This document shows positions 1-64,000 of a DNA stretch of 64,000 nucleotides, one piece after another. Where the stretch lies: positions 88,336,097-88,400,096 of the forward strand of contig CM037590.1 in the NCBI GenBank assembly GCA_021018995.1, in the 5' to 3' direction. The stretch's first letter is position 1. The number at the start of each line of letters is the position of its first letter. The position numbers and the translations under genes are program-made. This stretch comes from Chloranthus sessilifolius (taxonomy: Eukaryota > Streptophyta > Magnoliopsida > Chloranthales > Chloranthaceae). The notes under the pieces were generated by a model, which saw nothing but the letters and a program-made list of their open reading frames with translations, was not told the DNA's origin and searched no databases.

Positions 1-1432
1 CTTTCACCATTCACTCAGTTTGTGTCAAAAAAATTTTTTACAAGACAAATTAATGAAAAGCTTGCCTTCTATTTGAAAATTCAGTTTTTGATGTTACCCC
101 AATAAGTTGATTTCAAACCCAACTCTCCCTGGATTTTCACTCACCATGTAAGTAAGAGGGCTGTACTATTTCACATAGCTCAAGAGCAGTTACAGCCCTC
201 AAATAGGACTGTAAGCAGGAGCATAGGCATTGCTTTTTAGTTCTGAATTCACTACTCTTTTCACCATAGATTACATAAATCCTTATCTCCATGTGACAGC
301 TCAATCCATCTTTGATCAGTAGGGACTTTAACTTGGGTTGTAATGTGGCTTATGGGTGAAATTTATCAAGAATAAAGGGGTGGAATGGAGTTTTAAATTG
401 AGAAGTCAGTCAAGGTAAGGAGGTGGTATGGACATCTTCTTTATTTCAGCACAATTTCATCTTCTTCTTTGAATTTTCAGAGCCAAAGTGGCCATCTTTT
501 TCTCTTTCTTTTTCAAACTTCCAATGAAATGCCTTCTCCTTTTCTTTTCTTTTTTTTTTTTTTTTCAAAGCAACATTGACTGGAATGCCACATTTCTTAT
601 GCTGATACACCATTGCCTTCAATTATTTTTTTACCAAACTGTTACCCAACTTACCTTTCTTCAGCTTTCTTTCCTTTACCTTCTGAATTCTTAGAGTGAG
701 GGTTAGGCTAAATGAGGTTGATGAGGTTTCAAAGAAATCTTGGATTTATAAAGCTCAACTAGTGTGTATCAAGGGCAGTTTTAAAAGGTGGGGATTTTTG
801 AAGTTCAAACTGTCCAAAAGGAGGCCTTACATTATGTCTTTAATATCATGATTGCTGTCAAATTATTTCAATTTGGATATGTGTAACTTCTAGTGAGAGT
901 AAGCAGGTTCAAACAATCCCTAGAGCAGAAAAAATTGCCAATTCATACCTCCAAAGAATACATTTCAGGCCCAAATCTCACTGGGTGTGGTTTTCTATCA
1001 AAATCCTGAGGTATATCATCACTGTTTTCTCTCTTTTTAGGTTTACTAAACATCAATCTTCTTTTAGAAATTTTCTGACATTCACTTCATGAAAGTATTA
1101 GAATTACACTAGGAATTTAATTTTAAAAAGTTTTAACTTCCTCATTTTTCAAAACAATAGGTGTGAAATTACTTCATCTTCAAAAATTTTGCTGATCATA
1201 AGCTGCACTGATGTTAACTAAACTATTGGCAATTCTGCCACACTCCCAAACCTATGATGAGCAGTGTCCTCACTGGTCCAGAAGTGCATAAGCAAAGAAA
1301 AGAAAAAAAACAAAAATCATATTGACAGAGAAGAAAGAAAAGAAATGCACAGTAATTAAAAATTAACAAAAGTTAACAGAAAACAGGAATTACATGCTAC
1401 AGACCCAACAAAACAAACATGTACAATGTATT
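1..1432 (-). repeat. 3' tail of accessory gene, left arm (non-coding)
   Basis: No gene is seen here. This is the untranslated tail downstream of the left-arm accessory gene. It matches 6741-8136 (inverted), the D tail 23301-25158 (same strand) and in part the F tail 54120-55865. A conserved block near 1240-1276 reads on the minus strand as CAGTGAGGACACTG, then AGGTTTGGGAGTGTGG; the same block follows the coding end in D (about 24880-24925) and F (54110-54150). Its second half resembles the polypurine tract plus LTR start of D. Short open frames in the tail (for example 488-694) are T-rich and I do not regard them as genes. Confidence 0.75.
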
Positions 1433-3400
1433 CTAATAACTGGGGTCAAAATATGTATCATAAGTTGGTTCAATGGGATCAGAACTGGAATCACTGTTAG
1501 AGTCAGAACTTGAGTCAGTATTGGAGTCTGAACTCGATTTAGCCTTCTCCTGGATTATGGCTTGCAGCTCGGTGTATTCCTCAGATTTGATCTTTTTGGT
1601 GAGACCAATATATTTTATAAGTCTATTAGCCCTCAATTTTTCTTGTTCAAGCTGTGCTTGCACCATGGTAACTTTGTGCTGTTCACTCCTAACCATCTGA
1701 AAGGTTTGGCCCAATAGGTCCTGCATCTTCTCTCTCAAATTTCATAAACAGCTCCAGTTTCTGAATCTGGTCTTCATAAGGGGTTTTGATGTAAGTGTGG
1801 AAATCGGTAATCCCCTTAAGGACATCGTGAAAGATGTAAGGGTTATCTTCCATAGCCCTTTTAAGAGTGGCAAAACGTGGGATGGGAATGGAGTGGTAGG
1901 GGACCATATGTATTCCAGCAGTGGGGGAAGGGAAAGATGAATCTACAAACACTACCTCAGGGTCAGTTTGGGTGGCTTGAGCAAAGACATTAAGGATGGG
2001 TGTAGGTGAATCCAAAAGTATTGTCTCAGGTTCGAATTGGGTAGCATGGTCAGACACAGTGAGGATGGGTGGATCTAAAACTATTACCTCCAGATTTGTT
2101 TGGGTTGCTTGGTCAGAAACAGAAGGTACAGTGGCTAAGGTGGTTGTTTGGGATGTGGAGGCCAAGGTTTGGAGAATGGAATTTGTCACAGACTGGTTGT
2201 CTATGTTGATCTGTAGTTGGGCTTGGATGGATTGGAGAAAGGTAAAGATTTGGCTAATTGTGTCAGGTGTGGGTGTGGTATGCAAAGTAGGGGCTGGTAA
2301 AATTGATGTAGATGGTTGAGGGGCAATGGGAGAAATGGCTGTAAAGGGGGAAGTAGCCAAATGGGTGAAATGAGGAGGATCGGGTATGGGTACAGATTCA
2401 AGCTCAATATTCTCCAAGATAGATCCCATCAAAGTTGAATAGGCCTATGTTGTGAATATCTAAGGTTCAGGGGTATGAGTGATTTCAGGTGTATGAGTTG
2501 AATGAGCAGGTGAACCTGAGAAGCTTTGGAGAAGGGGAGTGCTAGGAGAGTGTTCAACAAAATCTGTGGCCATATCTTGGACATTGTTAGGTGAAATTGG
2601 TGGTGTAAGTGTGGCTGGAGTGGTTGGTGTAGAGGGAGAGTCTGCAATTGGGATTATGGTGGTTATGAGTGATGGGACTACTGGAATGGGTGAAGGAATA
2701 GGAGCTGTGCTAGGTGAGGTGGGTAAGATGATGACCTCTTCAACAATGGGTGCAGCGAAAGAGCTAGTCACCTCAGGGTCTGGTATAGCAGGTTCAATGG
2801 CAGCTGCAGGGGCTGGTGATGGTATAGCAGGTTCTTGGGCTGGCTCAACCTCTTCCCTCATTCTATTCAACATGGTTTGGCTTGTAGTCTAAGCCCTCTT
2901 CCCAAAAGCGTGAGGAGAGACAATCTCAAATGGCTCTTGCTCATCAATGTCAAATTTGGCTCTTAGTAGGGCTGTGATTAGCCTACCAAATGGTATTCCA
3001 GCTATTTTCTACTCCTTCTTCATCTTGACACTGATGTCATCCATGGCTTCAAAAATTAGCATAGGGGCATTGAAGAATTGCCCCTTAGAGAAATGAAAGA
3101 AGGCCTCCAAAATGGGTGTTCTTCTTTCCTAGCTGTGCCCAGTGACATAAAAACATCCTCTCAAAATAGAATCCATCAGTAAAAATTGAGGTGCTAAGTC
3201 TCTCCTCATGATGGACTGTCCAGTTCCAACTATTCCTTGGGTTAGATGTGCAGTCATTTCTCTAAAAGAAGCTGTCTTTGGTTCAGCCAAAGGACCAGCC
3301 GGATCATGTTGAAATGGTATTCCCAAGGCATTTCCAATGTCTTCATAAGTGACTGTTAAATCGCAATCATCAATAAAAATTACAAGAGTAGGGACATCAG
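1433..3400 (-). pseudogene. Accessory gene of Athila-like element (putative plant transposon protein family), left copy, broken
   Basis: This is a decayed copy of the gene at 4309-6740. In coding order on the minus strand: part of the central helical domain (3326-3129, with SFREMTAHLTQGIVGTGQ and RRDLAPQFLLMDSILRG), a Pro/Ser/Thr-rich linker (2873-2460 and 2432-1689, with repeated TQTDPE-like segments), and a C-terminal coiled-coil tail (1738-1433) ending in a Ser/Asp run. The tail reads LLGQTFQMVRSEQHKV, as in the right copy. Stops and frameshifts separate the pieces, and the normal N-terminus is missing beyond 3405. The domain resembles what I know as the putative plant transposon protein family found inside plant LTR elements; its biochemical role is unknown to me. 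Despite the family name I see no transposase catalytic triad. Confidence 0.75.
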
Positions 3401-3405
3401 CATCC

Positions 3406-3660
3406 AGGAAAGCTGAGATCTAGATGGGAAGGGCCATACACTGTCATTCAGGCAGCTCCTTCGGGAGCTGTTGACATCCTTGATCCAAGTAATGGAAGAA
3501 TCTTGAAAGTAAATGGTCAGAGGCTCAAACCATGCATTGAAAATACCCAGGAGCCTGTGCTGCCCATCTGTCATCACGAACCTCCAAAAATCTGATGGTA
3601 GATAACTGTACATTATATTTTTATTTCATAGTTTTTGCTTAGTTTCTTTGTTTCTATTTT
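3406..3660 (-). other. Unrelated head joined to the left arm
   Basis: Left-arm homology ends at about 3405 and is replaced by sequence with an open minus-strand frame 3613-3380 containing FVMTDGQHRLLGIFNAWFEP. I do not recognise it. In the frame of the accessory gene it reads as a short broken stretch running into ADVPTLVIF, so the left copy has a different N-terminal neighbour from the right copy. This could be a diverged 5' part of another family member or a recombination scar. Confidence 0.4.
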
Positions 3661-3679
3661 TATTCATGATTTGTCTCTT

Positions 3680-4003
3680 TTCGCATAGTTTAAATATGCT
3701 CCAAGTTAAGTCGTAAAGTAATAATTATCTTTTCGCAAAGTTCAATTTACTTTTCGAAAAGACTCTGGATTTGTAACGAACTGCTCGAAAGCAAGGATTT
3801 GCTTTTCGAATAGTTGGTTCTGAAGCTATTTTCTTTTTGAAAAGATATTTCTGAAGCTAGTTTCTTTTCGAAAAGATGTTTCTGAAGCTATTAACTTTTC
3901 GAATGGTATTGATGCCATTCGCAGTTGTCAAAAGGTCTATTTTGGAACTTTTCGAAAACTTAAAAAGGACTTTGCGAAATTAACTCTGCGTATATTTAAA
4001 CCC
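3680..4003 (+). promoter_or_regulatory. Promoter with helically spaced CTTTTCGAAAAG-type sites
   Basis: Upstream of the right-arm accessory gene lies a run of near-palindromic sites: CTTTTCGCAAAG at 3729, CTTTTCGAAAAG at 3750 and 3864, and variants at 3781, 3802, 3833, 3895, 3948 and 3970. Start-to-start intervals are 21, 31, 21, 31, 31, 31, 53 and 22 bp, close to 2, 3 or 5 helical turns. A TATA-like TATATTTAAA follows at 3991-4000. The site at 3729 is identical to one in the solo LTR at 57689. Part of the regularity comes from a 31-bp tandem unit carrying TCTGAAGCTA. Reading this as a promoter array is inference from position. Confidence 0.6.
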
Positions 4004-4308
4004 TTTCGAAGTAAGGGTTTCATATTCGAAAGCTTTCTGAAGAGCGACCTGTTCCATAGAAACCCTATTTCTTTCTTTCCTTGCGCGATTTGAGAATCTT
4101 ACTACACTTTTCTTCACCTTTCTTCGATCATTTGAGTTTTCAGAGAAGGATTTTAGCTTCTAGTCTGGGGGATTTCTGCAAGCAAACAACACGTTCAATA
4201 AAAAACCCTAGATCTCGGTATTTCTCTACACATTCTCTCTGTTTATCATTTGGAAAATTTGATTTTGTGTCAGCATCTGTTGTGGGCATTTTCATACATC
4301 AATTTAGA

Positions 4309-6740
4309 ATGGGAAAAGCAGAGAAATCGTTGGCTGCCATGTTCCCAAAATCCTCTACTAAGAAAGTTAGCAAACCTACCCCAAAAGGAAAAACCAAAAC
4401 TTCAGCCAAAAGAAAATTATCTATGGATAAAGCGGATAGGGTGGAGAAAGGGAAGAAAGTGAGACATGAGGAACCCATCCCTGCTACTGCTAGTCCTGAG
4501 CCTGAGCTTCCTCCTCTGCCTATACATTTGGTACTGCCAAATCCATTCATTGAAGCTCAGAAGCTAATTCCTGAGCTGATTGTGGACGAAACTTTTTTCG
4601 TCAACAAACCGGATTGCCTGTTATCTTTAAGATACATAAGAGATGCCTCACTAAGCAATATCCTTACCCCCTTTCCAGAAAAAATTTACCCACGAATAGT
4701 GAAGTTATGGTACCAAAACCTAGTCAAGGTCACTGAAAGAGATGCTGATGTCCCTACCCTGGTTATCTTTATTGATGATTGCGATCTTACTGTCACATTT
4801 GAAGACATAGGGAATGCTTTGGGGATACCCTTCCAATTTGATCCTTCTGGTCCATTGGCTGCTCCAGAAACAGCCTCCTTTAGAGAAATGGCTGCACATT
4901 TAACCCAAGGAATTGTGGGCACTGGACAGTCCATCATGAGGAGAGACCTAGCCCCCCAATTTCTATTGATGGATTCCATTTTGAGGGGAAGTTTTTATGT
5001 CACCGGGCACAGCCAAGAGAGGAGAACACAATTTCTGGAGGCTCTCTTTCATTTTTCTAAGGGGCAGTTTTTCAATGCCCCTATGTTAATTTTTGAAGCC
5101 ATGACTGATATTAGTGCCAAGTTGAAAAAGGAACAGAAATTAGCTGGCCTCCCATTTGGTAGATTGATCACAGCCCTCCTCAGAGCCAAGTTTGACATTG
5201 ATAACAAGGAGCCATTTGAAGTCATTGCTCCTCACAATTTTGGGAAAAAGGCTTGGACTACAAGCCAAGCCATGCTGAGATGAATGAGAGAGGAAGGTGA
5301 ACTTGCACCTACAGCTGTTAATGAACCTGCCCCTGCAGTTCCCTTAGAACCGGTTTTGCTGTAACTCTTGTGACCAGCTGAGTCGCACCACTTTCAAGCA
5401 CCCATTTTTGAAGAAACTATCCTTCCCATGGTGACCAGCTCTTCTGTTGCACCAATTCTTGAGGAAGTTGGCCTTTCACCCTCCTCCCCTAGTCCAGCCC
5501 CTGCCACTTCACCTATCCCAGCTGTCCCATCTCCCATACCCTCCATTATTCCAATTATAGATTCCCCCTCTACACCAACCACTCCAACCATACTCACACC
5601 ACCAATTTCTCCCACCAATGCCCATGTTTTGGCTGCAGACTTTATTGCCCATTCTCCTTGCACTCCTCTGCTCCAAAGCCCCACAAATTCACCTGCTCAG
5701 TCAGCCCACACACCTGAAGTATCCCATACACCTGAACCCGAGCCTTTCACTACAGAGGCTTATTCCTCCTTAATGGGCTCTATTTTTGAAACCGTGGGGT
5801 TTGAACCTATCCCTATACCTGACTCTCATCATTTCACTCACTTACCTACTTCTCCCTTTACAGCCATTACACCTCCACCCTCCACTTCAGTTGTACCAGT
5901 CCCTGCTATGCCCACCTCTCCCCCACCTGCATCTATTAACCAAATACTTGCCTACCTCCAATCCATCCAAGCCCAACTACAACTCAACACAGAAAACCAG
6001 TCTGTGACCAATGACCTTCTCCAAACCTTAGCCTCCACATCCCACACAACCACCATTACCCCTGTACCTACTGTTGATTCCCATGCTACCCAAACTAAAC
6101 CAGAGGTTATATTGGTTGATCTGCCCACCCCCACCACTACTGCCCATGCTACCCAAACTGAACCAGAGGTCCCTCTAGTTGCATCCCCTTCACCACTCCT
6201 CATTTTCTCTAAGCAAGCCACTCAGACCGACCCTGAAGTCCTCCTTCTGGACACTTCTTCTCTCCCTCCCACAGCTGGGACACCTTTGGTCCCCTACCAT
6301 TCCATTCCCCTTCCCAGATTTGCCACCCTCAGAAGAGCCATGGAAGAAAATCCTTATATCTGTAGAGATGTTCTAAAGGGGTTAGCTGATTTACAAGCCT
6401 ACATTCGAACCCCTTATGAAAACTAGATTCGGAAATTGGAGTTATTTATGAAATTTGAGAGAGAGAAAATGAAGGACTTGCTGGGTCAAACCTTTCAGAT
6501 GGTTCGGAGTGAGCAGCACAAGGTGACCATGTTGTAAGCACAGCTTGACCAGGAAAAACTGAAGACCACTAGACTTGGCAAGTACATTGGCCTCACCAAA
6601 AGATCAAATCGGAGGAATACAATGCAAAACACAATCCAGAGAAAGCTCAATCAAGTTGGACTAATACGATTCTAGTTCGATTTTGAGGACTCTAGTTCGA
6701 GCCAATTGAACCAACTTATGACATGATTTTGACCCCGATT
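4309..6740 (+). pseudogene. Accessory gene (putative plant transposon protein family), right copy
   Basis: The frame is open further upstream, but the first ATG in a sensible setting is at 4309, giving MGKAEKSLAAMFPKSS. Architecture: Lys/Arg-rich N-terminus (to about residue 50, nuclear-localisation-like), then an alpha-helical domain (about 4550-5280) with LVIFIDDCDLTVTFEDIGNA, SFREMAAHLTQG and RRDLAPQFLLMDSILRG, a long Pro/Ser/Thr linker (5428-6300) with TQTEPE-like repeats, a conserved PYHSIPLPRFATLRRAMEEN block, and a coiled-coil tail after 6421. Stops at 5281, about 5362 and 6424 plus later frameshifts break it. The left copy reads MLNRMREE across the 5281 stop, so that stop is secondary. 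The same gene occurs in D (25159-28069) and E (63616 on). Function unknown; likely a DNA- or nucleus-associated element protein (inference). Confidence 0.75.
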
Positions 6741-8136
6741 ATTAAAGCACTTTGTACTTATCTGGTATAAGTTTGTAATATAAATTCTGGTTTTTCTTGT
6801 GAAATTAATGTGCATTTACATCGTCCTCTTGTCATCATGATTTTTTCTTGCTTATATCTCTTCTGCTTTGGACCGTGTGGACCTGCTCCCCTATGGTTTG
6901 GGGTGTGTGAAATGTCAATAATCAATAATTGTGTTAACATTTGTACAAACTTATGATCAAGGAATTTTTGAAAATAAAGTAATTTCACACCTTGCTTTGA
7001 AAAACAGAAAAATATGAAGAAGTTAAAACCTTTTGAAATTAATTTCTAGTGTAATTCTAATACTTTCATGAAGTGAATGTCGAAATTTCCAAAGAAAATT
7101 GATGTTTTAGTAAACCTAAAAAGGAAAACAATGAGGATACACCTCAGAATTTGATAAAAAACCACACCCAAAGGAGGTTTGGGCTGAAATGTATTCTTTG
7201 GAGGTATGAATTGGCAATTTTTTTTTCTTTTACTTGCACTAGAAGTTACACATATCCAAATTGAAATAATTTGATAGCACTCGTGATATTAAAGACATGA
7301 TGTAAGGCCTCCTCTTGGACAGTTTGAACCTTACAAAGCCCCACCTGTTGAAATTGCCCTTGATACACACCATTTGAGCTGTACAAATCTAAGATTCCTT
7401 TGAAACCTCATCTAATAACCTCATCAACTTCATTTACCCTAACCCTCACTCCGAGAATCAGAAGATAAAGGGAAGGAAGCTGAAGAAAGGAGAATTGAGT
7501 AACAATTTGATAACAAAAGAAGGGTACAAGTTGAAGGCAATGATGTAACAGTAGAGGAAATGTGGCATTCCAGTCAATGCTAATTTGAAAAAAAAAAATA
7601 TTTGAGCAAAACAAAAAGAGAGAAGGCATTTCATTGGAAGTTTGAAAAAGAAAGAGAAAAAGATGGCCACTTTGGCTCTGGAAATTCAAAGAAGAAAATG
7701 AAAATATGCTGAAGTAAAGAAGGTTTGTATATCACCTCCTTACCTTGACTGACTTGTCAAATTTGAACACCATTCCACCCCTTTATTCTTGAGAAATTTC
7801 ACCCATAAGCCACATTACAACCCCAGTAAAGTCCTTACTGATCAATGATGGATTGAGCTATCACATGGAGATAAGAATTTGTGTAATCTATGGTGAAAAG
7901 AGCAATGAATTTCGAACTAAAAGCAATGCCTATGCTCATGCTTATAGTCTTATTTGAGGGCTGTAACTGCTCTTGAGCCGTGTGAAATAGTACAACCCTC
8001 TTCCTTGCATATGAGTGAAAATCCTGGTGAGAGTTGGGTTTGAAATCAACTCATTGGGGTAACATCGAAGCTGGATTCCTAAATAGAAGGCAAGCTGCTT
8101 ATTAATTTTTCTTGTAAATAACCTTTGACATAAATT
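6741..8136 (+). repeat. 3' tail of accessory gene, right arm (non-coding)
   Basis: This is the reverse-complement partner of 1-1432 and holds no gene I can support. It carries the polypurine-like block GGTTTGGGGTGTGTGAAA near 6895-6912. The sequence runs to about 8136, where it breaks directly into the integrase frame of element C without an LTR. The element that donated this arm therefore lost its 3' LTR, either by deletion or by recombination with C. Confidence 0.7.
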
Positions 8137-8139
8137 GAC

Positions 8140-8982
8140 ACCATCGGCAAAATCAATCCTAAAGCTTCTAACGGACACCAATTCATCCTCGTCACTGTGG
8201 AATACTTCACAAAATGGGTAGAGGCAGCCTCCTATACAAGCATTAAGGCTGGTCATGTTGAGAAGTTCATCAAGAACAACATTATTTGCAGATTCGGTGT
8301 ACCCAAAGATATCATCACTGATGATGGCACTAATTTCGCCAATAGGCGCATCCGGGGCTTCTGTGAGCGGTTCAAGATCAAGCATCATCGTTCATCCCCG
8401 TATAGGCCTCAGACGAACGGAGCTGTGGAAGCAGCCAACAAAACTCTGATCCGCATCCTAGAGAAGATGGTAGTCACTTACAGAGATTGGAGTGAGCAAT
8501 TATCCTTCGCACTTTGGGCCTATAGAACGTCTATCCGTACCACAACAGGGGCAACACCATTCTCCCTTGTGCATGGAACCGAGGCCGTGCTACCCGTTGA
8601 GGTCGAGGTACCGTCGCTCTATATCCTCTTGGAATCCCATCTACCTGAAGCTGAGATGGAAAGAGCCCGTTTTGAGCAGCTAGACTTGATTGACGGGAAG
8701 AGACTCCTAGCCTTGTGCCACACTCAGGTCTATTAGAGGAGAATTGCACGTGCTTACAATAAACGCATCCGCAGTCGAGACCTGAAGGTAGGAGACAATG
8801 TACTGAAGAAAATTTTTCCGTCTCTCCACGCCGATCCGAGAGGGAAGTTTAAGCCAAATTGGGAAGGACCCTACGTTGTCCGAGAGGTCCTGCCGGGATA
8901 CGCCGTTCACCTCGCCACCATGGACAGAGACCACTTTCCTGAGCCCATCAACGCTGGATACCTCCGTAAGTTCTACTCATAG
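8140..8982 (+). pseudogene. Ty3/gypsy integrase, C-terminal two thirds (element C)
   Basis: The frame starts inside the integrase (TIGKINPKASNGHQFILVTV) and covers the catalytic core: EYFTKWVEAASY, the second catalytic Asp in IITDDGTNF, and the Glu in NGAVEAANKTL. It ends with the C-terminal GKFKPNWEGPYVVREVLPGY region and stops at 8980-8982. One in-frame TAG at about 8734 breaks it. The first catalytic Asp and the zinc finger are lost at the 8136 junction. It is closely similar to the integrase of element B (48283-49440), so C and B are related Tat/Ogre-like elements. When intact the enzyme would insert element cDNA into nuclear DNA. Confidence 0.93.
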
Positions 8983-9607
8983 GTCTTGGGACAAGGTAAG
9001 TTTTGATAAAAGTAGATGCGTGACCGCTTAAGGGCCCCATAAAAGAGGCCATCATTTCAAAGTCAAGTAGCCCAAAAGAAATATTCCCTGAAAACCTTCC
9101 CCCTTTTTGCTACACACTTCGGGCCAATAACCATTTCTTTCATATACCCCACCCAAAATTCTAAGAAAAAAGAGAAAAGAGAAAAGAGGAAAAATCCAAA
9201 TCCAAATAAAAAAGAAGAAAAAAGCAAAACCCCTCAAAAAAAAAAAAAAAAAAGAGGAGGGGGACCAAGAAAAAAGAAATGACGGGGGCATAAAAGGCCT
9301 TTGGAAAGAAAGAGGAGTCCCTGAATCTAGAATTCACTCAAAACTTAGATCCGAATCCCCAGAAAACCCAACCCGTTTAAACCCCGACCATATTACAACC
9401 CAGAAGAAAGCCCTCTTTAAGGTCCCCAAGCGGTCATAACATCTACTGCATCCGAACAAGCCGAGTTAACAAACCACACAAAACTTCATTCAGCCGGCTA
9501 TGACAGAATCGACGTCCATGTCGTGGCCTTCTGGTTCTAAAAAAAAAAAGAAGAGAAAAAGAAAAAGAAAAAAGAAAAATTATTAATTTGGGTTCAAAGC
9601 AAGACGG
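8983..9607 (+). other. Post-integrase spacer of element C
   Basis: Non-coding. It is homologous to 49441-50035 of element B; both share the block CCATCATTTCAAAG soon after the integrase stop. It contains A-rich stretches (9160-9255, 9535-9580). I see no gene. Confidence 0.7.
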
Positions 9608-9800
9608 ACGTGGTGAAAACCCGCAAGGGCACCACGGGTAAAAACAGCGAACTCACGCGGACTAGGTGAAAACCCGAAAGGGCACCTGGGGTAAGAAAGC
9701 GAACCCATGGACGCAGTGAAAACCCGAAAGGGCGCTACGAGTAAAAGCAGGGATGACAGGCATGGCGAAAACCCGTCTTGGGCGCTATGAGCAAAAATGT
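9608..9800 (+). repeat. Tandem repeat, units of about 50 bp (GTGAAAACCCGAAAGGGC core)
   Basis: Four degenerate units start near 9611, 9667, 9717 and 9765. Each has a core GTGAAAACCCGAAAGGGC followed by a GGGTAA-like segment. The inner CCC/GGG part is self-complementary. The same repeat sits at the same place in element B (50036-50220), so it predates the split of the two copies. Confidence 0.8.
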
Positions 9801-10083
9801 CAAGAAAAGAGAGATTAGGAGAAGACCTGTTCTGGTCCGCCCATTTCAATTTGATCCCCTTGAGCCCCTTTTCCCCCCTTTTCGATGGGCCAAGTGAAAA
9901 TTAGATCAGATCCCGATCAAGTATGACATCTCTACCGCAGCGTCTGACGCATGACCAAAGGGAAAGACAGAAGACTAGACCAATCCCTGAGAAGCTAACC
10001 TTCCCGCGTTTAAAGAAAAAAAAAGCCTGTATCTCATGAACAGGGTTCGACCATGCTCAAAAAGTCCCACTGGTTTGGCCCTG
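9801..10083 (+). other. Spacer of element C, no gene
   Basis: Continuation of the region between integrase and the opposite-strand genes. It is alignable in part with 50221-50560 of element B. I see nothing coding. Confidence 0.6.
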
Positions 10084-10437
10084 TAATTACCAACATCACA
10101 AAAGACCCAAAAGGAGAAAATTTTCAAAAAAGATAATAGACTTTCCTTTCCCATAAAAAACCCCACACTGTGGAGGAGAAAAATTTCGAAAAAGATAATA
10201 GATTTGCCTTTCCCATAAAAAACCCCACACTATGGAGGAGAAAATTTTTAAAAAAGATAATAGATTTCCCTTTCCCATAAAAAACCCCACATTGTGGAGG
10301 AGAAAAATTTTAAAAAAGATAATAGATTTCCCTTTCCCCTAAAAAACCCACACTGTGGAGGAGAAAAATTTCAAAAAAGATAATAGATTTCCCTTTCCCA
10401 TAAAAATCCCCACATTTGTGGAGGAGAAAATCTCCAT
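10084..10437 (+). repeat. Tandem array of about 60-bp units with CCACACTGTGG palindromes
   Basis: About six units of roughly 60 bp contain AAAAGATAATAGATTTCCC, TTTCCCATAAAAAACCCC and a CACACTGTGGAGGAGAAAA segment. The unit includes an 11-bp palindrome CCACACTGTGG (variants CATTGTGG, CACTATGG). Element B has only about one to two related units (50640-50850), so the array expanded in C after divergence. The GGAGGAGAAAA part is purine-rich and resembles a polypurine tract. Tandem repeats in this part of Tat elements are known. Confidence 0.85.
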
Positions 10438-10732
10438 AAAAAGCCTTACGTTGCGAAAGGTACGAAGAAAGAAAAAAGAGTAAAAAAATGAAAAATATAT
10501 GTATGTATAGGTTTCATTCCATTTCTTACAGTACTGCGTGCGGAGTGTCACGTCCCAATAAGATAACGACATGACACACTTCCTATTTTTGCTGCTTTCT
10601 TTACAGATGAAAAAATATATATCTGTATATATATAACAACAAAAAAAGAAGAAAAATAACCCAAAAAGAGATCTCTGTTATGGGGCATTCCTCCCCTCCC
10701 TGTATATGATCTATGATATGTGCAGGAACAGG
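10438..10732 (+). other. Spacer between tandem array and opposite-strand gene
   Basis: This A-rich stretch holds the 3' flank of the minus-strand gene. It includes a short TATA microsatellite near 10615-10640. No gene seen. It matches about 50851-51052 of element B. Confidence 0.6.
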
Positions 10733-12244
10733 TCAAGGGCAGGGAGCACGCTTCAAAGCGCTAATCTCTGCAAGCAGAGAGTCCTCGCGAGCATTTCGAT
10801 CAGACATCCACCTACCATGAAGACTCTTCTGCCATCTCCGTGAAGCTTCAGCTGCGCTGTGAGACTCAGTCAAAAGCCCAGTCAACCGAAGAACCTCACT
10901 CTCGGCTGTGGCAGCTCTCACTTCTGCAATCTCCGCTCTGCCCCTTTCTTTCCCCAAAGCCTCGGTCAAAGCCAGCCTCTCTACAGAAAGAGACTCGATC
11001 CTGGTCCGAAGCATCGCTTCCTTGCATGGGCAAGGCCCCGTCTCTATCACATCTACCGAAATTGGGCTAGGAGCAGGTAATTCCTCGGATACCAGCCAAA
11101 CCTCGTAATCAGGAGAGACGACGCCCCCTTGAACCAAGATGCACATATGCGCTGATTGGCGGGTCTCCCAGAGGGAGGCTATGCGGTCGAGATCACTAAG
11201 AGAACCCCGAGAAAATATCAGAGAGCACAAAGGTGGCCTCACAGAGCATGGCACGTGTTGAGTATACCCAAACTGACGAAGCACCCGAGATGGGAAGTAG
11301 TATGTGCTACCAGTCAACCCCAAAAGTGTTATACCCTCACAATCCCTAGAGCGGACAATCGGAAAGGTGTCGTCCATCCAGGGAAGTTGCCAGGTCAGCT
11401 CCGCATCAGATAGCCACAGGCTCAATTCCTCGACGCTCCCACAAGGCAGTTTCGAACTCCGAATCAGAAAGCCCCGAGCCGCATCCCCTCTTATGAAGCA
11501 GAATCTCGGCATGGGCCCCATGATAGCCAAATGCTCCCCTAACAAGATCTGAACAAGCAGCGGGCTCCGTGAGAATCTAACCGGCCGAGGTCGGATCAAG
11601 CCTCGATACATCTCCGCCAGGACCAAGTGTACCAATGAGCGACCTCCCTCCAATTCGGTCAAGACATCACATAGTCCAAGGGAAAAGCTCTCACCCCCAG
11701 TGAAGAAGAGAACTTCCGACAGTAAATAAAGGGCAAAGGCCTTTACATTGAAGGGATCTCGAATAGGTAACTTTCGAAGGCTCGAGACACCGAAAAGTTC
11801 TCTTAGGAATTTCACCGAACACCTGGTGGGTCCTCCGGTGAAACATTTCTCGTATCCACCCTTTTTTAAGCCGAGGACCGCGTGGACCGCCTTTGCATAC
11901 CCCGGTTTGGGCACTACTTTGGCAAGGCCTCGATGCATCTTCAGGCCCGTGATGGAGGCTAGCTCTTCCAAAGTTGTGGTTAGCTCCCTAGACCCAAATT
12001 TAAAGACATGGGTCCTATGGTCCCACGACGCCAAAGCCGCCCGTAGTAGGTTGGGCAACAGAGGAACAGCAAGGAGAGAGGAAAGGCAGGACAACCCGAG
12101 GCAATTTAGAATAGCAAGCTCGCTCTCAGCCAAACTATCATGCCATTTTGCAAAAAGCTGGGCCCCGGGTCCAAACAGGGAAGTATACCGGCCCCCGTAT
12201 GAGAACTTAGGCCCATTTTCAAAGGCAGTTCCATGGACGTACAA
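10733..12244 (-). CDS. Opposite-strand accessory protein of Tat/Ogre-like element, 503 codons open
   Basis: This is the longest uninterrupted frame in the window, on the strand opposite to the pol of its element. The N-terminal half is helical and Leu-rich and contains WDHRTHVFKFG and TTTLEELASITGL, a pattern I associate with the DUF7745 / plant-mobile-domain-like proteins of plant retrotransposons (family name from memory). From about residue 400 it becomes a Glu/Arg/Ala-rich coiled coil (SVERLALTEALGKERG, AEIAEVRAATAESEVLRL). No in-frame ATG lies near the 5' end: the frame opens after a TGA, and an ATGG in good context at about 12235 is in another frame. The start may therefore come from an upstream exon or be lost. 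A remnant of the same gene ends element B (51053-51110). Upstream lie a TATA-like TTTATAAT (12378-12385, minus) and the palindrome array 12411-12572. Molecular function unknown. Confidence 0.75.
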   Translation of the reverse strand: MYVHGTAFENGPKFSYGGRYTSLFGPGAQLFAKWHDSLAESELAILNCLGLSCLSSLLAVPLLPNLLRAALASWDHRTHVFKFGSRELTTTLEELASITGLKMHRGLAKVVPKPGYAKAVHAVLGLKKGGYEKCFTGGPTRCSVKFLRELFGVSSLRKLPIRDPFNVKAFALYLLSEVLFFTGGESFSLGLCDVLTELEGGRSLVHLVLAEMYRGLIRPRPVRFSRSPLLVQILLGEHLAIMGPMPRFCFIRGDAARGFLIRSSKLPCGSVEELSLWLSDAELTWQLPWMDDTFPIVRSRDCEGITLLGLTGSTYYFPSRVLRQFGYTQHVPCSVRPPLCSLIFSRGSLSDLDRIASLWETRQSAHMCILVQGGVVSPDYEVWLVSEELPAPSPISVDVIETGPCPCKEAMLRTRIESLSVERLALTEALGKERGRAEIAEVRAATAESEVLRLTGLLTESHSAAEASRRWQKSLHGRWMSDRNAREDSLLAEISALKRAPCP

Positions 12245-12410
12245 TGATGTTCTTGGTAAAATCAGTCAATGTATGGCAATGGACCCACCAAAAAAAGAGA
12301 GGAAAGGAAAAGAAAAAAAGAAGGGCAAATGGGCCAAACTAAGATAGAGGAAGAGGCAAGGGGGGACCAGGCTCGGATTATAAAGAGCCCGCTCGGCCCA
12401 AAATATAGCA

Positions 12411-12572
12411 GGCGTATATATTATATATGCCAAGGAAAATTTTGAACTATTTTGCCCGGCGTATATAATATATACACCCGACCATTTTTTCTATGGATTG
12501 GCCAGGTGTATATAATATATACGCCCGACTTTTGTGGTCGGACATTTGCCTGGCGTATATAATATATACGCC
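12411..12572 (-). promoter_or_regulatory. Four palindromes at exact 47-bp spacing upstream of the 503-codon gene
   Basis: Four copies lie at 12411-12431, 12458-12478, 12505-12525 and 12552-12572. The perfect copy has arms GGCGTATATA and TATATACGCC around one central A. Centres are 12421, 12468, 12515 and 12562, exactly 47 bp apart. Spacers have constant length (26 bp) but quite different sequence. The array lies upstream of the minus-strand gene and its TATA-like box. The same motif occurs at 16804-16873 and in the LTR at 19311-19528. Binding of a dimeric factor is inference. Confidence 0.85.
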
Positions 12573-12978
12573 TTGATTTAAGGAACTGACAAGTCCCCCC
12601 CTCACATTGGCCCATTTTTGTTCCCAAGGGGGAACATGTTTCTGCTTGACCCACTTCTTCATCTCAGGGCAGCCCACAGGCGCACATAATCGCATACCCA
12701 TGGGAAGCCCCCGGATGACGCACTGCCCGTAGGTTGTATACAGAGAACCACCTGCATGGTCCACTCCATCATTGGAGGGATGGCAACTCATTTCAAACCA
12801 AGGAAGAAGAAACCATAAAGGCAAAAGCGAAGAAATACCCAAATAAATCATTCATATAAACCATAAAAATTATAAACCATCCAAAAAAAAGAAAAGAAGC
12901 AAAAATTGTTATTATTACATATCCCCCAATAAAGCCAAGTCTAAACTGTTTCATTATGTCAAATTTGTAGAAAATAAA

Positions 12979-15397
12979 CTAGGCCTGGGCAGCCCCCTTC
13001 GACTTCTTTCGGCGCCGGCTCGCACTTTGAAAGGTACGAGTCTCCCCCACCCGAGTCCACGCCTGAGAAATACGGCTGAGAAGAGAACGCGACTCCTTTT
13101 CACGAGCTCGCTGTAGGAACACACCAAAAGCCATCAGGTAGAGAAACAGGCAGAAAGTAAATAAGGAAGATAACTAGGTTGGGCCAGTATTCACTCACCA
13201 CTTCGGTCTCCCTAAGCCCAACAAGGTTACGGTAATATTCAACTTGACTCACTGCCGACTCATAATCTTGGCCAATAAGGAAAAGGAGGTGTTAGTCACA
13301 CAGGCCATCAGCATAATTCAAAAGGAAAAAAGAATAGAGCAACAAGATAGAAATTACCCCAAGAATCAGCTCGGGAGGTTGGACCTGGATAGCTTCAGCA
13401 GAGATTCATGCCTTCTCGACCACGTCGGCACACACGCATGACAAAAAGGCATCATCCAAGCGTTTGAAGGTCCCTTGGACCACGATAGGCGAACTGCCAG
13501 AAGCACCAGCACCAGAGGGGTCGAGGTCCGACTGAGGCCACACCAAGCACCGGAAGGATCGGAGGATCCGGACTGCGATCATATGGAGCAGCCGCCTCAT
13601 CCCCCTCATCTGAGTCGCCGCCCTGCTCAAACTGTAGAGAGAAACATTTTATCATTAAAGGTGGTAGGTCAATCAAAGTAACCACAAGGGAGCTGCTAAA
13701 TAAAAAGAGAAAAGGGGCATTACCTGAGATCGCGGCCCACCAAAAGCTAAAAAGTTAGCACCAGGCACGAAGCGGGGCAGCAAGAAATGGTAGGGCAGGG
13801 AATCGTACCATGACTTATACCCCCCGAGCAGGAGAAGGTCATCGATAGGAACCCCATGGTGAAGAAATTGAGTAGTAAGCTCATCAATGGAACCTTCCGG
13901 AGCCAACACATCGGCAGGAGGAGCTTGGGGCACAGCAAAGAGAGGGCGATACTGATGAACCACTCTCTCCCCTAAATAGTAGGCCCTAGTCCAAGACCCA
14001 TAGAGGAAGATGATGCGACGGTCCAGCAAAAGGCGAGAAGGACCCACTGAGGCCAAGTTTCAGAAGGGAGATCCTATGTAAGGGTCGAGAATGACCTACA
14101 AAAGAAGAGAAAACAGAGAGGGGATACACACATTCGGTCAGAACCCACGACACAGAAGAGCAAGAGCTGTCAATTATAAAAAGGGAATTGTTTTACTTGC
14201 TCTGGGATCAACAAGTCAAACTGAGAGCGCAGCCCTAACTCTAAATGCTTCATACCTACGTCTCGACGGCGACCCACATGCCAGTTACTCATGAGGGGGA
14301 ACGTGACAACTTCAGACTGAAGCAGGGGGCGACCCGGTTGAAAGTGAAGATACCCCCAGATTTGAGAAAGCAAGCAGATAAAGACAGGTATGCTATAAAA
14401 GAAAATTGGACAAACTAAAACCAAAGGATAAAATACCTCAATTGCAGGCCAGAAACCTACAATGGAGCTAGACTCCCCAAGAACGACTAGCTTTAGGTTG
14501 GACATGAGTACAGCATAGCCAGCGCCGCCCCAATCGAATCGATGTACGGTCTCCCAGTTCACCATCAAGCTGAGCAGGGACAACGAGACTTGCCCTCCAC
14601 TGGTGTTGGAGAGGAGAGTCTTGCCCAGGAGGAACAACAAGGAGATGCGGGCCAACATAAGTGCACGCGTCAACTCGATATAAATATCCATGTCAGGCTG
14701 ACCCTGGTCCACTAACTCATGAGGCCCAAACTGATCAACCAGCCAGGATAGCTTGACCTCAGAACCCCGAGCATTCCCTGAGGACGGGTAAGCCCCTATC
14801 AGTTGAATCACCTCCTCCATACCCGGTGTGCGGGTAGGTACTACAGGCACCCCTCCAATACGGACCCCAGTGATCATGGACCAGTCTGCTAGTGTGAAGG
14901 CCATCTCCGCCACGGCCATGTGAAAGGTCATGGTCTCGGGGCGAAAACGCTCTATCAGTGCCTTTAAATAGGCCGTATTGGCCCTCACAGTGGGGCACAA
15001 AATGAAATCCCCGAAACCGGCACCGGTGAGCAGGTCCTTCACCACTGGGGGAAGGTAAAGCACAAGACGCTGGAGGTCGAATCAACCGCCTCGGAACATA
15101 ATGTGCGGCAGGGGCTGCAAACAGAAGGCATCAATCAGATAGGGGCAAGGTGATATAATGAAGACATCAAAGGAAAACAAAAGCGGAAAAGAGGGGGGGC
15201 CATCTGTTTACTTGACCGACGATCCCAAAGTTGGACATGTGGGTGTGCTAGCAGTAGAGGAGGCCGGTATGGGCAGCCTCGCCTTGCATTTCATACCAAG
15301 GCTGGGAGGAGCGCTGAGACACAGTGAACTGTTATCCACGGGGGCCATAAGCCATCTCCGGCCCTTCTTGCTGATCATGCCCTTTGTCACCAGACAT
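12979..15397 (-). pseudogene. Plant mobile domain (PMD) gene of element C, spliced, opposite strand, decayed
   Basis: Exons read on the minus strand: 15397-15212 (start MSGDKGHDQQEGPEMAYG, donor CAA|gtaaac); 15114-14197 (acceptor tttgcag; PMD core with VVKDLLTGAGFGDF and TFHMAVAEMAFTLADWSMI; donor CAA|gtaaaa); 14095-13724 (acceptor tttgtag; PSRLLLDRRIIFLYGSW; donor CAG|gtaatg); 13631 to about 13358 (acceptor ctctacag; acidic FEQGGDSDEGDEAAAPYD); a short exon near 13276-13199; and 13110-12979 (acceptor cctacag; basic end SRRRKKSKGAAQA). Damage: stops in the first exon, a TGA near 15090, another at about 14060 (GSPF*NLASVGP), and a frameshift near 13540. PMD proteins are plant-specific, occur in transposons and in silencing-related MAIN/MAIL host proteins, and have no proven enzyme activity. 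The basic tail suggests nuclear import. The promoter side carries the element's palindrome motif (16804-16873). Confidence 0.75.
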
Positions 15398-15429
15398 CCT
15401 GAAAATATGAGACGCATCGGCATATGAGA

Positions 15430-16320
15430 GGGGTGCCAACAAAAAAAGAGAGCAAAAAAATATACATATGCACTAATCCAAAGAAAAAAGCAAGAAATCT
15501 AAAAAAAAAGCAACAAAAAAAAACCCATGTGTGTGTGTACTAATCCAAAAAAAAAGAGATGTGTGTGTGTGTACTAAAAACAAAAAAAAAGCCATGTGTG
15601 TATATACTAATCCAAAAAAAAGAGATGTGTGTGTATATACTAATCCAAAAAAAAAGAGATGTGTGTGTATGTACGTATGTACTAATCCAAAAAAAAAGAG
15701 ATGTCTGTGTGTGTACTAAAAACAAAAAAAAAAACCATGTGTGTATGTGTACTAATCCGAAAAGAGAGGTGTGTGCGTGTACTAATCCAAAAAAAAGAGG
15801 TGTGTGTATGTACTAATCCAAAAAAAAGAGATGTGTGTGTGTGTGTACTAAAAACAAAAAAAAACATGTGTGTATGTGTACTAATCTGAAAAGAGAGAGG
15901 TGTGTGTGTACTAATCCAAAAAAAAGAGAGATGTGTGTGCGAGTATATTAATCCGAAAAAAGAGATGTGTGTGTATATACTAATCCAAAAAAAAGAAAGA
16001 AAGATGTGTTTGTGGGTACTAATCCAAAAAAAGAGATGTGTGTGTGTGTACTAATCCAAACAAAGAAGAGATGTGTGTACTAATCCAAAAAAAATGTGTG
16101 TATGTGTGTGTGTACTAATCCAAAAAAAAATGTGTATGCGTACTAATCCAAAAAAAATGCGTGTGTGCACTAACCCATTAACAAAAAAATGTGTACGTAA
16201 CAAGCCAAAATGTGTGTGTGTGTGTATAAATGTACTAACCCATTAACAAGCAAAAAAAATAAAAATGTGTGTGTATGTGTATGCTAATCCACCAACCAAA
16301 AAAAACAAACAAAAACATAC
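15430..16320. repeat. Tandem repeat ACTAATCCAAAAAAAGAG + (TG)n
   Basis: About 30 degenerate units of 20-45 bp combine ACTAATCC, an A-run, GAGA and a short (TG)n stretch. The units show expansion and contraction of both the A-run and the TG-run. It lies between the first coding exon of the PMD gene (15397) and its likely leader (about 16583-16740), so it would be intronic for that gene. Reading frames through it are repeat artefacts. Confidence 0.85.
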
Positions 16321-16559
16321 ATAAATACGTATGCGCTAACCCAAAAAAAAAGGGGGGAGAGGCACCAATCCATCAAATAAAATGCACTAATCCAAAAAAA
16401 AGAAAAGAAAGAAAACAACCCCACAAAAACAAAATAAATAACTAATGAATGGGAAATAGGCCTAAGGAATCAAATATTTCAAACAAAAAAAAAGAAAAAA
16501 AACAACAAAACAACAACTAAAACAAAAGGAGACAAAAAGCATTTCAATCCAAAAAGAAA

Positions 16560-16745
16560 AATGAAGGAAGGGTAATGGTTACCTTCAATGGAAGAGAAAA
16601 ACGAAGATCGACGGAGAACGAGCACCTTTGATCCACAACCGCGACCCCCAGCAATAGAACTCAAGCCAAATCAAATGAAAAAACCCTAAGGGGTTGTCCC
16701 GGACTCAAGAGGAAAGGAGGGAGGAAGATAGAATTTGAAAAGGGG
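16560..16745 (-). other. Possible untranslated first exon of the PMD gene
   Basis: On the minus strand a CT-rich stretch (about 16740-16680, ending near the plant-leader-like TTAGGGTTTTTTCATTTG) is followed by CTTCCATTGAAG|gtaacc at about 16583, a good splice donor. With the acceptor tattttcag just before the ATG at 15397 this would give an intron of about 1.2 kb containing the tandem repeat. No protein is claimed. Confidence 0.4.
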
Positions 16746-16803
16746 GGCCCCTTTTGTGCTCAGGCTCGGGCTCGGGCAGTTCCGTAACTGCCAGATTTTA
16801 GAC

Positions 16804-16873
16804 GGGCGTATATAATATATACGCCCGACCATTTTTTGCCAGATTTTGGTCATGCATATATATTATATACGCC
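16804..16873 (-). promoter_or_regulatory. Two palindromes, 48-bp spacing, upstream of PMD gene
   Basis: One perfect copy lies at 16804-16826 (arms GGGCGTATATA and TATATACGCCC, central A) and one diverged copy at 16853-16873. Their centres are 48 bp apart. The spacer starts CGACCATTTTTTGCC, close to the spacers at 12479 and 19334. The position is just upstream of the likely PMD leader. Same motif as in the LTR of this element. Confidence 0.8.
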
Positions 16874-16879
16874 CGACCA

Positions 16880-18925
16880 AAAATGGCAATTTTTAAACTG
16901 CCCGGCCTCCTTTTTCATTTTTGAGGCCCGACGGACCCCTTGCATGTTGGACCACGGCCCGGACCCCCCTCAGAAGCCCATATATCGTCAGACGAAGGTG
17001 CACACATCTCCAAATGGCCCTTCGAGTTCACTTCGATCGGCCCAAAGGGACCGTGCTACAATAAACGGATCTAGATCTGTAGGCGCCCACCTAATGCGCC
17101 CATAAAATCAAAAAAAAGGAAGAAGAAGAAAAAATAAAAAGAAGGAAAATATATAACACTAGTTCTCAAAGGAGCATTGCGATGACCATTTGTGCCACTC
17201 CGAGAATCGTGTTAAATCAATTAGGAATGATCGGGTCCGCCCGAAAGTTCTCAAACCCCGTTTCTGGCAGGGACACTTTGTACCTGACCCGGCAGGCAGA
17301 TAATTTTGCCCATCTCCGGTCATTGTTCCCCACAGAGTCCCCCAGGAGTCGAGACCTGATCCGGCATGCAAATAAACTCATCCACCACCGGTCACGCTTA
17401 GGAACATGCACCTTGCTCCAAATCTCCCCCAGTAAGAACCGAGGCCTGATCATGCAGGCAAACCAAGAACCCGTCACCAGAATGCACACGTCCCTGAGGT
17501 ATATCAACATGGCAAGTTGATTTGCCTAAGGATACATGCAAAAATAAAGGCAATTTGAGCATTCCTAGAGTCTCAACCTGACATGAAAAAAGAAAAAAAA
17601 GAAAAAAAAGGAGAAAAAAAGGGGGAGAAGAAATAACAACCTGTTGCTGCTTAGTAAAAATCCTGAGTAGGTTGACCCCACCTTCCAAGCATTCACTCTG
17701 GTCATCCCCCTTCGAATCTATGTTGACCAAGAGTGCCCCTGACTTCAGACCATTCGAAAAGTCTATTGTCAGTTGAAACTCACCAGTCAAAAATGAAATT
17801 ACAACCAACCAAACTATGTGCAAACATACAGACCAAAGGGCTCTTTTCCCTTTTATTTCCTTTTACATAGGCTTAAAACCTATATAGGCACGGTGTCCCT
17901 GTTGAATGTACGCACTTGCGTCTGAATATCCGCAAGATGGTCGTTTGTCCTCGTAAATTGTACCTTAGGGTTGAGGCTTCCGTTCGCGCCTATTTTTCTG
18001 CTTATCGCCCCTGATGGGTGTTTGTCTGTGCATAGTTAGTAAGATATGATTTCATTAGGGATGGAGGTTAGAATTGGCCATCTCTTTCAATGGATAATCG
18101 ATCCTAGCCCGATCTTTACCTTTGTCTTAAGTTAAGGCACTCTGGTTCATGTGAATCAGGAGCACCTCACCACTGGTACGTACACATCCCCGAGGCGTAC
18201 CTATCCTCGCCCACGCACTCTTAAAGCGTATCAACTGACATTTGATCCACTTAAAGAATTGTGCAAAAATAAAGTTGTCAGAGGTCCTTGAGCTTTGCTT
18301 AGAGGCCTCGGAACAAAAAAAAAATTGGAAAAAGGAAACACAAAAAATTTTTACTCAAAAAATGGGCATGCATTCCCGAGAGGTGTTGAGATATCAATAT
18401 TCGCTTCACTCGGGTAAAGCGTGCTAAAATAACCTTGAGGTTGATGGGTTTGCCCAAAGACTTCGAGCCTTACCTAGGTAAGGGCACCCGTGCCCAATCC
18501 AATGGAGCTGTCAATACCCCATAGGATTGAACACATTGATTAGGCCTTCGCTTTGTGTGCTTCACATGAATTCCGAAGTATAGATCGATCATCCCATTTC
18601 GTGGAGCTGTCTAGTTCAGATTAATACTCAACATCAAAAATCTATAATTTCCCCCAGGAAGTGGACGATATCCCGGCTAGCAGGCTTACACTTTTTGTGA
18701 TCATCGCAGTTATGCCCAGTAATGTCGCAATGTGCTTGGGGACTGTTAGCTTTGAGGTACGGACGATATCCCAAAATGAGAGGGCTTACATACACTCACC
18801 ATCACCATGAATGTTTGAGAATTGAGGTGAACTAGGCAAACCCATAAAATGTGCCTTGGACCTCTTCGGAAGTCTCTTGTCTTTGGCATCCGATCATTAG
18901 TGATCGAATACCAATGAGGGGCATC
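16880..18925 (+). other. 3' untranslated region of element C up to its LTR
   Basis: No gene supported. 17270-17490 holds about three degenerate units of 70-90 bp beginning with forms of ACCTGATCCGGCAGGCA. An A/G-rich tract lies at 17105-17150 and another at 17583-17635. The last bases, ATGAGGGGCATC (18914-18925), touch the LTR and fit the polypurine tract of a Tat-type element. Confidence 0.6.
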
Positions 18926-19004
18926 TGTAGACACCCAAATTCTGCCCAAGGCCCGATCAATCTGTACTTCGAGAGAGATGTACCCCTGTGCTTCTGATGG
19001 CACC

Positions 19005-19130
19005 CCTGAACCCTTAGGAATCTACCCTGAACCCTTAAGAATCTACCCAAACCCTTTAGAACCATTCCCCCAACCCTTAGAGATCACCCCTAAACCCTAG
19101 AATCCCTTCCCAGACCTAACTTAAACCCTT
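19005..19130 (+). repeat. Short tandem repeat at LTR start
   Basis: About six degenerate units of roughly 20 bp with the theme GAACCCTTAGAATCTACCC. The LTR of element A has the corresponding degenerate run at 40880-41010 on the other strand. It forms the outer U3 of this LTR family. Confidence 0.6.
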
Positions 19131-19310
19131 CTGGCAGTTGATGGGAGGAGAGCTACAAAACTTCACACAGCCACTACCAAGGGTGAGCCACATATCTTTG
19201 GAAAGAGGGATTCTCCAGCTTTCCAACAAGCCAAAGATCACTCAATTTGGAGCTACGGTTCAAAAGTTATGGCAGTTCAAAGTCTCACATAAAATCATAG
19301 GACTTTTACT

Positions 19311-19528
19311 TAGGCGTGGATATTACATACGCCCAGCCATTTTTGCCCCATATTAGTCAGGCGTATATATTATATACTCCTGCCTATTTTGGGGGGAAAT
19401 TTGGCCGGGCGTATATAATATATACGCCCAGTATAGGTGGGACCCACCACGGGCTTCATCTTCTCAAAACTCCCCTGATTTTGGTGAAATTTACTGTTCC
19501 TAAACTGGGCGTATATAATATATACGCC
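19311..19528 (+). promoter_or_regulatory. Palindrome array in the U3 of LTR C
   Basis: Copies at 19313-19333 (diverged), 19360-19380, 19407-19429 (perfect; 11-bp arms, central A) and 19508-19528 (perfect 10-bp arms). Centre spacings are 47, 48 and 100 bp (about two periods). The array ends 281 bp before the TATA box. Motif and period match those at 12411 and 16804, so all three promoter regions of element C carry it. Confidence 0.85.
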
Positions 19529-19808
19529 TAGCTTAGCTACAGTAACTGTCATCGGTTGCTCAAATTTCCTTCATCTAGTTTGACCCTTTGACCATCCCCT
19601 TAGTTAAGGTGGGTGTCTTGAGGTTGGTTGCACCCCCTTTGAGCTTATTGGCAACCCTTAAGTCACCCATGGTCTCACCCCATTATCCGCCATTAAAATC
19701 AGTTTCCCAAAACCCTAGAACCTTGAAAACCTAGAAAACCTTAGTTGGGGGATTACCTAATTGCTAAACCAATTAGCTCTTAAATTAGCCCCTAACCCTC
19801 CCCTTCTC

Positions 19809-19816
19809 TATAAATA
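19809..19816 (+). promoter_or_regulatory. TATA box of LTR C
   Basis: TATAAATA followed by AGAGAGGCCCCCC and a GAGA-rich leader fits a plant LTR promoter. The homologous box in LTR A is at 40174-40181 on the minus strand. Confidence 0.75.
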
Positions 19817-20530
19817 GAGAGGCCCCCCTCTTCCCAAGGGGTTGAAGTTTTGGTTGGAAAATTTGGTTGATTAGAGAGCTTAAGAGAGAGAAAGTCCTAG
19901 TGAGAGAAAATGTCACTTATTTTCCAGAATTTCAGTAAGCTTAGATCACCTATTCCACTCCACTTCAACCATGAGATCACTTTCTTTTAGCTAGAATATA
20001 TTCCCTAGCTTCACTCTATACTCCCTATCTATCAAATCTTTGCGTTAGAGTCCATTTCAATACCATTTGGACCATCGGAAGCATGATAAAGCAACGGTCT
20101 TTTACGGTGCAACAAGGGCCCGTGAGCTCCAGCTCACCCCTCTCTTCCTCTACCTTCTTGGTGTCTCCTCCGTCCAAGGATTCAAGCCGTTACGCCGCCG
20201 AAATTTCGGTTTGGCTCAAAGCTTGATAGGACCGTATTGCCTTCGGGCAAGGTGAAACGCCGCCCTTTTATTTTCCTTTTTGTCCATAGATAGAGACCGC
20301 TACGTGGGGGTTGATCCGGTGCCTGAACCCTTTCCTATCGATAATCGAAGCCCCTACCCTAGAGCCTTTGGCAAAGACCGGTAAATCAGACTCATATTTA
20401 GCACTTCGGTGCTCAAAATATTGATTTGAAGGTTTCTCGGGTCACCAAAAGCTCCGGGTGGCAACTCTACATTTTCATTAAAAAGCGAACGCATCGCCAC
20501 GACGGGTTCGAGAGGATCCATGGTCGCACA

Positions 20531-21087
20531 TACCTACTAAGGGCTTATCTCACTTTTTATAAGTTGTTTTTTTTGGGGAAACATGTGCCAAATTGTAGGC
20601 CACTCCCTACTTCCAGAGTTTGGGGCAAAGATGCCAAATTGCATACCTGACTTGCTGCCCCTTTACCTTTTTGGATGTAGGAGGCTGGCGAATGTGGCTC
20701 TTCTGAACTGGCCTCCATCATATTGACCATAGGTTCGTTTGAGGTTTCATCCTCAAACGCCAACAGAGTCTTGTGGTGGTTTACCACTGGAGGAGTTTGT
20801 TCAGGTATGGAATGCTACTCCTCAAATAGGGACAGGGCAGCCAGATCTATTTTGAGGTTGGGAAGGGAGATGTGGGGATTGGTGGTATGGACAAGGGTGA
20901 TGGGTTCTTGTGGGGTCAAATGGGCTACCCCATTCCTATCGATCTTTAAGTCCCCAGCGCTGACAAAGGATTCCCTGATGTGTGCCATAGGACAGGTTTC
21001 TCTTCTATGTTGATTCCTCGAGCTCTTGCAGCTATAGCGACCTGGCTTTCTCTTCGGCCTCTCGACCCTGGCTTTCTCTTCGGCCTT
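20531..21087 (-). pseudogene. Element A, end of gag-pro frame and start of pro-RT intron
   Basis: Minus-strand sequence homologous to 45400-45890 of element B. 20787-20640 reads VVNHH...LLAFED...NEPMVNMMEASSEE and IQKGKGAASQ, followed by CAG|gtatgcaa, a good splice donor matching the one in B at 45780. The sequence ends at 20531 against the LTR of C, so C sits in the intron of A. 21038-21086 carries two nearly identical 25-26-bp units with GGCTTTCTCTTCGGCCT at the junction with LTR D. Confidence 0.75.
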
Positions 21088-23286
21088 TCATTTAGTTATG
21101 TAACTCAAATTTAGGTCTCTCTCAGCAGCAAATCCTTGCCAAGGTGCTATTACTAACCTCAACAAGGTGGAAATATCTAACTTAACCCATGCCATTTGGG
21201 GTGCTCTTAAGGCTATAGTCTATCCACTCAAATGGCTACAGTCTATCTTATGGAGTCTATCAAATCCCATTGGTTAAGCTAGAAGTTGCTAATCTAATCC
21301 AGAGAAGTAAGCTAATCAAACCTCATCCAATGGATCAAATCAGGCCATGAATACCATTGCAGACACTATGTTTACCAGGCTACAAGCTCCCCAGTTTGCA
21401 CACAGATCTAACTGACATCCATAAGAGTTCCAACCCATACAGCCCTATGTGTATTGTCAAGGCCAGCAGCACATTGATGCCCACACAAAGGACCAAAACA
21501 GGTTGAATAAGGATCTAAGCACAACTGATCATTGCTATAAAAGGGCTGTAATGACTCAGCCTCCCAGTCCGCAATCACTACAGAGAAGCCAGATCTAACA
21601 TCTGATAGCGGTCAAGTAAAATAGAGGGGAGTCTGTTCCTACAGAATCTCTCACTAAGCTACAAGTCCAAGTGCAGAGAAGAAGAATCCATCTCAGATCT
21701 GTGACCAAGTTTGCCCTAGGGCTATAGTCTGTCCACTCAAATGGTCACAGGCTATCCACGGAGGCTCCCTTACTCATAGATAAAAAAATAGAGCACACAA
21801 ACTGTTGACTGCCACCATGGTCCTAGGGCGTCACACTCAAGCTTCCATGGGCCTTTCAATAAGCTCAAATCCTAAATGTATGCTATAGCCTGAACAGAAC
21901 TACAAACAAATAGGAAAATAATAGATTGAGTAATCTTTCAAAAAAAGATTCCATTGATCTGGTGTCATTAATAATGAAATCCCTCAAGGCCGCAGCCTTG
22001 TGCACAATAGCTCAACACCGAATCCCCATATTTACTGAACTATTATAAAACTTAAATAAAACTATACATAAATGCTTACAAAAGGTTTAGCCAGCAAGTG
22101 TTGAGTTAAGAAAGAAGAAAAAAATGGAAAAAGACATGATCAAACCCTAACCCTAACCCTAGCCTGCTTGAGCTCTCAGCCGCTAGAGGTTGAAGGAGAA
22201 GGAGAATGATGGTTTATTAAGTTACAAGCACAGCTTAAATACTTAGTCCTAATGTTCTAGCTAAGAGAAGAGTGAAACCCTAATTCTTTCAAGTAGATGT
22301 GGCACTATTACAACAATTAGAGGCCTTAGAATGTGTGCATCAAAATTTGTGCCTCAGGATGTGTACCGTAGACTTAGGGAAATCCCCAAAAGGTCCTTGA
22401 GTTAGGGTTGAGAAGTGGAGAGCCCGAGCTTCGCAAGGGTGGCTTCTGGCCATTATTTCTGTCATGCAGCTTGTAGACTCTTTGCAGGGTAGAGTTTGGC
22501 TTTGAATGCTGCTGTCTCGCACAGAAGGACTTCGGGTGATCGCGCAGCTGCTTTGGCGTTGAATGCACTCGCAAAAGAGCTTCAAAAACTCCAGTCGTGA
22601 GGTACTCGTATATATAGACTTTACATCTCGCTTGGTTCAGGGTTAAGCTTCTAGGCGCGCGAGAGCTGCGTGAGAGAACTTCTGGGCGTCTCTCTCTTCC
22701 ATAGCCACGTGAGAACTTCGCGAGTTAGCTTTGGTTCCTTGTGCATATTGGACTCGCGAGCTGCTATGCACGGTCGCTCTAAGGCTTGATCTCTGCAAGA
22801 TCTGTGTGAACAATGTTTCTAAAGGTTTAAGGCACGAGATCCTTGCGAGGTCTTTAAGCACTTGCTCTCAGCTAAACTGCATGACCATTGCGCGAGGGGA
22901 CTTTGCCAGTGATTTGAACTTCGCAAGGTTGCACCTCAGCTGTGCGAGATAAGGCATTGGTTCCTCTGCTACAGTGCACATGCTGCTGTGCAACTTCCTC
23001 TACTCTCACCCAAACATCTTTCATCTGTTGAACTTCTTTGGTTTGTTATGACATGCAAAGTAGTCACCAAGGTGTGTACCACCATGGTGTTCCTTCACTT
23101 TCTAGTTCAGCTATCATCTTTTGCTTGAATTCTCTCTCTTTTAAGCACCAAAGGCACAGACTTTGTGTTAAGCTGCACATTTTATTCTTAACTATAAAAC
23201 AAGCTAAAAAGGGGTTATTAGTGAGCTTCAAGGTCCAGCAAAGGCTAGGTTAAGAGGTGAAAAGTGATACTTTTCAGTGATTAACA
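21088..23286 (-). repeat. 3' LTR of element D, truncated at its 3' end
   Basis: Minus-strand LTR starting TGTTAATCACTGAAAAG at 23286. It matches the 5' LTR (31411-33566) along its length but lacks the last 398 bp present there (31013-31410). Contains CTCGCG-type sites (22430-22960) and an AACCCTAACCCTAACCC stretch near 22143. The break at 21088 abuts the duplicated 25-26-bp units of element A, suggesting a deletion after insertion. Confidence 0.88.
22430..22960 (-). promoter_or_regulatory. CTCGCG-type site cluster in LTR D (3' copy)
   Basis: This stretch carries many forms of CTCGCGAG, TCGCGCAG and TTCGCGAG in both orientations, for example ACTCGCGAGCTGC near 22751 and GGCGCGCGAGAGCTGCG near 22653. 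The rest of the LTR is poor in CpG. The same cluster is at 32735-33240 and upstream of the D accessory gene (28385-28745). Confidence 0.6.
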
Positions 23287-23300
23287 CACCCCCAAACCTA
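23287..23300 (-). other. Polypurine tract of element D
   Basis: On the minus strand TAGGTTTGGGGGTG lies directly before the LTR start TGTTAATC. Position and composition fit the plus-strand primer of an LTR retrotransposon. Confidence 0.85.
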
Positions 23301-25158
23301 ATCTTTGCTAGTCCCTGAGCAAAGCAAAATTTAAACAGCTACTTCAAAAATGTAAATGCAACTTTCGTAGGGAGCATGGATGCATTTAGCTTATGCATCA
23401 AACTTTTTAAACCCCTAGGTGATCCCTAGTAGAGGAGTGAAGTCTCCTGAGAGTTTTCAGTGAAGGTACCCACAAACTTCACCATTAAAACAGTTAAAAA
23501 TAGTGCAATCAATGTTAAACGAATTTAAATAAATAAAGCTTCATTCCACACCCATTCTTTAAAAGTCAGAGGAAATTACAGCAGTAATGCACCCCTTTAA
23601 AACTCAAAATCAGCAGGTGTTTGCATCATCACCACTCATTTCACATCAGAAATTCAAAGTACAAAAATTCAGTACCAAGCTTGTATAAATTTAAAAATTA
23701 GGTTGGATACAACCCCAATGAAATTAAAATTCAAACCCAATCCTTACATGGGCTATCTCTCAACAATGAAAATCAAAAGGGTGTTCCCATTCCATCAGCC
23801 CAAGAGCAGTTATAGACCCCAAATGGGTCTGCAAGCATGAGCATAGGCAAAGCTTTTAATTTCTGACATCCTCATGACTTTTCACCATAGATTGGACACT
23901 CCTTCATCTCAACATGATAACTTATTTAACTTAGGATCAACAAGGTCTTATGATGGGTTGTAATGTGGCTTATAGGTGTGGTTTATAAAGAATAAAGGGA
24001 TCGAATGGATCAAAATTGAGAAATCAGCAAGGTAGGAGGTGATTCATGACTTGACCACCTTCATTTCAGCACTACTTCATCTTCCTTGACATTTTTCATA
24101 TTCAAAGTGGCTAGCTTCTTCTCTTCTTTTCAATTTTCAAATGAAGTACTTTCTTGATTATTTATTTTTTTTTTATGATAAACTGCCACACAAAACCACT
24201 GATACATTGTTGTTCATAACTTGCTTTTCTTCTCCTTCCACCAAATGTTGGACCACTCTCACTATCTTTAATTCCTTCTCCTTTACCTACTGAATTCTCA
24301 GAGTGAGGGACAGGTTGAATCAGGTTATGAGGTTAAGGTGCATGTACTCCGGTATTTGTTGAAGAAAAAGAATAGGATTTTCAAAGCTCAAAGAGTGTAA
24401 GCAAAGGGCAGTTGAATAGGGAGGAAATTTTAAGCTCAAACTGTTCAAATGAAGGCCTTGGGTCATTTCCTTAGAGTTATTAGTGTTGTCAATCAGTTTT
24501 GATTTGGAGGTGCCTAACTTCTAGTGAAAAGTGATTGAATCAATCAGTCCTTAGAGCAGAAAAATGCCAAAAAACACTCTTCAAAAGAAATTAGATAGGC
24601 CCAAATCTCACTAGGTATGGTCCTCAAATTAACTAATGGAGTGTATTTTCACCTTTTTCTCTCCTCTTAGGTTCACTAAGTACTAACTGAAAATTTTTCT
24701 GATCTTAGCTTCATGGTGGTGCAAAGATTTTAAAATTTTTAGTTTCAAAATGTCTGTAAAAATTTTAACTTTTCACAAATTTCTTCATTCTAACAAGTTA
24801 GGTGGGAATTGACTTTATTCATCCCAATTAAACCAACACTGCTGCACTAAAGTTCACTATTCTATTAGCAGGACTACCCTGTCACACCCCTAAACCTATG
24901 AGGAGTAGTGTCCTCACTGGTTCAAAGAGAAGAGGGTATGTGCAGCAGGGAACAAATAAAAAGAACACTAAACGAAAGCAAAGAAAAGCAAGACACAAGG
25001 CACACAAAAAAGTAAAAAAAACAAACTAATTATGAAACAGAAAGCAAGGCAAACAAAATAGAACTAAAAGAGAAGTTCATTTGAAAAAGGAATAGGTGTA
25101 CAATACAAGGGAAGAGGGATCTACAAAAACTGAATCCTATCTAAGTACATGTGCACAA
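23301..25158 (-). repeat. 3' tail of element D (non-coding)
   Basis: No gene. It is homologous to the tails at 1-1432 and 6741-8136 and, near the LTR, to F 55680-55800: the block CACTGAAAACTCTCAGGAGAC, then ATCACCTAGGGGTTTAAA, then GCTCCCTACGAAAGTTGC (minus strand of 23340-23480). The block CCAGTGAGGACACTACTCC, then AGGTTTAGGGGTGTGAC lies at about 24880-24925, close to the end of the coding region. Confidence 0.8.
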
Positions 25159-28069
25159 CTAATCATCAGAATCCTCTGCTACAGCAGGTGGGTCTTGAAT
25201 TCCTTTGCCCCTTGCTTGTCTCGAAGCAGCAACAGCCTGGGACTTTTTGGAAGGAGTACTTCTTGGCCTAGAGGAGGTTTTCCTTTTAGGAGTGGGCTTA
25301 GGCTTAGAAGTAGGTTCCTTGAATTTGATTCCAGGCTTAACTTTGGTAGGTTCCTCAGAGGGTGCTGGGGCTACTACCAGATGAGGTACATCAGGGTTTA
25401 ATTGTTTGGAAATAGCCTCTGCTAACTTTCGGTCACTATGTTTAGTTAGATTCTTCTGTAGGGCTGCAATGGTGAATCCATAGTCAAGAACCTTGTCCTC
25501 TGCGACTCTCAGGACGGCCTGTAATTTCCTTATTGCATCCTCCATCCCCTCAGCCCTAGTCTTTTCTTCATTGTATTGTATCATTATCTTATGCCAGCCA
25601 TATTTGATTTTCTTCTTTTCCACTTTATGAGAGAACTAGAAGTTTGATTTTTTTTAGAAGGGGTTGCTGCACAGAGTGTCGAAGGTCAGCCATTCCTTTG
25701 ACCACATCCCTCTTGATGTACGAATTGGTCTTTATGGCATGAAGGAGGGTGTAGTAAGGAGGTCTAGGGTTGAAAGAAGCTGATAGTATAGGTTGGGCAT
25801 CACTAAAGGAGGGGCCAACTAGTAGAGGTGGAGGGGTGGGTGGTAAGGGTGTTGGGGAATGTATCACCTCAGGGCCAGTTTGGGTGGAGGAAGTTTTAAG
25901 GGCAATAGGAGCAGGTTCCAAGGGGGTGGCAATAGCAGATGTTTCTGCTATGGTTAAGGGAGGAGTAGATTGGGGTTGGGTAGGAAAAGGAGGATGTAGG
26001 GGTACAAATGGCTGTTGGGAAGGATGGGTTAGAGTGGATAAGGTGGATTGGATGGATTGTAACTAGGTTTGGATTGAGACAGGGTTTGGTAGGTTGGAGT
26101 GAATGGAATGAGGGTTGGCCTCCATGGATGATTGGGTGTGGGTATTGGCCAACATATGTGAGTGAAGGGAGAGCAGGAGGTTCAGGATTTTGAGTAATAG
26201 ATCAGGTATGGTAGTGGGTGTGGGTTGAATAGGTGAAACTGGTTGAAAGGGGGAACTGGGTCTATGAGTGAAAGTAGTGGGTTGTGGTGGTGTAGGTTCA
26301 AATTGGTGGGGTGGTGATGACTGATGTGGAGGGTCAATGTGAGGGGGGTGAGGTGAGTCTGGGAGAGGGGTATACTCATAGTTGATGTCTCATAGGATAG
26401 AGGAAATCATAGTGGAGTACCTTTCTCCAGTAACTGGGTCATGGTCATGGGATAAGGGCTCAAATGGAATAGATTGGTCTAAGGGTGCAACTGGGTTAGG
26501 TACAAACGGTGGGGAGGTGTCAATGGGCTGATGTGGGGTTTCAAAGGTATGGGTTTCAGGTTCAGAAGTTATTGGTATTGGGTCTGGTATAGTTGTGGTA
26601 GCAGGGAGTGGAATGGTTTTGGATATATAGGTAGGTTGGGGCTCAGTGGTGGTTTTGATAACTTTTCTTTTCTTATGGTATGGGGTTTTTATAGGTGGGC
26701 TTGGGTGGGCTGGAAAGATAGTCACAGGTGTGGAGGGTATGGTGGTTTGTGGTGAGATTGAGGTGGATGTGGGTGTGGTGCTTGGTGAGATAGGTTGGGG
26801 TAAGGGTACTGGACTTGTGTGGGGCTGCAAGGTCAGGGTTGAGGTAGGGACTGGTATGGGCATGGACATGGGGGGTAGGATAATGGATGGGGGAGTGATG
26901 GTTGTGTTGGCTATCACATGTGAAGTCGAGGATGTAGCAGCATCAGCCGTAGCAGCAACTTCTTGAATGGTGGGGGCTGCTTCTCTTAGTAACTCCTCCT
27001 TTCTCTTCTTATTTCCTATCATTGTGCCACTGATTTCCCATTATTTCTTTCCACTCGTTTTGGGGGTCAAAGTGGCAGTCTCCTAATTTCTCTAAATGGT
27101 GTATCCTCCAAGCTACAGCAAGGCTGAAATAAGCCTGCAGTAAGGGAGTGAGTGAGGTTTCTTCTTGATTTTTATCTTCTCACAAAGGTCCTTTATTCCT
27201 TCAAACATTAACTTGGCAGTGTCCAAGTAATGGTTCTTGTGAAATGAGAAGAGGGCATCAACTATGGGGAACCTCGTCTCTTGCTCATGACCACAGCAGT
27301 GAACATTTTTCCTCAGCACTCCATTCATGAATCTGAGGTTGGGGTGCAAGTCCCTCTTCCTGATTGAGTCTCTTGAGGCTGTAACTCCTCCAGTTAACTC
27401 TTTTGCAATCTCTGTGATGGTGGCTATCAAAGGGGGACCCAAGCCCCATTCAGGGCTATACCTGGCTGGTATCCCCACTATTTTTGCAATGGTAGTCTGG
27501 TTGAACAACATTTTAAAATTATCAATCAGCACCAGCAGTGCTGGGTTCCCATGATCCCCAGTTTTGAGCCTGATATTTTGGTAACATAATTACACTAATC
27601 GTGGGAAGACTAGCCGCATTGGGGGCCTCAACAAGAGTAGGAGCTTTGCCTTGGTCAGGTATTCCATGGTGGCAGAGGTCTCAGGCAGCTCCTTAAAATA
27701 AACTTTGTCAAATATTGTCTCAGCCTTCAGCTTAATTGCTGTAACAAAATCAAATGGGACCTGAGGTATTCATTGTCTTCTTCCTCTTCATCCTCAGGGA
27801 TCTCACGGCTACTTCCTTGCCCATTTTTTGCTTCTTTCTGGTTTTTCAGGGCTTTTGGCTAGTGCATGCTCTCTGGCCCTCTTCTTTGGGGAAAATTTCT
27901 TTTTGGCCTGTGAAATTTTGGGCTCAACATCAGGTGGAGACACCTCAGAGGTCTCCAATGTGGAGGCCTCAGCATTCCTTATGGATTTTTTAAAGGCCGC
28001 AGGGCTGCCACTGGCAGAAGGGTTCAGCATAGCAGTTAAGGTGTCTATAAATTTTGAACCCGTGGCCAC
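25159..28069 (-). pseudogene. Accessory gene of element D (putative plant transposon protein family)
   Basis: Pieces in order: 28069-27809 (N-terminal, Lys/Arg-rich, KKFSPKKRAREHALAKS); 27532-27113 (helical domain with IVGIPARYSPEWG, SRDSIRKRDLHPNLRFMNG and LPYCRLISALL); 27022-26390 (basic start NKKRKEELLREA then a Pro/Thr/Ser linker); 25921-25625 (STQTGPEV, PYYTLLHAIKTN); 25623-25159 (coiled coil then Lys/Ser-rich end ending AVAEDSDD). Stops and frameshifts separate them. Order and motifs parallel the gene at 4309-6740, although identity is low outside the domain. No ATG is obvious at 28069; the open frame begins with GTG. No enzyme motif is visible. It occupies the place where pol would be expected. 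Confidence 0.75.
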
Positions 28070-28384
28070 GGGTGCTCAATTTGTCTAAAATAGAGTTTGA
28101 GACTCTCAGATTATGCAATGCAAACTTGGTAACAACAGCAACACCTAAATGTCTCCCCTCTTAACTCTAAACTAACATCCAATCAAAACAACAGCGAGAG
28201 AGGTGAACATCTTACCACGTAAAGCTAGGGTTTCACTTCACACTGCACAAATGTCCAAATCCTCCCAAACCTAGCGCATAGTGACTAGTAGGTGATGGGG
28301 AACAACAATGTATGAGGAAACTAGCTGGGGTTGAGTGGCAATGGTATTATGGAATAAAGAAGAAAATTAGGGCAAAAAGATGGA

Positions 28385-28745
28385 ATGAAGAAAATGGAGC
28401 AGTTCGCAAAGTTTGTAGGCCTAAACCCGTGCTTCGCACAGTTGTCGCTACGCTCTCGCGGAGTACGTTCCTCACACAGTATAGAATTAACTCCGCGAGA
28501 ACTTCAATTGTGACAAAAAGCAGCACCTCGTGAAGACAGATTTAGACGCTTCAAGTGCCTCGCGGGGCTCACTATCAAGCTGCGGCATAAGTCTTTGTGC
28601 TCATGAAGCTCTCGCACAGCACAAAATATTCATTGGAACTCCATGAGAAAACTTTAGGTGGCTCGTGAGCATTAGAATGTGGGCCATTTAGCCTCACGAG
28701 GGGGCAACAATTAAGCTTTTCTCTGGGCTGGTGCCCTGGCCTGTG
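28385..28745 (-). promoter_or_regulatory. CTCGCG-type cluster upstream of the D accessory gene
   Basis: Sites include CTCTCGCGGAG (about 28451), CTCCGCGAGAAC (about 28491), CCTCGTGAAG, CCTCGCGGGGC (about 28558), CTCTCGCACAG (about 28610) and decayed CTCGTGAG forms. The motif class is that of the D LTRs. It lies 300-700 bp upstream of the frame start at 28069, in the place of a promoter. CpG decay to TG/CA is evident. Confidence 0.55.
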
Positions 28746-29149
28746 CATGTACGAGATCATGCACCAATTTAGTGTGCATCAGCACCAACTCGTTAACATG
28801 GACTCCATTTCATCATGATAGTGTAGTTACCCTTTATCAACATTAAAATATCACACAATTTCATAAATCTAAAGATAAACATTCATATCAAATTCATGCA
28901 ATGTGATGTGAGAGTATCTCAACTAGCAGCAAAAATCATGAGCATCAATATTCAGATGACAAATGCGCACTTGCACTCAAAGCAAAACCAAACGACATAA
29001 AATAAAACACACAAACAAAGCCTTATTACCCTAAAATCAGTACTTGAAAAAGGTCTGAACAACATAAAAAAAAACACAGCCAATACATATGGTACACACA
29101 TTTTTATTTTTTTTCAGTTCTTTAGTACTCACCCTCATTGCTTGTTACT
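28746..29149 (-). other. Gag-accessory interval of element D
   Basis: Non-coding AT-rich stretch between the end of gag and the accessory promoter. Autonomous Athila-type elements have protease, RT, RNase H and integrase here; I find no trace of them. Confidence 0.6.
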
Positions 29150-30648
29150 CCAGTGAACACCTCAATTGCCTTGGCCTGTTGAACCATCATTCACATGGGA
29201 AGAGGATGCATCTTCAATCATGTACTACCCCTTTGGATTGGTTAATAGTTGGCTAGGCAGTCTACCTTCCTCTCTTTTGTTCAAAGCATTGCAGATTTGG
29301 CCAAGCTGGTCCTCAATTTTCTTAATGCTTTGCCCATGAGAGTTTACAGTTTGGACTAGGCCCCATAAATTCTACATGGATGCCAACATTTTCTCTTCAA
29401 AAAAAGAGGATATGGACTGTTGTGGTGGCAAGGCCAACTGGTTGGGTTGTAGGGCAGGCAACTGAAAGTTTTATCTAGGTGGGTATCCTTGGTTGAACTG
29501 GTGTTGAGGTCTATATGGAGCTACCAACTGCTACTGTTGGGGTTGAGGATAATTATCTTCTCTCCACCTCAAATTTGGGTGGTTCCTCCAAGAGTACCCA
29601 ACAGGTTGCTGCCAAATGTTTGGGTAGCATTGGCCTGCTCCATAACTAAATCAGGGAATTGGTTGGCTGATGGACAATCCTGTAGTGAATGTGTGGGAGA
29701 TTGGTATATTAGACATGCCTCCTCCACTTGTGCAACCATTCTAGGCTGCATCACACTCATCAATTTATCAAATTTCAAGCTCAAATTGTCCACCTTCTTC
29801 TCCAACTCACTTTGCACCTTCACTTCATATATTCCACCTCTAGGGGTGGCCTCTTTCACCAACTTAGCAGAGGTTTGACTATCATTGCGGGACAGTGACT
29901 CCTGCTACATGGAGTTTTCCCCTATAATGTCAAACAGCTCCCAAGCCTCCTCAGCTGTCTTGTGGAGGTAGCTACCACCACATGAGACATCCACCATATC
30001 CCTATTCTTAGGATTAATTCCTTGATAAAACACTTGCACTAATTGCGACATTGGAATTTGGTGGTGGGGGCATTGTTTTAACATCTCCTAGAATCTCTCC
30101 CAAGCTTCATAAAAATCCTCAATTGAGGACTGAGTAAATGATAGAATACTTGTGCTCATCTTGCTGGTCTTGTTCATGGGAAAGAATTTAGTCAGGAATT
30201 GATTTTGGAGGTCCCTCCATATTTGTATGTTGTTGGCTGGGAGCTTAGAGAACCATGTGCTGGCCTTGTCCTTTAAAGAAAAAGGAAAAAGCCTCAGTTT
30301 AGTGGCTTCAGGTCCCAAGCTAGCAATATTAAAAGTGGTACAAAGTGTCAAAAATTAGTCAATATGCTTGTAAGGATCTTCCTTACTAAGCCTATGAAAG
30401 GATGGTAGCATATTGATGGTGGAGGCTTTGATTTCATAGTTTCCTTCCACTGAAGGGAATTGTATGTAGAAGGGAGAAGTGTACTCCCCAGGTGCATTGT
30501 ACTCTTTCAAGGTTCTTTGTCTCTCAGCCATGTTAGCATGCTCAGTTTCAGCAGTAGGGCCTTGTGGGGTGTTTCTTGGACTGAGGATCCTTTCCACCTT
30601 AGGATTTGGAGGTTCCAACTCGGGGTTTAGGGACCTTCTTTCAAGCAT
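29150..30648 (-). pseudogene. Athila-like gag of element D
   Basis: Starts ATG at 30648 (MLERRSLNPELEPPNPKVER). Capsid part: EYTSPFYIQFPSVEGNYEI, LPSFHRLSKEDPYKHID, then TLCTTFNIASLGPEATKL, LRLFPFSLKDKASTWF, LTKFFPMNKTSKM and YEAWERF. 29862-29569 holds a zinc-knuckle-like ACLIYQSPTHSLQDC in which one Cys is replaced by Tyr. The end (to about 29150) has the polar coiled segment NSHGQSIKKIEDQLGQ, which in autonomous relatives is followed by protease. Stops at about 30352 and 30085 and others break it. Gag would form the particle that packages element RNA. Confidence 0.85.
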
Positions 30649-30988
30649 GCACCCACAAACTTAGCAAGTAAGGAAAATGCTTACAGCACTCAAAGAATCT
30701 TTGAACTAAAATAACAACTAAGTTAAAATAACTACTAAACAAATTTACACTAAATAAACTATAAGGAATTCAACATCAAGGGACTAAGTTCAGGGTAAAA
30801 GAAGTGCAAACAGAGCTAGCTAGACTCCCATTGCAGCTCTAGCTTTTTCCTTCTACTATTGTCCAATTCTGTAAAATTCACAAAGAATCAGTAGTACTTT
30901 TATCCTACTGTGGCACAGCTACAAAGAAATTTCTAAAATATAATATAATACAATATAATACAACTTAGGTCTACTAAAAAGATCAAGT

Positions 30989-31006
30989 TCCCTAGCAACG
31001 GCGCCA
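30989..31006 (-). other. Primer-binding site of element D (tRNA-Asp type)
   Basis: The minus strand reads TGGCGCCGTTGCTAGGGA, a 16/18 match to the sequence I know as complementary to the 3' end of plant tRNA-Asp, typical of Athila elements. It lies six bases after the LTR end CCGACA. Confidence 0.85.
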
Positions 31007-31012
31007 AAAACT

Positions 31013-33566
31013 TGTCGGATTTATTTTTTTATTTACCAATGTGCTTGCTTATTGTATGGTGAGAACAAATAATAAGAACAATATAAAGCAAAATAAAAGA
31101 TGAAAATAGCACAACTAAGGTAATCCTAAGCTTGCAAGATCCAGGGCTATTGTAGCAAGTTTTGATAAGTAAGAGTTTATCCCACAGAAAAGTTGATCTA
31201 GAACCAAAATGGGCTATAATAGTAGGCCTCCAAATCTGATTACAGATCTAGCATTCCTAAAGAAAGGGAGTTGGGTGTCACGCCTATACTAAATTACCTA
31301 AAGAAAGAAATGAAGTGCAGTCCTATCCTAAGAAAGGGTTATAAAGAAGGGGATGGTGTGTGTTAAAATAATGATAAAAGGGTGAGAAATAAGTAGCTTA
31401 GGTTAAAGGTTCATTTAGTTATGTAACTCAGATTTAGGTCTCTCTCAGCAGCAAGTCCTTGCCAAGTTGTTATTACTAACCTCAACAAGGTGGAAATATC
31501 CAACTTAATCCATGCCATTTGGGGTGCTCTTAAGGCTATAGTCTGTCCACTCCAATGGCCACCGCCTATCCTATGAAGTCTGTCAAATCCCATTGGTCAA
31601 GCCAGAAGTTGCTAATCTAATCCAGAGGAGTAAGCTGATCAAACCTCATCCAATGGATCAAATCAGGCCATGAATACCATTGCAGACACTATGTTTGCCA
31701 GGCTACAAGCTCCTCAGTCTACGCACAGATCTGGCTAAAATTCATAGGAGTTCCAACCCATACAGCCATATGTGTATTGTCAAGGCCAGCGGCACATTAA
31801 TGCCCACACAAAGGACTAATAACAAGTTGAATAAGGATCTAAGCACAGCTGATCATTGCTACAAAAGGCCTGTAATGAATCAGCCTCCCAGTCCGCAATC
31901 ACTACAGAGAAGCCAGATCTAACATCTGATAGCCGTCAAGTAAAATAGAGAGTTTATTCCTGCACAATCTCTCACTAAGCTACAAGTCCAAGTGCAGAGA
32001 AGAAGAATCCATCTCAGATCTGTGACCAAGTTTGCCCTAGGGCTATAGTTTGTCCACTCAAATGGTCACAGGCTATCCACAGAGGCTCCCCTACCAACAG
32101 ATACAAAAATAGAGCATACAAACTGTTGACTGCCATCGTGGTCCCAGGGCATCACGCTCAAGCTTCCATGGGCCTTTCAATAAGCTCAAATCTTAAATAT
32201 ATGCTATAGCCTAAATAGAACTACGGACAAATAGAAAAATAACAGATTGAGTAAGCTTTCAAACAAAGATTCCATTGATCTGGTGTCATTAACAATGAAA
32301 TCCCTCAAGGTAGCAGCCTTGTGCACAATAACTCAACACTGAATCCCTATGTTTACTGGACTATTACAAACTTAAATAAAACTATACATAAATGGTTACC
32401 AAAGGTTTTGCTAGCAAGTGCTGAGCTAAGAAAGAAGAAAAAAAATGGAAAAAGGCATGATCAAATCCTAACCCTAACCCTAGCTTGCTCGAACTCTCAG
32501 TCGCCAGAGGTTGAAGGAGAAGGAGAATGATGGTTTACTAAGTTACAAGGATAGCTTAAATACTTAGTCCCAATGTTGTGGCTAAGAGAAGATTGAAACC
32601 CTAATTCTTTCAAGCAAATGTGGCACTGATACAATCTTTGGATGCCTTGGAATGCATGTATCAAAATCCATGCCTCGGGATGTGTGCCCTAGACCTGAGG
32701 AAATCCTTAAAAGGTCCTTGAGTTAGGGTTGAGAAGTGGAGAGCCCGAGCTTCACGAGGCTAGCTTCTGGGCATTATTTTTGTCATGCAACTTGTAGAGT
32801 ATTCACGGGGTAGAGTTTGGCTTTGAATGCTGTTGTCTCACGCAGAAGGACTTTGGGTGATCACACAGTTGCTTTGGCTTTAAATGTACTCACACAGAAG
32901 CGCTTCAGAAACTCCAGTCGTGAGGTGCTCATGCAGATAGACTTTACATCTCGCTTGGTTCAGGGTTAAGCTTCTAGGCGTGCGAGAGATGCGCGAGATC
33001 TATGCGAGAGAACTTCTGGGCATCTCTCTCTTCCAGAGCCACGCGAGAACTTTGTGAGTTAGCTTTGGTTCCTTGTGCATGTTAGACTCGTGAGTTGCTG
33101 TGCGCAGTTGCTCTAAGGCTTGATCTCTGCGAGATCTATGCGAACAATGTTTAGAAGGCTCGGTGAGCTGTATGCACGCATGAGGGGACTTTGCGGTGAT
33201 TTCAACCCAAGTTGCACCTCGGTTTATGAGATAAGGCATTGGTTCCTCTGTTGTAGGGCACATGCTGCTCTGCAACTTCCTCTACTCTCATCCAAACATC
33301 TTTCATCTACTGAAATTCTTTGGTCTATTATGACATGCAAAGTAGTCACCAAGGTGTGTACCACCATGGTATTCCATCACTTTCTAGTTCAGCTGTCATC
33401 TTTTGCTTGAATTCTCTCTTCTTAGCACAAAAAGCACAGACTTTGTGTTAAGTTGCACATTTTATTCTTAACTACAAAATAAGCTAAAAAGGGATTATTA
33501 TTGAGCTTCAAGGTCTAGCAAAGGCTAGTTTAAGAGGTGAAAAGTGGTACTTTTCAGTGATTAAGA
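31013..33566 (-). repeat. 5' LTR of element D (2,554 bp)
   Basis: Minus strand, start TCTTAATCACTGAAAAG (TG changed to TC) at 33566, end CCGACA at 31013, followed by the PBS. It matches 21088-23286. Same family and about the same length as the E LTR once the solo LTR is removed. The start lies inside the protease frame of element A (after TFEYEVSV), proving D inserted into A. Contains AACCCTAACCCTAGC near 32470. Confidence 0.9.
32735..33240 (-). promoter_or_regulatory. CTCGCG-type site cluster in LTR D (5' copy)
   Basis: Same cluster as 22430-22960 with more CpG decay, for example CACGCGAGAAC near 33040, CGTGCGAGAGATGCGCGAG near 32977 and CTGCGAGATC near 33126. It occupies the U3 before the likely start region. 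Confidence 0.55.
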
Positions 33567-34182
33567 CCGATACCTCATACTCGAAAGTGTGGAGCTCGGT
33601 GTCTTCCTTAGTATATGGCACATGTACTACCTTAGGGTTTTCAATGTTGTGGGTGGCCTTGTCTTTCTCATCGTGCCCTTCACCAATGATGGTGATCACC
33701 TTCTGTCCAGATATGAATTTTAACTTTTGATGAAGGGTAGAAGGTACTATCCTGACCTCGTGTAACCATGGGCCTCCTATCAGTAAATTAAAAGAAGATT
33801 TGATATCAATCACTTGAAAAGGTATAGAGAAGGTCATGGGCTCAATTACTAATTCCAGATTGACTTCTCCCATTATTTCTCTTGTATTATCAAATCCCCG
33901 AGCGCTAGTCCTTGTCGGCCTTAGCATACAGGGGTCCACGCCGATCTTGGTGGCAGTCCTCAACGGGCACCCATTTAGAGCCGACCCGTTATCACTTTGA
34001 ACTGAGGGAATTATCATGTTCAAGGATTTGACAATAATATTGAGGGATTTTGCATGACTATTTCCCTCCTTAGGTAGATCTGCATCCGAAAATGAAATGG
34101 CATTAGGTGTCATCACCTGTTCGATTATTTGCCTGACCTCGTCTAGGCTCACCTGTTGGGACACATGTGTATTCTTTAACAA
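33567..34182 (-). pseudogene. Retropepsin-type protease of element A, split by element D
   Basis: Frame 34182 down contains DEVRQIIEQVMTPNAISFSD, the active-site region QSDNGSALNGCPL (Asp-Asn/Ser-Gly), and FNLLIGGPWLHEV. It runs to TFEYEVSV, where LTR D starts; the open frame continues into LTR sequence and must not be read as protein. B has the same protease complete at 44608-45276. It would cleave the gag-pol polyprotein. Confidence 0.88.
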
Positions 34183-37100
34183 CCCATTAGAGCTTGGAAT
34201 TGGAGTGGGGACATCATCAAAATATCCCAGACAGTGATATGGGCTAGCATCCTTCTTAACTGAGTCTCGAGAATGTGCTCTCGGCTCATCTTCTCAAACA
34301 GGTGTACTGCACTGTCCTTCTTCCCCTCTGGTCGTGTTGGTGCTGCTGCTATTACTATTACTACTATTGTTGCTACTGTTGTTACCTCGGGTTGTTTCGA
34401 GATTCTTCCTAATCTGGTAACGAAGTCCACTGCCCCCTCCCTACTGCCGCTGTCAGCATTAGCATTGGTTTGCTTATAGCTCAGCGAGACCTGATGTGGA
34501 TCATAGGTTTGTTCTGAGAGCTGGAATGGTATGGCTACCGGTACTTGAGGTGCATGTACTGATGTCTCAGGAGGTGTGGGCAATACATGATTTATTTCTG
34601 TGGTAGCTAGTTGGGTGGCAAAATTGGGCCAAATGGGGGTGGTGAAGCTTGAGGGTGGTGGTACTGGGATCGGGGGATCGGGGGTTTGATGGGCCATTGA
34701 TAGGTGTGGGTGGGGGATCGGAGGTTTGATGGGCCATTAGGTAATTGACAAGGGTGGTGGAGTTTGCAGGTGGTTGAATCGGGGGTAATGGGGTGGGCGC
34801 AGGCCATTTGTAGTTTATTGTTGGTGGAGGATTGGGGGCATGTTGGCTCATTGGGTAATTGATGGGGGTGGTGGAATATGGTTAATACATATTTATTTGT
34901 ATGTAATTTATGGGAGTGGATGGTGGAAAATAGGCCCTAAGGTCTAGGGATTCAACTGCTGGTGTAGGGGTAGGAAAATAATCTGCCATATTTAGGGGCT
35001 CAATCACCCCAATAGTTCTTTCTTCTCGGTCTCGCTGCCTTGGGATCACAAAATTTTCTCTGTTACTGATGTAATCAAAGGGGTTGAATTCGTACTCTTT
35101 CTCAATTTCTTCTACCGTCCATATGGTGGGTCTGGGACCTACTATTCTAGTAGGGTGTGGTGGCAAAGGCACCTGGTGAATATTCACATATTGGTTTGCT
35201 TGGGTGGGTGTAGAGGGAATGATCTTCCCATCATCGATTAAATCTTGAATCATGTGCTTCAATGGGAAGCAACGATCAGTCGGGTGACCCGGACCCTGGT
35301 GGAAATTACAGTGAGTGTTCGGGTTTAAATTATATGGAATCAGATTGGGAGGAGGTCATGGTTGGAGCACAATTACTAATCCCTTTTTAATTAATAAAGG
35401 TAAAAGTACACTTAAAGATTGCCCCAAGGGTGTAAAAATACGATCATAACAGGCTTTCATTTTCGAGATCATTTGTACCCCCTGTCTTTTCCCTGCTCTC
35501 TGCACTAGCCCTGGTCTGACGGGAGTTGATTGTGCTGCCTTAAATTGAAAGGGAACTACATTTTTATCAGGCTTGATATTGGTCACATTTTGCTGAGCCA
35601 TCCTTTCCTAATTGCATCCTCATAGCGGTTGACGTTCCTTACCAAATCAACAAAACTAGACTGCTGTTCGTAGACAAGAAAATCAGAAATCACTAGCAGA
35701 ATGTTCTTTGAAATCATCTCTATCTGCTCATCGTCTGGTATTATGTTTCTGACATGAGCTACCAGTGCACTCCAACACCCCAAATAGTCGCTAAAGGTCT
35801 CATTGGGATTCTATTTTAATCGAGCTAAATCAGACTTGCACGGTTTGATATCAATATTGTAGACATACTGTTCTTGGAACAAATGCATCAAGTCCTTCCA
35901 TGTCTTCATCATGGATGGTTCAAGAGATGTAAACCATCTCAGAGCTGGGCCGGTTAAACTTTTATGAAAGACTTTTATTAGTAGTCTCTCGTCCCCCCGT
36001 ACTGGTACATGTCCCCACAATAGGACTTGAGGTGTGCAATCGGGTTGCCCGTGCCATGGTACTTGTCGAATACTGACATTTTAAATTTAGGGGGCAGGAG
36101 GACCTCGGCAAACAGACACAAATCTGTGAAATCTGTGGGGTGGATTTCAACACCACCCATCTTCAACAACTATTTCTGGATATTGTCTAGCTGTTCCCTT
36201 AACTGTTCTAATTCTTTGGACATGGGGGCTACTTTCTCAATAGCCGGTCTAGACTCGCTCTACGCTAACAAGGGCAGGGTAACTATAAGTGGGGGATTAA
36301 CAGTGGTCACTGCCCCAACATAGGCACCACTGTTTATGATCACGTCTTCCTCATACTGCTGATCTACGTAAGGTGCAGTGAGGACAAGATTCTCAAACTG
36401 TTGTTGTATGGACTGGATGGGATTGGATTGGATATGGGTTGGGTGAGCCCCATGAATGTAAGGGAAGTGTTGTGGGGGATGAGTGGTAGTTTGGTTTAGG
36501 GGTGGGGCTTGATGGGACCATTGGACATGGGGGAAGGTTTGGATTTGGCCTTGGGGTGTGGGGCCATGGGAAAATTGGGTCCGAGGTATGGCATGGGTTT
36601 GACCCGATTGTGAAGGTTGGGGGTGGGTGAAATTTTTGAGGTATTGTGGAGGGTATGAGTATGGGGCTTGGGCCATGGGCCCGGGGTAGGTTTGGGCCAT
36701 AAGGCCTTGGTCGGGTTGGGCTTGGGTAAAGGTTGTGGGATTCGGGGGATCTTGGCCCATTAGACCTTGATGGGTATGGCCCATTGGGTTTTGAAGGGTT
36801 TGGGCCATGGGCCATTGGTGGCTATGGGCCCTTGAGGTATGTGGGTTTGGCCCATTGGGTTTTGAGTGGTATGGGCCCTTGGAGGGTTTAAACTTGGGCC
36901 AAATGGGGTATGTGGGTCTGGCCCATTGGGATTTGAGGGGGGGGGGGGGTTTGGGCCATGGGCCCTTGATGGGTTTGGGCCATGGGCCCTTGGGTATGGG
37001 TGATGGGTGTTGGGCCATTGGGCCTTGGAGATCATGGGTGGTGGGGTGTTGGGTCATTGGGCCTTGGTGAGTGATGGGATTTTGGGCCAATGGGCCTTGG

Positions 37101-38001
37101 GGTATGTGGGGAATGGGGGCTTGGATGGTGTGGATTATGGGGGGTTGATGGGGGTCATGGGGGAGTGAAGCATGGAGGTTGGCCAAGGTATGGGATGGGT
37201 TCAGGGATGTGGAGTGTGGATGATGGGAGGTGTTTTGAGAAGCCTTCCATAAGGAGTAGGCTTGGAACATCTCCTCCATCATGGTGATGGAAGGAGGATC
37301 GGATGTAGATGGTGGGTTTAAGGGATGATTGGGTATAGATGGGATGGATGTGGAGGGAAAATTGGGCATGGCCATGGTAAGTGATGGGGCATGGGGTGGA
37401 TAGAAGGAATGAGGAGGGGTATTGGCAAAGGGGGATGGGTTAGGGATGTTTAAGGATGATGAAGGGTAAAGTGTGGGTATTCGGGAAAAACCAGGCATGG
37501 CCCCGATTAAAATAGGCATGACCCTGGTAGATGAGGGGATTTATGAGGGGTTGGATAGGGTGGAGGTGACATAGGTAAAGCATGGTGGATTGGGTCTATA
37601 TGGGGAACATGGAAAATGGGGCATGGGTGTCAATATGGAAATTTGGGTTGGGTCTATCATAGATGGGGGTGGGAAATGTGTTGGATTTTGAGGGGATGTG
37701 GATCGAATGGGTGGTTGGCTTGGCATGGACATGGGGGGAAAGGTAACTTGGGAAAAAATGGGGAATGAGGGGGTTGATTTTGGATATTTTGGGAAGTGGT
37801 GATTGGAAAAATGGGGGCACCAAACGGGCCGGTAATGGTAAAAGGGGATAGGGTGATGGGGATGGATGTGAAGCCTTCTCCTGAATGGGAGTGGGTTGGA
37901 GAATGTGGTGGGGATGAGTCGCGATCAACGTAAGCCGAGTCCACTACCCATGACATCCTTTGGGAACGAGTTGGGTATGTGTGCCTTGGATAAGGCATCA
38001 A
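34176..38001 (-). pseudogene. Gag of Tat/Ogre-like element A
   Basis: Starts near 38001 (MPYPRHTYPTRSQRMSWVVD). The N-terminal half (to about 36400) is very Pro/His/Gln/Ser-rich and includes a run of QGPMAQ/GPMGQ-type repeats (about 36690-37110). The capsid-like part follows in pieces 36169-35356 with ALRWFTSLEPSMMKTWKDLM, FQEQYVYNIDIKPCKSDLA and VISDFLVYEQQSSFVDLVRN. Then a variant zinc knuckle (near 35310-35260), a Pro-rich stretch and the junction with protease. Many stops and frameshifts. It is colinear with the gag of B (41096-44600). Confidence 0.85.
36690..37110 (-). repeat. GPMAQ-coding repeat in gag of A
   Basis: Degenerate units of about 18-30 bp with GGCCCATTGGGCC / CCATGGGCC themes encode Q/H-G-P-M-A/G-Q repeats. 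A 10-G run lies near 36938. Element B has a shorter version at 41780-42010. Confidence 0.8.
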
Positions 38002-38433
38002 AATCCTCCTCCTTCCCCTACGGGACGACGGAGGGCAAGATGATGCCTTTGTGCCGGCACCACAAAGATTCTATTTTAAGGTTTTTGATTTTTAATTTTT
38101 TTTTAGAAATTTTTTTTTATAGAAAACAAGGGTTTCGAGGCCTTGGAATTCCCTTCTCGGGTGGCTTTCATACCCTAACTCGAAACCCACGGCGACGATT
38201 TCGACGCGCTTCGGAAGAATCGAAGGAAGACCTTTAATCTATTAAAGGCACATAAATCGAGGCAAACTACCCGATCCCCCAGAATGAGCCAAAAAGAAGT
38301 CACCTTCTTTTGACCGGCGAGGGCGTATTGGGTGTCGGAGATGGCGGGGCCCAAACAAAGGCACTGATCACACTAATCAGGGCACTCAGGAGGTGAGAAA
38401 GCCTCAGATTTCGGTTGTTGCTGTCCAAGCAGG

Positions 38434-38609
38434 CTTGGTGCAACTAATACATGTGCCAAGTCAGACAAGCCTCCTTTTTACACTGGCGCAACTATTAGTT
38501 GCACCAAGGTAAAAGTTGGCAGATTTAAAGTAGGCACAACTAATACTATTAGTTGTGCCAAGGTAAAAGTTGGTGGATTTAAAGTTGGCGCAACTATTAG
38601 TTGCGCCAG
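38434..38609 (-). promoter_or_regulatory. Palindrome array of element A in the leader
   Basis: Four inverted repeats: 38434-38460, 38484-38506, 38533-38559 and 38586-38608. The last is perfect, arms TGGCGCAACTA and TAGTTGCGCCA with a central T. Centres 38447, 38495, 38546 and 38597 are 48, 51 and 51 bp apart. The first and third have longer loops. The same motif is in the LTR of A (40480-40684). It precedes gag by about 430 bp. Confidence 0.85.
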
Positions 38610-39139
38610 TTATAATTTTGAAATTTTGTCTTGCTAACTAATACTTATGCGAGCAAAATGAAGCTCAGTTTATGATAGCGAACAATGACGAAATGAATGG
38701 GTCAGCTTTTGGTATTTGTGGAAGCTGGGCTTCCGAGAACTAACTGCTTATATGATCGGTTCTCTCCTCACCGAAGCCTAAAGGTATGAGTCTGGTATAA
38801 CTCGCTAGCGCGCTCAGCTTTGTAGGAATAACAACCCACCCGATATACCTCCGGTGCAAGCGCCTTCTTAGATACTAGGCGGGCTGAGACTTTTCTAGAT
38901 CATCACCACTAGGGGCTGCCACCATACTAAGACTCGGGTGGTTGTATGTGTGCCTAAACCCAACCTTTTGAAAATCTACCCCATCAAAATAAGTTAATTA
39001 AGCTCCCTATTCTTGATTCAATTTTAACTTTTTTTTTCAGCACATTTTTTTTTGTGAAAGTTTTCTTTAGTCCAAAAGTCGGGGGTGATGACCCCGTGCC
39101 GCCACTACAGGCCGGCATTCACTATCGGAATATGTTTGC

Positions 39140-39310
39140 ACAAATAGGCCCGCCAATCGGCTAAGGCATTTTAAATGATGAAAAATTAAAGAAATTGAAA
39201 GACGATGCTCAAGTAGGCCCGCCAATCGTCTAAGGCACCTAAAATGATGGAAATGTAAGAAAAAATAAAGACAATACGTAAGTAAGCCTGCCAATCGGCT
39301 AAGGCATGTA
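39140..39310 (-). repeat. Tandem repeat of about 68 bp in leader of A
   Basis: Three units share GGCCCGCCAATCGGCTAAGGCA followed by an AATGATGAAAA-type stretch. Unit starts are near 39146, 39213 and 39282. Confidence 0.75.
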
Positions 39311-39422
39311 AATGACGAAAAAGTAGGGGTGAGAAAATAACAAAAACAGTAAAAAATAACAAAAATGGCTAGTAAAATAAAAAGAAATGGCCAAATTTCA
39401 AGGAGAAGCTCTAAAAGCTATT

Positions 39423-39438
39423 CCCAGCGGAGTCGCCA
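39423..39438 (-). other. Primer-binding site of element A
   Basis: The minus strand reads TGGCGACTCCGCTGGG, two bases after the LTR end TGCACA. I associate this with the tRNA-Arg-primed PBS of Ogre/Tat elements (tRNA identity from memory). It fixes the orientation of the LTR as minus. Confidence 0.85.
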
Positions 39439-40173
39439 TCTGTGCAACCGTGGGATTTTTGATAATCCCATCATGACGATGCACTCGCTATCATATAAGT
39501 ATCGATTTGGAGTTACCACCCGAAGCTTTTGGTGTCCCGGGAAACCTAGTTCATTTTTATGAGCACTGAAGTACTAAAAATATGACTCCGGTTCACCAGT
39601 CTATGCCAAAGGCTCTTGGGTAGGGGCTTCGATTATTGATCGGAAAGGTGTTAGGCACCCGATCAACTCGCTTGAAGCGGTCTCTACTTATGGCTAAAAT
39701 GAAAAGAGAATGCTAAGAGCAAAAGGAGCTTCTTCTTTCCCAAAGGGCTCTCAGATCCTATTTGTGTCCCTCCGCTTTTTACTGAAAAGTCAATGGCGTA
39801 ACGACATAAATGCAAGGATGAGAAGTGCTATAAAGAGATAGGAGAAGAAAGGAGAGAGCCGGAGCCCTCTGGCCCTTGTAGCACTGTAGGAGAGCCTTGT
39901 GTGGCTTGCTTTTGATGAGCTCTTGAAGGCTTGAACGACTTGAGAATGGGTTCTAACTCTTAAGGGAGATAGCTAAGAGATAGAGGGAGGGTGCTAGGGT
40001 AAAACACACATCTAACCTAGGGGCTTTTTGATGAACGGCAAGGGTGGGAAGGAGGTTTTGAATTTCGATTTTTGTATGGGAAATGTGCACCAAAGGCAGA
40101 AAGATCTTCTCACTTAAGCTCTTTCTCTCTTAGGCCAAAATTCTCAATCCTTAAACAAAGGGGACCGGGGTTC

Positions 40174-40181
40174 TATTTATA
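40174..40181 (-). promoter_or_regulatory. TATA box of LTR A
   Basis: The minus strand reads TATAAATA, then GAACCCCGG and a GAGAGAAAGAGC leader. It is homologous to 19809-19816 in LTR C. Confidence 0.75.
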
Positions 40182-40463
40182 GGGAAGGGGTGGGTTAGGA
40201 GAGTGTTTAGATGCTAATTAGGTTTAGTAATTAGGTAATCTAACATCTAAGGATTCCTAGGGTTCTTGGAGCTTGGATATGTGTGAAATGAAGTTCCAAT
40301 GGTGGATTATAGGGTAGAGGTTTTAAGGCACTTAGGGGTTGCAAATAAGCTTTTAAAAGGGTGCAACAGTGCTGTCAAAACACACCCTAAAGGCCCAGGT
40401 GGTCAACAAGTCAAACCCTAATCATAATTTTTAGGGCAAAACTAGAGGTCACTGTTCATATGC

Positions 40464-40684
40464 TTGGCGCAACTAATCCTGGCACAACTATTAGTTGCGC
40501 CAGGCATATGCATAGTAAAACAGTGCATGTACAGTGCCTGGAAGTTGGCACCCCGAGGTGGGGCCCACCTTTAAAGTTGGAGCAACTATTAGTTGCGCCA
40601 GGATTAATCTGGGGAAAGATGGCTTGGTGCACCTAATATTTGCACCAAGCCTACTTATAACTGGCACAACTATTAGTTGCGCGA
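40464..40684 (-). promoter_or_regulatory. Palindrome array of element A in the LTR U3
   Basis: Copies at 40480-40502, 40578-40600, 40623-40649 (variant CTTGGTGCA/TGCACCAAG) and 40662-40684, plus a half site at 40464. Centre spacings are 98, 47 and 37 bp. The array lies about 300 bp upstream of the TATA box, the same place as the unrelated motif in LTR C. Confidence 0.85.
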
Positions 40685-41095
40685 AATCCCTAAGGGGGCC
40701 ACTTGAAATTACCTCTTTGCCCCTCGGGTTCGAACCGCCAGATATTTGCGCACACAACTCCGATTGGGGTGATTCTTGGACCGTTGGAAAGCTGGCGACT
40801 TCTACTTTTCAATGGTATGAGATTTGATTATAGTAGAAGGCCCTAGCTGGTCCCAATTCACCATCCTTCATCCGTGGCTCGGGAAAACTAGGTTCAGGTC
40901 CGGAACGGGTTCTAAGGGTCGGGATTGGTTTCTAAGGATTCGAGAAGGTTCCTAAGAGATCTAGGGTAATTCCTAGTTGCTTGGAAGGGTTATGAAGGTT
41001 TAGAAGGGTTCCATACATGCCATCAAAAGTTCGAAGGTACGCCTCTCTCGAAATGTGTCTCGATCGGGCCTTGGGCCAAATTTGGGTGTCTACAC

Positions 41096-44000
41096 CATCC
41101 GAGGCACCCGTACCCAACCCGTCACCAAGCCATGTCGTGGGTAGTGTATCTGGCATATGCCAATCCTGATTCATCCCCGCCACATTCCCCAACTTATTCC
41201 CACATGGAAGAAGTGTTCACATCCATCCCCCTCACCCAACCTCCATTTATCGTCACCGGGTCCTTCGGTGCACCCATTTTCCCATCCACCACCACTCAAA
41301 ACATCCAAAATCCGACAGCCCACTCCCCCTCATTTCCTCAAACCATGCCCATTTCCCCCTCCATGTCCATTCCAAATCCCACTCATCCTCCATTCACATC
41401 CACCCAAAACCTGACCCGATTCCCTACCTTTACCACCCTACCCCATTTTCCATCTTCCCAACATATACCCGATCCACCCGCATTTACCCATACCACACCC
41501 AATTTTTCTCATATCCCCCAATCTACCCAAATCATGCCCATTTTTACCAGGGCCATGCCCAATTTTCCCACCACATCCATCTCTTCCACACCCCACCATC
41601 CCTTAGATACACCACCTCCATCCAATCCCTCTCCAATGGCTATGATGGATGAGACGGTCCGGGCCTATACAAGCTGGAAGGCCTCCCAAAACATTCCCCC
41701 TCATCCTCACCACATATCTTATAACCCATCATACACACTCCCAAGTCTCCATGCTTCTTTACCTCAAACACACCAGGGCCCGATGGCCCAAACCCCCATC
41801 ATCCATACCATTCAGGGTCAAACCCATCAAGGCCCAATGGGACAGACCCACCAAGGCCCAATGGCCAATACCCACCAAGACCTAATGGGCTAGATCTACG
41901 AAGGTCAAATGGGCCAAACCCATCAGGGCCCAATGGGCAGACCCACTAAGTCCCAATGGGCCAGACCTAGCAAGGCCGAATGGGCCAGTCCCATCAAGGC
42001 TTAATGGGATAGACCCATCCAAATGCTTTACCCTATACACAGGCCCATCAAAGCACAAACCTTGGAGTCTTATCCACCCATTTCTCCACATCCCCCCAGT
42101 ATCCCACATACACCCAATAGACCCCCATTCCATCCCAGACAATGCATCCACATCAACCAATCTCCCAACATAGCCAAGGCCTCACTCATCCACAACCCTC
42201 ATACCCAAATCATTATGGGGACTCATCCCACACCACCAACCATCCTCTCATTCCCCAACCCAATCCACAATATTCTTATCAAACCCAATTGTATTATCAA
42301 GCACCCACTCAAAATCCATCACTCATCCACCCCTTTACCTCACAAACTCATCACCAAAGATCCCCCCATGTACAATGGTCCCATTCAGCTCCCGTCCAAC
42401 CCACCCAGAACCAGCTGGATGATCTCACCCCTCCTCCCCCTATATAGACCCACAGTATGAGGATGAGATTAGGAACAACGAGGCCTATGAAATGAGATTC
42501 ACCAGTTGCCACCCTCCTCCACCCATGACTACTAACCCCTCGACAGCCCAGAGTGAATGGAGGCCACCTACTGAAAGGTTGGCCCTACCAACTAAAGAAA
42601 CAGAGTAGCTGAAAGAGCAGATGTTGAAAGTGGACGAGGCCAAGATTCATGCCATGAAATTTTCAGATATGTGTTTCTTTACAAAAGTCCCCTTGCCTCA
42701 AAAATTTAATATGTCAGTCTTTGATAAATATAATGACACAAGCATTCCCATCGCACATCTCAAGTCCTATTGCAGGGACATGTGCTAATATGGAGGGGAT
42801 GATCGCCTGCTCATAAAAGGCATTCAGAAAATTCTGACGGTCTTAGCCTTGAGATGGTTCACGTCCCTGGAGCCATCCATGTTAAAAATGTGGAAGGACC
42901 TGACTCATCTGTTTCAAGAATAGTATGTCTACAATATAGACATTGAACCTCATAAGTCAGATCTGGCTCAATTAAGGCAAAATCCTAACAAGACCTTCAG
43001 CGATTACCTTAAGCATTGGAGAGCACTAGCAGCTCAGGTAAGAAATAGAATTCCTGACGATGAGCAGATGGAGATGATTTTAAAAAATACCTTACCAGTT
43101 ATCTCAGACTTCTTGGTTTACCAACAGTAGTCCAGCTTTGCTAATTTGGTAAGGAATGCCAATCGTTGTGAGGACGTGATTAGAGAAGGGCGTTTAAGTA
43201 AGAATGTATTCGGTGGGGCCAGTAGGGTCAGGAGGTTCTCTAAACAAAGGAATGATAGAAAAATAAGGGCAAATGTGTAGAATGTTGTGAGCACCCGACC
43301 CAACACCAATATAACCCTATTCCAATTCAAAGTCGCACAACCAGCTTCAGTTAGAAGCGAGCTGATATAGAGAACCAGGAATGGGCAGGGGGCACAAATG
43401 ACTCCAGAGCAGAGAAGAGCCCATTTTGATCGAGTCTTCACACCCTTAGGGCAGTCACTAAATATCTTGTTGCCTTTGTTGATTGAAAAGGGTCTGGTCA
43501 CAACACTCCAGCCACGACCCCCGCTGAATCCGATCCTGAGAAATTATGACCCCAACACCCACTGTAACTTCCATCAGGGACCGGGCCACCCGACTGATCG
43601 CTGTTTTCCTTTGAAACATGTAATACAAGATTTAATAGAGGCTGGTAAAATAATCCCTCCAACCCTTCCCCAAGCTAACCAGCATGCGAACATACATCAA
43701 CTTTCGCTACCACCACTCTCTCGGAGGGCTAGGCCCAAGACCCACTATCTGCATGGTGGCAGAGGATGATGAAGAGTTTGACCCGTTAGATTACATCAGC
43801 AAATGGGAAAATTTTGTAACACCACTGCAGAGAGATTGGGAAGATAGAACTATTGGGGTGATTGAACCCATAAATTTGGCTGAGTACTTTCCCAACCCCG
43901 CACCACAAACATAACCCTTAGATCTTAGGGCATATTTCCCAGTGTCAACTCCTATCAACTACGTTCAAATTAACTCCTATCAACCGTACACAACGTCCTC

Positions 44001-44600
44001 CACCAATTACAAAATGGCTGATTATCTCCCCCATCCACCTCCATCACCCATCAGTTATCAATGGCCCACCCCTATCCCGTCTCCCTCGATGCAGTCCTCC
44101 ACAAACCTCACTAACCCCAGTTGGCCCACTTCTTTCACGTACCCATCCCCTATCAAAGTTAACCAGGTATTATCCACCCATCCTAATCCCTCAACATCAA
44201 TATCCCCAATACCCACTTTTTCCATGTTCCAAATCTAGGGACCAACTTACAATCCTCATCAGGTCCCGCTCAGTTATGAATAGAAGTACATCAATACCGA
44301 CAATAGCAGGGAAGGGGTAGTTGATTTCATCACCAGGTCAGGGAAGATCTCTAAGCAACCTGACGCACCAGTACCAATACCAACCTGACCAGAGGGGAAA
44401 AAGGACACCACTGTGGAAAACTCATTTGAGAAGATGAGCTGGGAGCACATACTTGAAACCTAGCTCAGGAGAATGCCGACCCATATCACGGTTTGGGATA
44501 TATTAATGACATCCCCTCTTCATTTTCAAGCTCTGATGGGGGCATAAAAAAATGCACACATATCGCACCAAGTAAGCCCAGATGAGGTTGGGCAGATAAT
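41096..44600 (+). pseudogene. Gag of Tat/Ogre-like element B
   Basis: Starts abruptly at the LTR of A inside the gag beginning (colinear with A from about residue 3). N-terminal part 41132-41893 is Pro-rich (SWVVYLAYANPDSSPPH), then QGPMGQTHQ repeats (41780-42010). Capsid part 42650-43190: FNMSVFDKYNDTSIPIAHLK, WFTSLEPSMLKMWKDLTHLF and VISDFLVYQQ. A variant zinc knuckle CNFHQGPGHPTDRC (about 43562-43602; C-x2-H-x4-H-x4-C) follows, then HVIQDLIEAGKIIPP and a Pro/Ser-rich linker. Many stops. It would assemble the particle and bind RNA. Confidence 0.88.
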
Positions 44601-44604
44601 CGGG

Positions 44605-45276
44605 TAGGTGATGGCTCCCAATGCCATCTCTTTTTCGGATGTCGATTTACCAAAGGAGGAAAATAATCATTCTAAATCTCTCAATATCACTATAGAAGCT
44701 AGAAACATGGTAATCCCACTGGTATTAATTGATAATGGATCTGCTTTAAATGTGTGCCCTCTGAGAACAGCTACCAAGATAGGAGTAGATCCTTGTATGC
44801 TGACACCGACAAAAATCAGTGCCAGGGGATTTGATAACACTAGAAGAGAGATAATTGGGGAAGTCAATCTTGATCTAGTAATCAGGCCAATGACCTTCTC
44901 CATACCTTTCCATGTAATGGACATCAAGTCCTCTTTCAATCTGTTGTTAGGATGCCCTTGGTTACATGAAGTCAAGGCAATACCATCCACACTACTTCAG
45001 AAGCTTGAATTTGATTCTGGGCAGAAGATCATCACCATCATAGGTGAAGGGCATGATGAAAAGGGAAAAACTACCCAAAGTATTGAGAACCCTAAAGTGT
45101 TAGATATCTCACACACAACCGAGGATACAGACCTCCACAGCTTCGAGTATGAGGTATCAGCAATAATCCTGGAGCCCCTAGAAAGCATCACTTTGATAGC
45201 CGGAGGTGGAATGGTAGTAGCTGTAGCCATGCTCCAGAAATGGGGCTATCAGAAAGGAAAGGGATTAGGACCGTGA
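44605..45276 (+). pseudogene. Protease of element B with G-patch-like end
   Basis: Aspartic protease with active site LIDNGSALNVCPL at about 44725 (Asp codon at 44731), flap-side segment FNLLLGCPWLHEV, and a C-terminal MLQKWGYQKGKGLGP resembling a G-patch (Gly-rich RNA-binding motif). The last codon is TGA at 45274-45276, but homologous sequence continues (KEPVKAKGR) so the stop looks secondary. It lies between gag and the pro-RT intron. Confidence 0.88.
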
Positions 45277-45779
45277 TTACAAGGCAGGAAAGAGCCAGTC
45301 AAAGCCAAAGGTAGGTAGCAGGTTAGATTCGGGTTAGGATATAAACCCATAGAGGAAGAAGTATGGGAGGCTAAGGACAAAGCTCGAACAGTTTTTACAG
45401 CAAGAGCTCAGGGAATTAATTTGGAAGAAGAATCCCGCCCTAGGCCTCACATCCAAAATACCTTTGTGAGTGTCGGGATTATGAAGATTGATCGAAATGG
45501 GGCAAAACAATTAACCCCACACAAACATGCAACCCCTGTCCACCCCACCAATCCCCAAATTTTCCTCCCCACCTAGAAATAGACTTAGCCGCCCTATCCC
45601 TGTTTGAGGAAGAGTTTGTCATACCTGCATAATCCATCCCTGTGGTAAACCACCATATGATCTTGTTGATGTTTGAGGACAGAATCTTAGACGAACCCAT
45701 GATCAACATGATGGAGGCTGACTCCGAAGAATAACATTAGCCCCCCTTCCATCCAAATAGGTAAAGGAGCAACTCATAG
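45277..45779 (+). pseudogene. Continuation of gag-pro frame of B up to the intron
   Basis: Reads FGLGYKPIEEEVWEAKDKA, TFVSVGIMKIDRNGAKQLTP and, after frameshifts, DEPMINMMEADSEE. Homologous to 20640-21087 of A (minus). Ends at GTAAAGGAGCAACTCATAG|gtatgt. No domain recognised. Confidence 0.65.
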
Positions 45780-46001
45780 GTATGTAATTGGGCATCTATG
45801 CCCCAAACTCTGAAAGTTGTGATGTCCTGAAATTCGACATCCATTTCCCTAAAAAAAATAACCTATAAAAAGTGAGATGAGCCCTTGGCAAATAGTACCA
45901 TGTATATATAGGGACTCACCTTGCCAAGATCCCATTTTTGAAGAAAACAAAAATCCCAAAAACATTAAAAAAACATAAAATCTAAAAACATTGTCTTTCA
46001 G
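45780..46001 (+). other. Candidate intron between protease and RT (Ogre-type)
   Basis: GTATGT at 45780-45785 and TTGTCTTTCAG at 45991-46001 bound a 222-bp AT-rich stretch full of stops, between a frame ending in the pro-linked region and a frame starting with the RT-linked region. Element A has the same donor (CAG|gtatgcaa). Ogre elements are known to splice an intron at this point. A nearby GTAAAG (45761) is an alternative donor. Confidence 0.65.
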
Positions 46002-47310
46002 AATTCCAAATAAAACCAAAGAAAATGATGTCTTAACCGAAAATCCCGTCCCATGTGAAATCAACCCCTTTCCTGTAAAAATACAAGAGGAGGTAGGAGT
46101 CACGGGTTTGGACAAAGAAATCTCTATTGAGGAGCTCCCCAATAAATTCCTTGAGTGGTTTGCCAACTTTTACCATGGTCCTACCCCTATTGTTAAAGAA
46201 ATAGAGGACGTCAATCTGGGGACCGAGGAGATCCCTAGAATCACCAAGATTAGAACGTCACTGTCTCCCAAGGAAAGAAAAAGCATGATCGATTTCGTTC
46301 GCTCATACCAAGACGTCTTCACATGGTCATACAAGGATATGCCAAGTTTGGACACCGATTTGGTCAAGCATGAGTTGCTTCTCTATCCAGATGTCAGGCC
46401 GGTCAAGCAAAAGTTGAGACGTCTCTGACCAGAATGGATGCTAAAAGTAAAGGACGAGGTCATCAAGCAAAATGACGCAGGATTTCTCATGGTCTCTAAG
46501 TACCCCCAATGGTTAGCCAACATCGTCCTGGCACCGAAGAAGGACAGAAGGTCGCATGTGCATTGACTTCAGAAATGTGAACAAGGCGAGCCCAAAGGAC
46601 GACTTCCCATTACCGCACTTTGACATCTTGGTTGAGCATGGGATGCTCTCATTTATGGATAGATTCTCTAGATGCAATCAAATCAAGATGGCAAAAGCAG
46701 ATCGAGAGAAGACAACATTCATCACCATTTGGGGGACTTTTTGCTACCGTGTCATGCCGTTCAGGTTAAAGAATGTCGGTGCAACCTATTAGAGAGCGAT
46801 GACTGCATTGTTCCATGACATGATACACTAAGAGATTGAGGTATATGTCGATGACATGATCGCCAAGTCATCAGAGAGAAGTGACCATTTAGTAAACCTC
46901 CAAAAGCTGTTTGAGAGGCTGAGGAAATATAGGTTACGTCTGAACCCCCAGAAATGCGCGTTCGGTGCCATGTCGGGAAAGTTGCTAGGATTCATCGTTA
47001 GCAGGAGAGTTATCAAGGTTGATCCAGTCAAAGTAAAAGCCATCATGAAAATGCCACCGCCATCTACCGAGAAGGAGGTCAGAGGGTTTTTAGGCAGGAT
47101 ACAGTATATTAGTCGGTTCATCGCACAACTCACTCCCATATGCACACCGATCTTCAAGTTACTAAGAAAATATTCACCCGTCAAGTGGAACAACAACTGC
47201 CAAGTAGCATTCGATAAGATCAAGGGTTATCTCCTCAATCCACCAATTTTAGTACCACCCGAGCCGGGGAGACCACTCCATGATAAAAGTATCGATGGGA
47301 TGCGTCCTAG
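46002..47310 (+). pseudogene. Reverse transcriptase of element B
   Basis: N-terminal linker (SPKERKSMIDFVRSYQDVFTW, LVKHELLLYPDVRPVKQKL), then fingers and palm: GFLMVSKYPQWLANIVLAPK, MCIDFRNVNKASPKDDFPLP, FMDRFSRCNQIKMA (normally GYSGYNQI), catalytic YVDDMIAKS (Asp pair at 46850-46855), and LNPQKCAFGA followed by the thumb region up to ILVPPEPGRP. A frameshift near 46540 and stops at about 46426, 46791 and 46830 break it. It would copy element RNA to cDNA. Confidence 0.93.
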
Positions 47311-47765
47311 GGCAGCATAATGACACAGGAAGAAGAGAGCAGGCCATCTACTATCTGAGTAAGAAATTTACTAACTACGAGACACGTTATTCTCATATGG
47401 AGAAAGCATGAGTGGCTCTCGTATGGGCTACCCAGAGGCTCCGCCATTACTTACTATCCCAAGTCGTTCTATTCTTAGCACGAATGGATCCATTGAAGTA
47501 CCTATTCAAAAAGTTGACTCTCACTGGCCTAACCGCTCACTGGCAGATCCTATTGTCTGAATTCGACATCACGTACGTCACTCAGAAGTCAATCAAGGGG
47601 CAGGCGCTCACTGATCATCTTGCCAACAATGCCTTACAAGATTATGTGCCCTTAAAAATTGAATTCTCGGATGAAGACATCTTGTTTATGATAGAGGACA
47701 ATATAGTAGAGACAGAGGAATCTTGGATGATGCATTTCGACAAAGCAGCAAATGTCGAAGGCTAG
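47311..47765 (+). pseudogene. First RNase H of element B
   Basis: Degraded retroviral-type RNase H: REQAIYYLSKKFTNYETRYS, VALVWATQRLRHYLLSQ, DPLKYLFKKLTLTGLTAHWQ, LLSEFDITYVTQKSIKGQAL. The early catalytic part is blurred by a frameshift near 47290. It would degrade RNA in the RNA/DNA hybrid. Confidence 0.85.
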
Positions 47766-48275
47766 GGAGTTGGCGCTATCCTAATCTCACCGAGGGGATC
47801 ACATGTGCCGGTCTCCATCAAACTCAACTTCCCCTACACTAACAACATGACCAAATATGAAGCTTGCGCAGCTGGTCTACAAGCGGCCTTCGACCTGGAT
47901 GTAACTCACAATTGATCATATGCCAGATAAATGGAAATCAGAAGACAAAGGATGAGAAACTAATCCCATACCACGAGCACCTCGAGGACCTGATAGCATG
48001 CTTCAAAGAGATTACCTTCTCCTATGTCCCGCGAGCAAGGAATCATTTTGGCGATGCACTTGCGATGTTAGCATTAATGGTCAAAATCTCCTATGGTGTT
48101 GAGATGAACCTGATCATGATTGAACAAATAAATGAGCCAGCCTTTTGCCTGCTAATTGAGGAACCTCCAAAGTTAGATGATGAGCCACCATGTTTCTCAG
48201 ACATCAAGAAATTCCTCAAGACTCGCACTTTCCCTGAGGGGACATCTAGAGAAGATCGACGGACATTCAACATTT
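47720..48275 (+). pseudogene. Second (archaeal-type) RNase H of element B
   Basis: A second domain starts WMMHFDKAANVEG*GVGAIL (stop at 47763-47765; first catalytic Asp in HFDKA) and continues SPRGSHVPVSIKLNFPYTNN, YEACAAGLQAA, then after a frameshift PYHEHLEDLIACFKEITFSY and VPRARNHFGDALAMLA (second-site Asp). A duplicated RNase H of this type marks the Tat lineage (established knowledge). Confidence 0.85.
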
Positions 48276-48282
48276 AGCAGTG

Positions 48283-49440
48283 AACTACGTAATCTGTGGC
48301 GAGTGCCTCTACAAGCGGTCATATGATAACATCCTGCGTAGATGCCTTACTGAAGACGAGGCAGCCAACATCATGAAAGAGATCCATGAGGGAGTATACG
48401 ATGCCCACGTCAACGGACACATGCTTGCAAAGAAGATCCTACGGCAAGGATACTTTTGGACCACTATAGAAGCTGACTACTGCAAGTATATTCGAAAGTG
48501 TGACAAATGCCAAGAACACTACAGCCATTGATCTACACAACATGACCAATCCATGGCCATTTGCCACCTGGGGCCTCGACATCGTCGGAAAGGTTAATCC
48601 AAAAGCATCAAAAGAATAACAGTTTATCCGAGTTGCTATTGAGTACTTCACCAAATGGGTAGAGGCAATATCCTATGCAAACATCACGGCTAGTCACATT
48701 GAAAAATTCATCAAGAATAATATAGTTTGCCGATTTGCGTACCCAAGGACATCATTACTGATAATGGCACTAACTTTGTGAACAAAAGTATCAGGGCCTT
48801 CTGCGAGTAGTACAAGATCAATCACCATTGCTCGTCGCCTTATCGACCGCAAACCAATGGGGCTATGGAGGCCACAAACAAGACAGTCGTTTGCATCCTT
48901 GAGAAAATGGTTTTCACCTATCAAGATTGGAGTGAAATATTACCATTTGCATTATGGGCCTACAGAACGTCGATCCACACTGCTATAGGGGCAACACCAT
49001 TCTCCCTTGTATCTGGAACTGAGGTCGTCCTGCTAGTTGAGGTTGAGGTACCCTTGCTCTGAATTCTCATGAAATCAGGCCTACCTGAAGCAGAAAAGAA
49101 GAGGTCCCACTTTGAACAGCTGAACTTGCTAGACAAGAAAAGACTCCTCGCTTTGTGTCATACCCAGGTATATTAAGGGCAAATTGCATGCGCTTACAAC
49201 AAACGTGTCTGCGGTCGAGATCTGAAGGTGGGAGACACCATACTTAAGAAAATCTTCCCATCCCTCCACGCTGATTCGAGAGGGAAGTTTAAACCCAATT
49301 GGGAAGGACCCTATATCATCCGAGAGGTACTCCAAGGATACGCCATCCACCTCGCCACCATGGACGGAGATCACTTTCCTGAGCCTATCAACGCTGGATA
49401 TGTCCGACGATTCTACTCCTTAGTCTGTGCGGTAAGGTAA
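48283..49440 (+). pseudogene. Integrase of element B
   Basis: HHCC zinc finger EIHEGVYDAHVNGHMLAKK...RKCDKCQEH, then after a frameshift (about 48530) WGLDIVGK-like sequence with the first catalytic Asp (about 48570), FTKWVEAISYANITASHIEK, ITDNGTNF (second Asp), NGAMEATNKTV (Glu), and the C-terminal GKFKPNWEGPYIIREVLQGY. Stops at about 48596, 48809, 49060 and 49174. Ends RRFYSLVCAVR at 49440. Confidence 0.92.
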
Positions 49441-51052
49441 GTATTGGTAAGATGGATACATGATTGCTGAAGGACCCCATAAAAGGAGGCCATCATTTCA
49501 AAGCCAAGTAGCCAAAAGAGCATCCCTGAATACTCATACCCTTTACTACACTCGTTGAGCCATTGGCCTTTCTTTCATAAACCCCTCCAAAAAATGTGTG
49601 TATAATACCAACAAAAAAGAGAGAAAGGGTTACCATCAAAATCCAAAAAATCAGAAAAACAAAATCCTAAAAAGAGGGTGTCTAAAAAAAGCAAAAAAAA
49701 AAAAGAAAAAAGTGGGGCATGTATGATAAAATACCCTATGGAAGAAGTGTATTGCTATAACTAGAACCCTATCAAGGAAATATTTTAAACCCATAATATC
49801 CTTAAAATTCCTAACCTTACCCATGGCCAAGGTACATCCCTGAAGAGAACCCTCTTTAAGGTCTACGAGCAGTCACAGTATCCGTTGATTCAGCACGAGT
49901 GAAGCCATGAGACACAAATGAATTTCATCCAGCCGGCTATGATGGAATTGACATCCATGTCTTGGCCTTTGATAAAATAAAAGAAATTCAAATAAGAATA
50001 TACAAGCTCAAAGCATATTGGACGTGTTACCCACAAGGGCACCACGGGTAAAAAGAGCGAGCTTGTGCAGACCAGGTGAAAACATGAAAAGGCGCCTGGG
50101 GTAAAAATACATACCCATGGACATAGTGAAAACCCAAAAGGGTGCTATAAGTAAAAAGGAGGGAAACAACGGGCACAACGAAAACCTGTCTTGGGCGCTG
50201 TGAGTAAAAATGGCGTAAAAGAGAGAGAAAAGGAGGAAGAAATAGAATTAGAGAAGGAAAGAAAGAGGAGTCCTTCGGTCACCCTCCCATGTTACCTAAA
50301 TTCCCCGCTGGGCCGCTCATGTTAGCTCAAATCAGGTCCCGACCAAGAACACATTAGTAACTGCACCGTCAAACGTATGACCTAGGGTAAGGAGTAAAGG
50401 TTGATTCGATCCAAAGGGATGGGTGTTCCGACCTTGGTATCCTGCCTTGGTAAAAATGCTGACCTCACTCAAACCCAACCATGTGAAGGGGTTTGACTAA
50501 GCTCAAAATTGGGACCTGTTTGCTTCCCCATACGTTAAAGGCACCTAAAAAAAGAAACAAAATGCAAATGCCATAAAAAGGGATAATAATTTTCCCTCCC
50601 TCTGTTCAGGCTAGCATTGTGCACGCCCCACTCCGAGATGATTGGATTGATGACCGAAAAGGACACTTTTGTAAAAGATAATACATTTTCATTTCCCATT
50701 TCACACCCACACTGTGTGCACCACAGCTCCAAAGGAATAGCCGTCATATTACCCTAGTTTCCCATTTTTCAAAAATACAAAAGAAGATAAAATTTTTGTA
50801 AAATAATAGATTTCCCTTTTTTCTTTCCATTTACAACTGTGTACTTGGCTGACACCACATCCTAAAAAATAATATGTGTGATGTCTAACTTCTTTCTTTC
50901 TTCCTTTGTTTCTTTCTCTTTATAAAAGTACAATAAAAAACAACAAAAAGATAAAGAAAATGGTATACCAAAAAAGATGTATCTAAATAAGGGTTTCTTA
51001 CGCCCCTTTCTATGATTTTGATCTATGCAAAAAGGATATGTGCAGGAGGGAA
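49441..51052 (+). other. Post-integrase spacer of element B
   Basis: Homologous to 8983-10732 of C. Includes the ~50-bp repeat (50036-50220, GTGAAAACCCAAAAGGG-type cores), and one to two units of the CACACTGTGTG repeat (50640-50850). No gene. Confidence 0.75.
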
Positions 51053-51110
51053 TCAATGACCTAACTCATGCTTCAGGGCACGGGTCTCAGCACGTAAAGC
51101 ATCCTCTCGA
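51053..51110 (-). pseudogene. C-terminal remnant of the opposite-strand gene in B
   Basis: The minus strand encodes DALRAETRALKHELGH and a stop (51053-51055), matching the end of the 503-codon frame of C (DSLLAEISALKRAP). Homology ends at about 51110 where element F begins, so F interrupted this gene. Confidence 0.7.
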
Positions 51111-51113
51111 AGA

Positions 51114-51657
51114 TTAAATCTAATCAACAATTTCGAGAGTCAATCTAATCTACTGATTTTGAGAGTTAATCCTATCAACTCTAATTTCGAGAGTCAATCT
51201 AATTTCGAGACAATGAACAATTTCTAGAGTCAATCTAATTTCGAGAGTCAATCAACAATTTCCTAAAATCTGGATGTAAGAAAATAGGAAATTGATGATT
51301 AGATTAAATCTGTATTGATAGGATCTTAGACTTGATTGATGACCAATGCTAGGAGACTAGAAATACAGTGTAATGGTATTATTTAAATTCATAAATATCC
51401 GATAACTGAAGATTAAAATATATAACCTTAATTAGGAGGATTTAGATTTATTTTATGCATTTTAGATTAAGAAACCATTCTTTTATTCATATTTCTCCAT
51501 TAGATTAGATCTTAAAGATAAATATAAGTTTTTGAAATAATTAGATAAACAAACTTCCTTGTGGGAACGATCCTATGCTAGTACTATAATTTCCATTGTG
51601 CGCTTGCAATAGGTTAAGACTTGAATTTAACATAAAATATATACATCATAATCGACA
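51114..51657 (+). repeat. Truncated 5' LTR of element F
   Basis: AT-rich, ends ATCGACA at 51657 followed by AGTCAAGTTTTT, the position of a decayed PBS. CTTCCTTGTGGGAACGATCC (near 51551) is typical of the 3' part of plant LTRs. The 5' part is missing. 51125-51265 has degenerate AATTTCGAGAGTCAATC tandem units. Confidence 0.6.
51125..51265 (+). repeat. Tandem AATTTCGAGAGTCAATC repeat
   Basis: About seven degenerate units of 17-25 bp with AATTTCGAGAGTCAATC. It sits at the very start of the F remnant, next to the break in B. Confidence 0.7.
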
Positions 51658-51962
51658 AGTCAAGTTTTTATTTTTATCTTTATTTTTATTTTTATCTAAT
51701 ATTTTTATTCTTTTAAAAACTAATATTTATCTTTCTCTTTTTATATTACTTTTTCTTTTTATTCTTTGATCTCTTTTTAATCTTTTGCAGGTTTATTTAG
51801 AGCAGTGAATTAAAGGTTTCTCACTTCTGCCGGACACGAAATTTAAAAGCTCAGATTTGTTTTTCTCCCTGCTTGATAAAATAAAAGTAGAAAATATTGA
51901 AAACAAAAATAAACGCAATAACTGTTCTAACCAAATTGTCTTCTTATTAAGACAACTCATTA
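51658..51962 (+). other. Leader of element F
   Basis: T-rich and A/T low-complexity sequence with TCTTTTGCAGG near 51783, a splice-acceptor-like site. No gene. Confidence 0.5.
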
Positions 51963-53095
51963 TGACGGGCAACGGTCAGAATATGACTAAGACCATGGGG
52001 GAATATTATGTATTGACACCTCTTACACTACCTCCATGTATTCAAACCCGATTACCGGTTGTAGGACCTTTGAAATTACACCCAACACACTTCTATTACT
52101 TCCAACTTTTCATGGGATAATGGATGAGGATCCCTATTTGCATCTACATAAGTTTTTGATGGCATGTGCCATCACTCGAATCAAGAACTTAACAGAAGAG
52201 TCCACTCGGTTAAGACTGTTTGTATATTCCCTCAGAGATGAATCAAAGCAGTGGATAAACTCCTTGCCGCATAGTTCGATAGCCAATTGGGAAGAATTAG
52301 AACGCATGTTTCTGACGAAATTTTTTTCAATTAACAAAATGAATAAAATTTGGCATCTTATCAAGACGTTTCTATAGTTCCTTGAGGAATCCCTTCGGGA
52401 ATGTTGGAATCGTTATTAGGATCTTCTGCACAAGTGCCCTCACCATGTATTTGTGCATTGGCAACTAGTGTTCATTTCTATGAAGGTCTTGGAGATGCAA
52501 CCCGACATATGATTGATGTAGCCTGTGATAGTATATTTTGTAATTTAAGAACAAAATAAACTTGGGAACTCTTTGAGACCCTTAGCGAGAAATCGGTACA
52601 ACACCACGCACCGGGTGAGATTGACTCGGAGACTTCAACAAGTACGCTTCCTAAGCAAGAACGACTTTACAAATTAAAGTCACTGATGAGATGTTTTTCA
52701 AGATTAAGGCTTTGGAGGACAAAAATTCAAACCCTGTTGGGTATAAAATCGTACCCAACATCTCAACAAGGAGAAGCCTGTGTTCCTAAATATGGCCCAA
52801 CTCAGTCAGTCTCCCGGCTTCCTTTTATTCCTTCTTACCACATAGAGGCCCATTACTATGCTACTATAGATGATACTCTAGTGAAAATAGTTTCCAGCTG
52901 CATCCAACAAAGTTGTATCCAGACACAGTTAATTAATCGCCTAGGGCAATAAGTCGAAAGATTGAAAACTTAGTTTGAGCAATTGTTGCCTTTTGATAGA
53001 GAAAATGACACACTACCATTACATGCAGTTGGTACAACTAGAGGATGCATATTTATGGGAGGCACATCAACTCCCTCAGTTTTTAATTAATTCCC
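51963..53095 (+). pseudogene. Athila-like gag of element F
   Basis: Starts ATGACGGGCAACGG (MTGNGQNMTKTMGEYYVL), then after a frameshift FHGIMDEDPYLHLHKFLMAC, LTEESTRLRLFVYSLRDESK, WINSLPHSSIANWEELERMF, LTKFFSINKMNKI, then SLRECWNRY*DLLHKCPHH and VHWQLVFIS. After about 52560 only patches remain (AVGTTRGCIFMGGTST at about 53030). No RT or integrase follows. Confidence 0.75.
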
Positions 53096-53254
53096 TCTAG
53101 AAACCGTCATGCTACCGACTCACCTGTAGCAATCATTTGTAATATATAGATAATATTTGATAAAAAAAGAGAGAGAGAGAGTATTCTATGATCTATGGTA
53201 TGTAAGCATCCAGACAATCATAAAATTCTCTATTAGGTCACAATCACCTAAGAG

Positions 53255-53313
53255 CGTATGGATTTACGATCTTAGGGTGTTTCATAGAGTCAAATCGTAG
53301 TGAGTACGATTTG
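53255..53313 (+). promoter_or_regulatory. AATCGTA/TACGATT sites upstream of F small ORF
   Basis: 53291-53313 is an inverted repeat with perfect 9-bp arms CAAATCGTA and TACGATTTG around five bases; a half site GGATTTACGATC lies at 53260. This is the motif of the F LTR (56076-56330). A TATA box follows at 53539. Confidence 0.65.
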
Positions 53314-53538
53314 AAGCGTCAATGAGTCTCGCTTTTGTCCTAAAGAACTGCAAATGACAATTCTAGGGAACAGGCAACTCTAGTGATCGATCCCATCGGT
53401 TACCCTGCGAGTAGTACCCATTTAAATCTGTAAGGGAAACAAACAAATTTTGCATTCAATTTAACCAATTCCCAACCACCCTAGCCTAGGAACTTACACA
53501 TCGACATTTACTTCGAAGTGACAGTTCACTACTTTCCC

Positions 53539-53546
53539 TATAAATC
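53539..53546 (+). promoter_or_regulatory. TATA box before F small ORF
   Basis: TATAAATC in CCCTATAAATCCATACCC, 70 bp before the ATG at 53616, is well placed for a transcript of the internal gene. Inferred from position. Confidence 0.5.
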
Positions 53547-53615
53547 CATACCCTTCAATAGACTAAAACCAATTCATAACATTTCTTCTTCCACTATCCT
53601 TAACCCTATACCCAA

Positions 53616-53834
53616 TGACGGAAGAGCATAGCCAAAATGATTTCAGTAAACAACTTGATAAAATTCTCGAAATACATCGATCTTAGCTCCTGACTGTAAA
53701 ACAGAGAGTAGAAAATCTGAAACACCAGAGATCTACTCGAGATGCTGAATCGTCCACCGAGACTACCGTTCACCCTAAACCTAACCCAAATCTGAAACCA
53801 TATACCAAGAACCCATCTTCCCCCACTTCCTAAC
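53616..53834 (+). pseudogene. Remnant of the accessory gene in F
   Basis: ATG at 53616 gives MTEEHSQNDFSKQLDKILEI, one stop at about 53685, then VKQRVENLKHQRSTRDAESS and a Pro-rich end. It sits where D and E have the accessory gene: after gag, behind a motif-tagged promoter, and before the GAGGACATTG tail block. Similarity of sequence to that family is not visible, so identity is by position only. A short coiled coil is likely. Confidence 0.4.
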
Positions 53835-55852
53835 TCGTACACCATTAGTGTGTGTCTAGATTTTTCCTAGGAATTTCTTTTTATGTAATTAGTTTTCTTT
53901 CTATGTTTCTGTAATTAGTTCATATATATGACAAGTTTTTTTTTTCACTGTTGCTACTAACATCTAACTTTTTAGCTTTATAAAACCGAAAGTATTTTTC
54001 TCTCAAGTTTGGGAGAAGATTTTTGATTATTTTTATAGATTATAAACCCGATTACTATCCTAGCAGTTAAATAAGGTAATAATTTTTCTGTGTGACCCTG
54101 TTTTATACAATGAGGACATTGTCCTATTCCAGTTTGGGGGGGATACATCGGATATGAATATAATAGTATGGTAATTTTTTTTAAATTTTTTCATAAATTT
54201 TAAAAAATAAATAATTTTTTAGTAAGAAAGTTAATCATTATATGTAAATTATGATAGAAAAATATGAAAATCCAAAATTCTTAGCAATCCATCATAGTAG
54301 TAGTTCAAAAAATTAAAATAAAAGTAGTTATAATTCAAAGTAAAGCATCTCTAGACTACTATATCCAATTAATATTTGAAACTATACAATTGATCTAAAC
54401 TGCAAATATTTTAGATTATAGTTTCAAAACTATATAACCAGTGGGCTATAGAGCCTATTTCCGAGAAAGAGAGATTGTTTTTATTCATGTTAAATTTTTC
54501 TTGAACTTCTCTATCATTTAAAATCTTATAATGTTGAACTTAGAATCAAGATATTTTGTAAATATGATGATTTATTTGTTTAAAACTGTCTATTAAATAT
54601 ATCAAAGCAATAAGACATCCATTTTAGTAAATTGTGCAAATGACCAAAGGCCATCTTTTGTTAAACCAAAGCCAAAAAGTTAAAAATCCCACAACATTTT
54701 ACACTTTGAACCCATATTAGAAGCCTAAAAATAAAATTTTTTTATACCAAAATTTTATAAACCTTTAACCATATGTACGACCCCAAACATTCTATCCTTG
54801 ATCCCTACAATTTTTGAGAGTTTAGAATGTAAAAGAAGAGAAGAAGAAGGAGTCAAAGGAGTATATGCTTAACAAATTAAAGATCTGCTGAAAAGGGTAC
54901 AACTGAAAAAGAAATACAATTGTAGGAAAATATGGAAAAAGAAAATAAATAGAAGAAATCATTAAAAAATGATTCCAAGAAAAGAAAATGGGATTTATAT
55001 TAGAAAAGAAATGGGAAGAAGATATAAAAAATAAGGATACATACTGAAGCTGCAAATATAGAAGAAGAAGATAAGGAAGAGCTAAATTCTTCGAAATAAT
55101 TTTGTATCCTCTTTACCATTTTCTTTGAAACCTTTTGACAACCCAAAGCCCCATTACAAGCCGAAGGAAAGCCCTTTGTGATTTATGATTTGCAAGAATA
55201 TGAGCCTAGTAGAGATATATAAAATAGATACTATGAATAAATGGAAAAGTTATATAAACAAAACTGATTATCCTTTCCATGAGATTTATCTTCTTAGTTA
55301 ATTGTCCTATGAAAAATTTATATATATATAAAATATTGTGAGAACCCATAAGTTCGATTATTTTTTAGAGTATGCCAATAAGTGAGAGTTTGGATGAAAA
55401 TATTTTCTAAAAACTGCAGTTTAGAAAAAAATCTATGATGAATAAACTTTTCACTGATATGCACAGACTCCACGCTATACTGAATTGAAATTGTTGAGTT
55501 CTAATAAAGGATGATTATGATGATGGGAAGTTACGGATAAAAAGATTTGAATATTTTTGAAAAATAATAATGAACATGTAATGATTGACTGAGTAATTAG
55601 TATATAAAAATTAGTTTATATTTTAAATTTTTTGTTTTGAAAAATATTTTGAAGAACCCAAAAACATTTGAAGTTTGTAGGTAACTTCACTGAAAATATT
55701 CAGGAGACTACAACTCTCCACTAGGAATCACCTAGGGGTTTAAAGGCTTGTTGCATCCACTAAATTTAATCGTGCTCCCTATGAAAGTGGCATTTAAATC
55801 CATAGTTTTAGATATTTTATATTTCCTTGTTTGCTAGAGATTAGTAAAACTT
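53835..55852 (+). repeat. 3' tail of element F (non-coding)
   Basis: Contains CAATGAGGACATTGT then AGTTTGGGGGGGATA (54110-54150), AT-rich filler, and near 55680-55800 the block CACTGAAAATATTCAGGAGAC, ATCACCTAGGGGTTTAAA and GCTCCCTATGAAAGTGGC shared with D. Nothing coding seen. Confidence 0.75.
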
Positions 55853-55865
55853 AAGTTTGAGGGTG
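55853..55865 (+). other. Polypurine tract of element F
   Basis: AAGTTTGAGGGTG directly before TGATTAGTCAC. Same position and shape as the tract of D. Confidence 0.75.
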
Positions 55866-56440
55866 TGATTAGTCACATAATTTACCATTTTATTGCCCTT
55901 AACTTAGTGATGCTAGGCTTTAGTTTGCTACTAATGAGTTGCTGATGTGTAGATAGTAAAACTAAATAGTAAAAGAGAGCCTAAGTGTTAATCTTTGCTA
56001 AAATGAAGTCAAAAAGCAGTAAAAAGGCGATTGAACGTTAAAGACGAGACCATTCGCCAATAGAAGAAAACTAAGAAATCATAATTAATGATTTTGCGCT
56101 ACCACTGAAGTAAAAAGAAGAAAGAAAGAAATAAGAAATCATAATTTTACGATTCTTCAGAAGATGATTCTTCAAAAAATGACAGCAAAAAAGTAAAGAC
56201 GAAACAGAAGAAAAAGTGATCGTTCGTTATAGAAAATTGTCTAGTATGAAAGCTATGAAAAAGTAGAAAATCATGATTTACGATTTTCAAAAGAAGCGAG
56301 AAAAAGAAGAGACAATCGTAATTTACGATTATGATTATCAAAGCTTTCCCGTAGGTATCTGTTGCTGCTGATCATGTGAGTGAGAATTATCACTGCCATG
56401 TACTGAATTAGAAGATCTTTGAGATTAGAAGTTTGGTGAA
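55866..56440 (+). repeat. 3' LTR of element F, 5' part only
   Basis: Starts TGATTAGTCACATAATTTACC at 55866 and is cut at 56440 by the LTR of E. Carries the AATCGTAA/TTACGATT sites at 56076-56330. Confidence 0.75.
56076..56330 (+). promoter_or_regulatory. AATCGTAA/TTACGATT array in LTR F
   Basis: Four inverted repeats: 56076-56095, 56136-56155, 56267-56287 and 56314-56330. The last is perfect, 8-bp arms with a central T; the others show C-to-T type changes (AATCATAA). The motif recurs at 53255-53313. Confidence 0.75.
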
Positions 56441-56634
56441 TGTTAAGACCTGAAAAATACCACTTTTCACCCCTTAACATAGCCTTTGATTAGACCCTTA
56501 ACCATCTAATAAATGCTTGTTAAGTGTTTTCTGTAGGTAATAAACAGCAGGGTAATAAGGCCATGAATCCTGCTAAGGAGCCTGTTTTGGCACCAGAAGT
56601 CCCTAGAAGAATGAACCATGAATCCAGACCATAG

Positions 56635-57260
56635 AAGAGCCTCGCGCAGCTGACAAAGCTCCAGAGGATTCAGAAAAATACACTTCGCGCAGTCCTCGCG
56701 AAGTCCCAAGACTTCACAAACAAGTTCTTGTGCAGTAGAGTGACAGAAGAGCTTCAGAAGCCTTGAGTCGCGCAGCTCTCGCGAAGTTTAGAAGTTAAAG
56801 GTCGCGCAGCTCCCGTGCAGTTCAAGAAGACTCCTCTCACCCTCGCGCGGTTCGCTCAAAACAACAGAGGAGAGAGAGCTTTAGAATCCTGCCTCACACA
56901 GCTATCGCGCAGTAGCCGCGAGATGTAAATATAAAGAGAACCTGTCACGCAGTTCAGAAAAGCCTTAATGCCTCATGAGGATCCTCGCGAAGATCCATTA
57001 AGAAGTGAACTTCTCGCACAGTTCTCGCGCTATTTAGAAAGAAAGCAGTCTCGTGAAAGCCAGAATTAGCCTCGCGAAGTGAAGTGGAAAGCTCGCGTAG
57101 TTCCTGCGCTATTCCCAATTATCAATCCAACTGCACGAAGCCCAACCCAGCGAGAGCTTAACTGTCTACCTCGCGACTGCTCAAAGCATCAAGAAGCTGC
57201 AACCATGCGACGTCTAAAGCTTTAATATTAAACTCAACCACGTGAAGACTAGAGCTACCA
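56635..57260 (+). promoter_or_regulatory. CTCGCG-type array in LTR E
   Basis: Well-preserved sites: TCGCG starts at 56642, 56685, 56696, 56768, 56779, 56802 and 56843 (intervals 43, 11, 72, 11, 23 and 41 bp) and more up to about 57180. Typical forms are CTCGCGCAG, CTCGCGAAG and TCGCGCAGCTC. Many intervals are close to whole helical turns. Same motif upstream of the E accessory gene (63124-63310). Confidence 0.65.
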
Positions 57261-57688
57261 CGTGACAAGTCTGGGAATCAACTGCAACCTGGTGAAGCTC
57301 TGAACTCCAACTTCCATCATTATGCAAAGGACTTTCTAGGGATTTACAAGGATTAGGGTACGCACTCCCACGCTCAAATCTCTATGCCCGTGCCCTGAGG
57401 CATTTGTTGACAAGTGAAAAATATCATTTTTCACCCCTAAACTTAAGTCTTGATAGACCTTTGAGAGAACTAAATAAGTGTTTTAAGTGCCTATGTTGCA
57501 GCTAACAATAAAGACAGGCTTAACCATAAAAGTAGCTTAAAAGTGCCAAAAAGATGACAATCCATGTCAATCCAAAGGAAGGAAGTGAAGAAACAACCTA
57601 ATCAGCTGTTGCAAGGTCTAAATGGAAGAGGTAAAGACCTGTAAGAGAAGCAGGGAACAATTCGAATAGAGAAATGCACTACAGAGTT

Positions 57689-57906
57689 CTTTTCGCAAAG
57701 AACCTGCACTTTTCGTAAAGAACCTGGAACTTTGCGAAAAGGACTAAAACTCCAGGCGTAGTTTTTGAAGAGCATCTGAACAATTCGAAGAGAAGATTGA
57801 ACTTTGCGAAAAGGAGAAAACACAATTCGAAGAGAGATTGAACATTGCAAAAAGAGCTTTAGAAGTCACAGCACTTTGCGAAAAGGCCCCTAAGCTCTGC
57901 GAAAAG
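57689..57906 (+). promoter_or_regulatory. CTTTTCGCAAAG array in solo LTR
   Basis: Six sites, either CTTTTCGCAAAG or its complement CTTTGCGAAAAG with single changes, start at 57689, 57709, 57730, 57802, 57874 and 57895. Intervals are 20, 21, 72, 72 and 21 bp. The first is identical to 3729-3740. The array ends about 355 bp before the TATA box. Confidence 0.75.
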
Positions 57907-58262
57907 GTATTCTGGAGATTCACAGCTTTAACAAGGGCAATTCAGTAATCTATTGCACACGTCCCAATGCATTTTAAAACCTAGGGACATTCCAGAGGAT
58001 TCTAAGCTAGAAGCGAAGGAATATTCCACCCCACGTGAGCACCTAGAGAGGGAATAACTTGGCGGGAACTTCTAGAAACTCTAACAAACTTTCAAAATAC
58101 ATAACAGAGTTGATGCCTTTTTCACCTGATTGACTGAACCAAATCGAGGAATTCTGATTGGCCAGAACAGATCTGGATCCCCGTGCTCGACTACCATTGG
58201 TCAATACAGATCTGAGAGCCTCTGATTGGGTGATACACATCTGAGCTGGACCTGGGGAAAGC

Positions 58263-58270
58263 TATAAATA
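58263..58270 (+). promoter_or_regulatory. TATA box of solo LTR
   Basis: TATAAATA in GCTATAAATAGACGAAGC, plant LTR promoter position, downstream of the site array. Confidence 0.7.
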
Positions 58271-59339
58271 GACGAAGCATTTGCCCAATTGGGGCATCCA
58301 GATTTTGAGTTTCATTTCTAATCCCCCATTTCCCAGCCAGACAGCTTGTCTGCAACCCTTGTAATAGCCTACTTAGTACTTGCATTTAAGAGCTGTGAGA
58401 TATTGCTGTAACTCAAAGGAGAGTTTGCATCCAAGACTGCAAATCCGAGAGCTGTTAAGTCGTGCTCTGTAAATTGTAAGGATGAATTTTAAAAGGTTGC
58501 TGTAAACTATGCATTCTCCATTGGACTCATGTCAAGGGTTCCCTTTGACCTCCTCAGTACATTAGACTCCTTTAGATTCATTGTTTTGCATGCAATTTCC
58601 CTTGATTCAGTAATCCTGTGAGAAGTAGTGTTTGTAACCTAGTCTCTTACAGCATTTGTAGTGATGTTTCTTGTTCTGAATTGAGGATTTGGATTAAAGA
58701 CTATTGGATGGTTTGTGGCCATTAAAGTGGACAGACCATAGCCATAAGCGTAAGCCTAATCCTTGAATTAGATTTATCTCTCTTACATCTGTGCTTGTAG
58801 CCAGATGAAGATTGGATCACCTCTTTTGAGCTGCAGTTATTCTCATTAGATTTCAAAGGTCAAATAAGATTTAGATATTACTTCTCCATCTTTGTTTCAA
58901 TCATTCCCCCAACTCGGATCTGGATCATTTAGTTTAAATTTTCCTTTGTTCTTAGTTAGTTAAACGTGACAAATTCAAGCCTCTCATCTTATCAGTTTTC
59001 TAGTTAGGATAAGAAGCCAGATCTGGTAGCTCAGATCTGGAGGTTTATCTTACATTTTAGACAAATTCTCTGTGGACGATCTTTCACTCACTTACTTTTA
59101 AAACTTGCTACAATTGGCCCTGATCTTGCAGGCTAATTCGCTTCTAACTGTGCTGATATTTCTTCATTTTTTTTATATAGTCTAGAGCCACTGTAATTTA
59201 GCAACTATAAATCTGTTTTCAAAACACCCACAAATCAAGCACAGTAAGAATCAACAATAGCATTCAAGGATCATTATTCAGCCACGTGGCATCGTTAAAA
59301 TTAGGGTTTATTAACTCGAATGTGCTGCCACACCACTGC

Positions 59340-59347
59340 TATATAAA
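59340..59347 (+). promoter_or_regulatory. TATA box of LTR E
   Basis: TATATAAA in GCTATATAAACCTAAGCC, after the solo LTR. In the undisturbed LTR the CTCGCG array would end about 200-300 bp upstream. Confidence 0.65.
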
Positions 59348-60848
59348 CCTAAGCCTGGTTTAGGTTTAGGGGGATCTGAAGGGAGACCTGGAGTTAGAAT
59401 TTAGAAGAGGAACTCCTATCTCAGATTTTGTAATTTTCTTTTCCGTTCTTGTTCTTCCTCTAACTGTAAGTAGTTTTCTTTTTCTTCTTTTTCTTCTCTC
59501 CATGGCTTAGCACTTGCTAGCCATGCCTTTGTATGTCTATTGAGGTTGGATTAATGGAGTTTTTGTAATAGGATTTGTACTCTTATGGGATTTGTGTATT
59601 TGTGAGCTGTTCTGTGTAAAGCTGCTGCCTTGTGATCCGCCATTGCTTTGGCGGTGTTTCAAAGCAATAGAGGACTGATTCTAAGGATCCACTCAGATTC
59701 AAGTGACCTGTGCGTCTGGGCTATCACGGTCCTATACAGCCTTAGCCCCACCACAGGACCCACTAGATATGAAATTCTCATGGGAGCCTGAGCTGGTAGC
59801 CTTGTGACCATGGTGGTAGCAGCAATTAACTTGTTTTGTCTTAGGCTCCGTGAGGAGGATAGCCTCTGGGATAGTTTGTGACCATTTAAGTGGATAGGCT
59901 ATAGCCTTAGGGTGAATCCAATCCGTCGATCCAAGATGGATCCTTCTTCCCCGAGTCTGAGCTGTTAAGACTGGTAAGAGATTGTGTAGAGGCAGACTCC
60001 CCATATATTTGTATAGACCCACCATCAGATGTTAGATCTGATCTGGTTATGGAGATTGTAGGCTTGTGACTGGACCATTGTAGCCCCACTCAAGAAATGG
60101 ACAGCTAGATCTAAGGTGGTACTCAATCTCTTGCTGGTTCTATGAGTCTGGGCTATCATGGTCCTATACAGTCTTAGCCCCACACATAGGGCTTTAGAGG
60201 TTGAGGTTCCCTATGGATTCCCTGAGCTTGTAGCCTGGATGAAGTAGTGCCTACAATGATTAATTTGTTTTGACCCATCTCTGGACTATGGTTCCCCTAT
60301 GGGATAGTTTGTGACCATTTAAGTGGACAGGTTATAACCTTAAGGGATTGGATCATGGCACAGGGATGAGTTGAATTCCTCCTCCTCTTTGGTGATAATG
60401 TAGCCATTGGACATGATTTCCATAACATCAGATCTGAATCTGAGTTACAAAACTCCTCTGATCTAGACTCAATAACCTACTTCTCACCCTTTTATATTTA
60501 TTTTCCACAATCCATCCATCTTCTCAACCGTTTCTATAGTTAATTCATTAGGCTATCTTAGAATACTTAGAATAAGTGACCTTAAACTCCCCTCCTTTTA
60601 GGACTGCCAGATCTGTAGTCAGATCTGGAGGGACTACTAGAGATGGCTCCTTTGGAGCTGTAGATCACCTTTCCCTGTGGGACAAACTCTTACTTATCAA
60701 AACTTTGTACAAATGGACCCTGTATCTTGCAGGTCTAGGATTTCTCAGTTGTGCTGATTCCATCCCCTATTTTACTCTTTCTTTGATTTTAAATTGTTTT
60801 TACCACCAATAAATAAAACAAGCACACTGAGATGTCGCAACAAGTTTT

Positions 60849-60866
60849 TGAAGTCGTTGCCGGGGA
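60849..60866 (+). other. Primer-binding site of element E
   Basis: TGAAGTCGTTGCCGGGGA, 15/18 match to the tRNA-Asp-type PBS seen in D (changes at positions 3, 4 and 6). Six bases after the LTR end. Confidence 0.8.
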
Positions 60867-61198
60867 GAGATGATCTATTAGTAGACCCTTAGTTTTTGTA
60901 TTTTTAGTATTCTTTGTAAATGTGAATAATTGATACTGCTGATATAATTTTGAATCTTTCTTGCAGATCTAGACAACAATAGAGAAGGACATTGGACTGC
61001 ATTTGGAGATTAGCTACCTCTGTTTGCAATTCTCTAACCTTTAACACTCAGTCTAGTTTCTTTGAAAATTACATAGCAGTTGTTTAATATAGTTGTAAAT
61101 GTATGTCTTCTTAAATTAGTTGTAAATTTGTTAAAAAAATTCTTTGAATCAAGTGTAATGTGCATGCAAGGAGTTGTCACAGCTAGTGGTGTGTTTGC

Positions 61199-62738
61199 AT
61201 GCTAGGTAGGAGATCTCTTAGTCCTACTTTAGAGTTGTTCAACCCTGAGCTAGAAAGGGGTACAAGACTAGGAAGGAACAGACACACCACAGTACTGCCC
61301 CCAACTGAATCTGAGATAGTATTCATGGGTGAAGAACAACCCAGAACTCTCAAGGAGTTGAATGCTTCGGATGACTATAACTCTCCATTTAGCATTCAAT
61401 TCCCTAATGTTCAAGGGAATTATGAGATTAAAATTTCAATCATCCAGATGCAGCCCTCTTTCCATGGGCTCAGCAAGGAGGACCCTTGTAAGCATATTGA
61501 CCAATTTTTGGCCTTGTGCACCACTTTCAATATCGCTGGTTTGGGACCTGAGCCTACTAGGCTCAGGCTCTTTCCCTTCTCTCTGAAGGATAGGGCTAGT
61601 ACCTGGTTGGCTACTCTTCCCAACAATGGCATCACTACATGGAAAGACCTACCGACCAAGTTCCCGACAAAGTTTTTCCTTGAGACCAAAACTAGCCAGT
61701 TGAGGAAGGAGATTCTTGCTTTTGCCCAATCCCCAACTGAGGACTTTAATCAAGCCTGGGATAGGTTTAAGGAAATGCTCAAACAATGCCCCCACCACAA
61801 GATCCCAGACTGGCAGCTTGTACAAAGCTTCTACAATGGGATTGATGAGAAATATAGAGATATGGTTGATGCCTCTTGTGGTGGAACCTACATGCACTAG
61901 ACCGCTGATGAGGCATGGGAATTGTTTGAGGTAATTAGTGAAAATGCTTTTCGAAAACCATCCCTGGCAAGAACTAGTCAGGAGTCTAAGTCAAAAGTGG
62001 GGCCTGCTGCTTTGTCAAGAGGAAAAGTTTATGAGGTGTCTGGGAATAATGACCTGCAGCTGTAGATGGCTAACCTCTCAGGGAAGTTTGACAAATTACT
62101 GACTGTGATGCAACCCAGAAGGGCTGCTCAAGTGGTGGAGGCATGTCTGATATGTCACCCACGACACAAGAGAGGAATGTCCATCCAGAGGGCGATCTGA
62201 ATTAGTTTTGGAACATGCTGCTGCTGCGCAATCTTATGGCCAGCAACAATCTGGTGGCTATAACAGACAACCATATGGATACCAACACCAAAATGCTGGT
62301 TTCCAATGGAGAGACCACCCAAATCTGAGGTGGAGGCAAGACAACTATATGCAGCCCCAGCAGATGTTGGCCTTACCTCAAAGGCCATAGCAACAATTCA
62401 ATCAAGGATATACCCCTAGGTCCAATTTCCAGCACCAGCAGCAGCCCCATCAGCAACAAAATCAGTTGATCTTACCCCAACCTCAGCCAAGAAATGATTC
62501 CTTCGAGGCCCAGGTCTTGACTTCATTGCAAAACCTAGGGTCCTTGGGTCAGACTGTGAATTCTCATGGTCAGAGCATAAAGAAGTTGGAAGAGCAACTA
62601 GGCCAACTATTGAATGCCTTAGCTAAAAGAGAAGAGGGGAGGTTACCCAGCCAGCCAGTGGTAAATCCCAAGGGCCAATTTTTGATTGGTGAAGGATCCT
62701 CAAACCCTGAGGAGCAGGGGGATCTTTCATTAAATTGA
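61199..62738 (+). pseudogene. Athila-like gag of element E
   Basis: ATG at 61199 (MLGRRSLSPTLELFNPELER). Capsid part: YNSPFSIQFPNVQGNYEI, PSFHGLSKEDPCKHIDQFLA, LFPFSLKDRASTWLATLP, FNQAWDRFKEMLKQCPHHKI, YRDMVDASCGGTYMH, then TAG at 61898-61900. Downstream frames keep ANLSGKFDKLLTVMQPR, a decayed zinc knuckle ACLICHPRH, a Gln-rich stretch (QHQQQPHQQQNQ) and NSHGQSIKKLEEQLGQ...REEGRLPSQPVVNPKG, ending at TGA 62738. In autonomous relatives protease follows this point; here it does not. Confidence 0.88.
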
Positions 62739-63115
62739 TTCACAAATCTGTGCATGGTGTATGTTATGTATTTTAGTATGATTTGTTCTTTTTACTATTT
62801 TTAGGAATTTTTAGCGATCTTGTCAGAGTTTGAATGTATATGACCTGAACAATTCATCAGCCTGCTTTACTTCTAGTCCCCTTTGAATTGATGCTTGTGA
62901 AAGAATGAATGATGATTAGATTGTGTGATAATAAGAATGTTTTGGATATGAGGTTTTAATTAAATGCTTTTTGAGCAATTGCATGATTAATTGTTGGGAA
63001 AGCATGGAGAATCCTGTTGTGAATGAATAAGGGTATCCCTGGATGAAAGCATGTGAGAGAATCCACCCACAATGCAAAGGTTAAAGGCTAACTTGTGGGT
63101 GTGTGCATTTTTTAA
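62739..63115 (+). other. Gag-accessory interval of element E
   Basis: About 380 bp of non-coding sequence. No protease, RT or integrase trace, as in D. Confidence 0.7.
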
Positions 63116-63123
63116 CTTTGTTT

Positions 63124-63325
63124 AAGTCGTCGCGCGGTTCTGAAGATGTGGCTTGGCTCCCTCTCGCGCAGATCATAAGGAACTGCTATGCTCTCGCGCG
63201 GTTCAAACGCTGTTGTGTGCATTTCTCGCGCAGTTTAGATGAACATCCAACCTCGCGACCCACTCACTTCTATCCAGCGAGCAGAGCATTTCAAAGCGCG
63301 CCATGCCTCGTGATTTATATAATCC
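63124..63325 (+). promoter_or_regulatory. Motif-tagged promoter of the E accessory gene
   Basis: TCGCGCGGTTC (63130), CTCTCGCGCAG (63163), CTCTCGCGCGGTTC (63191), TCTCGCGCAGTTT (63223) and CCTCGCGACC (63253), then TTTATATAATCC at 63314-63325. The sites are those of LTR E. A CT-rich leader and the ATG at 63616 follow. Confidence 0.7.
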
Positions 63326-63615
63326 AACCCCGCATTGCTTTCCTTTTATGTTTTCTCTTTCTTCTCCTACCAGGCGAAACCCTAGCTCTGACTCCCATTA
63401 ATCTCTCTCCTCCAGCATCCAATTTACAATCCATCATTCACCTTCTCATTCTGGGGATTTGTTCCTAAAGCCTCTTCCACCAGTTGCCCCCTGCTGAGAG
63501 CTCTCACGATCTTTTGCGCATCAGATTGAACGGAACCCTAACTTTTAGGGTAAGCCTCAGCTCTCAACTTTTACTTTTCATTTTTCCAACTACACACTCT
63601 CAGCGGAGAAGTTCC

Positions 63616-64000
63616 ATGGCCCCTAAGAGCGCACCTGTGAAAAGAGCAAGGGATAAGGCTCCCATTGAGCCCACTCCCTAGAAAGCCAAGCCCTCTGAGG
63701 CGCCACAAAAAGGGAAGGAAGCGATTCAGGATGTGGCTGCGCTAACACCTGACTACTCTACACCCTCTGAGCTCCTGACTCCCATTCCCTTGGATCTTGA
63801 AGCCATTTTTTACCTCTCTTTCTTTGAAATGGAGCCTCTGTCAGCCCCTAACATTGAGTTTATCCGTAAAGCTGGTTTGACCCCACTGCTGCAAGCTACC
63901 CCTGCACTAGCCTACCCTAGACTAGTACAACTCTTTTACCAGCACATTAGGGCTAGACCAGACCATCGTGGACAGCCAGGCCTCCTAGTGTTAGTTGACA
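63616..64000 (+). pseudogene. Accessory gene of element E (putative plant transposon protein family), partial
   Basis: ATG at 63616: MAPKSAPVKRARDKAPIEPT, TAG at 63679, then KAKPSEAPQKGKEAIQD, FYLSFFEMEPLSAPNIEFIR, KAGLTPLLQATPALAYPRLV, QLFYQHIRARPDHRGQPG, LLVLVD. YPRLVQLFYQ parallels YPRIVKLWYQ of the gene at 4309, and LLVLVD parallels LVIFIDD, so the domain is the same. The leader may be spliced (GGG|gtaagc at about 63549). Runs off the window. Confidence 0.75.

Follow-up and report, generated by a model that had tools for sequence, protein, structure and literature searches.

Recoded palindrome arrays in related LTR elements of Chloranthus sessilifolius: putative operators for a family-specific dimeric factor

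Element C and its antisense genes

The DNA analysed here, termed the window, comprises 64,000 nt of Chloranthus sessilifolius contig CM037590.1 (GCA_021018995.1, positions 88,336,097-88,400,096), and all coordinates below are window positions. Two LTR elements, C and B, were compared, each as one copy and both within the 64-kb window. The location of element C is fixed by the integrase, i.e. the C-terminal part of its pol (8137..8982, + strand); the rest of its pol was not found in the 64-kb window. The 3' LTR (18926..20528, +) begins with TGTAGACACC, ends with GGTCGCA and contains a TATA box, CTATAAATAG, at 19808 (+); its 3' boundary was inferred from the TG...CA ends and the alignment with element B. 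The rve match of the integrase (9e-10), together with the LTR, marks C as an LTR element and not as a VANDAL, i.e. a DNA transposon with a MULE transposase. An Rfam scan of 8900-20600 gave no family reaching the gathering score. Searches with the integrase yielded no confirmed relative among viral contigs, where two stretches matched a pattern, and no relative in the plasmid collection (query 8200-8900). Units resembling tandem RNA hairpins, with a covarying stem, are located at 9606-9795.

Two genes run antisense to the element. Antisense gene 1 (10733..12244, - strand) encodes 503 aa with a plant mobile domain (PMD; PF10536, 1.2e-13), and a stretch of antisense gene 2 (14170..15063, -), which is part of the gene, encodes a second PMD (PF10536, 4.5e-27). 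The preliminary description, which had recognised a PMD in only one accessory gene, is corrected in this respect, as both belong to the PMD family. They are no recent duplicates of each other (best BLASTP E of 4). A protein search with gene 1 scored 7998 candidates, none of them at E <= 0.001, and PDB sequences gave no match at E <= 1. An AlphaFold2 model of the gene 1 protein alone has two long C-terminal helices at low confidence, mostly scoring 45-68; with a mean pLDDT of 39 the model is too poor for a fold search. Gene 2 matches DUF1985 with 21.7 bits (E 2.1e-4), below the curated cut-off of 35.1 bits, and DUF287 is absent from its reported domain matches.

A tail resembling the C-terminal tail of gene 1 is also present in element D, a third relative with its gag ATG at 41132, the sequence of which ends near 51110. 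The pol of element D has the order expected for a Tat/Ogre-like element, i.e. RVT_1 and RT_RNaseH_2, then RVT_3, which we read as the aRH, then Integrase_H2C2. A U3 or leader was not identified in D, and hence no third motif. A PMD in an extra ORF, which is regarded as an Ogre-like trait and is reported for 57% of Ogre elements (PMC6317226), is represented in C by the two antisense PMD genes. Genes with this domain are described in Gypsy retrotransposons of many flowering plants, with common ancestry with host silencing factors (PMC5418596). The PMD is a domain of uncharacterised role, and PMC9289625 describes its function as unknown. TRP28 (Transposase_28, PF04195) had no match in ORFs 10733-12244 and 14170-15063 or in ten others from the region, a minority of the 71 overlapping stop-to-stop ORFs with a length of at least 60 aa. 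Among the ORFs scanned there is thus no antisense TRP28 ORF that would make C a Retand element. We refer to C as an Ogre/Tat-like LTR element.

Palindrome arrays of element C

Element C carries ten copies of an odd palindrome of 21 bp, GGCGTATATA(W)TATATACGCC (as 21-mer GGCGTATATAWTATATACGCC), in three arrays. Array 1 (12411..12572) is flanked by antisense gene 1 on one side and by the inferred 3' end of antisense gene 2 on the other. It consists of four palindromes at 12411-12431, 12458-12478, 12505-12525 and 12552-12572, with centres 47 bp apart (12421, 12468, 12515, 12562). Array 2 (16805..16873), on the upstream side of gene 2, has a perfect copy at 16805-16825 and a second one at 16853-16873, 48 bp apart (centres 16815, 16863). 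Array 3 (19313..19528) is located in the U3 of the 3' LTR, with sites at 19313-19333 (degenerate), 19360-19380, 19408-19428 (perfect) and 19508-19528 (centres 19323, 19370, 19418, 19518). A mismatch search recovered all ten at the places and spacings given in the preliminary description (47, 47, 47 / 48 / 47, 48, 100). The end of the last U3 site is 280 bp upstream of the TATA box (281 bp in the preliminary description). Between U3 sites 3 and 4 lies a box, GTGGGACCCAC (19437..19447), which is conserved in element B and served as an anchor.

The ten sites have 0-4 mismatches to the 23-mer. No further C-type site within 6 mismatches exists elsewhere in the 64-kb window. At 3 mismatches or fewer, 15 strand-wise matches were obtained compared with none in 100 shuffles. 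When odd palindromes of any sequence were counted (10-nt arms, at most 1 mismatch), the window contained 20, with up to 4 per 250 bp, whereas 40 simulated windows had a mean of 2.8 and a maximum of 7, and never more than 2 per 250 bp. The C 21-mer had 0 matches in the genome contig collection, and neither the C pattern nor the B pattern described below had a match in viral contigs. Six of the ten sites are oriented on the + strand, a mixture compatible with a dyad, and in the one C copy none of the ten falls within the long ORF of gene 1 or gene 2.

Motif identity is 92% (45 pairs from 10 sites), compared with a mean ungapped identity of 51% for the spacers (15 pairs from 6 spacers, the long spacer 19418-19518 being left out). 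None of 500 shuffles equalled the mean pairwise score of the spacers, which have diverged yet are related. The view that they keep their length and not their sequence is corrected in that unrelated spacers are ruled out. Since the spacers are still related and the motifs are far better kept, the arrays must have expanded by duplication, after which the motif was maintained. One could regard the palindrome as merely the best preserved part of a functionless 47-48 bp unit copied in tandem. Duplication did happen, and tandem arrays are reported to be frequent between pol and the 3' LTR of related elements (PMC11963269). Yet the gap between motif and spacer identity, the presence of ten sites in three places over 7 kb and the symmetric recoding of both arms in element B, which neutral duplication does not yield at matching old positions, make this explanation very unlikely.

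All three arrays had been assigned to promoters. This holds for the U3 array, which precedes the TATA box. Array 1 had been placed upstream of the 503-codon gene, and a TATA-like TTATAAT near 12383 does lie between the two; however, the gene 1 ORF lacks an early ATG and none occurs between the ORF and array 1, which may thus be intronic. Downstream of array 2, the three TATA-like patterns tried gave no match. Moreover, element B has an array in its leader, by which strict promoter linkage is ruled out.

A recoded palindrome in element B

Element B is represented by its 5' LTR on the - strand (39443..41094, from the start at 41094 to about 39443), followed by a PBS-like ATGGCGACTCCGCTGGGAA and, further in, gag. 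Its accessory genes were not identified in the window. The LTRs of C and B can be aligned over their full length and are 60% identical (944 of 1566 aligned columns). The B palindrome is GGCGCAACTA(W)TAGTTGCGCC, i.e. the half-site is GGCGCAACTA in place of GGCGTATATA. Four copies form the U3 array (40481..40683), at 40481-40501, 40579-40599, 40626-40646 (4 mismatches) and 40663-40683, with an extra half-site at 40466-40475; the counterpart of the TATA box is at 40182. A second array (38437..38607) is located in the leader, 491-641 bp upstream of the gag ATG (37956, -) and 846-996 bp inside the LTR end. It has sites at 38437-38457 (4 mismatches), 38485-38505, 38533-38559 and 38587-38607, the third being a spaced variant with half-sites 7 nt apart instead of 1. 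Centre spacings are 48, 51 and 51 in the leader and 37, 47 and 98 in the U3. The phasing proposed earlier is thus loose: the pitch of 47-48 bp in C corresponds arithmetically to about 4.5 helical turns, and the B spacings of 37-51 and 98 rule out strict helical phasing.

The C box has its counterpart in B at 40558..40568 (GTGGGGCCCAC). Relative to the conserved GTGGGNCCCAC box, the U3 sites are offset by -119/-72/-24/+76 in C and by -110/-73/-26/+72 in B. Sites 2-4 occupy identical columns in the unmasked alignment and are 0-2 columns apart when the motifs are masked; site 1 is unaligned, at 11-14 columns off. When the 23-bp motifs were cut out, the C and B site junctions differed by 7, 4, 2 and 5 columns, only one of the four being within 2, and this test was non-significant, as 2029 of 20000 rigid shifts matched as well.

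The two palindromes agree in frame, length and the central TA-W-TA, and differ in three inner letters of each half-site, which have changed in concert. Position 5 of the half-site is T in 20/20 C and C in 14/14 B half-sites, position 7 is T in 19/20 C and A in 12/14 B, and position 8 is A in 19/20 C and C in 12/14 B, whereas positions 9-10 are TA in all 20 C and all 14 B half-sites (the one spaced B site of eight was left out of this tally). Within 1 mismatch, 18 half-sites are C-type, all in C, and 14 are B-type, all in B. It is important to note that the GTGGG/CCCAC box is unchanged between C and B while the palindromes are recoded, as would be expected with fixed host sites and changing family sites. 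Operators would here have been recoded at matching positions, and the adjoining conserved host-type box provides an internal control.

U3 regions of LTRs commonly contain sites for host factors. The GTGGGACCCAC/GTGGGNCCCAC box, found inside both U3 arrays, is presumably such a host site, of the TCP type, and we take CAACTA/TAGTTG in the B half-site to be a MYB-like core. The palindromes themselves could thus be host transcription factor sites, the two families using different or differently tuned host dimeric factors. Nevertheless, the C and B half-sites share 7/10 positions, length, A/T centre and matching places, and the chance of sharing at least 7/10 half-site positions is about 0.0035 at equal base frequencies. 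The shared positions and matching places point to one protein lineage that changed its specificity rather than to a switch between unrelated host factors. In addition, sites occur beyond U3, around the antisense genes of C and in the leader of B. We therefore consider host factors an unlikely explanation.

The C motif contains TATATAATATATA, for which a role as cruciform, nucleosome-excluding tract or symmetric TATA box is conceivable, and the TATA-like patterns tried were not matched downstream of array 2. Such a core-promoter or chromatin role is nonetheless highly improbable. At the same places the B motif has no TATA run (GGCGCAACTATTAGTTGCGCC), i.e. AT-rich character is not what has been kept, and the C LTR has a TATA box of its own, with a counterpart in B.

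Symmetric recoding would likewise preserve pairing in RNA, and by the usual LTR layout all arrays belong to transcribed parts, with the exception of the U3 array of the 5' LTR. When folded, a 146-nt stretch from array 1 lies far below its shuffles (z -5.85), though any palindrome would do so. The palindromes might thus act as hairpins in genomic or antisense RNA, in packaging, export or small-RNA production. However, the symmetry continues through the centre, where TA-W-TA is invariant and an RNA loop needs no self-complementarity, and both centre orientations are present. Among 11 CpG-type half-site changes counted by hand, 5 leave G-U pairs in the sense RNA, 4 break pairs and the other 2, at site 40636, jointly restore an A-U pair, so that no clear RNA bias is apparent. 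The hairpin-like tandem units at 9606-9795 of the same elements also look different, with a bulge and a non-palindromic loop in addition to the covarying stem. RNA hairpins were rejected as the main function, and the odds in their favour are very slim.

Putative readers and comparison with known systems

The arrays are probably operators for a dimeric, family-specific DNA-binding factor, which is probably encoded by the element itself. Support in the window comes from the dyad symmetry, the array architecture, motif retention over spacers, the matching positions in the sister LTRs and the family specificity of the half-sites. A dimeric factor, as suggested in the preliminary description, fits both the well-kept dyad and the recoded sister element, albeit as a family-specific one. 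From the arrays within one copy and one sister element we infer selection on the motif. From the sequence pattern, each element family seems to possess a DNA-reading protein of its own. This putative protein would bind as a dimer to two mirrored copies of a 10-bp half-site, GGCGNANNTA, with one A/T base pair at the centre, the version of C reading GGCGTATATA and that of B reading GGCGCAACTA. It would probably be element-encoded, because the reader has to change along with its sites and a factor of the host would not normally track each family. The antisense PMD-family genes are the candidates. Gene 1 may have a C-terminal coiled coil, but heptad scoring, with its best window inside the PMD region and not at the C terminus, lends no support to it; scoring of gene 2 gave nothing convincing. 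Gene 2 has the weak similarity to DUF1985, a VANC domain. The factor would occupy the U3, the leader and the non-coding surroundings of the accessory genes, leaving other families alone, and would switch on transcription of its own element or, like VANC, keep the non-coding regions of the element free of silencing.

More tentatively, and with considerable doubt, we propose that the PMD-A proteins encoded by Ogre-like LTR retrotransposons act as dimers, read DNA in a family-specific manner and co-evolve with the palindromic operators in the non-coding control regions of their own element. If so, this self-recognition system was either invented separately from VANC or is shared with it by descent, and the host silencing factors MAIN and MAIL1 would be related to DNA readers that elements encode. 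With a defined family-specific target, PMD function would become directly testable. Element-encoded, sequence-specific self-regulation would then be found not only in VANDAL DNA transposons but also in large LTR retrotransposons, a major component of some plant genomes.

The arrangement resembles that of VANC, though in an Ogre/Tat-like LTR element with dyad sites. VANC21 and VANC6 are reported to be linked each to a short motif of its own, tandemly arrayed in the non-coding parts of the respective VANDAL family, and VANC proteins carry DUF1985 (PMC5735166). The VANC domains are DUF1985 and DUF287. As in these MULEs of Arabidopsis, the motif copies (ten sites in C) lie in non-coding regions of one TE family (PMC5735166, PMC10398659), and a related family, here one copy of B, carries a different motif in the same arrangement at matching U3 positions. 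The VANC reader gene is encoded by the element, and gene 2 of C has its weak similarity to DUF1985, below the cut-off. On the other hand, VANDALs are DNA transposons, whereas C is an LTR retrotransposon. VANC motifs are described as 8-9 bp long, with one orientation for VANC21, whereas the C site is a 21-bp dyad of mixed orientation and about 48-bp pitch. In VANC-type systems the protein binds its motif and causes loss of methylation.

Antisense genes between pol and the 3' LTR are likewise described for the Tat-lineage elements Grande (gene23), RIRE2 and Retand (TRP28). The Grande antisense gene reportedly has a promoter of its own and a product located in the nucleus, and DNA binding is predicted and a regulatory role proposed for TRP28; the relevant passages of these sources name no binding site for the antisense proteins (PMC7264820, PMC11963269). 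C differs in carrying PMD-family genes, with no TRP28 match among the ORFs scanned. MAIN and MAIL1 share the PMD family with the C genes but are host genes. Genes with lowered expression in main and mail1 mutants show enrichment of the DOWN promoter motif, and the pertinent passages contain neither direct DNA binding by either protein nor the sequence of the motif (PMC7156037, PMC5418596). Similar to the C arrays, the hr regions of baculoviruses have interspersed, repeated imperfect palindromes of 28-30 bp bound by the genome's own transactivator, IE1 (PMC2834656), as a dimer according to a title cited there. In contrast to C, these are insect DNA viruses with an unrelated protein, and hr are enhancers containing replication origins (PMC2834656).

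In the open-licence PMC literature, no title or abstract start among the matches listed describes such arrays, and no open-licence PMC paper contains the inner 15 letters of either motif in either centre variant. The mentions of 'palindrom' checked there concern LTR insertion into palindromes (a cited title), statements of a general kind, a 73-bp imperfect palindrome common to Silene satellites and Y-chromosome palindromes.

Palindrome arrays of element C

Element C is a Ty3/gypsy element whose 3′ part occupies 8137-20528. It comprises an integrase (rve), a long pol-to-3′LTR region with two antisense genes in it, and an LTR of 1.6 kb from 18926 (TGTAGACACC). This element carries an odd palindrome with the 21-bp core GGCGTATATA-W-TATATACGCC ten times: in array 1 (centres at 12421, 12468, 12515 and 12562), in array 2 (16815 and 16863) and in array 3 within the U3 (19323, 19370, 19418 and 19518). 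The located centres bear out the spacings given in the preliminary description (47, 47 and 47 bp; 48 bp; 47, 48 and 100 bp), and a search with the 23-mer at up to six mismatches found no further site across the 64-kb window. At up to three mismatches the motif gave 15 strand-wise matches, compared with none in 100 dinucleotide shuffles. Counting every odd palindrome with 10-nt arms, whatever its sequence, gives 20 in the window, the densest 250 bp holding four, whereas 40 simulated windows had a mean of 2.8 and a maximum of seven, and never more than two per 250 bp.

The motifs share a mean identity of 92% (45 pairs, 10 sites), as opposed to 51% for the spacers in ungapped comparison (15 pairs, six spacers, without the long interval that precedes the final U3 site), yet the spacers score higher than every one of 500 shuffles. 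This argues that duplication of an approximately 47-48-bp unit was followed by decay of the spacers while the motif stayed. The spacers are thus diverged but not unrelated, and the pattern fits neither an absence of duplication nor the simple recent duplication that the preliminary description had named as refuting its view.

A recoded palindrome at matching positions in element B

The related element B lies on the minus strand; its LTR spans 41094 to about 39443, and a PBS-like sequence, a leader and gag (ATG at 37956; Retrotrans_gag 35811-36080) come after it. This LTR aligns with that of C over the full length (944 of 1566 columns identical). Four palindromes are located in the U3 (centres 40673, 40636, 40589 and 40491) and four in the leader (38447, 38495, 38546, a spaced variant, and 38597); two of these eight sites, 38447 and 40636, have four mismatches each to the B consensus. 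When one copy of each element is compared, the half-site reads GGCGCAACTA in B and GGCGTATATA in C, with seven of ten positions in common as well as the A/T centre and a length of 21 bp. Positions 5, 7 and 8 differ on both arms, and thereby the dyad is preserved. With the spaced variant omitted, position 5 is T in 20/20 half-sites of C and C in 14/14 of B, position 7 is T in 19/20 and A in 12/14, and position 8 is A in 19/20 and C in 12/14. Half-sites in the window with at most one mismatch fall strictly by element (C type, 18/18 in C; B type, 14/14 in B). CpG-type transitions make up 4 of the 9 deviations in the 20 C half-sites and 7 of the 13 in the 14 B half-sites, as would be expected if the copies were methylated and descended from near-perfect master copies.

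In the variant site at 38533-38559, 7 nt separate the half-sites rather than the usual 1 nt (GGCACAACTA-ATACTAT-TAGTTGTGCC), which would reflect either decay or tolerance of roughly half a helical turn of extra spacing. The B half-site TAGTTGYGCC (40481-40683) resembles the reported VANC6 motif AGTTGTCC/AGTTGTAC over AGTTGT, a stretch short enough for chance.

In the unmasked alignment of the two LTRs, sites 2, 3 and 4 occupy identical columns, and with the motifs masked they differ by 0-2 columns; site 1 is displaced by 11-14 columns. Once the motifs are excised, corresponding junctions lie 7, 4, 2 and 5 columns apart. Only one of the four is within 2 columns, and as 2029 of 20000 rigid shifts were equally good, this test did not reach significance. 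A palindromic GTGGGNCCCAC box, presumably a TCP-type site, occurs once in each U3 (C, 19437-19447; B, 40558-40568) and nowhere else in the window, and serves as an anchor for which the array itself need not be aligned. From this box the sites lie at -119, -72, -24 and +76 in C and at -110, -73, -26 and +72 in B; the TATA box follows at +366 (C) and +381 (B). The box is unchanged in both U3 regions, while the palindromes around it are recoded. We take the C and B sites to match in position, site 1 being uncertain.

Control regions and RNA-like units

The preliminary description had assigned the palindromes to all promoters of element C. This applies to the U3 array, which ends 280 bp upstream of the TATA box. 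For gene 1 (10733-12244) the situation is ambiguous: array 1 and the ORF have a TATA-like TTATAAT between them (near 12383), but since neither the early ORF nor the gap contains an ATG, the gene may have a spliced first exon and array 1 may lie within an intron. In VANDAL transposons, VANC21 and VANB21 have been reported to carry tandem motif repeats in their introns, and VANA21 upstream of the gene (PMC5735166). For gene 2 (14170-15063), the region downstream of array 2 matched none of the TATA-like patterns tried. The leader array of B, which lies 491-641 bp upstream of gag and 846-996 bp inward from the LTR end, speaks against a strict link to promoters. 'Non-coding control regions' is the better description of the placement.

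That the palindromes function as RNA is disfavoured, because their symmetry extends through the centre, both orientations are present, and the eleven CpG-type changes show no clear bias towards pairing in the sense RNA: by hand count, five would leave G-U and four would break pairs, while the remaining two, both at site 40636, would jointly form an A-U pair. Unlike the palindromes, two sets of tandem units look like RNA hairpins with a covarying stem. Each set has four units of roughly 48-50 bp on the plus strand directly downstream of pol, one in C (9606-9795) and one in the plus-strand relative D (50016-50206). The units comprise an outer stem, an AAAA bulge, CCC/GGG and a GNRA-like or UCUU loop. 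In the eight units 94.4% of cells pair, compared with 79.5% in shuffles (0/500 as high). Covariation, based on eight units from only two elements, comprises 14 cells changed on both sides; RNAalifold agrees, and slid controls gave 31-51%, a control biased in favour of the structure as this was written from reading the same units. C and D are 82% identical over part of this stretch, versus 72% for their overall match, and Rfam gave no match at gathering score in 8900-20600. The units are possibly a repeated RNA element for packaging or export.

Candidate reader proteins

The best-supported reading of the sequence patterns is that a dimeric, sequence-specific factor would read the arrays. Because the sites of the sister family change in step while the host-type box amid the array is unchanged, the comparison favours an element-encoded reader. 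In the same way, VANC21 and VANC6 have each been tied to a different short motif arrayed in their own family (PMC5735166, PMC10398659). Among the matches listed from open-licence PMC papers, we found no description of the palindrome arrays in print.

Natural candidates are the two antisense genes, both with plant mobile domain (PMD) matches (gene 1, 1.2e-13; gene 2, 4.5e-27, plus DUF1985 at 2.1e-4, under its cut-off). Binding itself is what we infer, and the same holds for the choice of gene and for activation versus counteracting silencing. The evidence that the gene 1 product forms a coiled coil is weak. PMD-A1 and PMD-A2 have been reported as Gypsy-only clades (PMC5418596), and a PMD in 57% of Ogre elements (PMC6317226). 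Element D (gag ATG at 41132) matches C at 72% over C 8137-9825, retains a C-terminal tail resembling that of gene 1, and has the order RVT_1, RVT_3, Integrase_H2C2; this order and the PMD genes point to a placement of C toward the Ogre branch of the Tat lineage.

Element C also contains a 62-bp tandem repeat (10112-10472; five overlapping copies listed) between pol and the 3′ end of gene 1, and a tandem (TG)n/ACTAATCCAAAAAAA repeat of about 0.85 kb (15460-16307) within the presumed 5′ intron of gene 2. Within 1-8100, two inverted stretches of 74-91% similarity (arms within 146-3404 and 4741-8010) and a Transposase_32-like ORF (4081-5283, below cut-off) apparently represent an insertion into the pol of element C.
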